A DNA stretch of 64,000 bases from Kordiimonadales bacterium IMCC3096 (lineage in GTDB: Bacteria > Pseudomonadota > Alphaproteobacteria > Minwuiales > Minwuiaceae): the NCBI GenBank assembly GCA_016865035.1, contig CP018227.1, forward strand, positions 1 to 64,000, given 5' to 3'. The position numbers were made by a program, and so were the translations under genes. Each line of letters opens with the position of its first letter. Within the stretch, counting starts at the first letter, position 1. The notes below the pieces were generated by a model. That model worked only from the letters and a program-made list of their open reading frames with translations, made no database searches and was not told the origin of the DNA. Positions 1 to 64,000 of this stretch are shown one piece after another.

Positions 1-1640
1 TGACCGAAGCTCTCATCGACAGCCGGATGGCTGCACCGGATATCTGTGTCACCCGCCCCCTGATCGACCGCAACGCGTCACAGACGCCGGACAAGGTCTA
101 TGCGGTCTTTCCGGACGGAACCGAATGGACGTACCGGGAACTGCGGGAGCAGGTTCGGCGCACCGCTGCGGGGCTGGAAAAACTGGGGGTGAAGCAGGGC
201 GACCATGTCGTCAGCTGGCTGCCCAACGGGCAGGACGCGCTGCGTGTCTGGTTCGCGATCAATTACCTCGGCGCCGTCTATGTCCCGATCAACACATCCT
301 ACAAGGGCGGCATCCTGGCCCATGTGGTGGCAAACGCCGACGCCAGCCTGATCATCGCCCATGCCGGACTGGCACCGAGGCTGGTGGATATCGACAGGGC
401 CAGGCTGGATACCGTCGTGATCATCGGCGGCAAGCTGGACACATGCGCGGACCTGACGGTGCATGATGCGGATGTTCTGGCGCCAGCCGATGCCGAACCC
501 TCCCCTCCCCCACGGGAAATCATGCCCTGGGACACGCAGTCCATCATCTATACCTCCGGCACGACCGGACCATCGAAAGGCGTTCTCTCGTCCTACCTGC
601 ATGCCTACATGACAGGTGCGGCCTACTCGAACCTGCCGGGGGAAGATGGCACTGCCCTGATCTCGGCTGATGACCGCTATCTGCTCAGCCTGCCGATGTT
701 TCATGTCGGCGGCACCCTGCCCGCCCACATCATGCTGGCCATGGGTGGCTCCATCTCCATCGTGGATGCTTTCAATACGGCCACGTTCTGGAAGACGATC
801 AAGGATACCCAGGTCACCTTCGCCATCCTGCTGGGCGTGATGGCACAGTTCCTCGCCAAGCAGGATCCAGTACCGGAGGAAAAGGACAACCCGCTGCGCA
901 CGGTCATGCTGGTGCCCTTCGACTTCGACCCGACCGAGTTCCGGGCGCGTTTCGGGGTCCAGACCATGACCCTGTTCAACATGACCGAGATCTCCTGTCC
1001 GCTGATCTCCCCCGTCAACCCGACACTGCTGCACAGTGCGGGAACACCACGCGACGGGGTGGAGTGTCGCGTCGTCGACGAGAACGACTGCGAGGTGCCC
1101 GTCGGTACGGTCGGGGAACTGATCATCCGTGCCGACTGCCCCTGGACGATGAACCATGGCTACTACAAGAACGCGGAAGCCACGGCGAAGGCCTGGCGCA
1201 ATGGCTGGTTCCATACCGGTGACGGCTTCCGCAAGGACGCGGATGGCAACTTCTACTTCGTCGACCGCATGAAGGATGCGATCCGTCGCCGTGGCGAGAA
1301 CATCTCGTCCTTCGAGGTGGAGACCGAGGTGCTGGCGCATCCGGCAATCCAGGAATGCGCGGCCATTGCCGTGAAGAGTGACGTCAGTGAAGACGAAGTG
1401 ATGATCGTGGTTGCGCCTGCGGCCGGCAAGACCATCGATCCCACCGAATTGATCGAGTTCCTGATCCCGCGGATGGCCCATTTCATGGTGCCCCGCTATG
1501 TTCGGATCGTTGACCGCTTGCCCCGGACCCCCACGGAGAAGGTGCAGAAGGTCAATCTGCGCGACGAAGGTGTCACCGGCGACACCTGGGATCGCGACAA
1601 GGCTGGCATTCGTGTCCGGCGGGAGAAACTGAGCGGCTGA
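1..1640 (+). CDS. AMP-forming acyl-CoA ligase (CaiC-like)
   Basis: This ANL-superfamily enzyme would activate a carboxylic acid with ATP and CoA in the cytoplasm. Counting from the ATG at base 27, the nucleotide-binding motif YTSGTTGPSKG lies near residue 175. The hinge region (HTGDGF, YFVDR, RRRGENISSFEVE) lies near residues 395-430, and the C-terminal lysine motif reads PTEKVQK. The style is that of CaiC-like ATP-dependent acyl-CoA ligases, but the substrate cannot be read from sequence. The ATG at 27 has no ribosome site. The frame stays open to base 1, where tg would complete a start codon with the missing base, adding nine residues, so the 5' end probably lies one base outside the window. 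It is a paralogue of the ligase at 4961-6598. Confidence 0.9.
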   Translation, partial: TEALIDSRMAAPDICVTRPLIDRNASQTPDKVYAVFPDGTEWTYRELREQVRRTAAGLEKLGVKQGDHVVSWLPNGQDALRVWFAINYLGAVYVPINTSYKGGILAHVVANADASLIIAHAGLAPRLVDIDRARLDTVVIIGGKLDTCADLTVHDADVLAPADAEPSPPPREIMPWDTQSIIYTSGTTGPSKGVLSSYLHAYMTGAAYSNLPGEDGTALISADDRYLLSLPMFHVGGTLPAHIMLAMGGSISIVDAFNTATFWKTIKDTQVTFAILLGVMAQFLAKQDPVPEEKDNPLRTVMLVPFDFDPTEFRARFGVQTMTLFNMTEISCPLISPVNPTLLHSAGTPRDGVECRVVDENDCEVPVGTVGELIIRADCPWTMNHGYYKNAEATAKAWRNGWFHTGDGFRKDADGNFYFVDRMKDAIRRRGENISSFEVETEVLAHPAIQECAAIAVKSDVSEDEVMIVVAPAAGKTIDPTELIEFLIPRMAHFMVPRYVRIVDRLPRTPTEKVQKVNLRDEGVTGDTWDRDKAGIRVRREKLSG

Positions 1641-1666
1641 CATCAACAAGGGAGATCGGATCGCGG

Positions 1667-2326
1667 GTGGAACAGGATCTGGATCAGATCGAGATCGTCG
1701 GCGAAGCCAATGGCGACAGCCGTCGAACCCAGGCGGAACGCAGGGCCGAGTCCGACAGCCGCATGCTTCGCGCAGCGACACAATTGATCGCGAAGCATGG
1801 TTCCGCAGGGGTCAGTCTTGCGAAGATCGGGGTGGCTGCCGGGTACAGCCGCGGCCTGCCCACGGAGCGCTACGGTTCGAAATCCAATCTGCTCGAAGCC
1901 GTGATCGATGCCTCGGATGCCTGGTTTCAGCGGCGGCTGGCGGCACGGCTGGAGGGCCATTCCGGACTGGAGTCCCTGCGTGAGCGCGTGCGCGCGCACC
2001 TTGAGACGGTTCGGGAATCCAGGGTACCGACTGTCGCCCTCTTCCTGCTGATCATCGATTCTGCGGCGACCTTGCCCGAACTGCGCCCCAGGGTGCAGCG
2101 GCTGAACGAACGCTGGCGCCAGGGGATCCTGCGCGACCTCGAAACGGCCAGAGCGGCCGGTGCCTTGCCGGCCGAGCTGGACACGGAGAGGCACGCGACG
2201 CTGATCCTCTCCGCGATGCATGGTGTGGCTGTCCAGGCGCTGATCGGTCTTGGGGACGATGACATCATGACCGCGGCCGAAAGCATCATCAGGGAATTGA
2301 TTGACGAAATCCCGCGACCGGGCTGA
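1667..2326 (+). CDS. TetR-family transcriptional regulator
   Basis: This 219-residue protein has an N-terminal TetR helix-turn-helix at about residues 27-75 (MLRAATQLIAKHGSAGVSL, AGYSRGLPTERYGSK) and a variable ligand-binding C-terminal half. It starts at a GTG preceded by aagggaga, 26 bases after the ligase stop, so it is probably co-transcribed with the ligase. It is clearly paralogous to the next gene at 2421-3071, which has the same AGYSRGLP recognition-helix region and a VDASxxWFxRR segment. The neighbourhood suggests control of the acyl-CoA ligase and carboxylase genes, possibly with an acyl-CoA ligand. That role is an inference. Confidence 0.85.
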   Translation: MEQDLDQIEIVGEANGDSRRTQAERRAESDSRMLRAATQLIAKHGSAGVSLAKIGVAAGYSRGLPTERYGSKSNLLEAVIDASDAWFQRRLAARLEGHSGLESLRERVRAHLETVRESRVPTVALFLLIIDSAATLPELRPRVQRLNERWRQGILRDLETARAAGALPAELDTERHATLILSAMHGVAVQALIGLGDDDIMTAAESIIRELIDEIPRPG

Positions 2327-2361
2327 TGCAGACGGACATGGCTTCACCGCGCGCAACACAC

Positions 2362-2390
2362 TTGTGGCGGGAACGGGTCCAGGCTATTAA
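2362..2390 (+). promoter_or_regulatory. Candidate promoter of the second TetR gene
   Basis: A ttgtgg hexamer (2362-2367) and a tattaa hexamer (2385-2390) are separated by 17 bases, a sigma70-like arrangement in the 94-base gap between the two TetR genes. The match is only partial (3/6 and 4/6 to consensus), so this is a weak prediction. Its position just ahead of the near-palindrome at 2391-2406 supports it. Confidence 0.3.
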
Positions 2391-2406
2391 TTTGCTGGTC
2401 AACAAA
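2391..2406 (+). promoter_or_regulatory. Candidate TetR operator (imperfect palindrome)
   Basis: The sequence tttgctggtcaacaaa equals its own reverse complement at 12 of 16 positions. It sits immediately after the candidate -10 box and 14 bases before the ATG at 2421. This is where an autorepressing TetR protein would bind. No binding-site consensus for these regulators is known to me. Confidence 0.3.
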
Positions 2407-2420
2407 CAAGTTTATGAGGC

Positions 2421-3071
2421 ATGGCTGATTCCTCACCCTCGCGCCGTACCCAGTCCCAACGCCGCAACGATTCCGATCGCGAGATGCTGGCGGCGGCGAT
2501 CCGGCTGATCGGTCGGCAGGGGTCAGTCGCCACCAGCCTGGCCCAGATCGGCCTGGAAGCCGGCTACAGCCGTGGCCTGCCCGCAGCGCGGTTCGGAACA
2601 AAACTGGCCTTGCTGGAAGAAGTCGTCGATGCCTCGGAGCGCTGGTTCGAGCGCCGCGTCGCCCGGCAGATCGGCGACAGGAAGGGGCTGGACGCCCTGT
2701 TCATCCGCATGAACACGCACCTGCAGGGCGCGCGCGATGATGCCTCCGGCACCATCACCGTCTATCAGCTCTACATGGAATCGATCGGCGCGATGCCGGA
2801 GCTGCGCCCACGCATGCGGGCCTATGGCGAGGCCTATCGACAGGGGTTCCGCCGCCACCTGGCAGAAGCCGAGGAGCGGGGCGAACTCCGGCCGGGCACG
2901 GATCTCGACCAGACGGCAACGACCATCCTGGGTGCGGTCCGGGGCGTGATCGTCCAGTCGCTCGTCGATGACGGCACGACCAATCTCGAAACCGCTGGAA
3001 AGCACCTGATCAGCCTTTTCAGGGAGGCGCTTTCTACAGGCATACCGACGGCGATCACGCCGTCTGAGTGA
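2421..3071 (+). CDS. TetR-family transcriptional regulator (tandem paralogue)
   Basis: This 216-residue TetR regulator has its helix-turn-helix at about residues 20-65 (MLAAAIRLIGRQGSVATSL, AGYSRGLPAARFGTK). It resembles its upstream neighbour along its whole length, which indicates a tandem duplication. It lies 28 bases ahead of the biotinyl-peptide gene and codes in the same direction. An imperfect palindrome and a weak promoter precede it, so it may be autoregulated separately from the ligase gene. Two similar regulators side by side suggest response to related ligands or a shared operator. The ligand is unknown. Confidence 0.85.
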   Translation: MADSSPSRRTQSQRRNDSDREMLAAAIRLIGRQGSVATSLAQIGLEAGYSRGLPAARFGTKLALLEEVVDASERWFERRVARQIGDRKGLDALFIRMNTHLQGARDDASGTITVYQLYMESIGAMPELRPRMRAYGEAYRQGFRRHLAEAEERGELRPGTDLDQTATTILGAVRGVIVQSLVDDGTTNLETAGKHLISLFREALSTGIPTAITPSE

Positions 3072-3099
3072 ACGCAAGAAACTTGAGGGGAGAAGCAGC

Positions 3100-3312
3100 A
3101 TGGACGTCAAATCAGAGATCGCCGGGAAGGTCTGGAAGATCGTCGCCGCCGTGGGGGACACGGTGGAGGAAGAGGACGAGATCATGATCCTGGAATCGAT
3201 GAAGATGGAAATCCCGGTTGGCGCGCCCGGCAATGGGCGCATCACCGAGATCCTTGTCGAAGAGGCGGAAAGCGTTCAGGAGGGTCAGGTCGTCGCCCGC
3301 ATCGGAACCTGA
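3100..3312 (+). CDS. Free-standing biotinyl (BCCP-like) carrier peptide
   Basis: This 70-residue single-domain protein consists of the biotinyl/lipoyl fold only. The biotin attachment motif ESMKMEIP is central, with K35 the predicted biotinylated lysine. It would carry carboxybiotin between a biotin carboxylase and the carboxyltransferase encoded six bases downstream. A strong ribosome site (aggggagaag) precedes the ATG. Conventional BCCPs are longer or are fused to the carboxylase, but short independent carriers also occur. A close paralogue lies at 33342-33563, also beside a carboxyltransferase gene. No biotin carboxylase is encoded in the window. Confidence 0.9.
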   Translation: MDVKSEIAGKVWKIVAAVGDTVEEEDEIMILESMKMEIPVGAPGNGRITEILVEEAESVQEGQVVARIGT

Positions 3313-3318
3313 CCGGAC

Positions 3319-4866
3319 ATGAGCACTCAATCCCCCGACGGGCAGGAAATCGCGGACGCCCGTGCCGCGCTTGAAGATGGTGCCCGGCCCCGGGCGGTCG
3401 AACGCCAGATGAAACGTGCCGAGATGACGGCGCGGCAGCGGATCGCCATGCTTTGCGATCCCGACAGCTTCCGGGAGATCGGCGGCCTGGTGCGCGACGA
3501 TGACGGCACGCGGGAGGAGCGTCCCGCCGACGGCGTCGTCATGGGCTGCGCCCTTGTCGGCAACCGGCCCGCCGTCGTGCTGGCGCAGGATTTCACGGTG
3601 CACGGCGGATCCAGCGGCAAGCTCGGCAGTGCCAAGATCAGGCGCGCGATCCAGCAGGCAATGCGGGACGGCGCACCACTTGTCATGCTGCTGGACGGGG
3701 GTGGCCACCGCATCCAGGACGGCCAGGACTCCCGCCACTTCGCCAATGGCTCGCCCACATTCCACGACTTTGCGCGACTGTCGGGATGGGTGCCTGTGGT
3801 CTCAGTGATGATGGGGGCCGGGTTTGCCGGACCGACCAACTATGCCGGCATGTCCGATTTCGTTGTCATGGTGCGGGGTCAGTCCTGCATGGGGCTTGCC
3901 GGACCGGCACTGGTGAAGGCCGGCACGGGGGAGGAGATCGACATCCAGACACTGGGTGGTGCCGGCGCACAGGTCGATACCCACGGCCTCGCCCATCTGG
4001 GCGTGGACAGCGAGGCGGAGGCGCTCGGCGCCGTGCGCAGCTACCTCGGCCTGCTGCCCTCCAATGCCCGCGCGCCCCTGCCCTGTACCGCGCCTCCGCC
4101 CGATGACGACCGGCAGGCGCTGATGGCAAAGCTTGTCCCCGCCGACACGCGCAAGGCCTACGATGTGCGCAAGGTCATTGCCCGGCTGGTCGATCCCGAC
4201 AGCCTGCTGGAGATCAAGCCGACCTTTGCGAAGAACGCGGTCACGGCCCTGGCCCGGCTGGATGGCCGACCGGTCGGCATCATTGCAAATCAGCCGATGC
4301 AGCTCGGCGGCATGCTGACATCCCCCGCCTGCGAGAAGATCGCGCACTTCGTGGCGGTCTGTGACGCGTTCGGCGTCCCGCTCGTCTATCTGATCGACGT
4401 GCCCGGGTTCTCCATCGGGTCATCGGCGGAGAAGAGCCTGCTGGGACGACGCAGCGCCCGCATGGTCTACGAGCTTGGCCATGCCACGGTTCCCAGGGTC
4501 TCCATTGTCCTGCGCAAGGGATACGGCCTCGGCTATATCGCCATGTGCGGTGGCCGCAGCTTCGATGCCGACGCCAGCCTGGCCTGGCCGACCTCCGAGA
4601 TCTGCGCCATGTCGCTGGAGGGGGCGGCCAACGTCGCCTATCGCAAGGACATCGAGCGTGCGCCGGACCCGGACGAACGTCGCAAGGAGATCGTGGCGGA
4701 GATGCGTGCGCGTGTCAGCGCCCTGCGTGGTGCCGAAGGGCTGGGTGTCGATGACATCATCGAGCCCGAGGATACCCGCCGCCGCCTGATCGAGATCCTG
4801 GAACGGGCACCGGCCCGGCGTGAGAACGCGATGCCACCGAAATACCGATCCATCTCGCCGATCTGA
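3319..4866 (+). CDS. Acyl-CoA carboxylase carboxyltransferase subunit (PccB-like)
   Basis: This 515-residue carboxyltransferase of the acetyl/propionyl-CoA carboxylase beta type has two crotonase-fold halves. The N-half contains the stretch with ADGVVMG and FTVHGGSSGKLGS, and the C-half contains YDVRKVIARLVD, NQPMQLGGML and the glycine-rich YGLGYIAMCGG. It would transfer CO2 from carboxybiotin to an acyl-CoA. The length is normal for the family. It follows the biotinyl-peptide gene by six bases, so the two are surely co-expressed. The N-half is more divergent than in the copy at 31750-33279. The acyl-CoA substrate is unknown. A decarboxylase acting in reverse is an alternative. Confidence 0.85.
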   Translation: MSTQSPDGQEIADARAALEDGARPRAVERQMKRAEMTARQRIAMLCDPDSFREIGGLVRDDDGTREERPADGVVMGCALVGNRPAVVLAQDFTVHGGSSGKLGSAKIRRAIQQAMRDGAPLVMLLDGGGHRIQDGQDSRHFANGSPTFHDFARLSGWVPVVSVMMGAGFAGPTNYAGMSDFVVMVRGQSCMGLAGPALVKAGTGEEIDIQTLGGAGAQVDTHGLAHLGVDSEAEALGAVRSYLGLLPSNARAPLPCTAPPPDDDRQALMAKLVPADTRKAYDVRKVIARLVDPDSLLEIKPTFAKNAVTALARLDGRPVGIIANQPMQLGGMLTSPACEKIAHFVAVCDAFGVPLVYLIDVPGFSIGSSAEKSLLGRRSARMVYELGHATVPRVSIVLRKGYGLGYIAMCGGRSFDADASLAWPTSEICAMSLEGAANVAYRKDIERAPDPDERRKEIVAEMRARVSALRGAEGLGVDDIIEPEDTRRRLIEILERAPARRENAMPPKYRSISPI

Positions 4867-4960
4867 AGCCCGGGGAGGATGCCGACGGGCATTGGGCGGA
4901 CGATCAGCGAGATGGGTACCCCGCGAGTTGCGGGAAGCATGGATGGGGAGGGACTGACAG

Positions 4961-6598
4961 ATGAAAGGCGACGAGACCGTCAGCGCGGCGTTTGCGGATC
5001 CGCGCATTCCGCCGCGTGACCAATGCGTCCTGCGACATCTGCTGGACCGGCTGGCGACGGAGACGCCGGACAGTCCCTTCGCATGGTTCGACGGGGGCAC
5101 GCTCTGGTCCTTTGCGCGGACACGGGCCGAGGCTGCGCGAACAGGCAGCGGGCTGCAGCATCTGGGCGTGGCGCGTGGCGAGCGGGTGCTGGTATGGCTG
5201 CCCAACAGCCCGCTGATGCTGCGCTGCTGGTTCGGCATCAACTACATCGGCGCCACCTATGTGCCGGTGAACACCGCCTATCGCGGCAGCCTGCTGGAGC
5301 ATGTGATCCGCAATGCCGATGCCCGGCTGATGATCGTGCATGCGGACCTGCTGGACCGCCTGTCCGACATCGACCTGTCGCGTCTGGAGCGGCTGGTGGT
5401 GGTTGGCGGCGCGGCGGAATTTCCGCGTCTGGCCTTGGAGGGGATCGATGCACTGGGGGCCATGGGTGACGAGCCGTCGCCCCTGGAACGCCCCATCGAT
5501 CCGTGGGAGCTGCAGTCGATCATCTACACCTCTGGAACCACCGGTCCGTCGAAGGGTGTGCTGTCGTCGTACCTGCACCTCTACACCATGTCGGTCAGCG
5601 CGCGGGACTGGCTGGGTGCCGATGACCGCCGCCTGGTCAACCTGCCCCTGTTTCATGCGGGCGGCACCAGCGGAACCTACGGCATGCTGGCGAAGGGGGC
5701 GTCCATCGCGCTGGTGGATTCCTTCAAGACCGACACCTTCTGGGACACGATCCGCCGTTCCGGTTCGACCTGCCTCACCCTGCTGGGTGCGATGACACCG
5801 TTCCTGATGAAGGCCCCGCCAAGTCCGCAGGATCGCGATCACCCCCTGCGCAACGCCTTCATGGTCCCGCTGACGGAGGATGCGGCAGCGTTCAGCGAAC
5901 GCTTCGGCGTCGACATCTACACAACCTTCAACATGACGGAGATCAGTTGCCAGCTCATGTCGGAGCGGAATCCGACCAAGGCCGGTTCCTGTGGCAAGGT
6001 CCGCGCCGGCGCATCCGTCCGCCTGGTCGATGACAATGACTGCGAGGTCGCAACGGGCGAGATCGGCGAGATGATCGTGCGCGATGAACGCCCCTGGGGC
6101 CTGAACCACGGCTACAACCGGAACCCGGAGGCAACGGCGAAGGCCTGGCGCAATGGCTGGTTCCATACCGGCGACCTGTTCCGCCGCGACGCCGACGGCA
6201 CCTTCTATTTCGTTGACCGCGCCAAGGATGCGATCCGCCGCCGGGGCGAGAACATTTCCTCCTTCGAGGTGGAGAACGAGGTCAATGCCCACCCGGATGT
6301 CCGCGAGAGCGCGGCGGTGGGCGTTGCCAGCGAACTGGGGGAGGACGAACTGCTGGTCGTCATTGCCCCCGTGCCGGGCCGCACCGTGGACCCGCGCGAC
6401 CTGCTCGAGTTCCTGCGCCCGCGCATGGCGCATTTCATGATCCCGCGTTTCATCCGTGTCCTGCAGGACCTGCCGAAGACCCCGACCCAGAAGGTACAGA
6501 AACACCTGCTGCGCGACGAAGGCGTCACCGCCGACACCTGGGACCGCGACAGGGCCGGCGTGAAGATCAGCCGCGACAGGCTCGGCACGCTCGCCTGA
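4961..6598 (+). CDS. AMP-forming acyl-CoA ligase (CaiC-like), second copy
   Basis: This 545-residue ANL-family ligase is paralogous to the one at the left edge of the window. Shared motifs are YTSGTTGPSKGVLSSYLH near residue 190, FNMTEISC, the HTGDLFRRD hinge region, RRRGENISSFEVENEV and the C-terminal PTQKVQK lysine. The ATG follows a strong ggggaggg ribosome site. It lies 94 bases after the first carboxyltransferase gene and 22 bases before the second, so acid activation is twice paired with carboxylation. Substrate specificity probably differs between the two ligases, but it cannot be assigned. Confidence 0.9.
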   Translation: MKGDETVSAAFADPRIPPRDQCVLRHLLDRLATETPDSPFAWFDGGTLWSFARTRAEAARTGSGLQHLGVARGERVLVWLPNSPLMLRCWFGINYIGATYVPVNTAYRGSLLEHVIRNADARLMIVHADLLDRLSDIDLSRLERLVVVGGAAEFPRLALEGIDALGAMGDEPSPLERPIDPWELQSIIYTSGTTGPSKGVLSSYLHLYTMSVSARDWLGADDRRLVNLPLFHAGGTSGTYGMLAKGASIALVDSFKTDTFWDTIRRSGSTCLTLLGAMTPFLMKAPPSPQDRDHPLRNAFMVPLTEDAAAFSERFGVDIYTTFNMTEISCQLMSERNPTKAGSCGKVRAGASVRLVDDNDCEVATGEIGEMIVRDERPWGLNHGYNRNPEATAKAWRNGWFHTGDLFRRDADGTFYFVDRAKDAIRRRGENISSFEVENEVNAHPDVRESAAVGVASELGEDELLVVIAPVPGRTVDPRDLLEFLRPRMAHFMIPRFIRVLQDLPKTPTQKVQKHLLRDEGVTADTWDRDRAGVKISRDRLGTLA

Positions 6599-6620
6599 CA
6601 GCATCAGACAGAGAACGGAA

Positions 6621-8162
6621 ATGACCATGGACAAACCGGAACAGACGTCACCCGACACCCAGGTGCGGGCGGGGCTGCAGGCAGTGCTCGATGCCCATGC
6701 CGCAACGACCGACGCGGCGCGCAAGGCAGCGGTCGACAAGCAGCACGCGCGGGGCCGCTGCACCGCCCGGGAAGGCGTTGCGCAGCTTCTGGATGAAGGC
6801 AGCTTCGTCGAGTACGGCGGCCTGGCCAAACCGGCCACCAAGGGCATGCAGGGTGCCGCCGACGGGCTTGTCATGGGCACCGGCAAGGTCGATGGCCGCC
6901 CCGTCGTCATCGTCGCCTATGACTATACCGTCTATGCCGGGACGCAGAGCGCGGTGAACCACGGCAAGATCAGCCGCATGTTCCAGTATGCGGAGCGGCA
7001 GCGGCTGCCGGTGCTGTGCTGGCTGGATGGCGGCGGTGCCCGACCGCACGACATGTTCGTGCAGTCGATGAGCATGTCGACGACCTTCGTCACCTTCTCC
7101 CGCCTCTCCGGCCTCGCCCCGACTGTGGGCATCGTGCCGGGCCGGGCCTTTGCCGGACACGCCAACCTTGCGGGTCTCAGCGACTGCGCCATCGCCACGA
7201 AGAACGCATCCATGGGCATGGCGGGACCGCCGCTGGTGGAGGCCGCGCTGGGCATGAAGCTGACGCCGGAGGAGATCGGTCCGGCGGAGGTGCACATGAA
7301 GGCCGGTTCCATCGACCTGATGGCGGAAGATGATGCCGATGCCTGCCGTCTGGCGCGCCGCTACCTCTCCTACTTCACTGGTCCCGCAGAACCCGCCCCT
7401 GCCCCCGATCCGCAGAAGCTGCGCGATCTGGTGCCGGAAAGCCCGCGCCGCGCCTACGATGTACGCAAGGTGATCGAGGGGCTGGCCGATACGGACAGCG
7501 TGCTGGAGCTGAAACCTGCCTGGGGCCGGGCCATGGTGACCGCGCTGGCCCGGATCGACGGCCGTACCGTGGGTGTCGTTGCCAACCAGCCGATGTTTCT
7601 TGGCGGTGCCATGGACAGCCCGGCATGTGCCAAGTCGGCCCGCTTCGTCGAACTCTGCGACGCCTATGACATTCCCATCCTGCTGCTGTGCGACACGCCG
7701 GGCCTGATGGTCGGGCCGGAGATCGAGAAGACCGCACTGGTTCGCCACAGCGCGCGCCTGCTGTCCGCGCTGGCCAACGCGACCGTGCCGCTGATGACCG
7801 TGGTGCTGCGCAAGGCCTATGGTCTGGGCTACTACATCATGGGCTCCCGCCCGCTGCACCCGGCCATCCTGCTGGCCTGGCCGACCGCGGAGTTCGGGGG
7901 CATGGGTCTGGAGGGTGCGGCAAGCATCATCTTCAAGGCAGAACTCGAAGCCATCGCCGATCCGGCAGAACGCGCGGAGGCCCATCGTGCCTACACGGAT
8001 GAGCTGAAGGCCTACAATACCAGCCTGCGGGTAGGGGAACGCTTCGGCTTCGACGATGTGATCGACCCCGTCGACACGCGCCAGATCCTTTCCGCCACCA
8101 TGGACACCTTCCCCAGCCCGCCACAGCGCACCACCAAGAAGCTGACCATCGCCCCGATCTGA
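6621..8162 (+). CDS. Acyl-CoA carboxylase carboxyltransferase subunit, second copy
   Basis: This 513-residue PccB-type carboxyltransferase is similar in length and order of motifs to the gene at 3319-4866: AADGLVMGTGKVDG, then YDVRKVIEGLADTDS, NQPMFLGGAMDSPAC and YGLGYYIMGSRP. It follows the second ligase by 22 bases. No biotinyl peptide is encoded beside it, so it may share the carrier at 3100-3312. It could form a mixed complex with the first carboxyltransferase, as alpha/beta-type subunits do, or serve a separate substrate. The sequence does not decide between these. Confidence 0.85.
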   Translation: MTMDKPEQTSPDTQVRAGLQAVLDAHAATTDAARKAAVDKQHARGRCTAREGVAQLLDEGSFVEYGGLAKPATKGMQGAADGLVMGTGKVDGRPVVIVAYDYTVYAGTQSAVNHGKISRMFQYAERQRLPVLCWLDGGGARPHDMFVQSMSMSTTFVTFSRLSGLAPTVGIVPGRAFAGHANLAGLSDCAIATKNASMGMAGPPLVEAALGMKLTPEEIGPAEVHMKAGSIDLMAEDDADACRLARRYLSYFTGPAEPAPAPDPQKLRDLVPESPRRAYDVRKVIEGLADTDSVLELKPAWGRAMVTALARIDGRTVGVVANQPMFLGGAMDSPACAKSARFVELCDAYDIPILLLCDTPGLMVGPEIEKTALVRHSARLLSALANATVPLMTVVLRKAYGLGYYIMGSRPLHPAILLAWPTAEFGGMGLEGAASIIFKAELEAIADPAERAEAHRAYTDELKAYNTSLRVGERFGFDDVIDPVDTRQILSATMDTFPSPPQRTTKKLTIAPI

Positions 8163-8258
8163 GCTGCTGTCCTGTTCCGTACCGTGATGTATCCGGAGCC
8201 GCCTTGCGGTATGTAGGGGAACAGCCCGGCTGATGCGAGAAGAGGAACTGACAGGGAA

Positions 8259-8975
8259 ATGGTGGCCAGCAATGGGAACAGACGGGCGGAGTCGAAGGAG
8301 CGTGAGGGCGGGATCGATACCCGTCTGGCGCTGATTCTGGCGGCGGAGCGGATATTCTCCGAGGAGGGCATCTCCAACACTTCTCTGCGCCGCATCAATC
8401 AGGCTGCGGGGCAGCGCAACGAGAGCGCGATCCACTATTACTTCGGATCGCGCGAAGGCCTTGTTGCGGCGATCCTGGAACTGCGCACCACCCCGATCAA
8501 TGCCGCCCGCGTCAGGCTGGTGCGGGAGGCGCGGGCGCGGCGCGGCACCCTGCCCCTGGAATCCCGCGACATAGCGGAAGCCATGACACGACCGCTGACC
8601 GACCATCTGCTCCGGAACCTGAACGACACCTGGTATCTGCGGTTCCAGAGCATGCTCTGGCTCGACCGGCCGATCTGGAAGCAGTTCGAGAAGGACGAGC
8701 GGACCGAAGGGCTGAAACTGATCCTCGATGCCCTGCTGGAGGCCAAGCCGTTCCTGCCCGAACGCCTTGTCAGGCATCGCTACAGCCTGGCCCTGCAGAT
8801 GACAGCGAATGCCCTGGCCCGGGTCGAGCGCGCAGCCTCCGAGTCCGCCGAGGGCTGGGACGCACGGCGCGCGGAGCTGGAGTTCCTCAGCCTGGATGAC
8901 GCCATCGTCGCGATCCTGGACTCGCAACCGTCGCCAGCGGTCGTGGCCGCACTGCGGGACTCCGGCGGTCTCTGA
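8259..8975 (+). CDS. TetR-family transcriptional regulator
   Basis: This 238-residue regulator has a TetR helix-turn-helix near residues 20-70 (LILAAERIFSEEGISNTSL, AIHYYFGSREGL). It is not closely related to the two TetR proteins at 1667-3071. Its recognition region has the common HYYFGSREGL form. The C-terminal domain is long, with an aromatic cluster around WYLRFQSMLWLDRP, as is common in ligand-binding TetR proteins. It ends the left carboxylase region, and its targets are likely the adjacent operon or the TAXI gene downstream. Both options are inferences from position. Confidence 0.85.
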   Translation: MVASNGNRRAESKEREGGIDTRLALILAAERIFSEEGISNTSLRRINQAAGQRNESAIHYYFGSREGLVAAILELRTTPINAARVRLVREARARRGTLPLESRDIAEAMTRPLTDHLLRNLNDTWYLRFQSMLWLDRPIWKQFEKDERTEGLKLILDALLEAKPFLPERLVRHRYSLALQMTANALARVERAASESAEGWDARRAELEFLSLDDAIVAILDSQPSPAVVAALRDSGGL

Positions 8976-9277
8976 AATCGCGGTGATGCCTCTACGGCAA
9001 CCGGAAGCTCGCTACGGCAATCTAATGTACATGGGTTAGACCCTGCTCGGCAGCACAACCGTCGTCTTTTTCCGGATATTGCAAATATCCATATATTTCT
9101 GATTATTAGACATCATCACCCCTCTGTCATCCGCATGCGGGCCGAGTCTGCAGAGAATCGTGCTTGCGAATACTGCACGACAGGATAACCTGTATGAGTT
9201 AATTCCGTACGCGGGCATACCCTGCGCATCGTTGAGACGTTCGACGACACAAACGCGACACTTCCGGGGAGGACAAT
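8976..9277 (+). other. 302-base intergenic region upstream of the TAXI gene
   Basis: No convincing gene is visible here. The central part (about 9060-9115) is clearly richer in A and T than its surroundings and contains the palindrome at 9074-9090. A strong ribosome site, ggggaggac, precedes the ATG at 9278. This is probably the promoter region of the solute-binding protein gene. Confidence 0.6.
9074..9090. promoter_or_regulatory. Perfect palindrome, candidate operator
   Basis: The arms ggatatt and aatatcc are exact reverse complements around a three-base centre (gca). The site lies in the AT-rich part of the gap between a TetR gene and the TAXI-family gene. It may be an operator controlling the downstream gene, perhaps bound by the TetR protein encoded just upstream. 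Confidence 0.35.
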
Positions 9278-10342
9278 ATGGGAGCGTTCAATCACCTGCT
9301 GTCAGCGAAAGGCATGCTGACGGCTGCGACCCTTGGACTGGCACTGGGCTCGGCCCAGGCGACCCTGTTGCCGGGCACGGCCCAGGCGCAGGACAAGAAA
9401 TTCCTGACCATGGCCAGCAACCCGCCGGGCACGACGGTGGGTCAGTTCATGATCGCTTTCGCCCAGGTGGTGCAGAAGAACCTGCCGATCGAGATCCAGG
9501 TCTCCACCGGCAAGCCGGCAACCAAGTCGGCCATCGACGCTGCGCTGCAGAAGGTGGACCTCTATACCGGTGCGCCCACCATCAACTGGTACATGCAGAA
9601 CAAGACCGCGATGTTCGCCAAGGTCGACAACGCGCCGGAGATGAATGCCAACCTGCGCGGCATGATCAACTATCCGCTGGGCCCGTACCAGATCATCACC
9701 TTCGCCGATTCCGGCATCGAGACGCTGGCCGACATCAAGGGCCGCAAGGTCTTTCTCGGCCCCCCCGCCGGTGCCGCGACCAAGGTCATGACCGACGTCG
9801 TGGAGGCCGTGACGGGGCTGAAGCCGGACGAGGGCTACGAGGCCATGCGCTATGACTGGTCCTCCGCCGAGGTTGCCTTCCTGGATGGCCAGATGGACGT
9901 CTACATGGTGCCCACCAGCATTCCCAGCGCCCAGATCCAGCAGTTTGCCTTCGTCCGTGACATCCGCATTCTCGGCATACCCAAGAACGCGTTTGATCAC
10001 GAGCTGATCCAGGCGGCGCTGAAGTATCCGGGCCGGACCATCTGGCAGATTCCGCCGGGTTCCTACGAGAACCAGGTCAATACGGAAGCAGTCGACACCA
10101 TCGGTTCCTGGGTCGGCATCCAGACCCAGAAGTGGCTGGACGAGAAGACCGTCTACGACATGGTGAAGGCGTTCTTCGAGCATCTGGACGACATCCATGC
10201 CACCGCACCATGGATGAAGGCGATCACGCTGCAGACGGCGCTGAACGAGATGAACGTGCCGCTGCACATCGGCGCCTACCGTTACTACAAGGAACAGGGC
10301 GTCGAGATTCCGGCGGCGCTGGTTCCGCCTGAGGCCATGTGA
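9278..10342 (+). CDS. TAXI-family TRAP transporter solute-binding protein
   Basis: This 354-residue periplasmic binding protein begins with a signal peptide of about 37 residues (hydrophobic stretch LTAATLGLALGSAQATLL, cleavage near AQAQ). The mature part has the TAXI/NMT1-like pattern, including a TxSAIDAALQKVDLYTGAP segment and LADIKGRKVFLGPPAGAA. It would deliver a small organic anion to a DctM/DctQ-type membrane complex. No TRAP membrane subunit gene is encoded in the window, so this is an orphan binding protein. The neighbouring ligase and carboxylase genes make an organic acid ligand plausible, but that is only an inference. Confidence 0.85.
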   Translation: MGAFNHLLSAKGMLTAATLGLALGSAQATLLPGTAQAQDKKFLTMASNPPGTTVGQFMIAFAQVVQKNLPIEIQVSTGKPATKSAIDAALQKVDLYTGAPTINWYMQNKTAMFAKVDNAPEMNANLRGMINYPLGPYQIITFADSGIETLADIKGRKVFLGPPAGAATKVMTDVVEAVTGLKPDEGYEAMRYDWSSAEVAFLDGQMDVYMVPTSIPSAQIQQFAFVRDIRILGIPKNAFDHELIQAALKYPGRTIWQIPPGSYENQVNTEAVDTIGSWVGIQTQKWLDEKTVYDMVKAFFEHLDDIHATAPWMKAITLQTALNEMNVPLHIGAYRYYKEQGVEIPAALVPPEAM

Positions 10343-10490
10343 TCACCGACGCCTCCTGAACGACCGGGGTCTGTCGCCGCCGCGGCAGCCCCCACCCCTC
10401 CCAAAACTCAGGTGCGGCGGGCCAGTTTCTGGTCCCGCACGGGCAACCGGCTTGTCTGCCGCACCCCATCTTCCGGCGGAGCACAGACCC

Positions 10491-11714
10491 ATGAGCATCG
10501 AGACGGAGGTCGTCAAACCCTCCGAATTCTTCTCCACCATCGCGCCCGGCATTCACCTGATTGGCGCCATGGGCAACAGCGTCGCCGTCGAGACAACCAA
10601 CGGCGTGGTACAGGTGGATACCGGCGGCGGTCGCCGCATGCCGGGCCGCATGATCGCGAAGCTGCGCAGCGTCACCGATCTGCCGGTCCATGCCATCCTC
10701 TACAGCCACGGTCACCTGGGCTACAACTTCGGCATCCCCGCCTATCAGGCCCACGCGGAGGAGCGCGGCGACCCGCCCCCGCGCCTGATCGCCCACGCCA
10801 ATCTGGTGCTCCGCTATGACCGCTACATCGAGACTGCGGGCCTGCAGGAACATCTGAACCGGATGCAGTTCCCCGATGGCGGCCTAGGCAACAACATCTC
10901 CGCCGACCAGTTCTGCTATCCCACCGAGACCTTCACCGACAGCCTGACCATCGACGGCGGCAACCGACAGATCGAGGTGTTTCACGCCCCGTCGGAGACC
11001 GATGACGCCATCGGCTTCTGGATCTCGGAGGAGCGCGTGCTCTATGGCGGCTCGGCCGTCATCCAGTCCTGCCCCAATGTCGGCACGCCGCTGCGCACCA
11101 TCCGAGACGCCATCCGCTGGGCCGAAACGCTGGAGGCCATGATCGCCCGCGAACCGGACCTGCTGATCCCCGAATGGGGCCAGCCGCTGGAGGGCAAGGA
11201 ACAGATTGCCGACGTCCTGGGCGTCGGCGCGCGGTCGCTCCGCTACCTGCGCACGGCGGTCGTGGAGCGGATGAACGCCGGCATGACCGACCACGAGATC
11301 ATCCACGACATGGAATACCCGCCGGAGATCTTCGAACACCCGGCCATGAAACCGATCTACGGCTGCCCCGAATATATCGTGCGCGACATCTACCGGGCAG
11401 AGAACGGCTGGTGGACCAGCCGCAACCCGACCGACCTGCATCCCGGCAAACCCGACGACGTCGCCGCCGCCCTGCTCGCCGCCATCTCCGACCGTGAAAC
11501 CGTCCTGAAGACCGCCCGGAGCCTGCGCGACAGCGGCCAGCCCCAACTGGCCCTGCACGTCCTTGATCTGCTGGCGCAGGGTCCGGTGGCGGACGCCGAC
11601 GTGCGCGCCGCACGGGAGATGAAGGCCGACCTGCTGGAGAGCTTCGGCCAGGAGCATCCGTCCGTGGTCAGCCGAAACATCTACCGGTCGGGGGCGAAGC
11701 GGTTGCGGGGGTAA
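10491..11714 (+). CDS. Alkylsulfatase-like MBL-fold protein with altered metal site
   Basis: This 407-residue protein resembles class III alkyl sulfatases. It has an N-terminal metallo-beta-lactamase domain (about residues 20-250) followed by the alkylsulfatase dimerisation region (ENGWWTSRNPTDLHP near residue 305) and a C-terminal helical part. The metal motif, normally HxHxDH, reads HGHLGY (H73, H75, G77, Y78), so the aspartate and last histidine are replaced. The late histidine region reads PEWG. Such a protein may bind one metal, use a different chemistry or be non-hydrolytic. The ATG at 10491 has a ggcggag ribosome site; a TTG 39 bases upstream is less likely. Confidence 0.8.
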   Translation: MSIETEVVKPSEFFSTIAPGIHLIGAMGNSVAVETTNGVVQVDTGGGRRMPGRMIAKLRSVTDLPVHAILYSHGHLGYNFGIPAYQAHAEERGDPPPRLIAHANLVLRYDRYIETAGLQEHLNRMQFPDGGLGNNISADQFCYPTETFTDSLTIDGGNRQIEVFHAPSETDDAIGFWISEERVLYGGSAVIQSCPNVGTPLRTIRDAIRWAETLEAMIAREPDLLIPEWGQPLEGKEQIADVLGVGARSLRYLRTAVVERMNAGMTDHEIIHDMEYPPEIFEHPAMKPIYGCPEYIVRDIYRAENGWWTSRNPTDLHPGKPDDVAAALLAAISDRETVLKTARSLRDSGQPQLALHVLDLLAQGPVADADVRAAREMKADLLESFGQEHPSVVSRNIYRSGAKRLRG

Positions 11715-11716
11715 GT

Positions 11717-11767
11717 GGAGGCAACGACGCGCCCCCGCTCGGCTGACAGCGAACCGTCAGCGCCTCC
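11717..11767. terminator. Nested hairpin between convergent genes
   Basis: An inner stem gctgac/gtcagc (11742-11747 with 11756-11761) has an eight-base loop. It is enclosed by the outer complementary hexamers ggaggc (11717-11722) and gcctcc (11762-11767). It sits between the convergent MBL and Ldh genes, as expected of a bidirectional terminator, although there is no T-run. Confidence 0.35.
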
Positions 11768-11801
11768 GGGGCCGCGTCATCCCCCCTATCCCTGCCCCAA
11801 T

Positions 11802-12935
11802 TCAGGCGATGTAGGCATCCGGGTCGAGGCCGGAAGTGCGCGCGGTCTCGACAATGTCGTCCCATGCCTGACGCGCCAGAGGCAGGCCGCTGGCGAGCCG
11901 TTCGGCCATCAGTCGCCGCTCCGGCTCGCCCGGAACCAGGACCTCCCCGCCGGGCTCGGTCGGCACGGCGGATTTCACGAAGGCCAGATAGTCCAGAACC
12001 TCCGCCGCGAAGCTGTCACCCATTTCGCGTGGCGCGCCGTCCATTGCCTTCAGGTCGATGTAGAACGACAGCATGCCATTGCAGAACCGGCGGCGTTCCG
12101 GTTCATCCAGCTTGCCCGCTGTCCCCGACCCGGTCAGCGCACCGGCCATGACCTCCATCATGAAATTCAGGCCAAAGCCCTTGTGATCGCCAAAGGCCCG
12201 CAATGCGCCCGGCCCCTGCGACGGATCGGGATAGATGCTGTCCCCGGTCTCGCCATAGAGCGGGCGCGGGTCCGAGGTGATGGTGCCGTCACTGTCCACC
12301 AGCGCACCCGGCGGCAGCGGCTTGCCCCCCTTCAGCGCCACGAGCGCCTTTCCCTCGGCAACCAGCGAGGTCGCGAAATCCAGCACGATATGATCGCTGC
12401 CCTCGATGGGTGCGCCAATGCAGAACGGGTTGGTGCTGCTGCGACGGCTGACACCGCCAAACGGCGCCACCAGCAGCGAGCCGCGCACGTTCACCATGTG
12501 CACCGAGACCAGCCCCGCGTCAGCCGCCCGCTCGGCCCAGTCGCCGATCCGGCCGATGTGACCGGAGTTGCGCAGCGCGACCATCGAGACACCCTGCGAC
12601 CGCGCCTTCTCGATACCGATATCGACCGCCTGTTCGCCGATGGTCTGGCCGAAGCCATATTGCCCGTCGACGATGGCGATGCCCGGCTGGTCCGACAGGA
12701 CGCGCAGCTTCTGGTTCGGCACCTGTATGCCTTCCCTGGCCCACTGCACGTAGCGCGGGATGCGGATCACGCCATGACTGTCATGGCCGCGAAGGTTCGC
12801 GCCCGCCAGTCTGGTGACGATGGTCCGGGCCTCGACAGGTTCACTGCCGGCGGCTTCGAAGATCGCTGCACCAAGCGCATGCATGACCTCCACCGGCACG
12901 AATACCCGGTCACCCTCTTCTCTGATCTTGCTCAC
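11802..12935 (-). CDS. Ldh-family malate/lactate-type dehydrogenase
   Basis: This 377-residue NAD(P)-dependent oxidoreductase of the Ldh_2 (malate/L-lactate/ureidoglycolate/sulfolactate dehydrogenase) family is cytoplasmic. The conserved RGHDSHGVIRIPRYV segment with its catalytic histidine lies near residue 45. The nucleotide-binding loops include GFGQTIGEQAVD, NSGHIGRIGDWAERAA and FGDHKGFGL. I chose the GTG at 12935 because ggggagg lies just upstream. Longer starts up to 13043 would overlap the RraA-like gene. It lies 34 bases downstream of that aldolase-like gene in the same direction, which suggests joint 2-hydroxy or 2-oxo acid catabolism. A second, more distant Ldh gene is at 54954-55994. 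Confidence 0.88.
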   Translation of the reverse strand: MSKIREEGDRVFVPVEVMHALGAAIFEAAGSEPVEARTIVTRLAGANLRGHDSHGVIRIPRYVQWAREGIQVPNQKLRVLSDQPGIAIVDGQYGFGQTIGEQAVDIGIEKARSQGVSMVALRNSGHIGRIGDWAERAADAGLVSVHMVNVRGSLLVAPFGGVSRRSSTNPFCIGAPIEGSDHIVLDFATSLVAEGKALVALKGGKPLPPGALVDSDGTITSDPRPLYGETGDSIYPDPSQGPGALRAFGDHKGFGLNFMMEVMAGALTGSGTAGKLDEPERRRFCNGMLSFYIDLKAMDGAPREMGDSFAAEVLDYLAFVKSAVPTEPGGEVLVPGEPERRLMAERLASGLPLARQAWDDIVETARTSGLDPDAYIA

Positions 12936-12969
12936 ACGGCCCTCCCCGGCTGTCCGATTCCCGTCACCG

Positions 12970-13659
12970 TCAGTCGATGCTCTCGACACGTCCGCTGGCA
13001 TAAAGGTCTTCGATGTGTCCCGGCACGCCGAGCCCACCCGCAACCGCCGCCATCATCTCGTCTTCCTTGGCCCGGATGTCCACAAGCCGGGCGATGACCG
13101 CGTCGATCCTGCCGAAGGGCACCACGACGACACCGTCCACATCGCCGATCAGCAGGTCACCGGCATTGACCTGAACACCGCCCAGGTTGATGGGCATATT
13201 GACCGTACCGGGGCCGTTCTTCGCCGGTGAGTTGGGGGTCACCGCGGCGCAGAAACAGGGCAGTCCGACATCAAGGATGCCCGGTGTGTCCCGCACGGCA
13301 CCATCGGTGACCAGCGCGACGGCACCCCGGTTCTTCGCCATGTGCAACACAAGATCACCAATGACCGCGGTCTCCAGGAACGCGTCCGTGGCCGCCACGA
13401 TCACATCGTCCGGCCCCACCTGCGGCAGCGCGGCCAGGACCGCCAGATTGTCGGCAGGCCCGGCGTGGCAGGTCACGGCCACACCGCAGAAGCTGCTTGC
13501 ATCCGGATCGACCGGCTTGATGGTGAACGACAGGGCGCCCCGGCCATCCATGGCATCGACCACAAAGCCCGTCGGCACCCCACGCAGCGCCTCGATCTGC
13601 GCATCGGTCGGACGCGGCGGGTTGCGCTTCAGCCGTATCAGCGGCGGGTCATCAATCAT
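12970..13659 (-). CDS. RraA/HMG aldolase-family protein
   Basis: This 229-residue protein of the RraA-like superfamily includes 4-hydroxy-4-methyl-2-oxoglutarate/4-carboxy-4-hydroxy-2-oxoadipate aldolases and oxaloacetate decarboxylases. The active-site segment TDGAVRDTPGI keeps the Arg-Asp pair, and the late loop NAGDLLIGDVDGVVVVP is canonical. Those residues favour an enzymatic aldolase or decarboxylase over an RNase E inhibitor. It is the first gene of a two-gene operon with the Ldh dehydrogenase. The exact substrate is not determinable. Confidence 0.85.
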   Translation of the reverse strand: MIDDPPLIRLKRNPPRPTDAQIEALRGVPTGFVVDAMDGRGALSFTIKPVDPDASSFCGVAVTCHAGPADNLAVLAALPQVGPDDVIVAATDAFLETAVIGDLVLHMAKNRGAVALVTDGAVRDTPGILDVGLPCFCAAVTPNSPAKNGPGTVNMPINLGGVQVNAGDLLIGDVDGVVVVPFGRIDAVIARLVDIRAKEDEMMAAVAGGLGVPGHIEDLYASGRVESID

Positions 13660-13680
13660 GCGTTTCTCTCTCCCTCAAAC

Positions 13681-13818
13681 CTGCCGCCGGGGAGCTATGA
13701 CCACCCGGCGATGAAAGCAATCTGTCGCTGCTCTGGATCCATCGTACGCGACAACTGCCGGGTGGAGAATGGCTGGTGGGCATGTCGTAGTGCGAATGAA
13801 TTGATCCACACGAAATGA
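13681..13818 (+). pseudogene. Remnant of a second alkylsulfatase-like MBL gene
   Basis: The 45 codons before the stop at 13816-13818 read LPPGSYDHPAMKAIC, then SIVRD and RVENGWWACR. They align without gaps to YPPEIFEHPAMKPIY, YIVRD and RAENGWWTSR in the intact MBL protein at 10491-11714. About half of the positions in the aligned stretch are identical. No homologous sequence continues upstream, because the RraA-like gene begins at 13659, and there is no start codon or ribosome site for a gene here. This is a truncated leftover from a duplicated or displaced member of the same subfamily. Confidence 0.7.
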
Positions 13819-13964
13819 TTGGTGGCTCGTTCACAATTGCAGCCTCGATTTTCAAAGATACTGCGGCCCAGCGACTCGCCCCAACGACATTCACACTTCC
13901 CGTGCCGGGGTCCGGACCCTAACTAGGGCTTCACACACCAGACACCACACAGGGAGAGACCGAC

Positions 13965-15077
13965 ATGAGCACGACCGGCAAGCAGCTTTTCACCACGCTG
14001 GAGAGCAATGGCACGCTCACGGTGGCGATCGAGGATGTGAGTTTTCCTGATCCGACGGGGAACAAGGTTCTGGTGAAGATGGAGGCGGCACCGATCAATC
14101 CGTCGGATCTCGCCATCCTGACCAGTGCGGCGGACCTGGAGAACGCGGAATATTCGCCCGGCAAGTTCGTCGCCACCATGCCAGAGCCGTTCAACACCGG
14201 ATCGAAGGCCCGTCACGGGCTGAAGCTGCCCGCCGGCAATGAGGGCGCGGGGACGGTCGTTGCGGTGGGTGACAGCGATGCGGCGAAGGCGCTGATGGGG
14301 CAGCGGGTCGCCTGTGTTCCGGGCAATGCCTACAGCCAGTACTGCCTCGCCGATGCCGCCATGTGCCTGCCGCTCGGCGATCACACGTCGGAGGACGGGG
14401 CAAGCGCCTTCGTCAATCCGATGACCGCGCTGGGCTTCGTCGAGAATGCGAAGATGGACAGGCAGAACGCGATGCTGCACACGGTTGGCGCCTCCAACCT
14501 GGGTCTGATGCTGACCCGCATCTGCCAGGAAGACGGCCTGGGGCTTGTCAATATCGTGCGCAAGGACGACCAGGTCGCGTTGCTGAAGAAGCTCGGGTCC
14601 ACACATGTCGTCAATTCCTCGGATGACGATTTCACGCAGCAGTTGCGGTCTGCCATCGACGAGACAGACGCCTTCTACGGCTTCGATCCCATCGGCGGCG
14701 GGAAGATGGTCGACACGGTCTTCAAGGCGATGGAACAGGTCGCCGTCGGCAAGATGAAGGAATACTCGCGCTACGGCTCCAACCAGCAGAAGCGCATGTT
14801 CATCTATGGCCGCTTGAATGTCGGTCAGACGACACTGTCACCGAGCTACGGCTTCGGCTGGACCCTGTCCGGCTGGCTGCTGTTCCCGTTCCTGCAGATG
14901 GCCGGAATGGAGACCATGGGCCGGATGCGCCAGCGCGTGCTCGACACCCTGACCACCACCTTTGCCAGCAGCTACAAGAGGAAGGTCAATCTCGAGGAAA
15001 TGCTGACCAAGGAAGCGGTGACCGACTATCGCACGATGAAGACGGGCGAGAAGTACCTCGTCACGCCCTGGAGCTGA
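13965..15077 (+). CDS. Zinc-independent MDR-type oxidoreductase
   Basis: This 370-residue medium-chain dehydrogenase/reductase has the N-terminal GroES-like domain (PINPSDLAIL near residue 45, GNEGAGTVVAVG near residue 90) and a Rossmann domain with VGASNLGLMLTRIC near residue 175. The GHE zinc-ligand motif and the structural cysteine cluster of alcohol dehydrogenases are absent. It is therefore more like quinone reductases or enoyl reductases. A ribosome site, gggagag, precedes the ATG. It lies downstream of the MBL-gene remnant, which may once have been its operon partner. Substrate unknown. Confidence 0.85.
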   Translation: MSTTGKQLFTTLESNGTLTVAIEDVSFPDPTGNKVLVKMEAAPINPSDLAILTSAADLENAEYSPGKFVATMPEPFNTGSKARHGLKLPAGNEGAGTVVAVGDSDAAKALMGQRVACVPGNAYSQYCLADAAMCLPLGDHTSEDGASAFVNPMTALGFVENAKMDRQNAMLHTVGASNLGLMLTRICQEDGLGLVNIVRKDDQVALLKKLGSTHVVNSSDDDFTQQLRSAIDETDAFYGFDPIGGGKMVDTVFKAMEQVAVGKMKEYSRYGSNQQKRMFIYGRLNVGQTTLSPSYGFGWTLSGWLLFPFLQMAGMETMGRMRQRVLDTLTTTFASSYKRKVNLEEMLTKEAVTDYRTMKTGEKYLVTPWS

Positions 15078-15122
15078 GGGCGCACTGAACTGCCCCTGAT
15101 ACGATTCATCAGGTGATGGACC

Positions 15123-15198
15123 GCACCGGCCCGCTCCCCCACCCGGCCACCCATAAGGATACTCCCGTGGGTGGCCGGGTGGGGGAGCGGGCCGGTGC
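15123..15198. terminator. Perfect 31-bp inverted repeat between convergent genes
   Basis: The left arm 15123-15153 and the right arm 15168-15198 are exact reverse complements over 31 bases, separated by a 14-base loop (taaggatactcccg). It lies between the stop of the MDR gene (15077) and the stop of tadA on the other strand (15221). A bidirectional terminator or mRNA 3'-end stabiliser is the simplest role. The stem is far longer than ordinary intrinsic terminators and lacks a T-run. Confidence 0.6.
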
Positions 15199-15220
15199 CG
15201 CGATCAGACAGGCGAACGCC

Positions 15221-15685
15221 CTACACCCGCTTCTGCTGGAAGAAGCGGCGCAGCAGTTCGGCCGAGCGGTCGGCATCGATGCCGGGGTAGATCTCCGGCG
15301 CATGGTGGCAGGTGGGCTGCTGGAAGAAGCGGACGCCGCTTTCCACCGCGCCGCCCTTCGGATCGCTGGCACCGTAATAGAGGCGGCGGATGCGGGCGTG
15401 GCTGATGGCGGCGGCGCACATGGTGCAGGGTTCCAGGGTGACGTAGAGGTCGCAGTTGGTCAGGCGCGGTGTGCCCATGGCCATGCCGGCCTGCCTCAGG
15501 GCCAGGATCTCCGCATGGCCACAGGGGTCGTGGCGGGAGTTGGTCATGTTGCCGCTGCGCGCGATGATGCGCTGCGTCGGTGCATGCACCACGACACAGC
15601 CCACCGGCACTTCACTGCGGTTCAGCGCCCCGCCCGCCGCATCAAGCGCCTGGGACATGGGACTCGGTTTCTCGAAATCCATCAT
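15221..15685 (-). CDS. tadA: tRNA-specific adenosine deaminase TadA
   Basis: This 154-residue zinc-dependent deaminase converts A34 to inosine in tRNA-Arg(ACG). The HAEILALRQAG motif supplies the zinc histidine and catalytic glutamate, and TLEPCTMCAAAISHARI supplies the two zinc cysteines. The following GASDPKGGAVESG and the NSRHDPCGHAE lead-in match TadA rather than a cytidine or guanine deaminase. I prefer the start near 15685 (MMDFEKPSP). The frame extends further upstream to 15766, but that would add residues atypical of TadA. Confidence 0.88.
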   Translation of the reverse strand: MMDFEKPSPMSQALDAAGGALNRSEVPVGCVVVHAPTQRIIARSGNMTNSRHDPCGHAEILALRQAGMAMGTPRLTNCDLYVTLEPCTMCAAAISHARIRRLYYGASDPKGGAVESGVRFFQQPTCHHAPEIYPGIDADRSAELLRRFFQQKRV

Positions 15686-15798
15686 CAGACTATTCCAGCA
15701 AACTCCTAACCAATTGCTGACAGCTTGCCCCCGTCCGCAGGGAGTGCCAAGACTGAGGCCGAGCATATCTGTACAGCCCCTTCTGCCGAGGCCCCGCC

Positions 15799-16950
15799 AT
15801 GAACCAGGTCACCCCCGTCCCGACTGCCCTCGATCTCGCCCGCGACCTGATCCGCTGTTCCTCCGTGACGCCGGAGGATGCCGGAGTGCTGGCGGTGCTG
15901 GAACGGGCACTGACGGCACTGGGGTTCACCTGCCACCGCATGACCTTCTCCGACGTGGACACGCCGGATGTGGAGAACCTCTACGCCCGCATCGGCACGG
16001 GCAAGCCGACCTTCTGCTTCGCCGGACATGTGGACGTGGTGCCGGTGGGCGACAACGCGGCCTGGACCCGCGACCCGTTCGGGGCGGAGATCGTTGACGG
16101 GCAGCTCTTCGGGCGCGGCGCCACGGACATGAAGAGCGCCATCGCCTGCATGGTGGAGGCCTCCGCGCGGGTGATCGGTGACGGGCTGGACGGCTCCATT
16201 GCCTTCCTGATCACCGGTGACGAGGAAGGCCCGGCAATCAACGGCACGGTGAAGGTGCTGGACTGGATGAAACAGCAGGGGGAAACCATCGACGCCTGCC
16301 TGGTGGGGGAGCCGACGAACCCGAACACACTGGGCGAGATGGCGAAGATCGGGCGGCGCGGATCCTTCTCCGGCCATCTGGTGGTCTCCGGCACACAGGG
16401 CCACGTCGCCTATCCGCACCTGGCCGACAATCCCGTGCCCCGGCTGGTGGCTATGCTGGACCGCATCGCCAAGCTGGAACTGGATGAGGGCAACGAACAT
16501 TTCCAGCCCTCCAATCTGGAGATCACCACCGTCGATGTGGCCAACACAGCCTCCAACGTCATTCCCGCCCGTGGGGAGGCGCGGTTCAACGTCCGCTACA
16601 ACACGCTGCAGGACGCGGCGGGGCTGGAACGGATGGTGCGCGACGCCTGCGACGCGGTCGGCGGACCGTACAGCCTGACCGTGCGCAATTCAGGCGACCC
16701 GTTCCTGACCGCGCCTGGACCGCTGACCGAGATCCTCTCCGGTGCCATCCAGGCCGAACTGGGGGTCACGCCGGACCTGTCCACCACCGGCGGCACCTCT
16801 GACGCCCGCTTCATCAAGGATGCCTGCCCGGTGGTCGAATTCGGCCTGGTCAGCCAGACCATGCACAAGGTCGACGAGCGTGCCGGGATCGACGACATCG
16901 CCCATCTGACCAACATCTACGAGCGGGTGCTGCGCGGCTTCTTCGGCTGA
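15799..16950 (+). CDS. dapE: Succinyl-diaminopimelate desuccinylase
   Basis: This 383-residue dinuclear zinc peptidase-M20 enzyme of lysine and peptidoglycan-precursor synthesis hydrolyses N-succinyl-LL-diaminopimelate. Zinc ligand motifs are visible: [27 protein letters not shown] and [12 protein letters not shown], with VGEPTN and the late [11 protein letters not shown] and QTMHKVDE segments typical of DapE. Full length for the family. It is divergent from tadA across a 113-base gap and is followed by a repeat-rich intergenic region. Cytoplasmic and probably essential. Confidence 0.95.
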
Positions 16951-16977
16951 GACAGCGCGGCGTCCATCCGTGTTTCA

Positions 16978-17026
16978 GCGGCACCCTGGGTGCCCGGATC
17001 AAGTCCGGGCACGGCGTGGTTGGGGG
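16978..17026 (+). repeat. Intergenic palindromic repeat, copy 1
   Basis: This copy carries the palindrome gtgcccggatcaagtccgggcac (16990-17012; arms of nine bases around five) followed by ggcgtggttggggg. The same unit recurs at 17104-17153 with one substitution and a one-base length difference. The core resembles a family of intergenic palindromes with tcaag/cttga centres that I know from many alphaproteobacterial genomes. Confidence 0.7.
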
Positions 17027-17062
17027 TGGGGCTGTCGGTTTACCCTCTCCACCTCCCACGAT

Positions 17063-17085
17063 GCTCGCGGACCTGATCCGCGAGC
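17063..17085. repeat. Related hairpin between the two repeat copies
   Basis: The arms gctcgcgga and tccgcgagc are exact reverse complements around cctga. The geometry (9+5+9) equals that of the flanking palindromes, but the arm sequence differs. It may be a covarying member of the same element family or a terminator for dapE and the convergent aminotransferase gene. Confidence 0.5.
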
Positions 17086-17103
17086 CCAGTCTCCGACGCC
17101 TGC

Positions 17104-17153
17104 GCGGCACTCCTGGGTGCCCGGATCAAGTCCGGGCACGGTGTGGTTGGGGG
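17104..17153 (+). repeat. Intergenic palindromic repeat, copy 2
   Basis: This is the second copy of the 16978-17026 unit. Its palindrome spans 17117-17139 and is followed by ggtgtggttggggg. It abuts the stop of the aminotransferase gene on the opposite strand, so it may also act in transcription termination. Confidence 0.7.
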
Positions 17154-17157
17154 CGGA

Positions 17158-18537
17158 TCAGCCCTCCCCCAGTACCTCGACGACCGATTCCTTCAGGGCA
17201 CCGATCACCTGATCGCATTCGGCGGCGGTGATGCAGAACGGCGGCGAGATGCCGATGATGTCGCTCTCCGGCATGGCGCGGGAAATGACGCCGCGGCGCA
17301 TCAGGGCCTGGTGCACCTTCACGCCGATGGTATCCGCAGCATCGAAGAAGGTCGGGCCGTGATAGCGGTCCTTGACCAGTTCGACACCCAGCAGCAGCCC
17401 CTCCCCGCGAATGTCACCGACGTGGCCATGCTCGCCGAGCGCATCGATCAGGCCCTGCTTCAGGTAGGCACCCATTTCCGCGGCATTGGTGATCAGGTCC
17501 AGTTCGTCCAGCAGCTTCAGGTTGGCGACTCCGGCGGCGGCACCGATGGGGTGCGCGGCATAGGTCCAGCCGTGGCCGAAGGCACCGAACCTGTCGGTAC
17601 CGTCGGCAAGTCCCTGCCAGACCTGCTCCGAAACGATGGAGCCGGACAGGGGCGCGTAGGCAGACGTCAGCCCCTTGGCGATGGTGATGATGTCGGGCTG
17701 CATGCCGAAATGCTCGGATCCGAACATGGTCCCCAAGCGCCCGAACCCGGTCACGACCTCGTCCGCGATCAGCAGGATGTCGTAGCGTTTCAGAACCGTC
17801 TGGATCGCCTCCCAGTACCCCTCCGGCGGCGGCACCATGCCACCGGTCGCCAGCGCCGGTTCGCCGATGAAGGCGGCCACTGTTTCAGGCCCCTCCGCCA
17901 GGATCATTTCCTCCAGCTTCGCGGCGCAGTGATTGCTGAATTCCTGCTCCGTCATGCCGCGATCCTCACGGCGGTAGTAGTAGGGAGCCTCGGTATGTTT
18001 CACCGCGTCGAAGGGCAGGTCGAACTGGCGGTGGAACAGGTGCAGGCCGGTCAGCGAGCCGGTCATCAGGCCGGAACCGTGATAGCCGCGCCAGCGGGAG
18101 ATGATCTTCTTCTTCTCCGGTCGCCCGAGTGCGTTGTTGTAGTACCAGACCAGCTTGATGTTGGTCTCGTTGGCGTCCGAACCGCCCAGACCGAAGAACA
18201 CCCGGCTCATGTTGGCGGGCGCGCGGTCGATGACCATCCGCGCCAGGGTGATCGAGGCCTCCGTGCCGTGGCCGGCATAGGCGTGGTAGTACGCAAGTTC
18301 CTTCGCCTGCGCGGCGATGGCGTCCGCGACCTCCGTGTGGCCATAGCCGATGTTGACGCAATAGAGCCCGGCGAATGCGTCCAGCAACGTGTTGCCGTTG
18401 CGATCGGTGATGTTGACGCCCTTCGCCCCCGTCACGATGCGGTTCGGAATGTCGCCGCGCGCGAACTGGGCCAGATGTGTGGACGGATGGAAGAATGTCT
18501 CCCGGTCCCAGGCGTCGAGATGGTCGTTCTTCAGCAT
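17158..18537 (-). CDS. Class III PLP-dependent omega-aminotransferase
   Basis: This 459-residue fold-type I aminotransferase resembles putrescine or beta-alanine:pyruvate aminotransferases. Visible motifs are FGLGGSDANETNIKL, WRGYHGSGLMTGSLTG, the PLP aspartate in LLIADEVVTGFGRLG, and the Schiff-base lysine in IAKGLTSAYAPLSG. The length is normal. It follows the SDR gene by 74 bases in the same direction, in an amidase-SDR-aminotransferase set. Together these could release an amine from an amide, transaminate it and reduce or oxidise the carbonyl product. That pathway is an inference. Confidence 0.88.
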   Translation of the reverse strand: MLKNDHLDAWDRETFFHPSTHLAQFARGDIPNRIVTGAKGVNITDRNGNTLLDAFAGLYCVNIGYGHTEVADAIAAQAKELAYYHAYAGHGTEASITLARMVIDRAPANMSRVFFGLGGSDANETNIKLVWYYNNALGRPEKKKIISRWRGYHGSGLMTGSLTGLHLFHRQFDLPFDAVKHTEAPYYYRREDRGMTEQEFSNHCAAKLEEMILAEGPETVAAFIGEPALATGGMVPPPEGYWEAIQTVLKRYDILLIADEVVTGFGRLGTMFGSEHFGMQPDIITIAKGLTSAYAPLSGSIVSEQVWQGLADGTDRFGAFGHGWTYAAHPIGAAAGVANLKLLDELDLITNAAEMGAYLKQGLIDALGEHGHVGDIRGEGLLLGVELVKDRYHGPTFFDAADTIGVKVHQALMRRGVISRAMPESDIIGISPPFCITAAECDQVIGALKESVVEVLGEG

Positions 18538-18611
18538 GGTGCCCCCAATGGGTCAGGTGAATTTCGGTGCGGCAGTGCCAGTAACGGTGACTGTAACGTT
18601 GACAATGACCG

Positions 18612-19370
18612 TCAGCGCGAACCGCCGTCGATGCGGATGATGGCCGCAGTGGTGTATCCCGCATGGTCGGAGGCGAGATAGAGCGCCGCAGAGACCACTT
18701 CCTCCGGCTGGCCACCGCGTTCCAGCGCGATGGACGTCCGCGCCCGTTCCTCGAACGCCTTCATGTCCCAGGCGTTGGAAATGTCGGTCAGGAACGGCCC
18801 CGGCATGATGCAGTTGACCCGCACGGTCGGCCCCAGCGCGTCGGCAAAGGCCTCCGTCATCGCGTTCAGCCCGGCCTTGGCGGCGGAATAGGTGATGACG
18901 TTGGCGCGGGGCCTGACGGCGGCACCGCTGGAGACATTGATGATCGAACCACCACCGTCGGCGATCATCCGCTCCCCGATGGCCGCAGAGAGCCGGAACG
19001 GCCCCTTCAGGTTGACGTCCAGCACCTTGTCGTAGAGCGCCTCCGAAATGTCGACCGGTCGGTCATACAGCGGTGACATGCCGGCATTGTTGATCAGCAC
19101 GTCGATGCGGCCATGGGCGGCGTAGGCTGCCTCCACCAGGGCATCGCACTGCTCCCAGTGTCCGACGTGGCAGGCATGCGCGGAACATTCGACACCCAGC
19201 GCCCGCACCTCCTCCGCCGTCTTCTCGCAGGATTCAATCTTCCGCCCGGCAATGGCGACATTGGCCCCTGCGGCGGCGAAGCCCAGCGCCATGGCACGGC
19301 CCAGTCCCCGGCTGCCGCCGGTGATCAGGACCGTCTTGCCGGTCATGTCTATGATGTGATGTGCGGTCAT
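18612..19370 (-). CDS. SDR-family NAD(P)-dependent oxidoreductase
   Basis: This 252-residue classical short-chain dehydrogenase/reductase has the cofactor loop TGGSRGLGRAMALG near the N-terminus, NNAG near residue 90, the catalytic Ser in INVSSGAAV, the YSAAK Tyr-Lys pair and a C-terminal IRIDGG. The ATG at 19370 overlaps the stop codon of the amidase gene in an ATGA arrangement, so the two are translationally coupled. An upstream start at 19493 would lie within the amidase gene and is rejected. The substrate is unknown. Confidence 0.88.
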   Translation of the reverse strand: MTAHHIIDMTGKTVLITGGSRGLGRAMALGFAAAGANVAIAGRKIESCEKTAEEVRALGVECSAHACHVGHWEQCDALVEAAYAAHGRIDVLINNAGMSPLYDRPVDISEALYDKVLDVNLKGPFRLSAAIGERMIADGGGSIINVSSGAAVRPRANVITYSAAKAGLNAMTEAFADALGPTVRVNCIMPGPFLTDISNAWDMKAFEERARTSIALERGGQPEEVVSAALYLASDHAGYTTAAIIRIDGGSR

Positions 19371-20725
19371 GCCAGTACCCCCTCGATAGCTGCCCCGGTG
19401 CGCAGGACCCGCCCCTCGCCGAACGGATGGCCGATCACGGCCAGCCCGACCGGCATGCCATCGCTGAATCCACAGGGCAGGCTGAGGCCGCACAGGCCCA
19501 GATAGTTGATCCGCCGGGTCGCGATGGAACTCAGCAGTGCCTGACGCCCGTGGGCAACCGTGTCATTCTCCACCAGCGCAATCGGCGGCGCGACGACCGG
19601 CACCGAATGCATCAGCACGGCATCGAACCCGGCGGTCGCCGTGACATAGGCCCGTTGCAGGTCCATGAAGCGGCGACGCATGGTTTCCGCATCCACGGCA
19701 CTGCCCTTGCGCCCTTCCCTGATGCGCTCCAGAATCGGCGGATAGAGTGCGCCGGGATTGGCATCGATGGCCTCGTGCCACAGTGCCCAGCCCTCCAGCG
19801 TTACCGGATTGCCATGCAGGCTGACCATCTCGTCAACGGCATCGAAGGCATCCAGCCGACGGGTCACGACCTCGGCACCGGCTTCACGACAGCGCTCGAC
19901 CGCCGCTTCCACGGCGGCCTTCACACCGGGCTGCACGACATCGTCATCATGTCCGATGGCGTGCAGCAGGCGCATGCCCTTCAGGGATACGCCATTCAGG
20001 TCGGCCGGGCGGGTTGCCGAAAGGATCGCGCTGATGTGGTTGGCATCGGCCACGTCCTGCGTCAGGGGACCAAGTGAATCCAGCGATGGTGCCAGCAGCA
20101 TCACCCCTTCCAGCGGGATCAGGCCCCAGGTCGTCTTCAGGCCGACAATGCCGTTGAACGCCGCCGGAATGCGCACGGAGCCGCCGGTGTCGGAGCCGAT
20201 GCCCGCAGGGGCCAGCCCGAGAGCCACCGACACCCCTGCCCCGGCTGAACTGCCCCCCGGCACACGCGGGTCGCCGGCCGGGCTGTGGGCATTGGCCGGG
20301 GTGCCGGTCCAGGGATTCACTCCCAGACCCGAATAGGCCAGGTCCGGCAGGTTGGTCTTGCCCAGACAGATCATGCCGGCAGCCGTCGCCCGCTGCAGCG
20401 CCAGCGCGTCCCGGTCCGGCAGCCGCCCCTGATAGAGCCGACAGGCCCCCTCCGTCGGGAAACCACCGGTATCCACCAGGTCCTTCCAGGAGATCGGGAC
20501 CCCGTCCAGGGGCGAACGCAGCGTGCCGTCGCGATGACGCTGTCGCGCCGCCATGGCCTCCGCCAATGCCCGCTCCCGCGTCGTGCGGACATAGATCCTG
20601 TGATCCCTGTCGACGGCATCGATGCGCGTCAGGAAATGTTCGGTGACGACAACAGGATCGAGTTCCCCCGACCGTATGCCTGCGCCCAGTTCCAGGGCGC
20701 TCTTCTCATGTATCTGCTTGCTCAT
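19367..20725 (-). CDS. Amidase-signature family hydrolase
   Basis: This 452-residue amidase has the Ser-cisSer-Lys triad visible as SWKDLVD (Lys), PGGSSAGAGV (cis-Ser) and GSDTGGSVRIPAAFNGIVGLK (nucleophile Ser region). It hydrolyses an amide to an acid and ammonia or amine in the cytoplasm. It resembles the AtzF/GatA-like group but is not GatA, since no gatB or gatC genes are nearby. It is the first gene of an operon with an SDR and an aminotransferase. I chose the start at 20725 (MSKQIHEKS); an ATG nine bases upstream is possible. Confidence 0.88.
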   Translation of the reverse strand: MSKQIHEKSALELGAGIRSGELDPVVVTEHFLTRIDAVDRDHRIYVRTTRERALAEAMAARQRHRDGTLRSPLDGVPISWKDLVDTGGFPTEGACRLYQGRLPDRDALALQRATAAGMICLGKTNLPDLAYSGLGVNPWTGTPANAHSPAGDPRVPGGSSAGAGVSVALGLAPAGIGSDTGGSVRIPAAFNGIVGLKTTWGLIPLEGVMLLAPSLDSLGPLTQDVADANHISAILSATRPADLNGVSLKGMRLLHAIGHDDDVVQPGVKAAVEAAVERCREAGAEVVTRRLDAFDAVDEMVSLHGNPVTLEGWALWHEAIDANPGALYPPILERIREGRKGSAVDAETMRRRFMDLQRAYVTATAGFDAVLMHSVPVVAPPIALVENDTVAHGRQALLSSIATRRINYLGLCGLSLPCGFSDGMPVGLAVIGHPFGEGRVLRTGAAIEGVLA

Positions 20726-20846
20726 GATCCACACGGTACGGACTGGCGGGCACGATGCAACCGACAGGATCAGATTCCTGCCTTGCCAATACGGATCCCG
20801 GCGTCATCTCAAGTGGATGAGACACATTCCCCAGGGAGGAAACAGC

Positions 20847-21548
20847 ATGAAGATCAGGCGCGCACTCATCGTCGGTGCCGGACCGGGTATCAGCACCAGT
20901 TTCGCCAGGAAGCTGGCCGCACGGGGCGTGAAACTCGCGCTGGCCAGCCGTTCGGTCGACAAGCTGTCGGAGATCGCTGCGGAAACCGGTGCGATCACGA
21001 TTCCCTGCGATGCAAGTCAGGCCGGGTCCGTCGAGGCGGCCTTCGCGACCGTGGACAGTGAACTGGGTGGCGTGGACCTGGTGCTGTTCAACGCCAGCAT
21101 GGCGTCGCGCGGTCCCCTGCTGGAGCAGGACCCGGCGCAGGTGGAACAGGCGCTGCGCATCACCTGTTTCGGCGGCTTTCTGGTTGCGCAGGCGGCGGTT
21201 CGGCGCATGGCGGAGCAAGGCCACGGCAAACTGTTCTTCACCGGCGCGTCGGCAAGTGTGAAGGGCTATCCCCGTTCCGCGCCCTTCGCCATGGGCAAGT
21301 TCGGCCTGCGCGGTCTGGCGCAGTCAGTGGCGCGGGAGTTCGGCCCTGCCGGCATCCATGTCGCGCATTTCGTCATAGACGGCGGTGTCCGCTCCGACAC
21401 CCGCCCCGGCCGCCAGGACACGGCCGAGAATCCGGACGCCCTGCTGGACCCGGATGCGATCGCGGACACCTACATCGCCACGATGGACCAGCCGCGCAAT
21501 GCATGGTCTCTGGAAGTGGAACTGAGGCCCTGGGTGGAAAAGTTCTGA
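20847..21548 (+). CDS. SDR-like protein with Phe in place of catalytic Tyr
   Basis: This 233-residue SDR-fold protein has a variant cofactor loop (VGAGPGISTSFARKL) and a FFTGASASVKG serine region. The active-site Tyr-x3-Lys is changed to Phe147-x3-Lys151 (FAMGK). An agggagga ribosome site fixes the ATG at 20847. The protein is homologous to the one at 51375-52112, which has the same replacement, so the change is a subfamily trait rather than an error. It is transcribed divergently from the amidase operon. A binding or lower-activity reductase role is possible. Confidence 0.8.
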   Translation: MKIRRALIVGAGPGISTSFARKLAARGVKLALASRSVDKLSEIAAETGAITIPCDASQAGSVEAAFATVDSELGGVDLVLFNASMASRGPLLEQDPAQVEQALRITCFGGFLVAQAAVRRMAEQGHGKLFFTGASASVKGYPRSAPFAMGKFGLRGLAQSVAREFGPAGIHVAHFVIDGGVRSDTRPGRQDTAENPDALLDPDAIADTYIATMDQPRNAWSLEVELRPWVEKF

Positions 21549-21557
21549 GCGGCTGAA

Positions 21558-21580
21558 GCGGCCGCAGTTCGCTGCGCCGC
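21558..21580. terminator. Hairpin with ttcg tetraloop between convergent genes
   Basis: The stem cgcag/ctgcg closes a ttcg loop and is extended by gcgg/ccgc past a single bulged c. It lies ten bases after the stop of the SDR-like gene and 20 bases from the end of the convergent receiver-kinase gene. Its position and very stable loop type support a bidirectional terminator, although a T-run is missing. Confidence 0.5.
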
Positions 21581-21599
21581 CGTCATCCGACGGAACGGT

Positions 21600-22808
21600 C
21601 TATGTGCGCACGCGCCTGGCCGGAAGCAGGATGGAGACAGCTGTTCCGCGATTCACTGCGCTTTCCAGCCGAAGCTCCCCGTCATGAGCCTCGACCATGG
21701 CCTTGACGATGGCCAGGCCCAGGCCGGTTCCCGGTTCAGCCACGTAGAGTTCCTGACCGGCCTGCCCGAACGGTTCCAGTGCGGTCGCCAGCTTTTCTTC
21801 CGGGATGCCGATACCGTTGTCCGACACACTGAGTGTCGGCATCGGTGCATTCAGATTCAGATTGATGATGATGCGGCCGCCATCGGGCGTGAACTTGATG
21901 GAATTGGACAGCAGGTTCAGCAGGATCTGCTTGAACGCGCGACGGTCCACGATCATGAGGCTGGTGTCGTTGATTTCCACCGCGACGTTCAGTCTGGCTG
22001 ATCGGATCTGCTCGCGGACGATCTGGACGCACTCGTCGGCCAGTTCGCGGATGTTCACCGGCTCGGGGTGATATTCCATCTGACCGGCTTCGACCTTCGA
22101 CAGGTCGAGAATGTCATTGATCAGCGTCAGGAGGTGCTGACCGCTGTGGTAGATGTCGGACACATAGGGAACATATCTGTCGTTGCCTACCGGCCCCATG
22201 ATCTCGTCGCGCATCAGCTCCGAAAAGCCGATGATCGCATTCAGCGGCGTCCGCAATTCATGACTCATGTGAGCCAGGAACTGGCTCTTCGCGGCATTGG
22301 CGTGTTCCGCCTGCTCCTTCGCTGCGCGCATCGCCATTTCGCTGCGACGCAGGCGCTGTTCGGTGATGAACTGCGCATAGGCATATCGGATCGAACGCTC
22401 CAGCACGCGCGACGACAGATCCTTCTTGTCGATGTAATCGACCGCACCCGCTTCCAGCGCCGTCAGATCGATCGTCGGATCCACGCTGCCTGTCAGAAGG
22501 ATCAGAGGCACCTGCGCATCACTGGCCCGGATGCTGCGGATCAGGTCCAGGCCGGAAATGTCATTGATATGGTAGTCGATCAGGGCAATGTCGTGATCGC
22601 CCTTGCGAACCGCTTCCACTGCCTCCTCGACCGAATCCGTGTGGGAAACCCTATAGCGGCGACTCGATGCCTTCAGCAGTCGCTCCACAAGCACGTAGTC
22701 CTCATAGTCGTCATCAACCATCAGCACCCTGACAGGACGTTCCTTCTTCACGTCACGGTCCTGAGGCAGCCTGACAACATTGCTCGTGTAGGACGGCAAG
22801 TGAACCAC
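21600..22808 (-). CDS. Receiver-histidine kinase hybrid (REC-HisKA-HATPase)
   Basis: This 402-residue soluble signalling protein has an N-terminal receiver (about 26-145; acidic VDDDYED, phospho-site in ALIDYH, lysine in YIDKKD). A HisKA domain with FLAHMSHELRTPLNAIIGF near residue 190 follows, then an HATPase domain (NLLSNSIKF, DNGIGIPEE, GTGLGL). The kinase core belongs to the DivJ/PleC/PdhS-like group common in alphaproteobacteria. The receiver-first order suggests that its kinase is controlled by phosphorylation from another kinase, perhaps the MASE1 kinase two genes upstream. The GTG at 22808 is assumed as start. Confidence 0.88.
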   Translation of the reverse strand: MVHLPSYTSNVVRLPQDRDVKKERPVRVLMVDDDYEDYVLVERLLKASSRRYRVSHTDSVEEAVEAVRKGDHDIALIDYHINDISGLDLIRSIRASDAQVPLILLTGSVDPTIDLTALEAGAVDYIDKKDLSSRVLERSIRYAYAQFITEQRLRRSEMAMRAAKEQAEHANAAKSQFLAHMSHELRTPLNAIIGFSELMRDEIMGPVGNDRYVPYVSDIYHSGQHLLTLINDILDLSKVEAGQMEYHPEPVNIRELADECVQIVREQIRSARLNVAVEINDTSLMIVDRRAFKQILLNLLSNSIKFTPDGGRIIINLNLNAPMPTLSVSDNGIGIPEEKLATALEPFGQAGQELYVAEPGTGLGLAIVKAMVEAHDGELRLESAVNRGTAVSILLPARRVRT

Positions 22809-22913
22809 TCCGATTCTTTGTCTTCGAGTGCCTGTTATTTCACATCAGAAGTAAACAGCATGTAAACCGGATCACACTCAGTCGATGCTCCTGGCCGCAG
22901 GTCGGTGCAGCAG

Positions 22914-23345
22914 TCAGGCTGCCGGCAAGACACAGGTTGTTGACCAGTAACAGTCCATGTTCCGGATCACCCGCACCAGATCGTCGAAGGATCGAGGCTT
23001 GGTGATGTATGAGTTTGCACCCAGATCATAGCAACTCAAGACGTCGCTGCGCGCCTGCGATGTCGTCATCACGATGGACGGAATGTGCCGGAAGTCCTCG
23101 TTCTTCTGCAACCGGGCGAGAAGATTTCGCCCATCCATCCCCGGCATGTTCAGGTCAAGAACGAGAAGGTCGACATTGGCGGCCATGCCCTGACCCTGGA
23201 ACCGCCCCTGTCCATTGAGCAGATCAAGCATCTCCTGCCCGTCATCGACAAAAGTCGGCTCAAGGTCAGCTCCGGATTTCAGGATGGCACGTTCCAGAAG
23301 AATCCGGTCAACCGGATCGTCTTCGGCCCATATGACTCTCGGCAT
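22914..23345 (-). CDS. Single-domain response regulator (Rcp1-like)
   Basis: This 143-residue receiver-only protein has acidic residues AEDDPVDR near residue 10, the phospho-aspartate in LLVLDLNMPGMDGRN, a threonine in IVMTTSQ and the lysine in YITKPRSFDDLV. The insertion and LNMPG pattern are those of Rcp1-type regulators that partner phytochrome-like kinases. The gene starts 57 bases after the MASE1-PAS kinase gene and precedes the receiver-kinase hybrid by 105 bases, all on the same strand. It probably shuttles phosphate between them. No output domain is present. Confidence 0.9.
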   Translation of the reverse strand: MPRVIWAEDDPVDRILLERAILKSGADLEPTFVDDGQEMLDLLNGQGRFQGQGMAANVDLLVLDLNMPGMDGRNLLARLQKNEDFRHIPSIVMTTSQARSDVLSCYDLGANSYITKPRSFDDLVRVIRNMDCYWSTTCVLPAA

Positions 23346-23402
23346 GGCTGGTGTTCCTTCTTGGCAGCTTATGGTGCCATGGCGGTGGGCCCTGCGCAAA
23401 CG

Positions 23403-26153
23403 TCATGCATCCGGATCGAGCCCCCGAATCCGGGTCCCGGAATCATCCGATTCCGATGGGATTAACAGCTTCAGCACGAAATGCGCCCCGGCCGACTCAC
23501 TGGCAGCAGTTCCGCTGTCCAGCCAGACCGTTCCACCAAGGCCGGCCACAAGCTTGCGGACGATGGCCAGCCCCATACCCGTACCCTTGATGCCGGCATT
23601 TCCCGCCAGTCGCTTGAAGGGTTCGAAGATGATCTCGGAGTGGGCAGCATCAATGCCGGATCCATTGTCCACAACACTGACACACACGTGATCCCGGGAC
23701 GTCGCCCCTGCCTGCACGTGGATTTCCAGCGGCCGTTCCGGATCGCGGTACTTGATGGAATTGCCAATCAGGTTCTGAAAGACCCTGACCAGATCACCAT
23801 GCCGCCCCCGCACCATCGGAAGATCTCCGACAGTCAGCCTGGCATCCGACTCGGTAATGGGGACGAGCAGATTGTCCACTGCTTCGGACACGGCTTCGTT
23901 CAGATCAATGTCAATCAGGGCTTCGTCGGAGCGACCTGCCCTCGAGAACTGGAGCAGGTCATCGATCAGGCCTTCCATCCGATCGGCACCATCGGTCATG
24001 TACCCAAGGAACGTCCTCGCCTCGTCCGGCAGGGAATCCGCATAGTCTGCGGTCAGTATCTCGCCAAAGGACTGGATCTTCCGCAGCGGCTCCCGCAGGT
24101 CGTGGCTCGCAATGAAGGCGAACTGTTCCAGGTCCCTGTTCGACCTGGCCAGTTCGGCTTCGCGCTGTTTCAGTTCGCTGACGTCCTGACGGATGCTGAT
24201 GAAGCCCCCATCGTCCATGGGATAGTCACGACCGACGAGCCAGACACCGCCGGGGAGCGAGAGCAGAAACGGTACATCTTCTCCCCGACGCTGCTGACGC
24301 CGCATCTCGATCCAGGCATCGACGTCCGTTTCGCCTTCCGGCAAATTGAGGGTACCCGCGTCCAGGTTCGCCCGAATGATCATTTCCCAGGACATGCCCG
24401 GGCGCAGGTTCGGAACTGCTGACACAAGCCGGGCGTATTTCCCGTTGAAGTGAACCAGTCGCTCGTCTGAGTCGAAAATGGCGATCGCATCCGTGATGGC
24501 CCTGATCGCGTCGGCAAGCTGGCGCTGACTCTCGAGGCTCCTGGCCTCCGCGCTGCGAATTTCCGTGAGATCACGCAAGGAGCCGGCGGTTCCCGCGAAC
24601 ACGCCGTCCTGATCGAAGATCGGGTTGATCGATACTTCCACCTGGCGCTCGGTACCGTCCCTGGACGTGCGCATGCTCCGCAGGTTGCGGAACTTCTCGC
24701 CGCGCCTGAGCCGTCTGAGCCGTTCATCCCTGACAGCCACCGGGTCACCACTCGGCAGCTCCCGCACGTACATCTGGCGTGCCTCGTCGGCGGCAATGCC
24801 GTAGATCGCCTCCGCCGCCCGGTTCCAGATCGTGATCCGGCCGTCCGCATCCGTGCCGATCACGCCCTCCGCCGCGGCATCCAGAAATGCCTCGAGTTCT
24901 CTCGTCCGGTTCTCCGCACGGCGACGCAGTTCCAGTTGCTCGCTGACATCACGGAGCATGACCGCCGCCCCCGCGAACGATCCGTCGTTCAGGATCGGAA
25001 CCCCGTCAAGTTCGGCAATGATAGGCCGACCATCGTTCGTGTGGCGGCGGAACGGCATGCCGTGAATATGCTCCCCAGCGGCCAGGCGAGCGTTGATTGC
25101 GGCGTTCTCTTCCCTGTACTCCGCACGGCCCAACTGGTGATTTCTGGCAAACTCTTCTTCCGTCATCCCCAGAATCTCGAGAAGTCTCGCGTTCCACAGA
25201 ATGAAGTTGCCCTGCAAGTCAGCCAGCAGAACCCCGTCAGGCGCATTCTCGATGATCGTCCGGTAGAGTCGGAGATCGAATTCGGCGCGTCGCCGTTCCT
25301 CCATCAGTACGGCAACCAGTTGACCGATACCGATCGTGAAGATCAGCAGGACCTGTATTTCCCTGATCGCGGTTCCGATGTCTCCGTCAACCGACAGGTA
25401 GATCGGACCAATGGCATTCACCGTGGTCCAGGCGGCACCCACCGCGACCACGGTACCCGCCGCACCGACCGCAGCGATACCGACCCGGGACGCCAGCAGG
25501 ATCATCAGAGGTGGCATCAGGAACAGCAGCAGTTCCGATTCCGCAAGGATCGCAGCCAGGCCGACGCCGACCAGACCAGCGAGACAGAGTCCGAAATACC
25601 GAAGGTGAGCCGCCAGGCGCTTCCCCGCATCCAGTGAGATCAGGGCTGGGGCAAGAATGAAGTTTCCGACGGCATCGGAGAGAATCCAGTGCTCCAGCAC
25701 GTCCGTGAATGGCGCGCCGTAGGCAAGATGGATCACAAGCGCACCGATTACGCCCCCGACGGTCGGGCCGACAAGGATCACGACAAGAGCAAACTTCAGG
25801 ATGCCCAGGCCATCTTCGATCTCGCGGGCCTGCCAGCCGATCAGCCCCAGGCCGATGATGACCGCCAGCACGCCTGCCATGTTGGCGACCGTCAGACCCA
25901 GCGCCACCGGAAACGGGTCGCCATGGATCAGGTTCGCGACAAGTATAGCGACACCGGAAACGATGAGCACCAGCACCTGTCGCCACTGATCCTGCCAGCG
26001 CAGCATCAATCCGATTGTCACGCCGGAGGCAAGCCAGACAGAGGCCACATTCCCCGCACTGCGGGTCAGTTCGATACCCAGCAGCGCCGCAAGAAAAATG
26101 GCAACTGCCGATATCAACAGCGCCCGCCAGACCGGCGGAACGGCGACTCTCAT
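23403..26153 (-). CDS. MASE1 membrane histidine kinase with PAS domains
   Basis: This is a membrane sensor kinase of about 916 residues. The N-terminal 290 residues form several hydrophobic segments of the MASE1 type (AIFLAALLGIELT, SVWLASGVTIGLML). PAS domains follow (RTIIENAPDGVLLADLQG, FLDAAAEGVIGTDADGRI, AIRAITDAIAIFDSDERL). The HisKA reads FAFIASHDLREPLRKIQSF, as in phytochrome-like kinases, and the HATPase has NLIGNSIKY, DNGSGID and GTGMGLAIV. The ATG at 26153 is preferred. A TTG at 26213 would add 20 non-hydrophobic residues. The signal sensed is unknown. It is the first gene of a three-gene signalling operon. Confidence 0.88.
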   Translation of the reverse strand: MRVAVPPVWRALLISAVAIFLAALLGIELTRSAGNVASVWLASGVTIGLMLRWQDQWRQVLVLIVSGVAILVANLIHGDPFPVALGLTVANMAGVLAVIIGLGLIGWQAREIEDGLGILKFALVVILVGPTVGGVIGALVIHLAYGAPFTDVLEHWILSDAVGNFILAPALISLDAGKRLAAHLRYFGLCLAGLVGVGLAAILAESELLLFLMPPLMILLASRVGIAAVGAAGTVVAVGAAWTTVNAIGPIYLSVDGDIGTAIREIQVLLIFTIGIGQLVAVLMEERRRAEFDLRLYRTIIENAPDGVLLADLQGNFILWNARLLEILGMTEEEFARNHQLGRAEYREENAAINARLAAGEHIHGMPFRRHTNDGRPIIAELDGVPILNDGSFAGAAVMLRDVSEQLELRRRAENRTRELEAFLDAAAEGVIGTDADGRITIWNRAAEAIYGIAADEARQMYVRELPSGDPVAVRDERLRRLRRGEKFRNLRSMRTSRDGTERQVEVSINPIFDQDGVFAGTAGSLRDLTEIRSAEARSLESQRQLADAIRAITDAIAIFDSDERLVHFNGKYARLVSAVPNLRPGMSWEMIIRANLDAGTLNLPEGETDVDAWIEMRRQQRRGEDVPFLLSLPGGVWLVGRDYPMDDGGFISIRQDVSELKQREAELARSNRDLEQFAFIASHDLREPLRKIQSFGEILTADYADSLPDEARTFLGYMTDGADRMEGLIDDLLQFSRAGRSDEALIDIDLNEAVSEAVDNLLVPITESDARLTVGDLPMVRGRHGDLVRVFQNLIGNSIKYRDPERPLEIHVQAGATSRDHVCVSVVDNGSGIDAAHSEIIFEPFKRLAGNAGIKGTGMGLAIVRKLVAGLGGTVWLDSGTAASESAGAHFVLKLLIPSESDDSGTRIRGLDPDA

Positions 26154-26303
26154 GTCAGTTTCAGACACCAGGAACCCAGACCTCGACTGAATGCAAGGGG
26201 ATGGTCCCGCCAAACGGAACCAGCGTCAAACGGGATCAGATAAGGCACTCATCCTAACATCTTCCTAACCGGGAACGGCCCTGGCCGGGGCGCGCACGGG
26301 TGC

Positions 26304-26729
26304 TCAACCGGGTATCGCCTCCCGCGCCAACTGGTCCGCCCTCTCGTTCCCGGCGTCCCCCGCGTGGCCCTTGACCCAGTGCCAGCGGACCCGGTGGCGG
26401 CTGTTGGCCGCATCCAGTTCCTGCCAGAGGTCGGCATTCTTCACCGGCTTCTTCGCAGCGGTCTTCCAGCCGCGCGCCTTCCAGCCCCGGATCCAGTCGG
26501 TGATGCCGTCCATCACGTATCGGCTGTCCGTGTGCAGAAGCACATCGCAGGGGCGTTTCAGCGCGTTCAGTGACTCTATGGCCGCGCGCAGTTCCATGCG
26601 GTTGTTCGTGGTCTGCGCCTCGCCCCCGGACAGTTCCTTCTCGCGATCCCCGAACCGCAGAACCGCGCCCCAGCCACCGGGACCCGGATTGCCGGAACAG
26701 GCGCCATCAGTCCAGATCTCGACCTCCAT
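26304..26729 (-). CDS. rnhA: Ribonuclease HI
   Basis: This 141-residue ribonuclease HI degrades the RNA of RNA-DNA hybrids. The catalytic acidic residues sit in [32 protein letters not shown] and GNERADQLA. The basic handle region ([20 protein letters not shown]) is present as in the Escherichia coli enzyme. It starts two bases after thrB, in the conserved alphaproteobacterial order ispH-thrB-rnhA. Confidence 0.95.
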
Positions 26730-26731
26730 CC

Positions 26732-27697
26732 TCAGAAATCCAGCCCATAGGCGCGCGTGTCCGCAACACCACGGTGAAACTTCAGCCTGTGCCAGTATTC
26801 CAGGGGATCCTTGCGGGTCACGAATGCTCCTTCGGGTGTGTGCAGCCAGTCATAGAGGCGCGTGGCGAGGAATCGCAACGCCGCACCGCGCGCCAGCAGC
26901 GGCAGGGCGTCGAACTCCGCCCGGGAAATCGGGCGGCGGTTGCGATAGGCCTGCAGCATTGCCCGCGCATGGGTGATGTTGAATGCCCCGTCGCGTTCGA
27001 AACACCAGGCATTCAGGCAGATGGCAAGGTCGTAGAGCAGGATGTCGTTGCAGGCGAAATAGAAGTCTATGACCCCGCTGAGTTCATCGCCCATGAAGAA
27101 GACATTGTCGGGAAACAGGTCGGCATGGATGACGCCTGTCGGCAGATCGCGCGGCCAGTCGGTCCTGAGCGCCGCCATTTCCCGCCAGAGTTCCCCTGAC
27201 AGGCCGGGCAAGACGCTGTCCGCGCCGGATTCCGATTGTCCGATCAGGGTCGACCAGCCATCCAGCGACAGGGCATTCGGGCGGCGCAGGGGGAAATCGC
27301 CAGCGGCGAGATGCAGTTGCGCCAGCGCATCCCCGATGGCAGCCAGATGGGCAGGCCGGGGTTTGCGTGGCCAGCGCCCCTGCAGGAAGCTGACAATGGC
27401 CGCCGGGCGATCTGCCGCAGTGACCAGTGTCTCCCCGGCCCGCGTGCGCACAGGTTTCGGACAGGGGAAACCGCGTTCGGACAGATGGTCGAGCAATCCA
27501 AGGAAGAACGGCAGGTCAGCCGGATCGACCCGCTTTTCATAGAGCGTGAGGATGTAGCGGTCCCGGTCCGTCAGCAGCATGAAGTTGGAGTTCTCGACCC
27601 CCTCCGCAATGCCCGTACAGGCAATCGCCTGACCTATGTCATAGAACCCCAGCAGACGATCCAGCTCGTCATCGGCAATGTCGGTATAGACGGCCAA
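26732..27697 (-). CDS. thrB: Homoserine kinase (ThrB, kinase-fold type)
   Basis: This 321-residue homoserine kinase of the choline-kinase-like fold, rather than the GHMP type, phosphorylates L-homoserine in threonine synthesis. Motifs include [20 protein letters not shown], the catalytic loop [14 protein letters not shown] and the metal-binding [11 protein letters not shown]. Position between ispH (nine bases upstream) and rnhA (two bases downstream) matches the gene order in many alphaproteobacteria and supports the assignment. Confidence 0.93.
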
Positions 27698-27706
27698 TTC
27701 GAATGA

Positions 27707-28660
27707 TCAGTCGACCAGGACACGCGGCAGCTTGAAGGAGATGCCTTCTTCCGCGCCCTCGACGTTCACGATCTCGACAGCATGGCGGGTACGAAACGCC
27801 TCGATCAGTTCCTGCACCAGTACTTCGGGCGCAGACGCACCGGCTGTAATGCCGACGGTACGCGCGTCCCCGATCACGTTCCAGTCCAGATCGGCAGCGC
27901 GTTCCACCAGCATGGAGACGCGGCAGCCTGCCCGCTCCGCAACTTCCACCAGGCGCTTGGAGTTCGATGAGGTCGGCGCACCCACGACAAGCAGCACTTC
28001 GCACTGGCTGGCCATTTCCTTCACGGCGAGCTGCCGGTTGGTCGTGGCATAGCAGATGTCTTCCTTGCGCGGCTTTCGCATGGTGGGAAAGCGCCGGGTC
28101 AGGGTCGACATGATCGCCGCAGTGTCATCGACCGACAGTGTGGTCTGGGTGATCACACCCAGATTCTCCGGGTCGGCCACCTGCACGTTCTCGGCCTGGC
28201 CCTCGTCCTCGACCAGGGTGATCGCACCGGCGGGCAACTGCCCCATGGTGCCGACGACCTCCGGATGTCCGGCATGACCGATCATGATGATGTGATGACC
28301 GGCGCGGTGATGCTTCTCCGCCTCCATGTGCACCTTCGATACCAGCGGACAGGTGGCATCCAGGTAGACCAGGTTGCGGCGCTGCGCCTCCTCGGGCACC
28401 CATTTCGGAACACCGTGCGCGGAAAAGATGACCGTCGCGTCCTCCGGCACATCGTCGAGCTCATCCACGAAGATGGCCCCGCGCTGGCGCAGGCCTTCGA
28501 CAACAAAGCGGTTATGCACGATCTCGTGGCGGACGAAGACCGGGGCACCGAACTTCTCCAGCGTCCGCTCGACGATCTGGATGGCGCGCTCGACCCCCGC
28601 ACAGAACCCCCGCGGATTGGCCAGAAAGATCCGGATCGGTCTCGGACTCGGCGCGTTCAT
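27707..28660 (-). CDS. ispH: 4-hydroxy-3-methylbut-2-enyl diphosphate reductase
   Basis: This 317-residue iron-sulfur enzyme catalyses the last step of the MEP isoprenoid pathway, producing IPP and DMAPP. The three cluster cysteines are in [23 protein letters not shown] and [11 protein letters not shown]. The HEIVHN and QTTLSVDDT segments are typical. I chose the start at 28660 ([11 protein letters not shown]). An upstream in-frame start would add a cysteine-rich tail not found in the family. It is the first gene of ispH-thrB-rnhA and is divergent from the CDGSH gene. Confidence 0.95.
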
Positions 28661-28795
28661 GAGTTGGCTCCGCTGGCATCGGGACAGGCAGGTGTCGCAG
28701 CTTGTGGACTTGTCCCCCCTCATCTACATTGCGGCCCGGCGGGCGACAAGCGCATCGCCGTTCAACTTCATCCTCTCGCCAGGACAATCCACACC

Positions 28796-29035
28796 ATGAC
28801 CGAGCCGACGATTGCTCAGAAGTCCCCTTTCGCCGTCGAAACCGAAGCCGGGAAGAACTATTTCTGGTGTTCGTGCGGTGAGAGCTCCAGGCAGCCGTTC
28901 TGCGACGGTTCCCACAAGGGCAGCTCATTCGTGCCCACGAAGTTCACGGCGGAGAAGGACGGGAAGGTGTTCTTCTGTGGCTGCAAGATGTCAAAGCGCG
29001 GCGCGCTCTGCGACGGCACCCACAACAAGATTTGA
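28796..29035 (+). CDS. CDGSH iron-sulfur domain protein (dual domain)
   Basis: This 79-residue protein has two CDGSH-type 2Fe-2S sites, CSCGESSRQPFCDGSH and CGCKMSKRGALCDGTH, each with the three-cysteine one-histidine ligand set. Small bacterial proteins of this class are soluble electron-transfer or cluster-transfer proteins, unlike the membrane-anchored mitochondrial mitoNEET. The next gene begins at or just after its stop, so the two are co-transcribed. It is divergent from ispH, itself an Fe-S enzyme. Confidence 0.9.
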   Translation: MTEPTIAQKSPFAVETEAGKNYFWCSCGESSRQPFCDGSHKGSSFVPTKFTAEKDGKVFFCGCKMSKRGALCDGTHNKI

Positions 29036-29046
29036 GGCGACCCTAC

Positions 29047-29577
29047 GTGCGTTTTCTTGCTCCCCTCGCGACTTCGCTTGCTCTTGCTCTCGCCGCCTGT
29101 GGCGGTGTCGGAACGGCGGCTGATGGAACCTGCCCGCGTATCGGCGTGCTGCAGGATGCGGCGAACTATCCGCTGAAGGATTCTGCCGGCAGTATCCGCG
29201 CCCTGGCGCGCCTGAGCGTCGATCGCGCGACGCCCTGCACCTACAACAAGTCCAATACGGCGCAGACGGGCTTCAGCACGATGCGGACGGTGCTGAATGT
29301 TCGTGCCGGTGCGGCGCGGGCCGAAACCGCCAGCATGAGCAGCATCGAAGTGCCCATAATCGTTGCCACGGTTTCGCCCGATGGCCTGCTGACCGGACGC
29401 CACAAGCTGACGATGGATGTTCCCTTCACCACCGGTGGTACCGGCAATGCCGAGGAGCAGGTCGAGGTCGTGATCAGCTACAAGGGCGCAGGCGAGGCCG
29501 ATCAGCATCGTATCGTGGTGGCTTTCGATCTTGATCGCGATGAAGTGCTGCTGAACAGGAGCCGCGTCGGACGCTGA
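29047..29577 (+). CDS. Putative lipoprotein of unknown function
   Basis: This protein of about 176 residues has a short signal peptide (FLAPLATSLALALA) and a lipobox ending in LAAC, so it is predicted to be lipidated at the cysteine near residue 18 and anchored in the envelope. The mature part has one later cysteine pair candidate (DGTCPRIG, ATPCTYNK) and alternates hydrophobic residues like a beta-sandwich. I recognise no domain. A GTG at 29047 with gagg nine bases upstream is the better start. A TTG at 29032, overlapping the CDGSH stop, is the alternative. Confidence 0.75.
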   Translation: MRFLAPLATSLALALAACGGVGTAADGTCPRIGVLQDAANYPLKDSAGSIRALARLSVDRATPCTYNKSNTAQTGFSTMRTVLNVRAGAARAETASMSSIEVPIIVATVSPDGLLTGRHKLTMDVPFTTGGTGNAEEQVEVVISYKGAGEADQHRIVVAFDLDRDEVLLNRSRVGR

Positions 29578-29656
29578 GGACCGACCGCTCTCCATCGCAC
29601 ATCTTCTTTCTCAAGAATGCACGATAATCACCTGATCTTTCGATCAAATTAACGCT

Positions 29657-31354
29657 CTAGCGCCCGCGACGGACTGCTTCGGGCATGCCGCTGAGCCTGC
29701 CCTGCATCAGGTCACAGCCATTGAGCCGGAACAGTCGCGCTTCTGCCTCCGTTTCGACGCCTTCGGCAACGGTCGAGACAAACAGACTGCGGGCCAGTCG
29801 CGGGATTCCCTCGCAGACAGCCCTGCTGGACGGGGAATGCGCCGCGTCGCGCACAAGGCTTCTGTCGATCTTCAACCGATCAATCGGCAGACGGGCCAGC
29901 TGCAGGACCGACATGTCTCCGGTTCCGAAGTCGTCGAGTGCCACACGCGCGCCCAGCCGATGGATGCCGTCGATGATCCACAGGGTCCGATCAGGGTCGG
30001 CGGCCACGGCCTTCTCGGATATGTCGAATTCCAGGGTTCCCGGGGCAATGCCACTCCCGGCAATCAACCGTTCCAGCCGCTCCAGCGCACCGGGGCGAGC
30101 CATCTGGCGATCTGCAAGATTGATCCCGACAAATGGCATGGGATCACGGTCGTCCCGTTCGGCGAATGCCGATTGTGCCTCGGCAGCACGCAGCATCGCC
30201 AGGCGCGTGACATCCCAGATCAGATCGCTTCCCATCGCAACGGAGACGACTTCCTCGGCGGAGATGTCTTTGCCATGACGATCCCGGAGCCGCATCAGAA
30301 TTTCCAGGCCTTCGACCTTCCCGCGGTCCATGCTGACAATCGGCTGGGAGGCAAAACCAATCCTGCCATCGATGACGGCGGCCTCGGTCAGGGACCGGAT
30401 ACCGGCGCGCCGGGCCAGGATCGCGTTTGTCGGGTCATCGAAGAATGCGACCCGGTTGCGCCCCGCCTTCTTGGCATTGAGCAGGGCATGATCGGCCCGA
30501 CGGACGATATTGTCGAAATCGCGGCTGCCGGCACTGCTGTAATAGACGCCGAGGCTGCCCGTCGTATTTGTCGTCCAGTCGTCGATCGTGAAGGGTTCGG
30601 CAATGCTCGCCCGAATGCGTTCCGCCAGAATCGAGGCGTCGGTGGCGCTCGCCAGCCCCTCGCAGATGATCGCGAATTGGTCGCCGCCCCATCTGGCGAC
30701 GACATCGGCTTCCCGACAACAGCTTCTCAGCCGGTTGCTGACCTCGACCAGCACGCGGTCCCCGGCATCCTTGCCGAGACCGTCGTTGATCGACCTGAAA
30801 TGATCCATGTCGAGCAGGATGACCGCAAAGGCGTTGCCTGATCGCCGGTTGGTCGCCACGACCCGTTCAAGCTCCCGATCAAACGCGACGCGATTGCGCA
30901 AGCCAGTAAGCGCGTCAGTGGTCGTCTGTCTGGAAAGTGCCTGCTCCTTGCGCTTCTGGCGCAGGCCGTACTGGATGGCACGGGTCAGCAGCGTGGCATT
31001 GACATCACGCTTGACCAGATAGTCGACGGCACCCGCACCACGGGCTGCCTGATCCAGTTCCTCGTCGCTCATTCCGGTCAGCAGGATGACGGGACCACCG
31101 TAGCCGCTCTCGACAATCCGGCGCACGAAATCAACACCATTGTCGCGACCCAGCCTGTAATCGACCAGGCAGACATCGGGATTGGACTTCTGGAGAGCGG
31201 CAAACCCGCTTTCGGCGCTCTCGGCCCACTCCAGGCGATAATCCTTGCGCGCCCTGGACGAGAGCATCGCCTCGGTCAGCAGGAAATCCTCATAGTCGTC
31301 ATCGATATAGAGGATCTCGATGGGATCCTTGCCACTGAACTCCCGCTGCTCCAT
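29657..31354 (-). CDS. Receiver-GGDEF-EAL protein with GGDQF motif
   Basis: This 565-residue cyclic-di-GMP protein has a receiver (about 12-130; IDDDYEDFLL, phospho-site LVDYRLGRDNG), then a GGDEF domain whose signature reads GGDQF (Gln at residue 226). The EAL domain keeps the key residues in GLEILMR, INLADRQ, LEFDISEKA, LDDFGTG, LKIDRSLV and AEGVETEAE. The Glu-to-Gln change predicts weak or no cyclase activity, so it is probably a phosphodiesterase switched by phosphorylation. The receiver closely resembles that of the hybrid at 21600-22808. I prefer the ATG at 31354. Confidence 0.88.
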   Translation of the reverse strand: MEQREFSGKDPIEILYIDDDYEDFLLTEAMLSSRARKDYRLEWAESAESGFAALQKSNPDVCLVDYRLGRDNGVDFVRRIVESGYGGPVILLTGMSDEELDQAARGAGAVDYLVKRDVNATLLTRAIQYGLRQKRKEQALSRQTTTDALTGLRNRVAFDRELERVVATNRRSGNAFAVILLDMDHFRSINDGLGKDAGDRVLVEVSNRLRSCCREADVVARWGGDQFAIICEGLASATDASILAERIRASIAEPFTIDDWTTNTTGSLGVYYSSAGSRDFDNIVRRADHALLNAKKAGRNRVAFFDDPTNAILARRAGIRSLTEAAVIDGRIGFASQPIVSMDRGKVEGLEILMRLRDRHGKDISAEEVVSVAMGSDLIWDVTRLAMLRAAEAQSAFAERDDRDPMPFVGINLADRQMARPGALERLERLIAGSGIAPGTLEFDISEKAVAADPDRTLWIIDGIHRLGARVALDDFGTGDMSVLQLARLPIDRLKIDRSLVRDAAHSPSSRAVCEGIPRLARSLFVSTVAEGVETEAEARLFRLNGCDLMQGRLSGMPEAVRRGR

Positions 31355-31749
31355 TCCAGTGCCCTGACATCGGTTCCGTGAAATGACATGGAGCTCAAGC
31401 GCCCCGCAATTCTCAGACTTCGCTCGCAACACCTGGCCCGTTCTTCCGGGCTCTCTAGGCTGGACCCCATCCGCTTCCCAGGTTCCTTCAGGAAAAGCGC
31501 TACGCGGGTCCATCCACTTGAAATTCGAGGTGCCATTGCGGCACGCCTGCGGCGTCGGGATTATCGACGATCAGGTCATCCAACAGGCAATTATCATGGC
31601 AAATATTGGCCTAGCAACCGCCGAAGAGTGGATCAAGTGCCGGACCGATGCAACCGGCAATTATTCGTTCCACCAATTCGCCCCTGCGGCTTGCACACGA
31701 TCTGTCCGGACAGCAGACTCTGCCCGGATTCCATGAGGGGGGAGAGCAA
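31355..31749. other. 395-base divergent intergenic region
   Basis: This region separates the receiver-GGDQF-EAL gene from the third carboxyltransferase gene and should hold both promoters. No gene is convincing here. A 14-base direct repeat with one mismatch, caac(a/c)ggcaattat, occurs at 31581-31594 and 31651-31664, exactly 70 bases apart. A purine-rich ribosome site at about 31736-31746 precedes the TTG at 31750. Confidence 0.5.
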
Positions 31750-33279
31750 TTGGGCTGGAAAGATCACATTCAAGAGCATGAGCGGCGCATCGCCAAGGCC
31801 AGGGCAATGGGGTCGCCAAAGCGACTAGCCGAACGTGCCGAGGCGGGAATTCTGAATGCGCGCCAGCGGATCGAGGCGCTGCTGGATCCCGACAGTTTCC
31901 ACGAGACCGGCCTGTTCGCGGTTTCCCGCCGGCCCGGCATGGAAGACAAGAGCCCGGCGGATGGCGTCGTGGACGGATACGGTCGGATTGACGGGCGGGA
32001 GGTCGTCGTCTGCGCCCAGGATTTCACGACGCTGGGCTCATCGAGTGCGATCAACAACAGCAACAAGTCGATGAAGATGTGGCGGACCGCCGAGAAGAAC
32101 GGTGTTCCGTTTGTCTATCTCTCGGAATGCTCCGGTGCCCGCATTCCCGACATCATGGGGGCGGTCGGCATGGGCAGTGTCGGCGAAGGCTTCATCTTCA
32201 GCCGTCGCAGGCTGGTTCCCTGGGCCGACGCGGTACTGGGCATGTCGTTCGGCGGCGGAACCTGGGTGGCTTCCGTTTCCGACTTCGTGGTGATGCGCAA
32301 GGGCGCGGTCATGGCAGTGACCAGTCCGCGGGTGAACACCGTTGCCATTTCCGAACAGATCGACCCGGAGGAAATGGGCGGCTGGCGTGTGCAGACCGAG
32401 ATCACGGGCAAGGCCGACCTGGCCGTCGACAGTGACGAAGAGGCCCTGCAGGCGATCCGTGACTATCTTTCGTACCTCCCCTCCAACTGCGAGGAGCTGC
32501 CGCCACTGGCAGATGTTCCCGCCGGCTCCGGCGATGACGCCAACCGTATCCTGGACCTGGTTCCGGAGGAGCGCCGACGCACCTACGATGTCCGCAAGGT
32601 CATCAACCTGATCGTCGATCGCGACAGCATGTTCCCGATCAAGGAACGCTTCGGACGTTCGCTGGTCACCTGCTTCGCGCGCATCCAGGGCCGCACGGTC
32701 GGCATCATCGCCAACAATCCGATGTTCAAGGGCGGGGCGCTGGACGTCGATTCCTGCGACAAGGCCACCAGCTTCATCGCGAGCTGTGACAGCTTCAACG
32801 TGCCCATCATCTTCCTGGCCGATGTCCCGGGATTCCTGATCGGTGTCGAAGGCGAGCACAAGAAGGTGCCCGGAAAGATCATGAACTTCATGCAGGCCCT
32901 GGAACTTGCCACGGTCCCGGTCCTGTCGGTGGTCATGCGCAAGTCCTACGGGCAGGCCTACATCAACATGGGCGGCGGGCGGTCGAGCGAGATGGCGTGC
33001 TGGTTCACCGCGGACATCAGCTTTGTCGACCCGGCTGTCGCAGCCTCCATCGTGACCGGCCTCGACCCGAAGGCGGAGCCGGAACGCTTCGCCGCCGCCG
33101 TGGACGAATATTCGCTTGGCTGCTCCCCCTACGACCTGGCGGGGCAGTATCTGGCCCATGACGTCATAGACCCGCGCGACACCCGACAATGGCTCGCCCG
33201 GATGCTGGAGGCACATCAGCCCCGACGCACCGGCGGATTAGGCGCACATCATATGCAGAGCTGGCCGTTCACTTATTGA
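31750..33279 (+). CDS. Acyl-CoA carboxylase carboxyltransferase subunit, third copy
   Basis: This is a 509-residue PccB/AccD5-type carboxyltransferase. It keeps the canonical N-half motifs (SPADGVVDGYGRIDGREV, FTTLGSSSAINNSNK, SECSGARIPD) and C-half motifs (YDVRKVINLIVD, NNPMFKGGALDVDSCDK, DVPGFLIGVEGE, YGQAYINMGGG). It is the most conventional of the three copies. I chose the TTG at 31750 because of the gggggagag site just upstream; no nearer ATG preserves the domain. A biotinyl-peptide gene follows by 62 bases. Substrate could be a branched or unusual acyl-CoA given the acyl-CoA dehydrogenase downstream. Confidence 0.88.
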   Translation: MGWKDHIQEHERRIAKARAMGSPKRLAERAEAGILNARQRIEALLDPDSFHETGLFAVSRRPGMEDKSPADGVVDGYGRIDGREVVVCAQDFTTLGSSSAINNSNKSMKMWRTAEKNGVPFVYLSECSGARIPDIMGAVGMGSVGEGFIFSRRRLVPWADAVLGMSFGGGTWVASVSDFVVMRKGAVMAVTSPRVNTVAISEQIDPEEMGGWRVQTEITGKADLAVDSDEEALQAIRDYLSYLPSNCEELPPLADVPAGSGDDANRILDLVPEERRRTYDVRKVINLIVDRDSMFPIKERFGRSLVTCFARIQGRTVGIIANNPMFKGGALDVDSCDKATSFIASCDSFNVPIIFLADVPGFLIGVEGEHKKVPGKIMNFMQALELATVPVLSVVMRKSYGQAYINMGGGRSSEMACWFTADISFVDPAVAASIVTGLDPKAEPERFAAAVDEYSLGCSPYDLAGQYLAHDVIDPRDTRQWLARMLEAHQPRRTGGLGAHHMQSWPFTY

Positions 33280-33341
33280 CGAAGCCGCATTAGGCTCCGC
33301 GCCATCCATTCGGACACGTGCAATTTGGGGAGACAGGGCAC

Positions 33342-33563
33342 ATGGCGGAAATCGAGATCAAGTCGGAGATCGCAGGCAAGGTCTGGCTGATCGAGGCCGA
33401 GGTCGGTCAGGCGGTCGAGGAAGAGGATGCCGTGATCATCCTGGAATCCATGAAGATGGAGATTCCGGTAGTGGCACCTGTCTCCGGCAAGATTACGGAG
33501 ATACTGGTGGAGAAGGACGAGGCCGTGGCGGAAGGCCAGACGGTCGCCCGCATGGAAGGCTGA
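33342..33563 (+). CDS. Free-standing biotinyl carrier peptide, second copy
   Basis: This 73-residue biotinyl domain has the attachment motif ESMKMEIPV (predicted biotin on the first lysine). It is strongly similar to the 70-residue peptide at 3100-3312 (shared KSEIAGKVW and ITEILVE segments). A ggggagac ribosome site precedes the ATG at 33342. It lies between a carboxyltransferase gene and an alpha/beta hydrolase gene. The pair of paralogues implies duplication of a carrier-carboxyltransferase module, with gene order reversed between the two loci. Confidence 0.9.
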   Translation: MAEIEIKSEIAGKVWLIEAEVGQAVEEEDAVIILESMKMEIPVVAPVSGKITEILVEKDEAVAEGQTVARMEG

Positions 33564-33573
33564 TAAGCTTCGG

Positions 33574-34377
33574 ATGATCAGGCCGTTTCGGCGGGAAACC
33601 CGCATCGGCATCATTGATGGCTTCGAGGTCGGACCGGAGGACGCGCCGCAACTGCTGATGCTGCACGCCTCCGGCACCGGCGCGGCGAGCCTGATCCGGC
33701 TGGCGGAGATTGCGGCCGCACGGGGCTGGTGCGCCGTCCTGCCCAACCTGGACGGCTATGGTGCCACTTCTGTGACCGGGCCGGATGCCATGGCGCGCCA
33801 CATGGTCGTGGCAAACCACTTCCTGGAACAGGCGGTGTCGCCCCTGCCCGTCTTCGGACACTCCATGGGCGGGTTCGTGACCTTGCGGCTGGCTGCCGAA
33901 GGCGTGCCCATGCGGCGGATCACGGTCTTCGAACCGGTGGCAATCGGTGTCCTGCGCGAGCATGCGGAAGACGCAGAGGTACTGTCCCAGGATACCCGCG
34001 CGGTTTCCCGCATCGCCCCCCTGATGGCCGAAGGGCGTGCTGAGGAGGCGGTACGCGACTTCATATCCCTGTGGAACGGCGACAGATGGGATGACCTGCC
34101 GGAGAAGGCACGACAGAGCATTGTCGCCATGGCACCGCAGATCAACGCGGATACGGCGAATGTCAGCTTCGATGCGCACTTCGCGTCTCACTACGCGGCA
34201 ATCAGGGTACCTGTGACCCTTGTCGGCAGCGAGAAGGGTCCGCCGCCCGCCGCACGTATTCTGGATCGGCTGGTGGATGCACTGCCGCAGGCCCGGCGCG
34301 TAACGATCGCCTGCGCAGGACACATGGGTCCATTGCAGATGCCGGAGCGCTTTGGAGACGTACTGCCACTGGATTGA
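33574..34377 (+). CDS. Alpha/beta-fold hydrolase
   Basis: This 267-residue alpha/beta hydrolase has the nucleophile elbow GHSMGG near residue 92 and a late histidine in CAGHMGPLQMPE. The oxyanion segment reads LMLHASGTGAAS, and there is no obvious signal peptide, so it is cytoplasmic. It begins ten bases after the biotinyl-peptide gene and precedes the acyl-CoA dehydrogenase by 50 bases, indicating one operon. It could be a thioesterase or esterase in the same pathway, but the substrate cannot be named. Confidence 0.82.
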   Translation: MIRPFRRETRIGIIDGFEVGPEDAPQLLMLHASGTGAASLIRLAEIAAARGWCAVLPNLDGYGATSVTGPDAMARHMVVANHFLEQAVSPLPVFGHSMGGFVTLRLAAEGVPMRRITVFEPVAIGVLREHAEDAEVLSQDTRAVSRIAPLMAEGRAEEAVRDFISLWNGDRWDDLPEKARQSIVAMAPQINADTANVSFDAHFASHYAAIRVPVTLVGSEKGPPPAARILDRLVDALPQARRVTIACAGHMGPLQMPERFGDVLPLD

Positions 34378-34427
34378 ATCCCGCGCAGCGCCTACCATTC
34401 CCGGACTGCTCTGGGGAGGACAGCCAA

Positions 34428-35636
34428 ATGGATCTCAGCCTGACCGAAGAAGATGTGGCCTTTCGCGACGAGGTGCGCGGCTGGATCGCGGAGAACCTGA
34501 CTGACGAGATGCGCGACGGCGCACGTCTGACAACGGGGCCCTTCAGCGATTTCGAGATCGGCATGAAGTGGTTCCGGACCCTTGCCTCCCGGGGCTGGTC
34601 AGCAGCGACCTGGCCGCCGGAGTTCGGCGGTCCGGGCTGGTCGCCGCTGCAGCTCTACATCTTCAATGCCGAGTGCGCCGCCGCCGGAACGCCGGTCCCG
34701 CTGGTCATGGGTGTCCAGATGGTCGGGCCGGTGCTGATGCACTTCGGCACGCCGAAGCAGCAGGAATATTACCTGCCCCGCATCCTGTCGGGAGAGGACG
34801 TCTGGTGCCAGGGTTACTCGGAACCCGGTTCCGGGTCGGATCTGGCATCGCTCAAGACCCGTGCAGTGCGCGACGGTGATGACTACATCATCAATGGTTC
34901 GAAGATCTGGACCACCTTCGCCCAGCATGCCAATCGCATGTTCTGTCTCGTACGGACCAGCACCGAAGGCAAGGCGCAGGAGGGTATTTCCTTCATCCTG
35001 ATCGACGACTTCAAGGCGCCGGGAATCACGGTCGATCCGATCATCACCATGGCCGGTGACCACGAGGTCAATCAGGTCTTCTTCGAGGATGTGCGGGTTC
35101 CGGCCAGCAATCTTGTCGGGCGGGAGAATGATGGCTGGACGGTCGCGAAGTACCTGCTGGAGTTCGAGCGTGGCGGCAACAGCTACAGTCCCGGTCTGCA
35201 CGCCTCGCTGGCCCACCTGAAGGCCGTCGCCCAGGCGGAGCGTGACGGCGATGGATCACGGCTGATCGACGACATGACCTTCCGCACGCGGATCGCCGAG
35301 GCCGAATGCGATACGCTGGCGCTGGAGCATGTGGAAAAGCAGGCGCTCTGTGCGCTGGCGGAGGGACGGACACCCGGTGCCGCATCCTCCATGATGAAGG
35401 TCCGGGGCTCCGAAATCCTGCAGCGCGCGGCGGAACTGACGACAGAAGCCGTCGCCTATCACGCCTGGCCGGACCAGAAGGCTGCCCGCACCGTGGGGAC
35501 AAATATCAGCGCCGTGGGGCCGGAACATGCGCTCACCGCCCTGCCCCGTCATCTGAACCACAGGGCCGCGACCATCTATGCCGGTTCCAACGAGATCCAG
35601 CGCAATATCATCGCCAAACTGGTTCTGGGCCTTTAG
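34428..35636 (+). CDS. Acyl-CoA dehydrogenase
   Basis: This 402-residue FAD-dependent acyl-CoA dehydrogenase oxidises an acyl-CoA to its 2-enoyl-CoA. Visible family segments are YSEPGSGSDLASLKTRA (FAD and substrate loop), KIWTTFAQHANRMFCLVRT, FFEDVRVPASNLVG and the C-terminal YAGSNEIQRNIIAKLVLGL. The ATG at 34428 follows a strong ggggagga site. As the last gene of the carboxyltransferase, carrier and hydrolase operon, it suggests catabolism of a branched or substituted acid in that operon. Confidence 0.9.
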   Translation: MDLSLTEEDVAFRDEVRGWIAENLTDEMRDGARLTTGPFSDFEIGMKWFRTLASRGWSAATWPPEFGGPGWSPLQLYIFNAECAAAGTPVPLVMGVQMVGPVLMHFGTPKQQEYYLPRILSGEDVWCQGYSEPGSGSDLASLKTRAVRDGDDYIINGSKIWTTFAQHANRMFCLVRTSTEGKAQEGISFILIDDFKAPGITVDPIITMAGDHEVNQVFFEDVRVPASNLVGRENDGWTVAKYLLEFERGGNSYSPGLHASLAHLKAVAQAERDGDGSRLIDDMTFRTRIAEAECDTLALEHVEKQALCALAEGRTPGAASSMMKVRGSEILQRAAELTTEAVAYHAWPDQKAARTVGTNISAVGPEHALTALPRHLNHRAATIYAGSNEIQRNIIAKLVLGL

Positions 35637-35668
35637 ACGCTTGATACACTTGGGTATTGTGCACGACG

Positions 35669-35688
35669 AACTGGTTCATTAACCAGTT
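35669..35688. promoter_or_regulatory. Perfect inverted repeat upstream of the Amt-kinase gene
   Basis: The arms aactggtt and aaccagtt are exact reverse complements around catt. The site lies 33 bases after the acyl-CoA dehydrogenase stop and 69 bases before the GTG of the Amt-kinase fusion. The stem is AT-balanced with no T-run, so an operator is at least as likely as a terminator. Confidence 0.35.
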
Positions 35689-35756
35689 GTTGAAACCCTG
35701 AGTTTATATTTCGGGCAGTCAGGGACGTGCGTAGTCGACAGTTCAGGTGATGTACA

Positions 35757-37901
35757 GTGCAGGAATTGGGCGCCCACATAGATCTACTGTGGATACTGAT
35801 CTGCACCGTGCTGGTGCTGCTCATGCAACCCGGCTTCGCCTGTCTGGAGATCGGGCTGGTACGGGCCAAGAACACGATCAACGTGGCCATGAAGAACATC
35901 GCCGACTTCTGTCTGGCGGTGATGCTGTTCTGGCTGGCCGGTTATGGCCTCATGTTCGGTGCCAGCGAGATCGGTCTGTTCGGCACCAGCGCCTTCCTGT
36001 TCGATCCGGGGGCAGGCAGCAAGCCTGTCGCCCAGGAGATCGCCTTCTTCTTCTTTCAGGTCGCATTCTGTGGTGCCGCGACAACCATCGTCTCCGGCGC
36101 GGTGGCGGAACGGATGAGCTTCCGTGGCTATTTCATGATCGCCGGGCTTGTCAGCGTTCTGATCTATCCCCTGTTCGGCCACTGGGCCTGGGGTGGCCTG
36201 AACCTGGCGCAGGCCGGTTGGCTGGAAGCCCTGGGTTTCGTGGATTTTGCCGGGTCAACCGTGGTCCACAGCATCGGGGGCTGGGTGGCGCTTGCAGCAA
36301 TCATTGTCATCGGGCCGCGCCATGGTCGCTTCGGCGAGAACGGGCGTCCCATCGAACCCCACAATCCCTCCACCGCGATCCTTGGCATCTTCCTGCTCTG
36401 GATCGGCTGGTTCGGTTTCAATGGCGGCAGTGAGCTTGCGCTGAACGGCAATGTTCCGGTCATCCTGCTGAACACGATGCTTGCCGGCGTTTCGGGCAGC
36501 CTTGCGGTTCTGGGATACACCTGGTTGCGCGAAGGTCGCCCCGCAGCGGTACCGGCCGCGACCGGTGCCATATCCGGGCTTGTGGCAATCACCGCCAGCG
36601 CCCATGCCACGACCGGGCCGTCAGCAATCCTGATCGGCGCCATCGGTGGTCTGGTCGGGATCGGTGGCGCATGGCTGCTGGCGCGTCTGAAGATCGATGA
36701 TGTGGTGAATGCCGTTCCCTCGCATCTGTTCGCGGGCATCTGGGGAACACTCGCCGTCGCCCTGCTGGGAGATCTCGAACGATTGGGCACCGGCCTCGAT
36801 CGCCTGGATCAGCTTGGCGTGCAGGCACTGGGTGTCGTTTGCGCCGGACTTGTCAGTTTCGGGATTGCCTGGCCTCTGCTGCTGCTGGTCAACCGCTTCC
36901 TGCCCCTTCGCGTCTCCCGCGCGCACGAGGACGTGGGGCTGAACACGTCGGAGCATGGCGCCAGCACATCGCTGGTCGATCTGGTGTCCGCAATGGAGGT
37001 TCATCGCAAGACCGGGGATTTCAGCCGCCCGGTCCATGTCGAGCCCTTCACGGAAGCAGGCGAGATCGCCTCCCAATACAACCTCGTCCTGGGCAAGTTC
37101 TCCAACGAAGTCGCGGGCCACGAAAGGACCAGCTCCCGGCTTCGCGAGGCACTCACCCAGGCGGAACTGGCCAACTCCTCGAAATCGCAGTTCCTTGCCA
37201 ACATGAGTCACGAACTGCGGACGCCCCTGAACGCCATCATCGGCTTCTCCGACATCATTCGCACCGAGATGTTCGGCCCGATGCAGAATGACCGCTACCG
37301 CGACTACGCCGATGACATCAACAGCGCCAGCCAGCACCTGCTGTCGCTGATCAATGACATCCTTGACCTGTCAAAGATCGAAGCAAACAAGTTCGACCTG
37401 ATCGATACGGAGGTTGATCTGACAGAGATCGCCCAATCCTGTCAGCGCATGCTCAGTTCGAACGCCCGCGACAGCAAGGTCGACCTGTTGATACGCGTGC
37501 AGCCCGACCTGCCGATCCTGCGTGCCGACGAACGGGCGGTCAGCCAGATCATGCTGAACCTGCTGACCAACGGCATCAAGTTCACGCCCGAGAACGGGAC
37601 AGTCTCTCTGACCATCGAGGTGGAAGCGGACGGACGCATCGCGGCAACCGTTCGGGATACCGGCATCGGCATCTCGAAGGCCAACATCAATCGCGCCTTC
37701 GAACCCTTCACCCAGATCGCCAGCGACAGCCTGATCTACTCCGCCGAAGGCACCGGACTGGGCCTGCCCCTGACGGCGGCGCTGACCAAGCTGCATGACG
37801 CCAGCCTGGTGATCAAATCAGATGAAGGCGTGGGCACGATCATCACAGTGCGCTTCCCCCTCAGCCGGGTGATCCACCCGCAGGTGCGACTCAGCGCCTG
37901 A
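35757..37901 (+). CDS. Ammonium transporter-histidine kinase fusion
   Basis: This 714-residue inner-membrane protein carries an Amt/Rh domain at about residues 1-390, with twin pore histidines H171 (TVVHSIGG) and H323 (SHLFAGIWGT) and the aspartate of VDFAG (D163). A HAMP-like linker follows (HVEPFTEAGEIASQYN, about 430-450). The HisKA has FLANMSHELRTPLNAIIGF with phospho-acceptor H485, and the HATPase has NLLTNGIKF, DTGIGIS (D634) and GTGLGLPL. It should sense or transport ammonium and phosphorylate an unlinked regulator. Amt-kinase fusions such as Ks-Amt5 of Kuenenia are known. The start is a GTG with a stop just upstream. No receiver gene adjoins it. Confidence 0.9.
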   Translation: MQELGAHIDLLWILICTVLVLLMQPGFACLEIGLVRAKNTINVAMKNIADFCLAVMLFWLAGYGLMFGASEIGLFGTSAFLFDPGAGSKPVAQEIAFFFFQVAFCGAATTIVSGAVAERMSFRGYFMIAGLVSVLIYPLFGHWAWGGLNLAQAGWLEALGFVDFAGSTVVHSIGGWVALAAIIVIGPRHGRFGENGRPIEPHNPSTAILGIFLLWIGWFGFNGGSELALNGNVPVILLNTMLAGVSGSLAVLGYTWLREGRPAAVPAATGAISGLVAITASAHATTGPSAILIGAIGGLVGIGGAWLLARLKIDDVVNAVPSHLFAGIWGTLAVALLGDLERLGTGLDRLDQLGVQALGVVCAGLVSFGIAWPLLLLVNRFLPLRVSRAHEDVGLNTSEHGASTSLVDLVSAMEVHRKTGDFSRPVHVEPFTEAGEIASQYNLVLGKFSNEVAGHERTSSRLREALTQAELANSSKSQFLANMSHELRTPLNAIIGFSDIIRTEMFGPMQNDRYRDYADDINSASQHLLSLINDILDLSKIEANKFDLIDTEVDLTEIAQSCQRMLSSNARDSKVDLLIRVQPDLPILRADERAVSQIMLNLLTNGIKFTPENGTVSLTIEVEADGRIAATVRDTGIGISKANINRAFEPFTQIASDSLIYSAEGTGLGLPLTAALTKLHDASLVIKSDEGVGTIITVRFPLSRVIHPQVRLSA

Positions 37902-37924
37902 TCCGCGCCCCGGGTTCCGGATCG

Positions 37925-38809
37925 TCAGCCGCGAATTCCGGAAACCCAGTCAGCGATCGCGCCACCGATCTCGTCAGGTGAATCTTCCTGGATGAAGTGG
38001 CTGCCCTTCACAGTGACCTCCGTCTGGTTCTTCCAGCCCCGGCAGTAGTCACGGACCGCGCCGGTCAGGATCGCCCCCGGCGTCGCGTTCACGAACAGCT
38101 TCGGCATCTCGTTCTCGGCCATCCAGTCCGAATAGTCCTGCACGATGGCGACAACATCAGCCGGTTCGCCCGAAATCGGGATCTGGCGCGGCCAGGTCAG
38201 TGTGGGGCGGCGGTCCTCCCCGGCCTCGGCAAAGGGACGGCGATAGACGGCCATCTCCGCATCGGTCAGGCCGCGCAGCACGGAGCCGGGCAACACCCTC
38301 TCCACGAAGATGTTCTTCTCCAGCACCATCTTCTCCCCGGCGGGGGAGCGGAAGCCTTCGAACACGGGGCGTGAGGCTTCGTTCCATTCGTCCCAAAGCA
38401 CCGGTCGCACGATGCCTTCCATGTAGGCGATGCCCTGCATCGCCTCCCGATGCCGGTTGGCCCAGTCGAACCCCAGCGCCGATCCCCAGTCATGGATGAC
38501 GAAGATCGCGTTCCGCGTGACTCCCAGCGCCTCAAGCAAGCCGTCGAGATACTGGCGGTGCTCGACGAAGCGGTACCGGTCCGGACCGGAGTCCGGCAGC
38601 TTCTCGGAATCCCCCATGCCGATCAGGTCCGGCGCGATGCAGCGCCCCAGGCCCTTCGCATGCGGCATCACGTTGCGCCAGAGGTAGGAGGAGGTCGGAT
38701 TGCCGTGCAGGAAGACGATGGGATCACCCTCCCCCATCTCGACGTAACTCATCTTGCGACCAAGTACCTCGACCGACTTCTTCGGATGCTCTTCCGCTGA
38801 AATTGCCAT
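37925..38809 (-). CDS. dhaA: Haloalkane dehalogenase (DhaA/LinB-like)
   Basis: This 294-residue alpha/beta hydrolase closely follows the LinB/DhaA subfamily II pattern. The nucleophile is D107 in HDWGSALGF, the acid is E131 in YMEG and the base is H271 in [10 protein letters not shown]. The halide-binding pair N37 ([10 protein letters not shown]) and W108 is present. It replaces a carbon-bound halogen by hydroxyl, releasing halide. No haloacid dehalogenase or haloalcohol genes are adjacent. The gene is convergent with the Amt-kinase gene and divergent from a GMC oxidoreductase that might oxidise an alcohol product. Confidence 0.88.
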
Positions 38810-38972
38810 CTCACGTCCTCCCCAATGTCATGCGACAGAATTGGGGCAGGCCGTGTGGTGGTCAAGTGGACGGGCACGAAATGCGCCAGACCGCCCGTCT
38901 GTCGCTTCCTGTTTGTAATGAACCGCAGTCAGTTGTAAGCCAGAACGCGCGGCTTTTGGGGAGATGTCAGCC

Positions 38973-40568
38973 ATGGACCAGTTCGATTTCATCATTGTCG
39001 GTGGCGGCTCCGCAGGCTGCGTGCTTGCCAGTCGTCTCAGCGAGGATCCCGATACCTCCGTCTGCATGATCGAGGCAGGGACAACCGGTGACCACTGGTC
39101 GATCAACGTGCCTGCCGGACTGGTCAAGACCATGCAGGACAAGCAGACCAACTGGCTGCTGAAGACCGAGCCACAGCCGAACCTGGGCGGTCGCCGCATG
39201 TTCTGGCCCCGCGGCAAGGCGCTCGGCGGCTCCAGCGCGATCAACGGCATGGTCTACATTCGCGGTCACCGTGCCGACTATGACCGCTGGGCCAGCGAGG
39301 AAGGCTGCCCGGGCTGGGACTGGGAAAGCGTGCTGCCGCTGTTCCGCAGGGCGGAGAACAATGAACGCATCGAGGATGACCTGCACGGTCAGGGCGGCCC
39401 GCTGAACGTCATGGACCCGCGCAGCCCCAGCCCGCTGTCGCACATGTTCGTCGAGGCGGCGACCAGCGCCCAGATCGGCGAGACGGATGACTTCAACGGC
39501 CCGCGACAGGAAGGGGCCGGTCTCTATCAGCTGACCCAGAAGGACGGCCAGCGCCACAGCGTCTGGCACGCCTATCTGCAGGGCGTGCAGCGACCCAACC
39601 TGCGTGTCATCACCGGCGCGCGGGCCACGCGCGTCCGGATCGAGAGCGGTCGCGCCGTGGGTATCGATTTCCGTCGGCAGGGACAGACGGCCGACGAGAG
39701 CATCGGTGCCACGCGGGAAGTATTGCTGTCCGGCGGGGCGGTGCATTCGCCGCACCTGCTGCTGCTGTCGGGTGTCGGGCCGGGCAAGGTCCTGGCCGAA
39801 CATGGCATCGCACAGGTTCACGAGGCGCCGGAAGTCGGTCGCAACCTGCAGGACCATCTCGACATCTCACTGGTGCAGCACACCTCGACAAACATCGGAT
39901 TCGCGTTCACCTGGCGCGGCCTGAGCCGCCTGCCGGGCGCGATCCGCGAATATAGGAAGCAGCGCACCGGCCTGCTGACCAGCAACTTCGCGGAGGCCGG
40001 AATCTTCACGCGCAGCCGGGCGGACGAGCCCCTGCCCGACCTGCAGTATCACTTCCTGCCGGTGATGAGCGACGACCACGGCAAGACGCGGATCTATGCC
40101 CATGGTCTCACGCTGCACTGCTGTGACCTGCGCCCGAAGAGCCGTGGCCACATCGGACTGGCGTCACCTGATCCCATGGCCGATCCGCTGATCGATCCGA
40201 ATTACCTGGATCACCCGGATGACCTGCAGAAGATGATCCGCGGCGTGGAGATCGGGCGGCAGGTCCTGGCCGCACCGCCAATCGCACAGCACATGGCGCA
40301 CGAGCTTCATCCCGGCGCGGATGTGCAGGGACCGGAGGCGCTGGAAGCCTTCGTGCGGCGCAAGGCGGAAACGATCTATCACCCGGTCGGCAGTTGCCGC
40401 ATGGGGAAGGATGATGCCGCCGTTGTGGATCCGGAATTGCGGGTGCGGGGCGTGGAGGGTCTGCGGGTCGTGGATGCGTCGGTCATGCCCAGCCTGATCG
40501 GCGGCAACACCAATGCCCCGACCGTCATGATCGCGGAACGGGCCGCAGATCTGATCCGCGCGACCTGA
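38973..40568 (+). CDS. GMC-family FAD-dependent alcohol/choline-type dehydrogenase
   Basis: This 531-residue glucose-methanol-choline oxidoreductase has the FAD-binding GGGSAGCVLASRLSE at the N-terminus and the GMC signatures PRGKALGGSSAINGM near residue 85 and SGGAVHSPHLLLLSGVGP near residue 255. The C-terminal active-site histidine region is YHPVGSCRMG, with NTNAPTVMIAERAA. It oxidises a primary alcohol; whether that is choline is not determinable. The ATG at 38973 is preferred because ggggag lies nine bases upstream; an ATG at 38964 is too close to that site. Confidence 0.88.
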   Translation: MDQFDFIIVGGGSAGCVLASRLSEDPDTSVCMIEAGTTGDHWSINVPAGLVKTMQDKQTNWLLKTEPQPNLGGRRMFWPRGKALGGSSAINGMVYIRGHRADYDRWASEEGCPGWDWESVLPLFRRAENNERIEDDLHGQGGPLNVMDPRSPSPLSHMFVEAATSAQIGETDDFNGPRQEGAGLYQLTQKDGQRHSVWHAYLQGVQRPNLRVITGARATRVRIESGRAVGIDFRRQGQTADESIGATREVLLSGGAVHSPHLLLLSGVGPGKVLAEHGIAQVHEAPEVGRNLQDHLDISLVQHTSTNIGFAFTWRGLSRLPGAIREYRKQRTGLLTSNFAEAGIFTRSRADEPLPDLQYHFLPVMSDDHGKTRIYAHGLTLHCCDLRPKSRGHIGLASPDPMADPLIDPNYLDHPDDLQKMIRGVEIGRQVLAAPPIAQHMAHELHPGADVQGPEALEAFVRRKAETIYHPVGSCRMGKDDAAVVDPELRVRGVEGLRVVDASVMPSLIGGNTNAPTVMIAERAADLIRAT

Positions 40569-40595
40569 GCGTCAATCGCGGACCAAACGGCGGAA

Positions 40596-40625
40596 TTCAG
40601 CCCCGACCTGATGGCCGGGGCTGAA
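40596..40625. terminator. Bidirectional terminator-like hairpin
   Basis: The arms ttcagccccg and cggggctgaa are exact reverse complements around a ten-base loop. It lies between the convergent GMC oxidoreductase and SDR genes, 28 bases after one stop and 11 from the other. It is a good candidate for a shared terminator. Confidence 0.6.
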
Positions 40626-40635
40626 AGGCGCTGGA

Positions 40636-41397
40636 TCAGCGCGGGGCCATGCGGATGGCGCCGTCGAGGCGGATGGTCTCGCCATTCAGCATCTGGTTCT
40701 CGCAGATGTGGCGGGCGAGCTGGCCGTATTCCGAAGGATCGCCGAGACGCTTCGGGAACGGCACGGTGGCTGCCAGCGCTTCCTTCACGTTGTCGGGCAG
40801 GCTCTGCAGCATCGGGGTGCCGAACAGGCCCGGCGCGATGGTGCAGACGCGGATCCCGTCATTCATCAGGTCACGCGCGATGGGCAGGGTCATGCCGACC
40901 ACGCCACCCTTGGACGCGGAATAGGCCGCCTGACCGATCTGACCATCGAACGCGGCGACCGATGCCGTATTGACGATGACACCGCGGTCACCGTTCTCCG
41001 TCGGGTCCTGAGCCGCCATCTCCGTTGCGGCAATGCGGATGCAGTTGAAGGTACCGATCAGGTTGACGCTGATGACACGCTGGAACATGTCCAGGGCATG
41101 CGGTTCGCCCTTCGACGTGGTCTTGGCGGCAATGCCGATGCCTGCGCAGTTCACCAGGATCCGGGCCGGACCATGGGCGGCCTTGGCGGTCTCGAATGCT
41201 GCCAGGACAGAGGCTTCATCAGCCACGTTGCACTTGGCGAAGACCCCGCCAAGTTCCTTCGCCATCTTCTGACCCTGGTCCTCGTTCAGGTCCAGGATCG
41301 CGACCTTCGCGCCGGCGGACGCGAGTTCACGCGCCGTTGCCTCACCCAGACCGGACGCGCCGCCGGTGATCACGGCGGCCATATCCTTGAGATTCAT
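40636..41397 (-). CDS. Type II 3-hydroxyacyl-CoA dehydrogenase (SDR)
   Basis: This 253-residue SDR resembles human HSD17B10 and bacterial 3-hydroxyacyl-CoA dehydrogenases. The cofactor loop is [16 protein letters not shown], with a conserved LNEDQG region and VNCAGIGIA. The SDR triad appears as [21 protein letters not shown], and the C-terminus carries [19 protein letters not shown]. It would oxidise 3-hydroxyacyl-CoA with NAD in beta-oxidation or branched-chain amino acid breakdown. It is followed by a DMT exporter gene oriented the same way, with no clear link between them. Confidence 0.88.
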
Positions 41398-41438
41398 CAG
41401 TTCATCCTCCCTCTTGAAAAGTCGTGCTCGGCAGACCT

Positions 41439-42431
41439 CTAGCCGACGTGGAGTGGCTTGTCAGCACCCTGTTCAGCCGGTTTGACCGACGATGACTGCA
41501 TGGAAGTCGTGCCCGTGCCCGCCGGACCATCGAACGTCGCGGTGGCAGGCCGTGAATCATGTGGTTTCACCTTCGCCTCGCGCCGCGCGATATAGAGCGT
41601 CGAGGCAACGATGACGAGCGCGCCGACGACCGTCCAGACATCCGGCACCTCGAAGAACAGCAGGTAGCCGAACAGGCCCGAATAGAGCAGCCGGGCATAG
41701 TCGAACGGGGTCACCGCCATCGCCTCCCCCGCCGAATAGCCCCGTATCAGCATGGTCTGCCCGATGGTGCCGCATACGGCCAGGGCCAGCAGCACCAGCA
41801 GGACCTCCATGCTCGGCATCTTCCAGAACCAGAGCGCGGGGCCCAGCGTGCAGAGACTGAGAATGATGCTGGACCAGAACACGAGCGTCGTCGGCGCATC
41901 CAGCCGCGACAGGATCTTCATCATGATCGTGATCCCGGCGATCAGGGCCGCGGCAAACAGCGCCACGAAGGCGACCGGATCCGTCTCCCCGCCCGGGCGC
42001 AGCATGATGATGACACCGATGAAACCCACGGCCGTGGCGATGGTTCGCCGCATCCGCACCTTCTCGCTCAGAAAGATCACGGCCAGCGGGATCAGGAACA
42101 GCGGCTTGGTGAAACTGAGCGCCGTGACCTGGGCCAGCGGCAGATGCGCCACCGAATAGAACATGCACAGCATGACCACGCCGCCGATCAGACCCCGGAT
42201 CAGATGCAGCATCGGGCGCGAGGTGCGCACCGTCCCCAGCCCGTGCCGGAGGGCGAAGGGCGCAACGATGCAGAGGCCGAAGAAGGCACGGAAGAACGCG
42301 ATCTGGAACGGATGCAGTTCCGCAGCCGCCATCTTGATGAAGACGCCCATCGCGGACAGGAATATGCCCGCCGCCAGCAACCACAATGCGCCACGCACAT
42401 TGCCTGGCAGATTCTTGAACTTCTCGATCAC
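41439..42431 (-). CDS. DMT-superfamily EamA transporter
   Basis: This 330-residue inner-membrane protein has ten predicted hydrophobic segments in two EamA repeats. The first begins at [16 protein letters not shown]. Repeat-typical motifs are [23 protein letters not shown]-like [14 protein letters not shown] and [19 protein letters not shown]. The last 40 residues form a polar cytoplasmic tail. It would export a metabolite or amino acid derivative; the substrate is unknown. It lies divergently from pmbA across a 235-base gap that shows no gene. Confidence 0.88.
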
Positions 42432-42666
42432 GTCAGATCCGGTCTCCGCGCCACTCGCGGCGCAACCCCGTTGCGGGCCAAGCGCCCTGACAGGCTTTCT
42501 CTTCCCCTGTCATAAACCAGATTGGCCCCGGAATACCATGTTCAGCGCCCATACCGGGTGCGCATGACCGTAGCGTCGGCGCACCCGCCATGGGCGCACC
42601 ACCCCTTGTGGCATGGCAGGCGACACGCCTATATGACGGACTGCAACTGATCGGGAACCTGCACAT

Positions 42667-44034
42667 ATGACCAATCGCGCCGCCGCCGAAGCCAGAGCCC
42701 TGGAGATGCTGGACGATCTGTTGAACCGGGCCCTGAAGGGCGGCGCCGACGCAGCCGATGCCGTGATGGTGGAAAGCCGGTCCCTCGGCGCGTCCTACCG
42801 GCAGGGCAAGCCGGAGGACATCGAACGCTCGGAGAGCTTCGATGTCGGGCTGCGCTGCATGGTCGGCAAGCGGCAGGCGGTCGTGTCCTCCACCGACATG
42901 AAATCGGACATGATGGACGAGCTTGCCGCGCGCGGCATCGCCATGGCCAAGGCAAGCCCGGAGGACCCCTGGTGCGGGATCGCCGACGCGGACCAGATTG
43001 CGACGGACCTGCCCGACCTGGACCTGCATGACCCGACCGTGCCGGAAGTCGAGAGCCTGATCGAAAGCGCCCGCATCGCCGAGGAGGCCGCGCTGGCCGT
43101 CAATGGTGTGAAACAGTCCGAAGGGGCTTCCGCCGGATATGGCGCGGGCAGCGTGGCGCTGGCCATCCGGGGTGACGGCGTCCGCTTTGGCGCAGCCTAT
43201 TCGATCTCCAGTTTCAGCCTTTCCTGCTCCGTCATCGCGGAGGACGCGGAAGGCCACATGGAGCGTGACTACGAGTTCAGTTCGGTCCGCCACATGTCTG
43301 CGCTCGAAGACGCGGCGACAGTCGGCCGGACCGCCGCCGAGAAGACCGTGAAACGTGTCGGCGCGCGCAAGATGCCGTCGGGCAAGGTGCCCGTCGTCTT
43401 CGACCCCCGCGTGGCCTCCAGCCTGGTCGGGCACCTGGCCGGGGCCATCAACGGCGCATCGGTCGCGCGCGGCAGTTCCTTCCTGAAGGACCGGATGGGG
43501 CAGCAGATCTTTGCCAGCGGTATCCGCATCATCGACGATCCGCTGCGCCAACGCGGCCTGCGGTCCCGCGCGGTGGACGGAGAAGGTATCGCCGGACGTG
43601 AGCTGGCCCTGATCGACGACGGGCATCTGCAGACGTGGATTCTCGACTGTGCTTCCGCCCGGCAACTGGGGCTGCAGACGACGGGACACGCGTCCCGCGG
43701 TACAGGTGGACCGCCCTCGCCCGGAACCTCCAACCTGTATCTCGCGGCAGGCGAAGCCTCGGCTGCTGACCTGATCCGTAATGTTGGCACAGGATTCTAT
43801 GTTACTGAATTGATTGGATTTGGCGTGAATGGCGTCACGGGCGACTACAGCCGGGGCGCCGCCGGCTTCTGGATCGAGAACGGCGAGATCGCCTTTCCGG
43901 TGTCGGAGATGACCATCGCCGGAAACCTGAAGGACATGTTCATGCAACTGACGCCTGCCAATGATCTGACGTTCCGCTATGGCACCAATGCGCCGACCCT
44001 GGTGGTCGAGGGCATGACCGTGGCGGGCAACTGA
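42667..44034 (+). CDS. pmbA: TldD/PmbA family protein PmbA (TldE)
   Basis: This 455-residue protein is the non-catalytic TldE/PmbA partner of the TldD zinc protease. It lacks the HExxxH zinc motif expected of TldD and has PmbA-like segments (SYRQGKPEDIERSESFDVGL, VFDPRVASSLVGHLAGAING, SRAVDGEGIAG, TGFYVTELIGFGVNGVTGDY). The TldD/TldE pair processes small peptides and inactivates some gyrase-directed toxins. No tldD gene is in the window. It is followed after two bases by the inositol-phosphatase-family gene. Confidence 0.9.
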   Translation: MTNRAAAEARALEMLDDLLNRALKGGADAADAVMVESRSLGASYRQGKPEDIERSESFDVGLRCMVGKRQAVVSSTDMKSDMMDELAARGIAMAKASPEDPWCGIADADQIATDLPDLDLHDPTVPEVESLIESARIAEEAALAVNGVKQSEGASAGYGAGSVALAIRGDGVRFGAAYSISSFSLSCSVIAEDAEGHMERDYEFSSVRHMSALEDAATVGRTAAEKTVKRVGARKMPSGKVPVVFDPRVASSLVGHLAGAINGASVARGSSFLKDRMGQQIFASGIRIIDDPLRQRGLRSRAVDGEGIAGRELALIDDGHLQTWILDCASARQLGLQTTGHASRGTGGPPSPGTSNLYLAAGEASAADLIRNVGTGFYVTELIGFGVNGVTGDYSRGAAGFWIENGEIAFPVSEMTIAGNLKDMFMQLTPANDLTFRYGTNAPTLVVEGMTVAGN

Positions 44035-44036
44035 GG

Positions 44037-44825
44037 GTGCCGCGCGTTCCCGACCACCTGAGCGCCGATCACAGCCTGCTGCTGGATGCGGTGCGTCGCG
44101 CGGGTGCGGTCGCAATGGACTATTTCGACACGGATCTGAAGACCTGGGACAAGGGCAACGACCATCCGGTGACGGAGGCCGACATTGCCGTCGACACCCT
44201 GCTGAAACAGCGTCTGACCGAGGCCCGGCCCGACTATGGCTGGCTGTCGGAGGAGACGGCGGACGACCCGTCACGGCTGGACCGGAAGCGGGTCTGGATC
44301 GCCGACCCGATCGACGGCACCCGCGCCTTCATGCGTGGCGTACCGGAGTTCACGGTCTGCGTCGCCCTGGTGGAGGATGGCAAGCCGATCCTGGGCGCAG
44401 TCTACAACCCGGCCAAGGATGAGTTCTTCGAGGCCGCGCTGGGATCCGGGGCAAGGCTGAACGGCCGACGCATATCCCCCAGCCTGATCGACAATACGGG
44501 GGACGCCCACTACCTGACCGCCAAGCGCAACATGACCTATTTCACCTGGCCGAAGCCGGGCGACGACATGCTGTGTACCTGGATGAACTCCATCGCCTAC
44601 CGGATGGTGCTGGTGGCGGCGGGCCGGTTTGACGCCGCGATCTCCATGGCCGGAAAGCACGACTGGGACATCGCCGCGGCCGATCTCATCCTGACGGAGG
44701 CCGGAGCCTGCTGCACCACCAATACCAACGAAGGCTTCATCTACAACCGGGAACGTCCCCGGCACCGCAATGTCATAGCCTCCGGCCCCAACATGCATGA
44801 GGAACTGCTGAGGGTACTTTCCTGA
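44037..44825 (+). CDS. Inositol monophosphatase-family phosphatase (CysQ-like)
   Basis: This 262-residue metal-dependent phosphatase of the IMPase/3'(2'),5'-bisphosphate nucleotidase family carries the three metal-site motifs WLSEE, IADPIDGTRAF and HDWDIAAADLI in order. The length suits an IMPase or CysQ/pAp-phosphatase. The substrate cannot be decided, although the spacing is compatible with CysQ. The GTG at 44037, two bases after the pmbA stop, is the start, preceded by gagg within the pmbA end. PmbA and this enzyme are neighbours in many alphaproteobacteria. Confidence 0.88.
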   Translation: MPRVPDHLSADHSLLLDAVRRAGAVAMDYFDTDLKTWDKGNDHPVTEADIAVDTLLKQRLTEARPDYGWLSEETADDPSRLDRKRVWIADPIDGTRAFMRGVPEFTVCVALVEDGKPILGAVYNPAKDEFFEAALGSGARLNGRRISPSLIDNTGDAHYLTAKRNMTYFTWPKPGDDMLCTWMNSIAYRMVLVAAGRFDAAISMAGKHDWDIAAADLILTEAGACCTTNTNEGFIYNRERPRHRNVIASGPNMHEELLRVLS

Positions 44826-44854
44826 CGCCGGTCCGGCGGGTCGAACACGCGGCC

Positions 44855-45688
44855 TCAGTCCATGCGCAGGCCGCCATCCACGTTCAGGGTCTGGCCGGTG
44901 ATGTAGCTGGCATCATCGCTGGCAAGAAACGCCACTGCCGCCGCCTGCTCCGACACATCACCCTGGCGACCCAGCGGCACCTGCCTGCGCACGCCCTTCT
45001 TGATGCGCTCGAACTCCGTCCCGACGAGGCCGGCGACCCGGCGGAACGTGCCATCCATCATGTCGGTGTCGGTTGACCCGGGGCAGATGCAGTTGACCCG
45101 GATACCGGACGGGGCAAGCTCGACCGCCATCTGCTGCGTCAGGCCGATGACCGCGAACTTGGTGGCGGAATAGGCCCCGTAGTTCGCCATGCCGACCCGA
45201 CCGGCGGTCGAAGAGAGATTCACGATGGCGCCGCCGTTTCCGGCGTCGATCATGGCCCGGGCACCCGCTTTCGACACGTGGTAGACGCCGTTCAGGTTCA
45301 CATCGACCGTGTGCAGCCACTCCTCGTCGTCCATCGACACCACCGGGGTGGCACCAGCGCCGCTGGGAACGCCCGCGTTGTTGACAACGATATCCAGTCT
45401 GCCGAAAGCCTTCAGCGTGCCGTCGATCAGGTCGGCGACCTGCGCCCGGTCCGTCACGTCGCATTCGATGGCCAGCGCACGCCGGCCCATGCCCTCGATC
45501 TCGCCCACGAGTGAGGCGGTGCCCTGCCAGCCCATCTCCAGCTCGTGATCCGGCACATTTCCGCCGCCGCGTGCCGAGACCACGACATCAGCCCCGTCGC
45601 GTGCAAGGCGCAGTGCGATTGCCCGGCCAATGCCACGATAGCGTGCCGCGCCAGTGACGACCGCGACCTTTTCCTTCAGATCAGCCAT
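44855..45688 (-). CDS. SDR-family NAD(P)-dependent oxidoreductase
   Basis: This 277-residue classical SDR has the cofactor loop TGAARYRGIGRAIALRLA, which carries two extra residues compared with TGxxxGIG, then NNAGVP near residue 105, the catalytic NLSSTAG and YGAYSATK, and a C-terminal TGQTLNVDGGLRMD typical of FabG-like enzymes. Its start overlaps the end of the upstream DMT exporter gene by eight bases, so the pair is translationally coupled. The substrate is unknown. The coupling to an exporter suggests production and export of a reduced compound, as an inference. Confidence 0.87.
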   Translation of the reverse strand: MADLKEKVAVVTGAARYRGIGRAIALRLARDGADVVVSARGGGNVPDHELEMGWQGTASLVGEIEGMGRRALAIECDVTDRAQVADLIDGTLKAFGRLDIVVNNAGVPSGAGATPVVSMDDEEWLHTVDVNLNGVYHVSKAGARAMIDAGNGGAIVNLSSTAGRVGMANYGAYSATKFAVIGLTQQMAVELAPSGIRVNCICPGSTDTDMMDGTFRRVAGLVGTEFERIKKGVRRQVPLGRQGDVSEQAAAVAFLASDDASYITGQTLNVDGGLRMD

Positions 45689-46622
45689 TCTGCTTCCTCC
45701 TGCTCCGGCCCCAGCTTACCAGAAGCGGGCCTGCCACCGCGCAGGCCAGACCGACCAGGAACAGTGGCGTGATCACCTCATCCAGCAACAGCGCTCCGAA
45801 CGCTGTCGCGGCGATGGGGCTCAGCGGTACCCAGATCGCCGCCCGTGTAGGCGACAGTCGGCGCAGGCCCCAGTTGAACAGCAGCATGCTGGCCGTGCCG
45901 CCCGCCACGGCCAGATAGATCGCCAGCCACCAGTCACTCTCCGAATAGCCCGGCCCCGTGGTGAACATCCCTTCAGCGGCGGCGAACGGCAACATCATGA
46001 TCACGCCCCCCAGCATCGCCAGCAGGGAGATCGGCGCGACCGAGTAGCGCTGATACAGCCGGGCAGAGAAGGCGTTGTAGGTGGCACCGCAACAGACGGC
46101 GAGGAAGAACAGCCCCTCCCCCCACAGGCTGTCGCCGCCGACATCCGCGCTGAATGCCTTCTCCCCAACAGCGAGAGAGACACCCGCAAACGACAGGATG
46201 GCGGCGATGGTCATGAACCATGAGACATGGTCCCGCCCGCCCGCAGCCGCGATCAGCATTGTCAGGATGGGAATCAGCGCGAAGATGACCGCACCACGTG
46301 CAGCGGGTATCTCCTGCAGGGCCGTGTTCACGAACAGATGGAACAGCCCGAACTGCATGACGCCGAGCCCCAGTGCCAGCAGAACATCGGCGCGGGCAAT
46401 CTGCCATTGTGACCGGCGCAGGGCCAGCGGCACCAGACAGGCGGCAGCCAGGAAATAGCGCAGGAACGCAAGGGTCGCCGGTGCGTCCGAATGCTCCATG
46501 ATCGCGCGTGCGGCCACGAAGGAACTGCCCAGCAGGACGACCGAGCAGAACAGTGCTGCATGTGGCAGGAAATCCGGCGGCGCGGAGGTCGCGTCCTGGA
46601 ATCGTTCCTCACCTGTCGACAA
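45681..46622 (-). CDS. DMT-superfamily EamA transporter
   Basis: This 313-residue inner-membrane permease has ten hydrophobic segments in two EamA repeats (LGSSFVAARAIME, FALIPILTMLIAAAGG; the second repeat contains YNAFSARLYQRY and LSPTRAAIWVPLSPIAATAFGALLLDE). The start is a TTG supported by ggggagg nine bases upstream. It overlaps the downstream SDR gene by eight bases. It is only distantly related to the exporter at 41439-42431. The substrate is unknown. Confidence 0.87.
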   Translation of the reverse strand: MSTGEERFQDATSAPPDFLPHAALFCSVVLLGSSFVAARAIMEHSDAPATLAFLRYFLAAACLVPLALRRSQWQIARADVLLALGLGVMQFGLFHLFVNTALQEIPAARGAVIFALIPILTMLIAAAGGRDHVSWFMTIAAILSFAGVSLAVGEKAFSADVGGDSLWGEGLFFLAVCCGATYNAFSARLYQRYSVAPISLLAMLGGVIMMLPFAAAEGMFTTGPGYSESDWWLAIYLAVAGGTASMLLFNWGLRRLSPTRAAIWVPLSPIAATAFGALLLDEVITPLFLVGLACAVAGPLLVSWGRSRRKQNG

Positions 46623-46693
46623 GGAACCCGCCTCCCCGCGCTGTCACCCGTGATGGGCGCACATTCGCATGCGGCGGGTCAGGCTGCAAAGCC

Positions 46694-48295
46694 TCAGTAG
46701 CGGTTTTCCCATCCGCCGATCAGCTGACCGCGCGCGTAGCGAATGCCGAGGTCCGAAACGGTCTGCTTGTCCTCCGGACGGTTCACACTGGTGGCAATCA
46801 GCTCGATCTGGCGGTTGCGCCAGTTCTCGATCAGTCCCCGCACGAGGAAGCGCCCGTCCTTCTGCGCCAGCAGCCCGGTCAGGCGATCCGTCGATACCTC
46901 GATATAGCCACGCGCGCCTTCACCGCTGACCAGGGAACCGGCGCGATGATCGGCGTCGCCCGCAATGAAGGCATAGAAATCCGGCACCGACAGGCACAAC
47001 GCGGATGCCGACATGTCCTGTTCGACCATCTCGCTGCCCTTGCCGTTCAGCTTCCCGCTCAGGGCCTCGTAGGGGCGCAGGACCAGATACTCGCTCCTGA
47101 TGCCGCTCTTGCGCGCCAGGGTCTCCAGGCGTGTCCGCACGGTCGTCTGCTTCAGATATTCCTGGCGGATGGAGGCGAGCACACGGAAAGCAATCGACTG
47201 CCAGGTCCTGGCCTCCAGATGCTGGCGAATGGCCTGTTCCACGACTGCGACCTCGAAATCACACTGGACGTCATCCGCCTCGACCAGTCCAAAGACCTGT
47301 TCCGGCGTCACGATCTGGTCCCCGACCTTCAGGTCCGCCCCCACGAGCTGCATCGCGATCTTGTTGCGCTTCAGGCTCAGGACAGGGCGGATCCGGCGCT
47401 GGAAACTGCCGCTGGAGATGGCCTGACGGACATCCACCAGCATCTGCTCCGCAGCTGTCATGGCCTCTGAATGCGCCTCCGCCAGTCCCGACCGGCTGAA
47501 ACCACGCTTCAGCCCGCGGCGCAGGCCGGAAAGCATGTGACCAAGGGTACCGCGCGCGGCAGCGGCAGATACGGCGCCCGTATCGGACACGACCTGCTGG
47601 GCCGCCAGACCTCCGGCGTCCTTCAGAACGCCCCTGGATACTGCTTCCTGCCCCACGTCACTCAGCAGGCGGGCACTGTCATAGTCCTTGCCATGCACGA
47701 CGCCATAGGCCCCGTCGGACAGATCCGTGGTGCCGCTCGCGCCCAGGTTTCGGGCACGTTCGTCAACGATACGCCGGAAGTCCCTCGCCTTGTCTGTCGA
47801 ACCGAAGGCGCCGAGCCCTCCTTCCACCGACATCAGCGTGATGCCCTTGTCCTGATTGCCATCGGCCAGCAGGCCGGCCATGCGATCCAGCCCGGCACCG
47901 GCATCATCGTCCCCGCCCACGACGGCACTGTCGATGGGTGCAGCCTCCCAGGCGTCAGGCGCTCTGGTCGGCGCCAGATGGACAAGGAATCCATCAGCCG
48001 GTCCCTTGCCCGCCGGGCGCACACGCAGACCGAAGTGAGCCTGCAGGCCGTCGGGCCGGTCGTACGTAATGACATGTGCGCCGCCCGCTTCCCCCTTGGA
48101 GAGGGCACCCAGCGCCCGGCTCAGGGTCGCGCTGGCCTCGGCACTGAACACATCCGACACCGGCCTGCGCCAGAGTTCGACACTGGACCGGCCGAGCAGC
48201 CTGTCCGTATCGCCGTTCAATTCGCCGATCTCACCATGGGCATCCAGGCGCAGAGTCAGGCTCGACTCGTCAGGCGTTGACGCTTGCATCATCAT
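46694..48295 (-). CDS. PAS protein with degenerate EAL-like domain
   Basis: This 533-residue cytoplasmic protein has an N-terminal PAS-like segment (residues ~10-110, DAHGEIGELNGDTDRLLGRSS) and a linker with a possible degenerate GGDEF remnant (LSDGAYGVVHGK). The C-terminal EAL-like domain (~285-530) ends with GIRYARGQLIGG. The catalytic residues are replaced: EALLRW is QLVGAD, the AEGVE loop is IATSVN, and no DDFG aspartates remain. It therefore should not hydrolyse cyclic-di-GMP and may instead bind a ligand or partner. Start at 48295 has ggtgagag upstream. The domain assignments are moderately secure. Confidence 0.75.
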   Translation of the reverse strand: MMMQASTPDESSLTLRLDAHGEIGELNGDTDRLLGRSSVELWRRPVSDVFSAEASATLSRALGALSKGEAGGAHVITYDRPDGLQAHFGLRVRPAGKGPADGFLVHLAPTRAPDAWEAAPIDSAVVGGDDDAGAGLDRMAGLLADGNQDKGITLMSVEGGLGAFGSTDKARDFRRIVDERARNLGASGTTDLSDGAYGVVHGKDYDSARLLSDVGQEAVSRGVLKDAGGLAAQQVVSDTGAVSAAAARGTLGHMLSGLRRGLKRGFSRSGLAEAHSEAMTAAEQMLVDVRQAISSGSFQRRIRPVLSLKRNKIAMQLVGADLKVGDQIVTPEQVFGLVEADDVQCDFEVAVVEQAIRQHLEARTWQSIAFRVLASIRQEYLKQTTVRTRLETLARKSGIRSEYLVLRPYEALSGKLNGKGSEMVEQDMSASALCLSVPDFYAFIAGDADHRAGSLVSGEGARGYIEVSTDRLTGLLAQKDGRFLVRGLIENWRNRQIELIATSVNRPEDKQTVSDLGIRYARGQLIGGWENRY

Positions 48296-48449
48296 GATCT
48301 CTCACCCTGTAGATTGGATCGTTTCGGCATTGCTCGGAACAGAATGCCGCCAGCCCATCAAAAAACAGTTAATTCAATGGGTTGTCTTGAGCACGCTTCT
48401 ATTCGACCATTAAACGGTCATGAGTGCGTGAGCTGGGGAGGCAGATGCA

Positions 48450-49376
48450 ATGACGGATTTCAGACTGGTGGCCGAGGGCCTGCGCTTTCCGGAGGGGCCG
48501 ATAGCCCTGCCCGACGGCGATGTACTGGTGGTCGAGATTGCCGCGGGGCGGCTGACCAGGGTGCACCCGGACGGTACGAAGACCGTGGTCGCAACGCCCG
48601 GCGGCGGCCCCAATGGCGCGGCCATGGGACCGGACGGCAAATGCTATGTCTGCAACAATGGCGGCTTCCGTATCCTGGAAAGCAAGGGACGGCTGTTTCC
48701 GCTGGATCAGCCTGACGACTATTCGGGCGGCCGCATCGAACGGATCGATATCGAGACCGGTGCCGTCGAGACCCTTTACACGCACTGCAACGGCCATGCG
48801 CTGAAGGGGCCGAACGATATCGTCTTCGACGCAGCAGGCGGCTTCTGGTTCACCGATCATGGCAAGGTCCGCGAACGCGACCGGGATGTCACCGGCATCT
48901 ACTATGCGGCAGCGGATGGCAGCCGGATCGAGGAGATGATCTTTCCGTCAGAGAGTCCGAACGGCATCGGCCTCTCCCCCTCCGAGGACGAACTCTATGT
49001 CGCCGAGACCCATACCGGACGGGTCTGGGCCTATGCCCTGAACGGACCGGGGCGGCTGGCGGCGCCGAAGCAGCCGATCCGCGGCCATCAGGGCAGACTG
49101 ATCGCGGGGCTGCCGGGGCATCAGTTGCTGGATTCCCTTGCCGTCGATGGCAATGGCAATGTCTGTGTCGCCACCATCCACAATGGCGGCATCACGGTGA
49201 TCCCGCCGGACGGCAGCCACTACCGGCACGTCCCCATGCCGGACCCGATCACCACCAACATCTGCTTTGGTGGCCCGGACATGAAGACGGCCTGGATCAC
49301 GCTGAGCTCGACAGGCAGGCTGGTCGCGATGGACTGGCCTGTGCCGGGTCTGAAGCTGAATTTTCTGAACAAGTAG
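48450..49376 (+). CDS. SMP-30/gluconolactonase-like beta-propeller
   Basis: This 308-residue SMP-30/GNL/LRE-family beta-propeller lactonase has metal ligands in the expected places: Glu in RFPEGPIALPDGD, Asn in SPNGIGLSPSEDELYVAETHTGRV and Asp in LDSLAVDGNGNVCVATI. It would open a sugar or other lactone. The ATG follows a ggggagg site. It is convergent with the HxlR regulator gene, with one base between their stops, and is divergent from the degenerate EAL gene. No sugar dehydrogenase is adjacent. Confidence 0.88.
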   Translation: MTDFRLVAEGLRFPEGPIALPDGDVLVVEIAAGRLTRVHPDGTKTVVATPGGGPNGAAMGPDGKCYVCNNGGFRILESKGRLFPLDQPDDYSGGRIERIDIETGAVETLYTHCNGHALKGPNDIVFDAAGGFWFTDHGKVRERDRDVTGIYYAAADGSRIEEMIFPSESPNGIGLSPSEDELYVAETHTGRVWAYALNGPGRLAAPKQPIRGHQGRLIAGLPGHQLLDSLAVDGNGNVCVATIHNGGITVIPPDGSHYRHVPMPDPITTNICFGGPDMKTAWITLSSTGRLVAMDWPVPGLKLNFLNK

Positions 49377-49377
49377 G

Positions 49378-49857
49378 TCAGCGCTGACCGGCCCGGCTCC
49401 GGCGAACGGCCCTGAATCCGCGGCTCAGGTGTGCGCGTGCGTCCCTCGCCCCCATGGGTTCCCCGCATTCGCTGCAGGTCATCCTTGGATGCGTGAAGCA
49501 TTCACAGCCCTTGTGGACGATCCGCACCGGCGCGACACCTTCGTGCAGCCAGCGATCACCCCATTGCTTCAAGGCAACGATGATCGGCCACAGATCCTGG
49601 CCCATCCTGGTCAGGCTGTACTCATGCCGCACCGGACGCTCCGAATAGGCACTGCGCCGGACGACCCCCAGCGCAACCAGCTTCTTCAGGCGCTGCGACA
49701 GCAGATGGGACGACATGCCCGTATGGCGCAGGAAATCGTCGAACCGGCGGGTTCCCAGGAACATCTCCCGCAGGATCAGCAGGGTCCATTGGTCGCCCAC
49801 AACGGCAACCGCGCGGGCCACCGTACAGGCATCTGATGAAAGGTCGGCGCGACTCAT
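49378..49857 (-). CDS. HxlR-family winged-helix regulator
   Basis: This 159-residue HxlR-type regulator has the N-terminal cysteine-containing DACTVARAVAVVGDQWTLLILREM, the winged-helix recognition segment GMSSHLLSQRLKKLVALGVV, a YSLTRMGQDL hinge and a C-terminal cysteine-rich tail (HKGCECF, MTCSECGEPMG). The N-terminal cysteine is where redox- or electrophile-sensing HxlR proteins are modified. It is transcribed divergently from the GST gene and probably represses that operon and itself through the palindrome at 49888-49904. The signal is unknown. Confidence 0.88.
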   Translation of the reverse strand: MSRADLSSDACTVARAVAVVGDQWTLLILREMFLGTRRFDDFLRHTGMSSHLLSQRLKKLVALGVVRRSAYSERPVRHEYSLTRMGQDLWPIIVALKQWGDRWLHEGVAPVRIVHKGCECFTHPRMTCSECGEPMGARDARAHLSRGFRAVRRSRAGQR

Positions 49858-49887
49858 GAAGACACACTTCCAATATTGAATTGACTT

Positions 49888-49904
49888 GCTTCAGAAATTG
49901 AAGC
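49888..49904. promoter_or_regulatory. Candidate HxlR operator
   Basis: The perfect inverted repeat gcttca/tgaagc has a five-base centre (gaaat), midway between the divergent HxlR and GST genes. A second short palindrome, caatattg (49871-49878), lies ten bases to the left. The 96-base gap is AT-rich, so both promoters probably overlap these sites, as expected of an autoregulated divergent pair. Confidence 0.45.
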
Positions 49905-49953
49905 TACATCGGATCAGTCGCTTGCAGAAGCATTTCCTGGGGAGGAGGCCGCC

Positions 49954-50556
49954 ATGAAAGTATATTTCGCACCGCGATCCCGTGCCGTTCGCACGGTCTG
50001 GCTGCTGGAGGAGATCGGCAAGCCCTACGAGCTGGAGCGGTTCACGCTGGGCCAGAAGGAAATGCGCGGCCCGGAATATGCGCGGATCAATCCGAACGGA
50101 CGCGTGCCAACCCTGATCGACGGCGATGTCACGATCACCGAGAGCACTGCAATCGCACAGTATCTCGGGGCGAAGTATGCACCCCATCTGACCCCGGGCG
50201 CCGACGCGCCGAATTTCGCGTTGTACCTGCAGTGGCTGCACTATGCCGAGGGCATGATCATGCCCCCGTTCAACAACTATGTGGTGGAGACCATCCTGCT
50301 GCCGCCCGACCGTCGCAATCCCGAGATCGCGGCCCGCTCGGTCAAGCTGATCAGCCGCACCCTGCTGGCCGTCGAGAAGCATATGGAGGGGCGGGAGTAT
50401 CTGGCGGGCGACTTCACGGTCGCCGATACCATCACGGGGCACGCGGTGGTCATGGCACGGTCGATCGGGATTGATTTCAGTGCCTTGCCCAACCTTTCGG
50501 CCTATGCCGACCGGCTGGAGGCCCGCCCGGCCTACGTGAAGGCAGCGTCGCTCTGA
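49954..50556 (+). CDS. Glutathione S-transferase
   Basis: This 200-residue GST has an N-terminal thioredoxin-like domain (PRSRAVRTVWLLEEIG, INPNGRVPTLIDGD, TESTAIAQYL) and a C-terminal helical domain (YLAGDFTVADTITGHAV). Conserved glutathione-contact segments (the VPTL cis-proline and the ESTAI pair) are present. It would conjugate or thiol-transfer glutathione to an electrophile or isomerise a metabolite. Its stop overlaps the start of the enoyl-CoA hydratase gene by one base (TGATG), so a pathway enzyme role is likelier than general detoxification. Confidence 0.9.
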   Translation: MKVYFAPRSRAVRTVWLLEEIGKPYELERFTLGQKEMRGPEYARINPNGRVPTLIDGDVTITESTAIAQYLGAKYAPHLTPGADAPNFALYLQWLHYAEGMIMPPFNNYVVETILLPPDRRNPEIAARSVKLISRTLLAVEKHMEGREYLAGDFTVADTITGHAVVMARSIGIDFSALPNLSAYADRLEARPAYVKAASL

Positions 50557-51374
50557 TGGAACGCAGGGTCGAGACCGGCACCGACCAGCTGCTCTGCACC
50601 GTCAGGGACCATGTGGCCACGGTCGCGTTCAACCGCCCGGAAAGGCGGAACGCGCTGGGCGACATCGTGACCCCTGCGTTACGCGAGATCCTGCTGGTGC
50701 TGGAGGCCGATCCGGATGTGCGTGCCGTCGTGCTTACCGGTGTTGGCAAGGCCTTCTGTGCCGGTGGCGACGTGAAGGGCATGGGTGCGGCGCGGGGTAA
50801 GGACAGCCGCACGGTGGATGAGAAGATCCGCGAGTTGCAGCACCGCCAGCACGGGCTGACACTGCGCCTGCATGAACTGCCGAAGCCAACGATCGCCGCC
50901 CTGCCCGGCGCGGCGGCAGGTGCAGGCATGTCGATTGCCTTGGCCTGCGATATCAGGATCGGATCGACGAACGCATTCCTCGTACCCGGCTTCGCGGCCA
51001 TCGGCCTGTCGGGCGACTATGGCGGGTCATGGCAACTGACACAGCTTGTCGGCCCTGCGAAAGCCAAGGAGATCTACTTCTCTGGCAGACGCGTGGCGGC
51101 ACAGGAGGCGCTGGCGCTGGGACTCCTGAACGAAGTCGTCGCGGAGGACCGGCTGGCCGCACGAACGGCGGAACTTGCCGGACAGATCGCCAGCGGCCCG
51201 CCACTGGCGATTCGATACATGAAGCAGAACATCAACCGGGCGACACAGGCCGACTTCCGCACCTGCCTGGACTGGGAGGCGGATCGCCTGGTCCGTGTCG
51301 CCCAGACCGCCGACCATCGGGAGGCCGTGCAGGCCTTCATCGAGAAGCGTCCGCCAACCTTCAGGGGAATCTAG
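50556..51374 (+). CDS. Enoyl-CoA hydratase/isomerase family protein
   Basis: This 272-residue crotonase-fold protein has the CoA oxyanion-hole segments GKAFCAGGDVKGM near residue 65 and LPGAAAGAGMSIALACDI near residue 120. Both glycines expected for thioester polarisation are present. The N-terminal segment FNRPERRNALGDIV is typical. Its start overlaps the GST stop by one base and its stop adjoins the next gene, so it is in a tight operon. Hydratase, isomerase or hydrolase activity cannot be decided from sequence. Confidence 0.9.
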   Translation: MERRVETGTDQLLCTVRDHVATVAFNRPERRNALGDIVTPALREILLVLEADPDVRAVVLTGVGKAFCAGGDVKGMGAARGKDSRTVDEKIRELQHRQHGLTLRLHELPKPTIAALPGAAAGAGMSIALACDIRIGSTNAFLVPGFAAIGLSGDYGGSWQLTQLVGPAKAKEIYFSGRRVAAQEALALGLLNEVVAEDRLAARTAELAGQIASGPPLAIRYMKQNINRATQADFRTCLDWEADRLVRVAQTADHREAVQAFIEKRPPTFRGI

Positions 51375-52112
51375 ATGCAGGAGAAACCGGTCTGCCTCGT
51401 CATCGGGGCCGGGGACTATATCGGCGCGGCCATCGCGAAGCGCTTCGCCAGGGGTGGGTTCCATGTCGTCATGGGCCGCAGGCGCGGCGAGGAATTCGCG
51501 CCGCTTGTCGCCGAGATCGAGGCCGCGGGCGGCTCCGCCCAGGGTTTCACCTGGGACGCGCGCAAGGAAGAGACCGCCGTCGGGATGTTCGCCATGGTGG
51601 AGAAGGAAATCGGCCCCGTCGCGATCTGCATCTTCAATGTCGGCGGCAACGTGCACTTTCCCATTCTGGAGACCACGGAACGGGTCTTCCGCAAGGTCTG
51701 GGAAATGTGTGCCTACGGCGCGTTCCTGACAGGGCGGGAAGCAGCGAAATACATGGTGCCGCGCGCGAAGGGCTCGATCTTCTTCACTGGTGCGACGGCC
51801 TCGGTGAAGGGCAGCAGCGGCTTCGCGGCCTTTGCGTCAGGCAAGTTCGCCCTGCGCGGGCTGGCCCAGTCCATGGCGCGCGAACTGGGTCCGAAGAACA
51901 TCCATGTGGCGCATCTGATCATAGACGCAGGTGTCGATACGGAATTCGTGCGCGACAGGAAACGCCAGGCGGGCATCGACCCTGACAGCCTGCCTGCGGA
52001 TACACTGATGAACCCGGACAGTATCGCCGAGACCTACTGGAACCTGCACCACCAGACCCGCGACGGCTGGACCCACGAGATTGATATCCGCCCCTTCGCG
52101 GAAACCTGGTAG
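51375..52112 (+). CDS. SDR-like protein with Phe in place of catalytic Tyr
   Basis: This 245-residue SDR-fold protein starts directly after the enoyl-CoA hydratase stop. It has a variant nucleotide loop (IGAGDYIGAAIAKRFA), IFNVGGNV in place of the usual NNAG, FFTGATASVKG, and Phe153-x3-Lys157 (FASGK) instead of Tyr-x3-Lys. It is homologous over its length to the protein at 20847-21548, including VAHLIIDAGV and the C-terminal PFAETW/PWVEKF ending. Such FxxxK SDRs are a widespread uncharacterised subgroup, to my knowledge. Its role in the GST operon is unknown. Confidence 0.82.
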   Translation: MQEKPVCLVIGAGDYIGAAIAKRFARGGFHVVMGRRRGEEFAPLVAEIEAAGGSAQGFTWDARKEETAVGMFAMVEKEIGPVAICIFNVGGNVHFPILETTERVFRKVWEMCAYGAFLTGREAAKYMVPRAKGSIFFTGATASVKGSSGFAAFASGKFALRGLAQSMARELGPKNIHVAHLIIDAGVDTEFVRDRKRQAGIDPDSLPADTLMNPDSIAETYWNLHHQTRDGWTHEIDIRPFAETW

Positions 52113-52118
52113 GGGCGG

Positions 52119-53558
52119 TCAACCGGCCTGCTTCGCGCTCCCCGGACCGGTGCGGAACAACTCCTCCGGTACCGGTGCACGGAAACTTTCCGCCGTGTAG
52201 CGCCAGATCTTCACATCGTCGGACCAGTGATCGCGCGGCAGTCCGGCCTTGACCTTCAGACCGTACAGGAAGGCCTCCGGTGTCGGCAGTCCGTCCCAGA
52301 CCTTGGGCAGGAACGTTCCGCGCTTTCCCGCCGACTGCAGGATCAGGCCGTCGCGACCGGGCCGCAGCCGGGCCTTCAGATCGTCCTCATCGGCGAAGGC
52401 AAACGGCGCGGGGGTGGAGAGCACCGAGATCTCCAGCTCCGATTCCCTGAATTCCGGCACGGTCAGCGCCCGAAAGCGGGGATCCTCGAAACCGGCGGAT
52501 ACGGCGTTCCAGGCCACGTCGGCCGCCAGAGGCCTGTGGGCCTGCAGCGAACCGATGCACCCGCGCAACCGTCCCCTTCGTTCGATCGTGACAAAGCTGG
52601 CGGCGATGCTGCGCAGTTCGCTCGGGAAGGTCTCGAGCGATATGTCCGGGCGCTTGTTGCGGGCCATACGGATGGCGATAGCGCGCGCGGCTGTGGTCAG
52701 CAACAGACGACGATGCGCATCCGCGAGGCGCGCTGTCTCCGACGGCTCCAGCGCCCAGGCGCCATATCCGACAACCCGGTCCTTCGGGCCAGCCGTGTCG
52801 CCGGAGTTGCGGACATCCAGCCGGGTGACGCGATAGCCGAGGCGTGAAACATGTTGCAGCAGGCCGTTCACCGGACGGCTGCCACAGGCCTCCCTGGGAC
52901 CGAAACTGCCGACAGCCTGCCGCTCGATCCGGGCTACCGTTTCACCGTCGATCTGACAGGCGGTTGCGTGATCATGATAGTGCGACAGGTCGGTGGAGAT
53001 GACGACCAGCGTCTCCGGGCCACCCCACAGGCGCGCCAGCAGGGTCGCGACCTGATCGGGGGTCGCGTCGCCAACCACGATCGGCACCAGCGCGAAGTCG
53101 GCGCCAAGCGCACGCTGCAGGAACGGCAGATGGACCTCCAGGCTGTGTTCCTGGGCATGGGCTTCATCATGCGTGACCACACCCGGAAAATCCCGAAGCG
53201 CGTCCATCACCTGCCGGTCCAGCCTTACCGCACCAAGGGGAGTCTGAAACGCATCCACCGAAGGCAAGGCGAAGCCCCTGAAGGCCACCCTGTGCGCGGG
53301 CCCGAGCAGGATGACCCGGCGAATGGTCGCCCTGGCAGGCAGGACACGCTGATAGGCGCTCGCGGCAACCGCACCGGAATAGACATAGCCTGCATGGGGC
53401 GCGATCAGGGCCTTCGGCGCGGGCAATGGCCCGGCATGGCGAGCCGCCGCATCCTTCAGCAGGCCATCGACCGTCCGGGCGAGTTCCACCCCCTCCCCCG
53501 GATAGAACCGCCCGGCAACGGCAGGCGGGCGAACGGAAACGGTGGCTTCCATGCTCAA
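52119..53558 (-). CDS. MEMO1-AMMECR1 fusion protein
   Basis: This 479-residue fusion has a MEMO1-like domain at about residues 8-270 (VAGRFYPGEG, APHAGYVYSGAVAASAYQ, HAQEHSLEVHLPFLQ, STDLSHYHDH) and an AMMECR1 domain at about 290-460 (SFVTIERRGRLRGCIGSL, GFEDPRFRALT, WDGLPTPEAFLYGLKVKAGL). Bacterial pairs of these domains usually accompany a radical SAM protein in the so-called AmmeMemoRadiSam set, but no such gene is present here. The MEMO part resembles dioxygenase-like metal-binding folds. Its start overlaps the stop of the EthD gene by four bases. The function is unknown. Confidence 0.85.
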   Translation of the reverse strand: MSMEATVSVRPPAVAGRFYPGEGVELARTVDGLLKDAAARHAGPLPAPKALIAPHAGYVYSGAVAASAYQRVLPARATIRRVILLGPAHRVAFRGFALPSVDAFQTPLGAVRLDRQVMDALRDFPGVVTHDEAHAQEHSLEVHLPFLQRALGADFALVPIVVGDATPDQVATLLARLWGGPETLVVISTDLSHYHDHATACQIDGETVARIERQAVGSFGPREACGSRPVNGLLQHVSRLGYRVTRLDVRNSGDTAGPKDRVVGYGAWALEPSETARLADAHRRLLLTTAARAIAIRMARNKRPDISLETFPSELRSIAASFVTIERRGRLRGCIGSLQAHRPLAADVAWNAVSAGFEDPRFRALTVPEFRESELEISVLSTPAPFAFADEDDLKARLRPGRDGLILQSAGKRGTFLPKVWDGLPTPEAFLYGLKVKAGLPRDHWSDDVKIWRYTAESFRAPVPEELFRTGPGSAKQAG

Positions 53559-53938
53559 TCCAGATGCTCCGAGCCGACGATCACATGCTCCTGCCCGAAC
53601 CAGAGCGGCGAGTTCGGCAGGTCGATGAACTTCGCCTCATCCTCCAGCAGGATCCTGCCTGCCTCCCGGGCAGCCGGATCCTGGGCTGATGCCTCCAGAT
53701 CCTCCATGGACTTCCACCAGAGTTCCGCCACGCCGTCATAGGGTTCCGGCGCCTTGCGGACCTTCTGCATCGGTGCGCTCAGCACGGTCTGCAGTGCATG
53801 CACCTGAACGTAGCGCACCATGCGCAGTGCCGGCTGATGCTGCCGCACCAGCGGGGCATGGCGGTTGAGCCAGTAATCATGGAATTCCGCCAGGGTGAGT
53901 TCGGGCCTGCGTCGCAGGCAAAAGGTGATCTTGAACAT
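53555..53938 (-). CDS. EthD-domain (ferredoxin-like) protein
   Basis: This 127-residue protein of the EthD/dimeric alpha-beta barrel type has the characteristic TLAEFHDYWLNRHAPLV near the N-terminus, then MVRYVQVH and a PYDGVAELWW strand. Members include proteins needed for ether degradation and decarboxylases or cyclases of similar fold. It is the first gene of a two-gene operon with the MEMO1-AMMECR1 fusion (ATGA overlap). It is divergent from the DUF3237 pair across a 77-base gap. A gggagga site precedes the ATG. Confidence 0.85.
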   Translation of the reverse strand: MFKITFCLRRRPELTLAEFHDYWLNRHAPLVRQHQPALRMVRYVQVHALQTVLSAPMQKVRKAPEPYDGVAELWWKSMEDLEASAQDPAAREAGRILLEDEAKFIDLPNSPLWFGQEHVIVGSEHLD

Positions 53939-54015
53939 TGCCGGGCATCCTCCCTGTATCCGACGCTGTGACGGCCCTATAGTGGCACAGATTGTGGGGT
54001 GAAGGGGGTGGTGGC

Positions 54016-54477
54016 ATGCAACAGGTCAAGACAGAATTCCTGCTGAAGGTGCAGTTCGAGGTCACGGAAATCAGTGACCTGGGGCCGACACCGACGGGCA
54101 ACCGGCGCATCGCGCGGGTGACCGGAGGACACTTCGAGGGGCCGAAACTGAAAGGCACCGCCGTTCCCGGCCCGGGCGGCGACTGGCTGAACTTCACGCC
54201 TGATGGTGCAACGCGGCTGGATGTCCGGGTCACGCTGAAGACCGATGATGATGCCCTGATCTACATGACCTACTCGGGTGTCCGGCACGGCTCACCGGAA
54301 GTCATGGCCCGCCTCGCCGCCGGGGAGGAAGTGGACCCCTCCGAGCTGTATTTCCGCATCGCACCCCGCTTCGAGACCGGTGCGGAGAAGTACGAATGGC
54401 TGAACCGCATCGTCTGCATCGGGACCGGGCACCGGCTGCCGACGGGGCCCGTCTACACCATCTACCAGATCCTGTGA
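54016..54477 (+). CDS. DUF3237 domain protein, first of a tandem pair
   Basis: This 153-residue DUF3237 protein has a beta-barrel-like pattern and motifs such as RVTGGHFEGPKLKGTAVPG, DWLNFTPDG, LDVRVTLKTDDDALIYMTY and a YFRIAPRFETG-YEWLNRIVCIG ending. The function of the family is not established. It is followed after ten bases by a second DUF3237 gene of identical length. The ATG at 54016 is used because of a ggggg-rich ribosome region. Confidence 0.85.
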   Translation: MQQVKTEFLLKVQFEVTEISDLGPTPTGNRRIARVTGGHFEGPKLKGTAVPGPGGDWLNFTPDGATRLDVRVTLKTDDDALIYMTYSGVRHGSPEVMARLAAGEEVDPSELYFRIAPRFETGAEKYEWLNRIVCIGTGHRLPTGPVYTIYQIL

Positions 54478-54487
54478 GGGCAGAGCG

Positions 54488-54949
54488 ATGCAGCAACTGA
54501 GCTTCGAGCATATCTTCGACATCGACATCGCGATTGGTGCCCGGCACGTGATCGGACGCGGTCCCTTCGGGCGCCGGGTCGTCGCGGAGGTATCGGGCGG
54601 AACCGTCAATGGTCCGCGCATCAAGGGCAGCATCATGCCCGGCACGGCAGGTGACTGGGTCCTGGTCGCGGACGACGGCACCTTCTACCTGGATGTGCGT
54701 CTGACCATCGAGACCGATGATGGCGCACGCATCTACATGACCTATCACGGCACCCGTCACGGCACACCGGAGGTGCTGGCGCGGCTGGACCGCGGGGAGG
54801 ATGTGGACCCGTCGGAATATTACTTCCGCACCGTGCCGTTCTTCGAGACGGGCGACGAACGCTACGCCTGGATGAACCGGATCGTTGCCGTTGGCCTGGG
54901 TGACCGGACACCGCGCGGCCCGTACTACAGCGTCCATCAGGTCCTCTGA
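54488..54949 (+). CDS. DUF3237 domain protein, second of a tandem pair
   Basis: This 153-residue paralogue of the preceding gene shares DGTFYLDVRLTIETDDGARI, IYMTYHGTRHGTPEV, DPSEYYFRTVPFFETGDERY and a WMNRIVAVGLG ending. The pair arose by tandem duplication but has diverged, mainly in the first 50 residues. The gene ends four bases before the Ldh gene start, so all three are in one operon. No catalytic motif is recognised. Confidence 0.85.
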   Translation: MQQLSFEHIFDIDIAIGARHVIGRGPFGRRVVAEVSGGTVNGPRIKGSIMPGTAGDWVLVADDGTFYLDVRLTIETDDGARIYMTYHGTRHGTPEVLARLDRGEDVDPSEYYFRTVPFFETGDERYAWMNRIVAVGLGDRTPRGPYYSVHQVL

Positions 54950-54953
54950 GACC

Positions 54954-55994
54954 ATGCCGGTGCGCCATGACGTCCGGCGTCTCAACCGCTTCGCGGCACG
55001 GCTGTTCGAGAAGGCGGGCATGCCCGCCGACCGTTCGGCGCGTGTCGCCGCCCTGCTGACTGACGCCGACATGATGGGGCATGACACCCATGGCCTCAAT
55101 CTCGCACCGCAGTATCTGGCAGCCCTGACCGCAGGCGAGATGCCTGCAACCGGCGAACCGAAACGACTGTCGGATACCGGGCCGGTGGTGCTGTGGGACG
55201 GCAACTATCTCTCCGGTGTCTGGCTGGTGGATGCGGCAATGGATCTGGCGCTGCAGCGTGCGCGGGAATTCGGCCTCGCGGCCATCGGCATCCGCCGGTC
55301 CGGCCACATCGCCTGTCTGCAGAGCTTCCTGCCCAGGGCGACGGAGCAGGGCTTCCTTGTCCTGCTGCTCAGTTCCGACCCGGCCGCGAAGGGTGTCGCA
55401 CCACCGGGCGCGACGGAGGCGATCTATACCCCCAACCCGATTGCCGTCGGCATCCCGACCGAGGACGATCCGGTGCTGATCGACATCTCCTGCTCCATCA
55501 CCACGATGGGTCTTGCCGGACGCAGGAAGGCCGAGGGCAAGCGCCTGCCCGGCGCATGGCTGGTGGACGAGACAGGCTCGCCCACCGATGATCCGGAGGC
55601 CGGTGTGGCGCTGCTGCCGCTCGGTGGCACGGAGAGCGGCCACAAGGGTTTCGCACTTGGCCTGATGGTGGAGGCACTGACCTCTGCGCTCGGCGGTTTC
55701 GGGCGCAAGGACGGGCCGACACAGCATGGCGCGTCGGTCACCTTGCTGCTGTTTGATCCGGATGCCTTCGGCGGGCGGGAGGATTTCAGGGCAGAGAGCA
55801 GTTTCCTGGCCGCCGCATGCCGCGCGGCAAACGTCCCCGAAGGCGTGGCACAGGTCCGCATTCCCGGCGCGCGGGGTCTCGACGCCCGGCGCACGGCACT
55901 GGCGGAGGGCGTGACGCTCTATCCCGGGATCATGGAACGACTGGCGGAATGGGCGGAACGGCTGGGCGTCGAGGTTCCCGATCCCCTGAACTGA
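54954..55994 (+). CDS. Ldh-family malate/lactate-type dehydrogenase, second gene
   Basis: This 346-residue Ldh_2-family dehydrogenase has the catalytic segment MMGHDTHGLNLAPQYL, the cofactor segments RSGHIACLQSFLPRA and SGHKGFALGLMVEALTSALG, and a late GARGLDARRTALAEGVT. It oxidises or reduces a 2-hydroxy/2-oxo acid. It is only distantly similar to the protein at 11802-12935. It starts four bases after the second DUF3237 gene and ends 22 bases before the HpcH/HpaI aldolase, which makes a 2-oxo-acid-forming or -cleaving pathway plausible. Confidence 0.88.
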   Translation: MPVRHDVRRLNRFAARLFEKAGMPADRSARVAALLTDADMMGHDTHGLNLAPQYLAALTAGEMPATGEPKRLSDTGPVVLWDGNYLSGVWLVDAAMDLALQRAREFGLAAIGIRRSGHIACLQSFLPRATEQGFLVLLLSSDPAAKGVAPPGATEAIYTPNPIAVGIPTEDDPVLIDISCSITTMGLAGRRKAEGKRLPGAWLVDETGSPTDDPEAGVALLPLGGTESGHKGFALGLMVEALTSALGGFGRKDGPTQHGASVTLLLFDPDAFGGREDFRAESSFLAAACRAANVPEGVAQVRIPGARGLDARRTALAEGVTLYPGIMERLAEWAERLGVEVPDPLN

Positions 55995-56016
55995 CGAACA
56001 TCAAATGGAGAGCGAC

Positions 56017-56775
56017 ATGCGCACGAACAAGGTTCGCGATATCTGGAATGCCGGTGGCAATGTGGTGAATGGCTGGGTCGCTTCCGCCAGTTCCTACACG
56101 GCGGAAATCATGGCGGCACAGGGGTTCGACTCGGTTGGCGTGGACCTGCAGCACGGCATGATCGATTTCGACCATGCCATCGCCATGCTGCAGGGAATCT
56201 CGGTGCAGGAGGCAACGCCGCTGGCCCGTATCCCCTGGAACGATCCGACCTGGATCATGAAGGTGCTGGATGCCGGTGCCATGGGTCTGGTCTGTCCGAT
56301 GGTGAACACGGCGGAGGAAGCCGCCCACTTCGTGCAGGCGAGCCACTATCCGCCGCTGGGCTTCCGGTCCTTCGCCAATGTGCGCGGGCCGCTCTATGCC
56401 GGGACCGACTACAAGGCCCGGTCACGCGAACTGGTGATCACCCTTGCCATGATCGAAACCAAGGACGCGCTCGACAATATCGAGGAGATCGTGGCCGTGG
56501 AGGGTCTGGACGCCGTCTATATCGGCCCCTCCGACCTTGCCATCGGCCTCGGGCATGACCCGGTCGGCGATCCGACGGAGCCGGAGGTTCTGGAGGCGAT
56601 TGCCCATATCCGCAGGGTGTCGGAAGCGGCGGGCGTGAAGCCCTGCATCCACACCGCCGGCGGCGATCACGCCAGGCGGTGCTTCGGGGAGGGCTTCCGG
56701 CTCTGCACCCTGTCCAACGAGCTCCGTTTCATCATCGACGGCGCACAGCGGGAGATCGGCAAGGCACGCGCCTGA
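56017..56775 (+). CDS. HpcH/HpaI-family class II aldolase
   Basis: This 252-residue metal-dependent TIM-barrel aldolase of the HpcH/HpaI (4-hydroxy-2-oxo-heptanedioate aldolase) family has the arginine and metal-binding segments visible in VDLQHGMIDFD, LARIPWNDPTWIMKVLDAGAMG, IETKDALDNIEEI and YIGPSDLAIGLG. It would cleave a 4-hydroxy-2-oxo acid to pyruvate or glyoxylate plus an aldehyde. The ATG at 56017 follows ggagag; an ATG 12 bases upstream lacks a ribosome site. It ends the DUF3237-Ldh operon. Confidence 0.88.
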   Translation: MRTNKVRDIWNAGGNVVNGWVASASSYTAEIMAAQGFDSVGVDLQHGMIDFDHAIAMLQGISVQEATPLARIPWNDPTWIMKVLDAGAMGLVCPMVNTAEEAAHFVQASHYPPLGFRSFANVRGPLYAGTDYKARSRELVITLAMIETKDALDNIEEIVAVEGLDAVYIGPSDLAIGLGHDPVGDPTEPEVLEAIAHIRRVSEAAGVKPCIHTAGGDHARRCFGEGFRLCTLSNELRFIIDGAQREIGKARA

Positions 56776-56797
56776 CAAGACTTGCTCCCGACCGGTC

Positions 56798-56831
56798 TGA
56801 CGGCGTCGGCGGCAATGCCCCGGCGCCGTCA
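56798..56831. terminator. Hairpin between convergent aldolase and glutaminase genes
   Basis: The arms tgacggcg (56798-56805) and cgccgtca (56824-56831) are exact reverse complements with an 18-base loop that can fold further. It is placed between two convergent stop codons. It is a candidate bidirectional terminator without a T-run. Confidence 0.4.
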
Positions 56832-56842
56832 TTGTCCGGGGT

Positions 56843-57763
56843 TCAGAAGACGGACAGGCCGGTCAGGGCGGCGAACTTCTCCAGCGCCATGGTCCCGACC
56901 AGGGAATTTCCCTGGGCACTGAGGCCCGGTGACCAGACCGCCACCGACAGTTCCCCTGGTGCGATGGCCACGATACCGCCGCCGACACCGCTCTTTCCCG
57001 GCAGACCGACGTGAAACGCGAAATCACCGGATGCGTCGTAGTGGCCGCAGGTCAGCATGATCGCATTGATGCGTCGCGCCCGCCGCTCCGACACCACCCG
57101 CCGGCCCGTGATGGGGTCCAGGCCGCCATTGGCGAGGAACAGCATCGACCGCGCCAGTCCCAGGCACGACATCTCCAGCGCGCACTGATGGAAGTAGACG
57201 TGCAGCACGTCATCGGGCGGATTGTGCAGGTTGCCGAAGCTGCGCATGAAGTTCGCCACCGCCGCATTGCGGAATCCGGTCTCACGTTCAGATGCGGCAA
57301 CGCGGGGGTCGATGCGCACAGGCTCCCCATCCGCAAGCTCTGTCGCGAACTGCAGGATGGCCTCCACCGCACCATCGCGGCCATAGCGGCTGACCAGCAC
57401 ATCGGTCGAGATCAGGGCACCGGCGTTGATCAGCGGATTGCGCGGAATCCCGTTCTCATGTTCAAGCTGGACCAGTGAATTGAAGGGATCGCCGGACGGC
57501 TCGCGACCGGAGCGTTTCCAGAAGGACTCGCCGATCGCTTCCAGCGCCATGGTCAGGCTGATCACCTTGGTGACGCTCTGCAGCGAGAACTGACGGTCAG
57601 CACGCCCGACCGAGCATCGCTCCCCTGCCCGCGTGACAACCGCCATTCCGAAGTTCATCGGATCGACCTCGGCAAGTGCGGGAATGTAGTTGGCGACCTT
57701 GCCAGCGCCCCGCTGTGGCTCGATCGTCTGCGCCACTTCCCAGAGTATTTCGTTGTAGTTCAT
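56843..57763 (-). CDS. glsA: Glutaminase A
   Basis: This 306-residue serine-type glutaminase converts L-glutamine to glutamate and ammonia. The S63-x-x-K66 catalytic pair is in FSLQSVTKVISL. Family segments NPLINAGAL, ERETGFRNAAVANFM and GLPGKSGVGGGIVAI are all present, and the length is normal for the class. Together with the Amt-kinase fusion it adds to the nitrogen theme. It ends convergently with the aldolase operon and lies next to the receiver trio, which codes in the same direction. A direct functional link is not evident. Confidence 0.93.
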   Translation of the reverse strand: MNYNEILWEVAQTIEPQRGAGKVANYIPALAEVDPMNFGMAVVTRAGERCSVGRADRQFSLQSVTKVISLTMALEAIGESFWKRSGREPSGDPFNSLVQLEHENGIPRNPLINAGALISTDVLVSRYGRDGAVEAILQFATELADGEPVRIDPRVAASERETGFRNAAVANFMRSFGNLHNPPDDVLHVYFHQCALEMSCLGLARSMLFLANGGLDPITGRRVVSERRARRINAIMLTCGHYDASGDFAFHVGLPGKSGVGGGIVAIAPGELSVAVWSPGLSAQGNSLVGTMALEKFAALTGLSVF

Positions 57764-57838
57764 GAAGGGCCTCGTATGGACCAGTCGCGCGCTATTGCGC
57801 GAACGGCCCAGTCTAGCGCCTTCCGGCGATCCTTGGCA

Positions 57839-58396
57839 TCACCCTGCGGCAGTCGCAGTCTCGGCTTCACCCTCTGCATCGTCGTCGATATCGAAGTCCA
57901 TCGAGCGGCGTTCCATGCCGCCAGGGGCACCGGTATTCTTGAACCGGCGGCAGGGACCAACGTACTTTTCCTGATCGACGAATGGCCGCGGATGATTGGC
58001 CATCCACGACAGCCGGTCGTAGAGACCGCCCGGCGAGAGAGGCAGGGTGAGTACCATGTTGGCGCCGGCATCGCGGGAGAGGGTGACGGCACCAATGGTG
58101 GTGTGTCCCAGGGTCATCAGGATCGGGATGTGCCGCGCCGGATTGCGGCGATTCTCGCGAATCCTGCGAACCAGGCTCGCCCCGGCCTTGCCATCAAGGT
58201 GGTAGTTGACGATCAGCAGGTCGACTGTACCGCGCTCGATCAGCTTGCTCGCCTGTGCAACGTTGCGCGCATGCACGACGGGATCGGCGCCAAATGATTT
58301 CAGAATCGACCGCGTGATCCGGAATGCCGGCTCACCCGGATCCGCGACAAGAACGGAAATGTTCTGGAGATTTATGTCCTTGGCCGGACCCTGCAT
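57839..58396 (-). CDS. Pseudo-receiver protein (phospho-site Asp replaced by Asn)
   Basis: This 185-residue single-domain receiver-like protein aligns without gaps to the protein at 58941-59522. The expected phospho-aspartate is N64 (LLIVNYHL, codon aac) and the conserved lysine is L118 (LTLPLS); the threonine T95 remains. It should not be phosphorylated in the usual way. After the fold it carries the tail RPFVDQEKYVGPCRRF and an acidic C-terminus. It is the last gene of a three-gene operon with an HPt-like protein and a canonical receiver, so it may act as a constitutive or competitor partner. Confidence 0.85.
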   Translation of the reverse strand: MQGPAKDINLQNISVLVADPGEPAFRITRSILKSFGADPVVHARNVAQASKLIERGTVDLLIVNYHLDGKAGASLVRRIRENRRNPARHIPILMTLGHTTIGAVTLSRDAGANMVLTLPLSPGGLYDRLSWMANHPRPFVDQEKYVGPCRRFKNTGAPGGMERRSMDFDIDDDAEGEAETATAAG

Positions 58397-58435
58397 CGGG
58401 ATGGCTTCCTTCGGTTATCTCGCGACTGGTACTCG

Positions 58436-58939
58436 TCAGCCCACGCTGCCGGTTGGTTCAGGGTAGTGACTTACCAATTGCCCCAGCGCGTTCATCAGTG
58501 GCTCCAGCTCGCCGCCGCCATCACGTTTGAAATTGGGCGTGCTCACCAGCCGCAGCGCATTCAGATGCGTCCGCATGGCGTGCTGGTCGTTGCGCTTCGC
58601 CTCGGTCAGACGATGAATCAGTTCGCAGAAACTGTCCGCCACATGCGTCACGGCCTCGTAGTCGAAAGTGGCGCCGAGATTGCGGATCTGGTTCGACAGA
58701 CCGTAGGCGTCCTCCCCGTGGGGGTTCGGGAAATCATCTTCCTGACAGGCCAGTTCCACGGCCGACCAGAGCTCACGCAGCAATCCATCGACCCAATCCA
58801 GGTACTCTGGTTCCATTTCCAGCACCGCGGACTGGCCGGCCTGAATCGCCTCTTCCCGGGACATCCCGGGTTTCTGTCGCGCGATCTGAGTGAACCTTGT
58901 AGGCACTATCCGTGCCTCATTCGTCATCTTGTTCGGCAT
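58436..58939 (-). CDS. HPt-like protein without the phospho-histidine (inferred)
   Basis: This 167-residue protein, predicted to be mainly helical, has no clear database-level name that I can give. Residues 79-95 (YGLSNQIRNLGATFDYE) resemble the HPt motif AHDIRGLGATFGY, but the histidine position is occupied by N83. A second helix with VADSFCELIHRL follows. The gene starts one base after the upstream receiver gene and precedes the pseudo-receiver gene by 39 bases. The HPt relationship is an inference from this motif and the operon. If correct, it is a degenerate phosphotransfer protein. Confidence 0.6.
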   Translation of the reverse strand: MPNKMTNEARIVPTRFTQIARQKPGMSREEAIQAGQSAVLEMEPEYLDWVDGLLRELWSAVELACQEDDFPNPHGEDAYGLSNQIRNLGATFDYEAVTHVADSFCELIHRLTEAKRNDQHAMRTHLNALRLVSTPNFKRDGGGELEPLMNALGQLVSHYPEPTGSVG

Positions 58940-58940
58940 G

Positions 58941-59522
58941 CTATTGGGTTCCGATTGATGTGATCATTGCGTTGGGGGCCTGCATGGTTCCGGCCCGGAA
59001 CTCGGTGCGTGCATCGGTCAAGTTCTTCATTCTGCGCTCGATCTGGTTGGGGGCGCCGGCCGCGCGGAAGCGACGACAGGGACCGGCGTAGACTTCATGA
59101 TCAACGAAGGGTCGTGGTCGATGGGCAATCGCCACCAGACGATCGTAAAGCGCCTGAATGGAGACCGGCTTGGTCAGCACGAGGTTGGCACCACTGTCGC
59201 GGCAGCGTCCGACATCGCGCGCGGTCAGATGACCGCACGTCATCAGCACGGGGATATATCGCGCCGGATGGCTGAGGCTGCGACGCAGTTCCCTTACGAA
59301 ATCCGGGCCCTGACCGTTCCCGAGGGAATAGTCGCAGATCAGAACGTCGATACCACCGAGCGCCAGCCGGTCGCGGGTCCCCTGCAAGCTGCCGGACTCA
59401 TGGATGAACACGGCACCAAAGCCATGCAGGATCGACTGCATGACCCTGCGACCGCCTTCCCTTTCATCCGCAACGAGAAAGTTGACCTGCGCCAGGTTGA
59501 TGTGAAGCTCGGCCACGTTCAT
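58941..59522 (-). CDS. Single-domain response regulator with GPCRRF tail
   Basis: This 193-residue receiver keeps the key residues: D19 in VADERE, phospho-acceptor D64 in LICDYSL, T95 and K118 in LTKPVS. Unlike its paralogue at 57839-58396, it should be phosphorylatable. After the fold come RPFVDHEVYAGPCRRF and GAPNQIERR, a tail pattern I know from many alphaproteobacterial receivers. The ATG at 59522 is preceded by aaggg. It is the first gene of the trio. No sensor kinase adjoins it. Confidence 0.9.
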   Translation of the reverse strand: MNVAELHINLAQVNFLVADEREGGRRVMQSILHGFGAVFIHESGSLQGTRDRLALGGIDVLICDYSLGNGQGPDFVRELRRSLSHPARYIPVLMTCGHLTARDVGRCRDSGANLVLTKPVSIQALYDRLVAIAHRPRPFVDHEVYAGPCRRFRAAGAPNQIERRMKNLTDARTEFRAGTMQAPNAMITSIGTQ

Positions 59523-59581
59523 GACCCTTGTTTCGCAATTGAACAGTGTCCAAGCGTAAACGGACCGGGGTAAAATGATGG

Positions 59582-60958
59582 TTAACGTCGCACCACTTCG
59601 GGTAGAAGTCCCCGCGGACTGAAACGCATCACCAGCAACAGGATCAGCCCCATGGTGAACAGGCGCATGTGTGCGGCGCCTTCGATCAGATGCAGACGCA
59701 GTGCATTGTCTTCTGCCAGACCCGACGTCAGCGTCGACATCAGCCACAGTCCGACCGGCTCCGCCTCGATCCACAGGAACCAGATCAGGAAGCCGCCGAG
59801 AACGGCACCATAATTGTTCCCGGAACCGCCGACGATCACCATGACCCAGATCAGGAAGGTAAAGCGCAGCGGGTTGTAGGTGCCAGGCGTGAACTGCCCG
59901 TCCAGTGTCGTCAGCATCGCCCCGGCAACCCCGACCACAGCGGACCCCAGCACGAAGACCTGCAGATGGCGGCGGGTCACGTTCTTGCCCATGGCGCTGG
60001 CCGCGACCTCATTGTCGCGAATGGCGCGCATCATGCGTCCCCAGGGCGACTTCAGCGCCCGCTCGCAGAGCCAGAGCACGGCAAGCAGCACTGCCGCGAA
60101 GAGCAGCACATAGCAGAGCTTCACGAAGACGCTGGAACCGTCGATCACCAACTGCTGCAGCGCATCGGACCTGGCCGCGGGTTCGAGCACCTGCAGACTG
60201 CTGCTGTTCAGGCTCTCGATCAGGTCCCGGAACCAGCCGGCTTCCTGCAGGTCGATCTCGTAGGGGACCGGGCGATCAAGGCCGCTGACGTTCTTCACGC
60301 CACGGGTCAGCCAGTCCTCGTTCTTCAGCATGGCAATGACGATCTCGGAAATGCCGAGGGTCGCAATCGCCAGATAGTCCGAGCGCAGGCCCAGCGCGAT
60401 ACGTCCGACGATGAAGGCGGCCCCCGCCGCGAAGACGCCACCGACCGCCCAGGAGAAGATGATGGGCAGTCCCAGACCACCGAGATAGCCCGTCTTGGCC
60501 GGATTGACCCCTTCGATAGCGTCCACCGCCGGATCGAAGAAGGCGCGGGCCGCGAAATAGCCAAGCCCGATGATCAGTGTCATGCCGATGATGCGGGCCG
60601 GACCACGCGGCAACCGGCGATGCGCGAAGATGGCAACGATCACCGTCGCGATCACCACCGCGAGCGCGAGAAAGACGCCTGTGCCGCCGACCGACCAGGC
60701 TTCCCCGACGGGCGACTTGGAGACAAGGACACCCGCAATGCCACCGAGTGCGGCGAAGCCCATGATCCCGACATTGAACAGTCCGGCGTAGCCCCACTGG
60801 ATATTCACCCCCAGGGCCATGATGGCCGAGATCAGGCAAAGCTGCAGTATGGAGAGACTGACCGACCAGGACTGTCCGAATCCCACGGCAAGCAGTGCCG
60901 CCGCCATGATGGCGAAGGTGATCAGGCCGCGGCTGCGGGTAGCGTCACCGGCACTCAT
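59582..60958 (-). CDS. livM: Branched-chain amino acid-type ABC permease LivM
   Basis: This 458-residue inner-membrane permease of the LivM family has about ten hydrophobic segments, with the conserved NIQWGYAGLFNVG, GLRSDYLAIATLGISEI and GRMMRAIRDNEVAASAMG cytoplasmic loop, and GGSGNNYGAVLGGFLIWFLW. It is longer than typical LivM through an insertion around residues 225-290. It is the last gene of the operon and overlaps livH by four bases (ATGA). Confidence 0.9.
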   Translation of the reverse strand: MSAGDATRSRGLITFAIMAAALLAVGFGQSWSVSLSILQLCLISAIMALGVNIQWGYAGLFNVGIMGFAALGGIAGVLVSKSPVGEAWSVGGTGVFLALAVVIATVIVAIFAHRRLPRGPARIIGMTLIIGLGYFAARAFFDPAVDAIEGVNPAKTGYLGGLGLPIIFSWAVGGVFAAGAAFIVGRIALGLRSDYLAIATLGISEIVIAMLKNEDWLTRGVKNVSGLDRPVPYEIDLQEAGWFRDLIESLNSSSLQVLEPAARSDALQQLVIDGSSVFVKLCYVLLFAAVLLAVLWLCERALKSPWGRMMRAIRDNEVAASAMGKNVTRRHLQVFVLGSAVVGVAGAMLTTLDGQFTPGTYNPLRFTFLIWVMVIVGGSGNNYGAVLGGFLIWFLWIEAEPVGLWLMSTLTSGLAEDNALRLHLIEGAAHMRLFTMGLILLLVMRFSPRGLLPEVVRR

Positions 60959-61968
60959 ATCACCTTCCCCCTGAATATCCCGGTGGGTCGCACCAGCAGC
61001 ACCACCACAAGAATGATGAAGGAGACCGCGAACTTGTAGTCGGTGGACAGAAGCTGGACCAGGGTATCGGGCGCCATGTCGTCAGGCAGCAGATAGCGCA
61101 GGAACTTCTTGTAGGCATAGGTGATCGTGACCTCCGAAAAGGCGATCACGAAGCCACCGACGATGGCCCCCAGCGGCTGCCCGATCCCCCCCACGATCGC
61201 CGCCGCGAACATGGGCAGCAGCAGTTGGAAATAGGTGAACGGCTTGAAGCTCTTGTCCAGGCCATACAGCGTGCCCGCGATGGCGGCCAGGCTTGCCGCG
61301 ATGATCCATGTCACCAGCACCACCCGGTCCGGATCAATGCCTGACAGCAGCGCCAGATCCTCATTGTCCGAATAGGCGCGCATGGACTTGCCGGTGCGGG
61401 TCCGCTGCAGGAACCAGAACAGCGCGCTCACCACCAGGATGGCCACCACGACCGTCAGGGCCTGGGTCTGGCGGACGGCAATGCCTTCACCCAGTCCGGT
61501 CAGTTCCTTGAACTCCCGGAACGTGATCAGGAACCGCGCACCATCCGCAAAGGCCTGATCGTCCGGACCGATGATGAAGCGGACGATGCCGTTCAGCATG
61601 AACATGACGCCGACGGAGGCGATGACGAAGATGATCGGCTTGCTCTTCTGCTTGCGGTAGAATCGGAAGACCGCCCGATCCGCCACCAGCGCGATCATGA
61701 CAGCGCCCAGAATGCCGAAGGGCAGCGCCAGCAGCGCGGTCGGCAGCGGGGCAATGCCGATGCCCCAGCTCTGGAACAGCCAGGTCACCAGGATGACGAC
61801 CATGGTGCCGAAAGCCATCAGATCGCCATGGGCAAAGTTGGCAAAACGCAGGATGCCGAAGACCAGCGTGATCCCCAGCGCGCCCAGCGCAAGCTGCGAG
61901 CCATAGGCCAGTGCCGGGACGATGACGAAGTTGCTGAACAGGGCGAGGGCATTGAGGATATCGATCAT
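60955..61968 (-). CDS. livH: Branched-chain amino acid-type ABC permease LivH
   Basis: This 337-residue permease of the LivH family has hydrophobic segments throughout and the conserved segments GITLVFGILRFANFAHGDLMAFG and GKSMRAYSDNEDLALLSGID. The late VGGIGQPLGAIVGGFVIA is typical. The ATG at 61968 is preferred, six bases after gggagg; a GTG at 61974 and an ATG at 61971 are alternatives that overlap the livF stop. With LivM it forms the membrane channel. Confidence 0.9.
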   Translation of the reverse strand: MIDILNALALFSNFVIVPALAYGSQLALGALGITLVFGILRFANFAHGDLMAFGTMVVILVTWLFQSWGIGIAPLPTALLALPFGILGAVMIALVADRAVFRFYRKQKSKPIIFVIASVGVMFMLNGIVRFIIGPDDQAFADGARFLITFREFKELTGLGEGIAVRQTQALTVVVAILVVSALFWFLQRTRTGKSMRAYSDNEDLALLSGIDPDRVVLVTWIIAASLAAIAGTLYGLDKSFKPFTYFQLLLPMFAAAIVGGIGQPLGAIVGGFVIAFSEVTITYAYKKFLRYLLPDDMAPDTLVQLLSTDYKFAVSFIILVVVLLVRPTGIFRGKVI

Positions 61969-61970
61969 CA

Positions 61971-62675
61971 TCACCCTCCCAGGAACGAGCGACGGACTTC
62001 CGGGTTGGCCAGCAGGGCCTCCCCCGTGTCCGTGAAGCGGTTCTCGCCCGTGACCAGCACGAACCCCCGGTCGGCGATGTTCAGTGCCTGACGCGCGTTC
62101 TGTTCCACCATCAGGATGGCGATGCCGGTATTGCGGATCTCCAGAATGCGGTCGAACAGCTCATCCATGACGATCGGCGAAACACCGGCGGTCGGTTCGT
62201 CCAGCATAAGCACGCTGGGCTGGGTCATCAGCGCCCGCCCGACCGCGACCTGCTGGCGCTGGCCGCCGGAAAGCTCGCCTGCCGCCTGCGCCCGCTTCTC
62301 GGCCAGGATTGGGAACAGTTCAAACACCTGCTCCATCGTCACGCTGATGTCGTCGCGGCGCAGGAACGCTCCCATCTCCAGGTTTTCCTGCACGCTCATG
62401 CCGGCGAAGACATTGCTGGTCTGGGGAACGAAGGCCATGCCCTGCTTCACGCGATCCTGTGGCGACAGGCCCGTGATGTCCGTGTCGCCCAGCCGGACCT
62501 GACCTTCGCGCAGGTTCAGCATGCCGAACACGGCCTTCATGGCGGTCGACTTGCCTGCCCCATTGGGACCGACGATCACCGCGATCTCGCCCCTGTCGAC
62601 CTCGATCGTGCAGCCACGCAGGATGTCCGCGCCGCCATAGCCCCCCGTCATTGCCTCGCCAATCAGGAAGCTCAT
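61971..62675 (-). CDS. livF: ABC transporter ATP-binding protein LivF
   Basis: This 234-residue ATPase has Walker A GPNGAGKST, the Q-loop region FVPQTSNVFAGMSV, signature ELSGGQRQQVAVGRALM, and Walker B VLMLDEPTAG. The LivF type is indicated by the short C-terminus ending near VRRSFLGG. The start overlaps the livG stop in an ATGA arrangement. It is one of the two ATPases of the Liv transporter. Confidence 0.92.
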   Translation of the reverse strand: MSFLIGEAMTGGYGGADILRGCTIEVDRGEIAVIVGPNGAGKSTAMKAVFGMLNLREGQVRLGDTDITGLSPQDRVKQGMAFVPQTSNVFAGMSVQENLEMGAFLRRDDISVTMEQVFELFPILAEKRAQAAGELSGGQRQQVAVGRALMTQPSVLMLDEPTAGVSPIVMDELFDRILEIRNTGIAILMVEQNARQALNIADRGFVLVTGENRFTDTGEALLANPEVRRSFLGG

Positions 62676-63484
62676 GCGTCCGTGGCCTCCCCGGTCGCGG
62701 AGTCGGCCTGCCTGACCGGCTTGTTCTTCAGTCCCGTGCCCAGATAGGCCTCGATGACCTGCTCGTTCGACTTGACCTCTTCCGCCGTGCCTTCAGTCAG
62801 CACCGTCCCCTCCGCCATCACGATCACCGGATTGCAGAGTCGGGAGATGAAGTCCATGTCGTGCTCGATCATGCAGAATGTGTAGCCGCGTTCCTGGTTC
62901 AGGCGCAGGATCGCATCGCCGATGGTGTTGAGCAGGGTCCGGTTCACCCCTGCCCCGACCTCGTCCAGAAACACGATGCGGGCATCGACCATCATCGTCC
63001 GGCCAAGCTCCAGCAGCTTCTTCTGACCGCCCGACAGGTTGCCCGCAAGTTCCGTCGCCACGTGCCCCATGTTAAGGAAGTCGATCACGTCCTCCGCCTT
63101 CTCGCGGACACGCTTCTCCTCCTCCCGGATCTGCCGTCCGCGGAACCAGGCACCGATCAGGTTCTCCCCCGTCTGGCCGCCCGGCACCATCATCAGGTTC
63201 TCCAGCACCGTCAGGGTCGAGAACTCGTGGGCGATCTGGAACGTGCGCAGCACGCCCTTGGCAAACAGCTCATGCGGCTTCAGACCGGTGATGTCCTCAT
63301 CCGCCAGCCAGACACGACCGGATGTCGGGGGAAATGCACCGGCTATGACATTGAAGAGGGTGGTCTTGCCTGCCCCGTTGGGACCGATCAGGCCGGTGAT
63401 CGAGCCTTCGGCGATCTCCAGCGTGGCACCATTGACGGCGTGAACGCCGCCGAAATGCTTGTGTACATCCTCGACGCGGATCAT
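62672..63484 (-). CDS. livG: ABC transporter ATP-binding protein LivG
   Basis: This 270-residue ATPase of LivG type has Walker A GPNGAGKTT, the LivG-specific insertion RTFQIAHEFSTLTVLENLMM, signature NLSGGQKKLLELGRTMM and Walker B IVFLDEVGAG, with a glycine where most family members have proline after DE. The C-terminal segment EEVKSNEQVIEAYLG is family-typical. The ATG at 63484 is preferred; TTG and GTG starts nine to twelve bases upstream are possible. It is the second gene of the operon after the binding protein. Confidence 0.92.
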   Translation of the reverse strand: MIRVEDVHKHFGGVHAVNGATLEIAEGSITGLIGPNGAGKTTLFNVIAGAFPPTSGRVWLADEDITGLKPHELFAKGVLRTFQIAHEFSTLTVLENLMMVPGGQTGENLIGAWFRGRQIREEEKRVREKAEDVIDFLNMGHVATELAGNLSGGQKKLLELGRTMMVDARIVFLDEVGAGVNRTLLNTIGDAILRLNQERGYTFCMIEHDMDFISRLCNPVIVMAEGTVLTEGTAEEVKSNEQVIEAYLGTGLKNKPVRQADSATGEATDA

Positions 63485-63542
63485 GCGCGCCACCAACCAT
63501 GCGGAATATTGAAAAACAAATGAGTATGCCCGCTCGTGAATG

Positions 63543-63572
63543 GGGAGGCCGCACGGAGCCGCGCGACCTCCC
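63543..63572 (-). terminator. Attenuator-like hairpin after the binding-protein gene
   Basis: The arms gggagg (63543-63548) and cctccc (63567-63572) pair around an 18-base loop that contains a further cgc/gcg match. It lies 20 bases after the stop of the binding-protein gene and before livG. Such partial terminators or stabilisers commonly keep binding-protein expression above that of the membrane components. Confidence 0.45.
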
Positions 63573-63592
63573 GCATCACGAATGGCCCAGGA

Positions 63593-64000
63593 TCAGCGGA
63601 TCGACTTGGTTTCGAACTTGCCGCCCTCGACTTCGAGCTCCTTGTAGGAACCGGAAGCCTCGCCAACGTCGGTCAGCTCGACATTGCTGGCGCCGACGTA
63701 GTCGACCTCGCCACCGCTGGCGAGAATCTTCAGCGCCTTGCCCAGCTCACCGGGATAGATGCGCTCACCCGGTGCGTTCGCGACATCCATCAGCTTGGCC
63801 TGGATGGCGGCACGATCCGGCGTACCGGCGGCCTGGATCGCCAGCATGATCAGCGCGGCGGCGTCATAGGACTCACCCCGGAACGGGCCGTCACCATCGT
63901 TGCCCGCGGCAGCGGAGACTTCCAGGAACTTCGCGGCACCCGGAGAGTCGCTGCCCGGCAGCGTCGCGACGGAACCGTTCAGGCCACTGCCGATGGCGTC
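63593..64000 (-). CDS. Liv-type periplasmic substrate-binding protein (C-terminal part)
   Basis: This is the 3' end of a gene that continues beyond the right edge of the window. The visible 135 residues include ESYDAAALIMLAIQAAG, typical of the C-terminal lobe of Peripla_BP_6 (LivJ/LivK-like) proteins, and end in FETKSIR. It would bind the substrate for the LivGFHM transporter. It is the first gene of the operon, 108 bases ahead of livG. Leucine-family specificity is not established. Short amides, urea or other small molecules are possible in this family. Confidence 0.88.
   Translation of the reverse strand, partial: DAIGSGLNGSVATLPGSDSPGAAKFLEVSAAAGNDGDGPFRGESYDAAALIMLAIQAAGTPDRAAIQAKLMDVANAPGERIYPGELGKALKILASGGEVDYVGASNVELTDVGEASGSYKELEVEGGKFETKSIR

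Follow-up and report, generated by a model that had tools for sequence, protein, structure and literature searches.

Two carboxyltransferases of different subfamilies and a single free biotinyl carrier in a gene cluster of Kordiimonadales bacterium IMCC3096

The window analysed here comprises the first 64,000 nucleotides of contig CP018227.1 of Kordiimonadales bacterium IMCC3096. It opens with a run of plus-strand genes, all of which, like the other genes named below within the window, gave strong Pfam matches that are not explained by chance. The first one encodes an acyl-CoA ligase of 546 amino acids (LIG1, 1–1640; AMP-binding at 3–1640, E = 1e-61, in the joined reading frame); its ATG start codon begins one base ahead of the window, on the final base of the contig, which is the only one and 4.29 Mb long. 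Two TetR-family regulators follow, TR1 (1667–2326; TetR_N, E = 3e-7) and TR2 (2421–3071; E = 4e-7), the latter preceded at a distance of 9 bp by a 22-bp imperfect inverted repeat, ATTTGCTGGTCAACAAACAAGT (2390–2411, plus strand), which is a candidate operator. Next come a free biotinyl carrier of 70 amino acids with the motif ESMKMEI (BCCP1, 3100–3312; Biotin_lipoyl, E = 2e-16), a carboxyltransferase (CT) of 515 amino acids (CT1, 3319–4866; Carboxyl_trans, E = 4e-115), a second ligase of 545 amino acids (LIG2, 4961–6598; AMP-binding, E = 2e-59), a second, free-standing CT of 513 amino acids (CT2, 6621–8162; E = 2e-108), and a third TetR-family regulator (TR3, 8259–8975; E = 1e-9). Farther on, CT3 (31648–33279; E = 3e-99) is followed by another free biotinyl carrier, BCCP2 (33318–33563; E = 5e-15), both on the plus strand. 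The initial annotation had described just these genes, that is, ligase and CT genes in tandem with one free biotinyl peptide and three TetR genes, and a third CT with a paralogous carrier in reversed order.

The cluster had also been delimited at positions 1–8975; neither limit holds. Upstream of LIG1, across the chromosome start, the gene run continues to a TRAP transporter (DctP-DctQ-DctM), and downstream of TR3 it extends to position 11714 with a TAXI/NMT1-type periplasmic binding protein (9278–10342; NMT1_3, E = 2e-41) and a metallo-β-lactamase with an alkylsulfatase dimerisation domain (10452–11714; Alkyl_sulf_dimr, E = 2e-32; Lactamase_B, 2e-11), again on the plus strand. The order from the TRAP genes to LIG1 is identical in the related loci L012 and L013, where the order of the cluster and of its two downstream genes is kept as well. 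A third locus, L014, preserves most of the cluster order and has the same two downstream genes, until its contig ends inside the metallo-β-lactamase gene. Genes in the loci compared were called with a simple GC-position script, which missed or mis-started some of them, and gene names resting solely on these calls are our own reading.

Despite their proximity, CT1 and CT2 are only 41% identical and fall into separate clades of the CT tree (85 rows, 81 after removal of those at least 97% identical; L019–L056 were omitted, except L020, L025, L029, and L037). CT1 belongs to a clade of 20 rows (SH-aLRT 99), and CT2 groups with LCC/YCC enzymes in one of 32 rows (SH-aLRT 100); the tree is a quick one, calculated without bootstrap. 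The best solved relatives of CT2 are 5fif and 4rcn, both LCC/YCC single-chain acyl-CoA carboxylases; CT2 itself has a Carboxyl_trans match and an overlapping ACCA match only, so that it is not a single chain of biotin carboxylase (BC), carrier, and CT. CT3, which represents a third clade, is 38% identical to CT1 and 35% to CT2, and has a relative of 89% identity in the same-genus genome G082. A broken or altered active site was considered and rejected: the CT1 stretches are odd compared with PccB, yet they resemble the LCC type of R. opacus. In the active-site stretches, which agree with the LCC type, the Asp of GGAYDVM in PCC is replaced by I or Y. The best-scoring NCBIfam model for the CTs is the methylmalonyl-CoA decarboxylase α subunit (TIGR01117), which would point to a biotin-dependent decarboxylation system resembling MmdA or GcdA. 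However, the scores (413.5, 328.1, and 338.8 bits for CT1, CT2, and CT3) lie far below the cut-off of 998.8, and no membrane decarboxylase subunit was found among the cluster genes scanned, which makes such a system highly improbable.

The ligases are not sisters either. LIG1 and LIG2 are 55% identical, and the sister of LIG2 in the ligase tree is the ligase of L265, another TRAP locus (support 100/99). Their best NCBIfam model, PRK06155, scored 480.3 (LIG1) and 501.9 bits, both below its cut-off of 722; the solved relatives of LIG2, the sole query, point to many different substrates. Furthermore, L014 contains both CTs, but the gene for LIG2 is missing between them, and only one regulator of the TR1/TR2 type (TR1) was found on its contig. 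As the parts are not sisters and L014 has this content, tandem duplication of a ligase-CT module was rejected; the notion of the initial annotation that the pathway is a duplicated one is not supported.

At an identity of at least 67%, a relative of either CT was found in only three of 289 genomes of the class (our own, G197, and G186; G197 and L013 count as one genome), and all three have both, although in G186 on separate contigs. Among 398 genomes of the phylum, only our own and G459 lay above the thresholds, and did so for CT1 as well as CT2 (61% and 64%). Three to five candidates were scored per genome, so that absences are soft, including that of any match to CT1 or CT2 in G082. Co-occurrence moreover depends on the cut: G093, G185, and G279 have CT2 relatives at 60–63% without a CT1 match, and G080, G195, and G194 have CT1 relatives at 55–58% but no CT2 relative above 50%. 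In G459, TetR, carrier, ligase, and CT2 genes have as neighbours CT1, a further ligase, and genes of an ABC transporter. In R. opacus PD630, CT1 occurs along with two ligases and a fused CT of the LCC type. Elsewhere, ligase-CT1 pairs and ligase-CT2 or ligase-LCC pairs occur apart (L017, G194, G186, and G162). These separate pairs, and the presence of a ligase gene near each CT, are what would be expected if two ligase-CT modules worked in parallel on different acids and shared the carrier by chance. We regard this as unlikely, since the closest relatives of CT1 and CT2 in the samples reside in the same genomes, the contig of L014 combines two CTs with a single ligase, and no module was duplicated. 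In the class sample, the ligase family matched 28 times, and for 20 of these no CT or LCC was seen alongside.

The biotinyl motif ESMKM is present in BCCP1 and BCCP2, which are 69% identical. That no BC accompanies them is true for the window, where none was matched by Pfam, but not for the genome, which has seven. Biotin/lipoyl matches number 13, nine of which we count as biotinyl carriers: two with lipoyl motifs (L075 and L078) and two with neither motif (L077 and L087) were set aside, and AccB at 322 kb, missed by the motif pattern, was included because of its position beside AccC. Each of the seven BCs can be assigned to a carrier other than BCCP1 and BCCP2, but for the BC at 3019 kb, the only one without a fused or adjacent carrier, the assignment relies on the analogy to G186. 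This BC was initially favoured as the partner of BCCP1 because it lacks such a carrier and because a paralogue (32%) of the metallo-β-lactamase protein of the cluster is encoded nearby. In G186, however, the operon of its relative (54%) also encodes a carrier (43%) and a CT (69%) that match genes at 2575–2577 kb of our genome; the 3019-kb BC is therefore probably not the partner of BCCP1 and was rejected as its dedicated one. No BC appears to be dedicated to BCCP1, and stable docking to any BC is not obvious for a bare biotinyl domain. BCCP1-like carriers are present in 52 of the 289 class genomes, and 22 of 30 loci inspected (about 1.5 kb on each side) had no CT or BC match, which indicates that linkage of carrier and CT is not the rule.

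According to PMC3199775, BC is limited to carboxylases, and the carrier is common to carboxylases, decarboxylases, and transcarboxylases. This fits a BC-free transcarboxylase, in which one CT would decarboxylate a dicarboxylic donor acyl-CoA onto BCCP1 and the other would carboxylate an acceptor, both activated by the ligases of the operon; carboxyl transfer would then come without ATP cost. Two CTs of different subfamilies on one carrier, the lack of a BC in the Minwuia cluster and, as far as found, on the G459 contig, and the nine carriers (by our count) versus seven BCs, with BCCP1 and BCCP2 unmatched, are consistent with such an enzyme. On the other hand, the related set of R. opacus contains two BC domains and L018 two BC genes, the cluster genes scanned include no 5S-type subunit, BCCP1 could be served by a BC that dissociates, such as AccC, and L014 has both CTs with one ligase. 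On balance, we consider the transcarboxylase quite improbable.

The three TetR genes, correct in number, are of two kinds. TR1 and TR2 are 44.5% identical; the TetR in the G459 cluster shares 45% identity with TR1, and the one of L265 shares 55.6% with TR2. TR3, retained in L012, L013, and L014, is unrelated and has no match to TR1 or TR2 at 1e-5. The operator candidate before TR2 accompanies the first kind: it is identical in L012 and L013, and related 22-bp sites occur before DctP (L008:12842–12863), in L014, in the G459 cluster, and in L265, a locus with TetR, ligase, and TRAP genes. A matrix built from the two sites of our genome scored 26.4 at the G459 site, reached in none of 500 shuffles, and 20.5 at the L265 site, reached in one of 500. 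No strong site was found in the G186 loci read.

As to the substrate, relatives of α-methylacyl-CoA racemase occur with CT1 in L017, L151, and L152 (in the latter two assigned via 52% identity to L017) and with ligase-LCC genes in L267 and R. opacus; AtuA occurs with CT1 in L157 and L158. The acid may thus be guessed to be branched or α-substituted, a hint from relatives only, as neither racemase nor AtuA was seen in the cluster itself. Neither for DctP nor for the metallo-β-lactamase protein did solved relatives indicate a ligand; the closest ones of the latter are sec-alkylsulfatases, a weak match. An HpaB-type protein encoded beside CT1 in G186 is nearest to a 4-hydroxyphenylacetate hydroxylase, and that of R. 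opacus is nearest to vinylacetyl-CoA isomerase, so that they provide no common reading.

The initial annotation had proposed an activation-carboxylation pathway. Apart from the duplication, against which the separate CT clades and non-sister ligases speak, this is partly supported: the gene content fits activation and biotin-dependent carboxyl transfer. We favour, as somewhat more probable than an even chance, inducible uptake of an acid, its activation with CoA, and a carboxylation step in which two CTs share a carrier and BC is supplied in trans. The TRAP transporter would import an organic acid, which an AMP-forming ligase would convert to its acyl-CoA. CT1 and CT2, although of different subfamilies, would both use BCCP1 to carboxylate CoA esters, and BCCP1 would be charged by a BC encoded elsewhere in the genome. 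TR1 and TR2 would repress the operon from the operator candidates before the transporter genes and before TR2 until released by a ligand, for which the acid itself or the CoA ester derived from it is the probable candidate.

The genome contains a surplus of CTs over BCs, with 13 full-length CT matches versus seven BCs. A literature search returned no paper on this cluster among the matches listed. The cluster is a compact, regulated, and recurrent case, which unites both CTs, their carrier, the ligases, the transporter, and an operator candidate; a few purified proteins would therefore suffice to distinguish between surplus CTs that rely on a borrowed carboxylase and surplus CTs that pass carboxyl groups to one another.

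Several known systems share features with the cluster. With the geranyl-CoA carboxylase/Atu pathway, the common feature is AtuA, which occurs with CT1 in L157 and L158, but CT1 and CT2 lie outside the 11-row clade (support 100) of the MCC-like CT of our genome, in a tree without a geranyl-CoA carboxylase reference row. The 12S subunit of propionibacterial transcarboxylase (1on3) is matched by CT1 (E = 2e-107), and the small free carrier and the lack of a local BC are further resemblances; that enzyme includes a 5S subunit, whereas the cluster genes scanned contain none, but a second 12S-like CT instead. CT2 shares its clade with the CT domains of fused LCC/YCC proteins of about 1000 amino acids and has the active-site stretches of the R. 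opacus enzyme, and the same ligase family adjoins the fused genes in G162, G260, G033, and R. opacus. There, BC, carrier, and CT form one chain, whereas CT2 is free-standing, with a separate 70-amino-acid carrier and no BC. In mycobacterial AccA3, the carrier is fused to BC. Entry 9t97, with two CT chains (D4a and D5a), is perhaps the mycobacterial AccD4-AccD5 complex. In PMC4064979 and PMC4347857, AccA3-AccD4-AccD5-AccE5 is described as having two different CT subunits on a single biotinylated one, with accD4 and fadD32 in the same gene cluster. This long-chain acyl-CoA carboxylase resembles the arrangement proposed here in its two different CTs on one biotinyl subunit, and the mixed oligomer that has been proposed for AccD4/AccD5 may have a counterpart formed by CT1 and CT2. 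The mycobacterial product feeds mycolic-acid synthesis; here, in contrast, a free carrier without a local BC is found among catabolic-looking genes.

The first 9 kb of the window (contig bases 1-64000) carry, all on the forward strand and in this order, genes for an acyl-CoA ligase (LIG1), two related TetR-family regulators (TR1 and TR2), a small free biotinyl carrier (BCCP1), a carboxyltransferase (CT1), a second ligase (LIG2), a second carboxyltransferase (CT2), and an unrelated TetR-family regulator (TR3), with 6 to 96 bases between neighbors; all of them had been named in the initial annotation. The genome is a single 4.29-Mb contig, and the operon is split by the chromosome start: the first base of the LIG1 ATG is the final base of the contig. 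The region upstream of LIG1, across the contig end, holds the TRAP transporter genes DctP-DctQ-DctM as well as a gene of the PhyH family; 3′ of TR3 come genes for a binding protein of the TAXI type and for a metallo-beta-lactamase/alkylsulfatase-like protein. From DctP through the latter, gene order is identical and unbroken in two loci of Minwuia, close kin of the source organism (L012 and L013; CT1 96% and 94% identical, respectively). Gene content and conservation of the cluster are firm. We cautiously favor reading it as an inducible operon: an acid would be imported, then activated, then carboxylated in a biotin-dependent manner, and two unlike carboxyltransferases, CT1 and CT2, would both be served by the bare carrier BCCP1.

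The third carboxyltransferase and carrier noted downstream were also recovered (CT3-BCCP2, 31648-33563), followed by an alpha/beta hydrolase-like and an acyl-CoA-dehydrogenase-like gene (both named from reading the sequences); this four-gene set spans 31648-35636. A genome of the same genus (G082) has relatives of all four in the same order, and searches for CT1 and CT2 there gave no match at threshold.

The ligase-CT module had been described as duplicated, a notion contradicted by the CT tree, the grouping of the ligases, and the content of a related contig, L014. CT1 and CT2 are 41% identical (CT3 is 38% identical to CT1 and 35% to CT2). A tree built from 81 CT rows by a quick method without bootstrap placed CT1 in a 20-row clade (SH-aLRT 99) and CT2 in a separate 32-row clade together with fused single-chain enzymes (SH-aLRT 100). 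The nearest solved structures, 7w5u and 1on3 (transcarboxylase 12S) for CT1 and the single-chain carboxylases 5fif and 4rcn for CT2, agree with this split. LIG1 and LIG2, 55% identical, also group apart: LIG2 pairs with a ligase of G197:C22 (locus L265; 76% identical, support 100/99), and the nearest relative of LIG1, weakly supported (85/83), is in G186. Contig L014 (CT1 90% identical) carries the LIG1 end, TR1, carrier, CT1, CT2, TR3, and TAXI genes. LIG2 is missing from the interval that separates its two CTs, and the search of this contig for TR1/TR2-type genes found just the one; the contig starts within LIG1, so that a ligase may still lie elsewhere in that genome. At locus L265, the LIG2 relative is found together with a TRAP transporter, a TetR resembling TR2 (55.6%), and an operator candidate. 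Taken together, these two loci suggest that LIG2 and TR2 are later additions or were jointly lost; the core looks like two unlike CTs on one carrier.

CT1 matched at E 1e-130 in 8 of 289 class genomes, and CT2 matched in 29. Among the matches scored there, no genome had a relative of either at 67% identity or above except three, which had both: the source genome, G197 (counted as the same genome as L013), and G186, where CT2 and a ligase share one contig and CT1 is on another. In the phylum sample (398 genomes; cut-offs E 1e-130 for CT1 and 1e-150 for CT2), CT1 and CT2 each matched, among the candidates scored, only in the source genome and in G459, a member of another family (61% and 64%, respectively). 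In the tree, CT1 and CT2 each cluster with L014, G186, and G459 (sub-clades 100 and 96), the CT1 sub-clade additionally containing L015. On this beta-proteobacterial contig (2867-7034), a CT1-type gene (64%) is convergent with a CT3-type gene (48%), and a TctC receptor adjoins.

At lower identity, CT2 relatives (60-63%) occur in G093, G185, and G279, where the CT1 search gave no match, and in G187 and G281, where CT1 has relatives at 54-58%. Conversely, G080, G195, and G194 have CT1 relatives (55-58%) but no CT2 relative above 50%. Because the samples overlap and no more than 3-5 candidates per genome were scored, the co-occurrence is suggestive and gives no rate, and its dependence on the identity cut slightly reduces confidence in the main reading.

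The 26-kb G459 contig has a ligase, a receptor gene, CT1, and ABC-transporter genes (transporter names partly by reading) on one strand, and a TetR, a ∼73-aa carrier with ESMKM, a ligase, and CT2 on the other. A plasmid of R. opacus PD630 holds, within ∼12 kb, a ligase, an LCC-type fused CT, CT1, a BC-carrier protein (BC, biotin carboxylase), and another ligase. The ligase family itself is not tied to CTs: 16 of 289 class genomes yielded 28 matches to it, and eight of these were counted as sharing a gene run with a CT or LCC gene (the G033 case by coordinates only). In L267:7332-15457, the gene directly after such a ligase encodes an LCC-type carboxylase of the single-chain kind, and a relative of alpha-methylacyl-CoA racemase lies nearby.

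Similar imperfect inverted repeats occupy two gaps, before DctP and before TR2 (22 bp, 2390-2411); the latter is identical in L012 and L013. A palindromic matrix derived solely from this pair of sites was run against 2.6 Mb of retrieved DNA, in which some loci overlap. The best scores beyond the TR2 site were 26.4 (G459), 26.1 (L012 and L013, before DctP), and 25.8 (L014), followed by the unrelated loci L037 (21.7) and L052 (21.6), counted as chance, and L265 (20.5). Mononucleotide shuffling of the respective contigs reached the score of G459 in 0 of 500 rounds and that of L265 in 1 of 500. The G459 candidate lies before the TetR gene, facing the opposite-strand gene set. Apart from the chance loci, every locus with a site has TR1/TR2-type TetR genes, and we infer that TR1/TR2 bind the candidate operator.

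The genome-wide BC search proposed initially gave seven matches, alongside 15 CT matches (13 full-length) and 13 biotin/lipoyl matches (nine counted as biotinyl). BCs at 1489, 3555, 1216, and 780 kb carry their own carrier, and those at 321 and 1609 kb have one adjoining. The G186 relative of the seventh (3019 kb) sits with a carrier and CT matching genes at 2575-2577 kb; this operon (L224:5547-9168) is seemingly split in the source genome (L010, L094). With each BC thus assignable to another carrier, the seventh by analogy with G186 only, BCCP1 and BCCP2 are left without one and may borrow a BC, or the system may need none. The latter, a BC-free transcarboxylase, would be the boldest reading compatible with the data; BCs are present in the related sets of R. 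opacus and L018, which favors borrowing. On the G459 contig, a BC search (E 1e-110) gave no match.

Elsewhere in the source genome, no BC was recognized in the gene lists surrounding CTs at 117, 166, 1045, 2180, 2559, and 3777 kb, and a CT at 784 kb is near a pyruvate-carboxylase-like gene. Carriers resembling BCCP1 in sequence and size (∼70 aa) were detected in 52 of 289 class genomes; among the 30 of their loci that were read (L164-L193), 22 have no CT or BC match within ∼1.5 kb.

Substrate choice is steered by the Asp of the GGAYDVM stretch of PCC; the CTs of the cluster lack it and have I or Y there. Alpha-methylacyl-CoA racemase relatives accompany CT1 in L017, L151, and L152, a ligase-LCC pair in L267, and the R. 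opacus set (∼7 kb from CT1). With flanks read to varying extent, they accompany CT1 in 4 of 20 CT1-clade rows, R. opacus included, and AtuA does so in two (L157, L158). These relatives' loci, rather than the cluster itself, hint at branched or terpenoid acids; the two AtuA genes of the source genome (342 and 481 kb) are far from it. In G194, a single run (L157:1827-14728) comprises AtuA, an MCC-side CT, an enoyl-CoA hydratase, a BC-carrier, a ligase, CT1, a second hydratase, a small carrier, and a thiolase-like gene.

On the favored reading, the nearest analogue is the mycobacterial two-CT long-chain complex, for which a mixed AccD4/AccD5 complex is described as suggested but not isolated (PMC4064979, PMC4347857). 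Compared with it, the operon described here would be a catabolic, split version with two unlike CTs.
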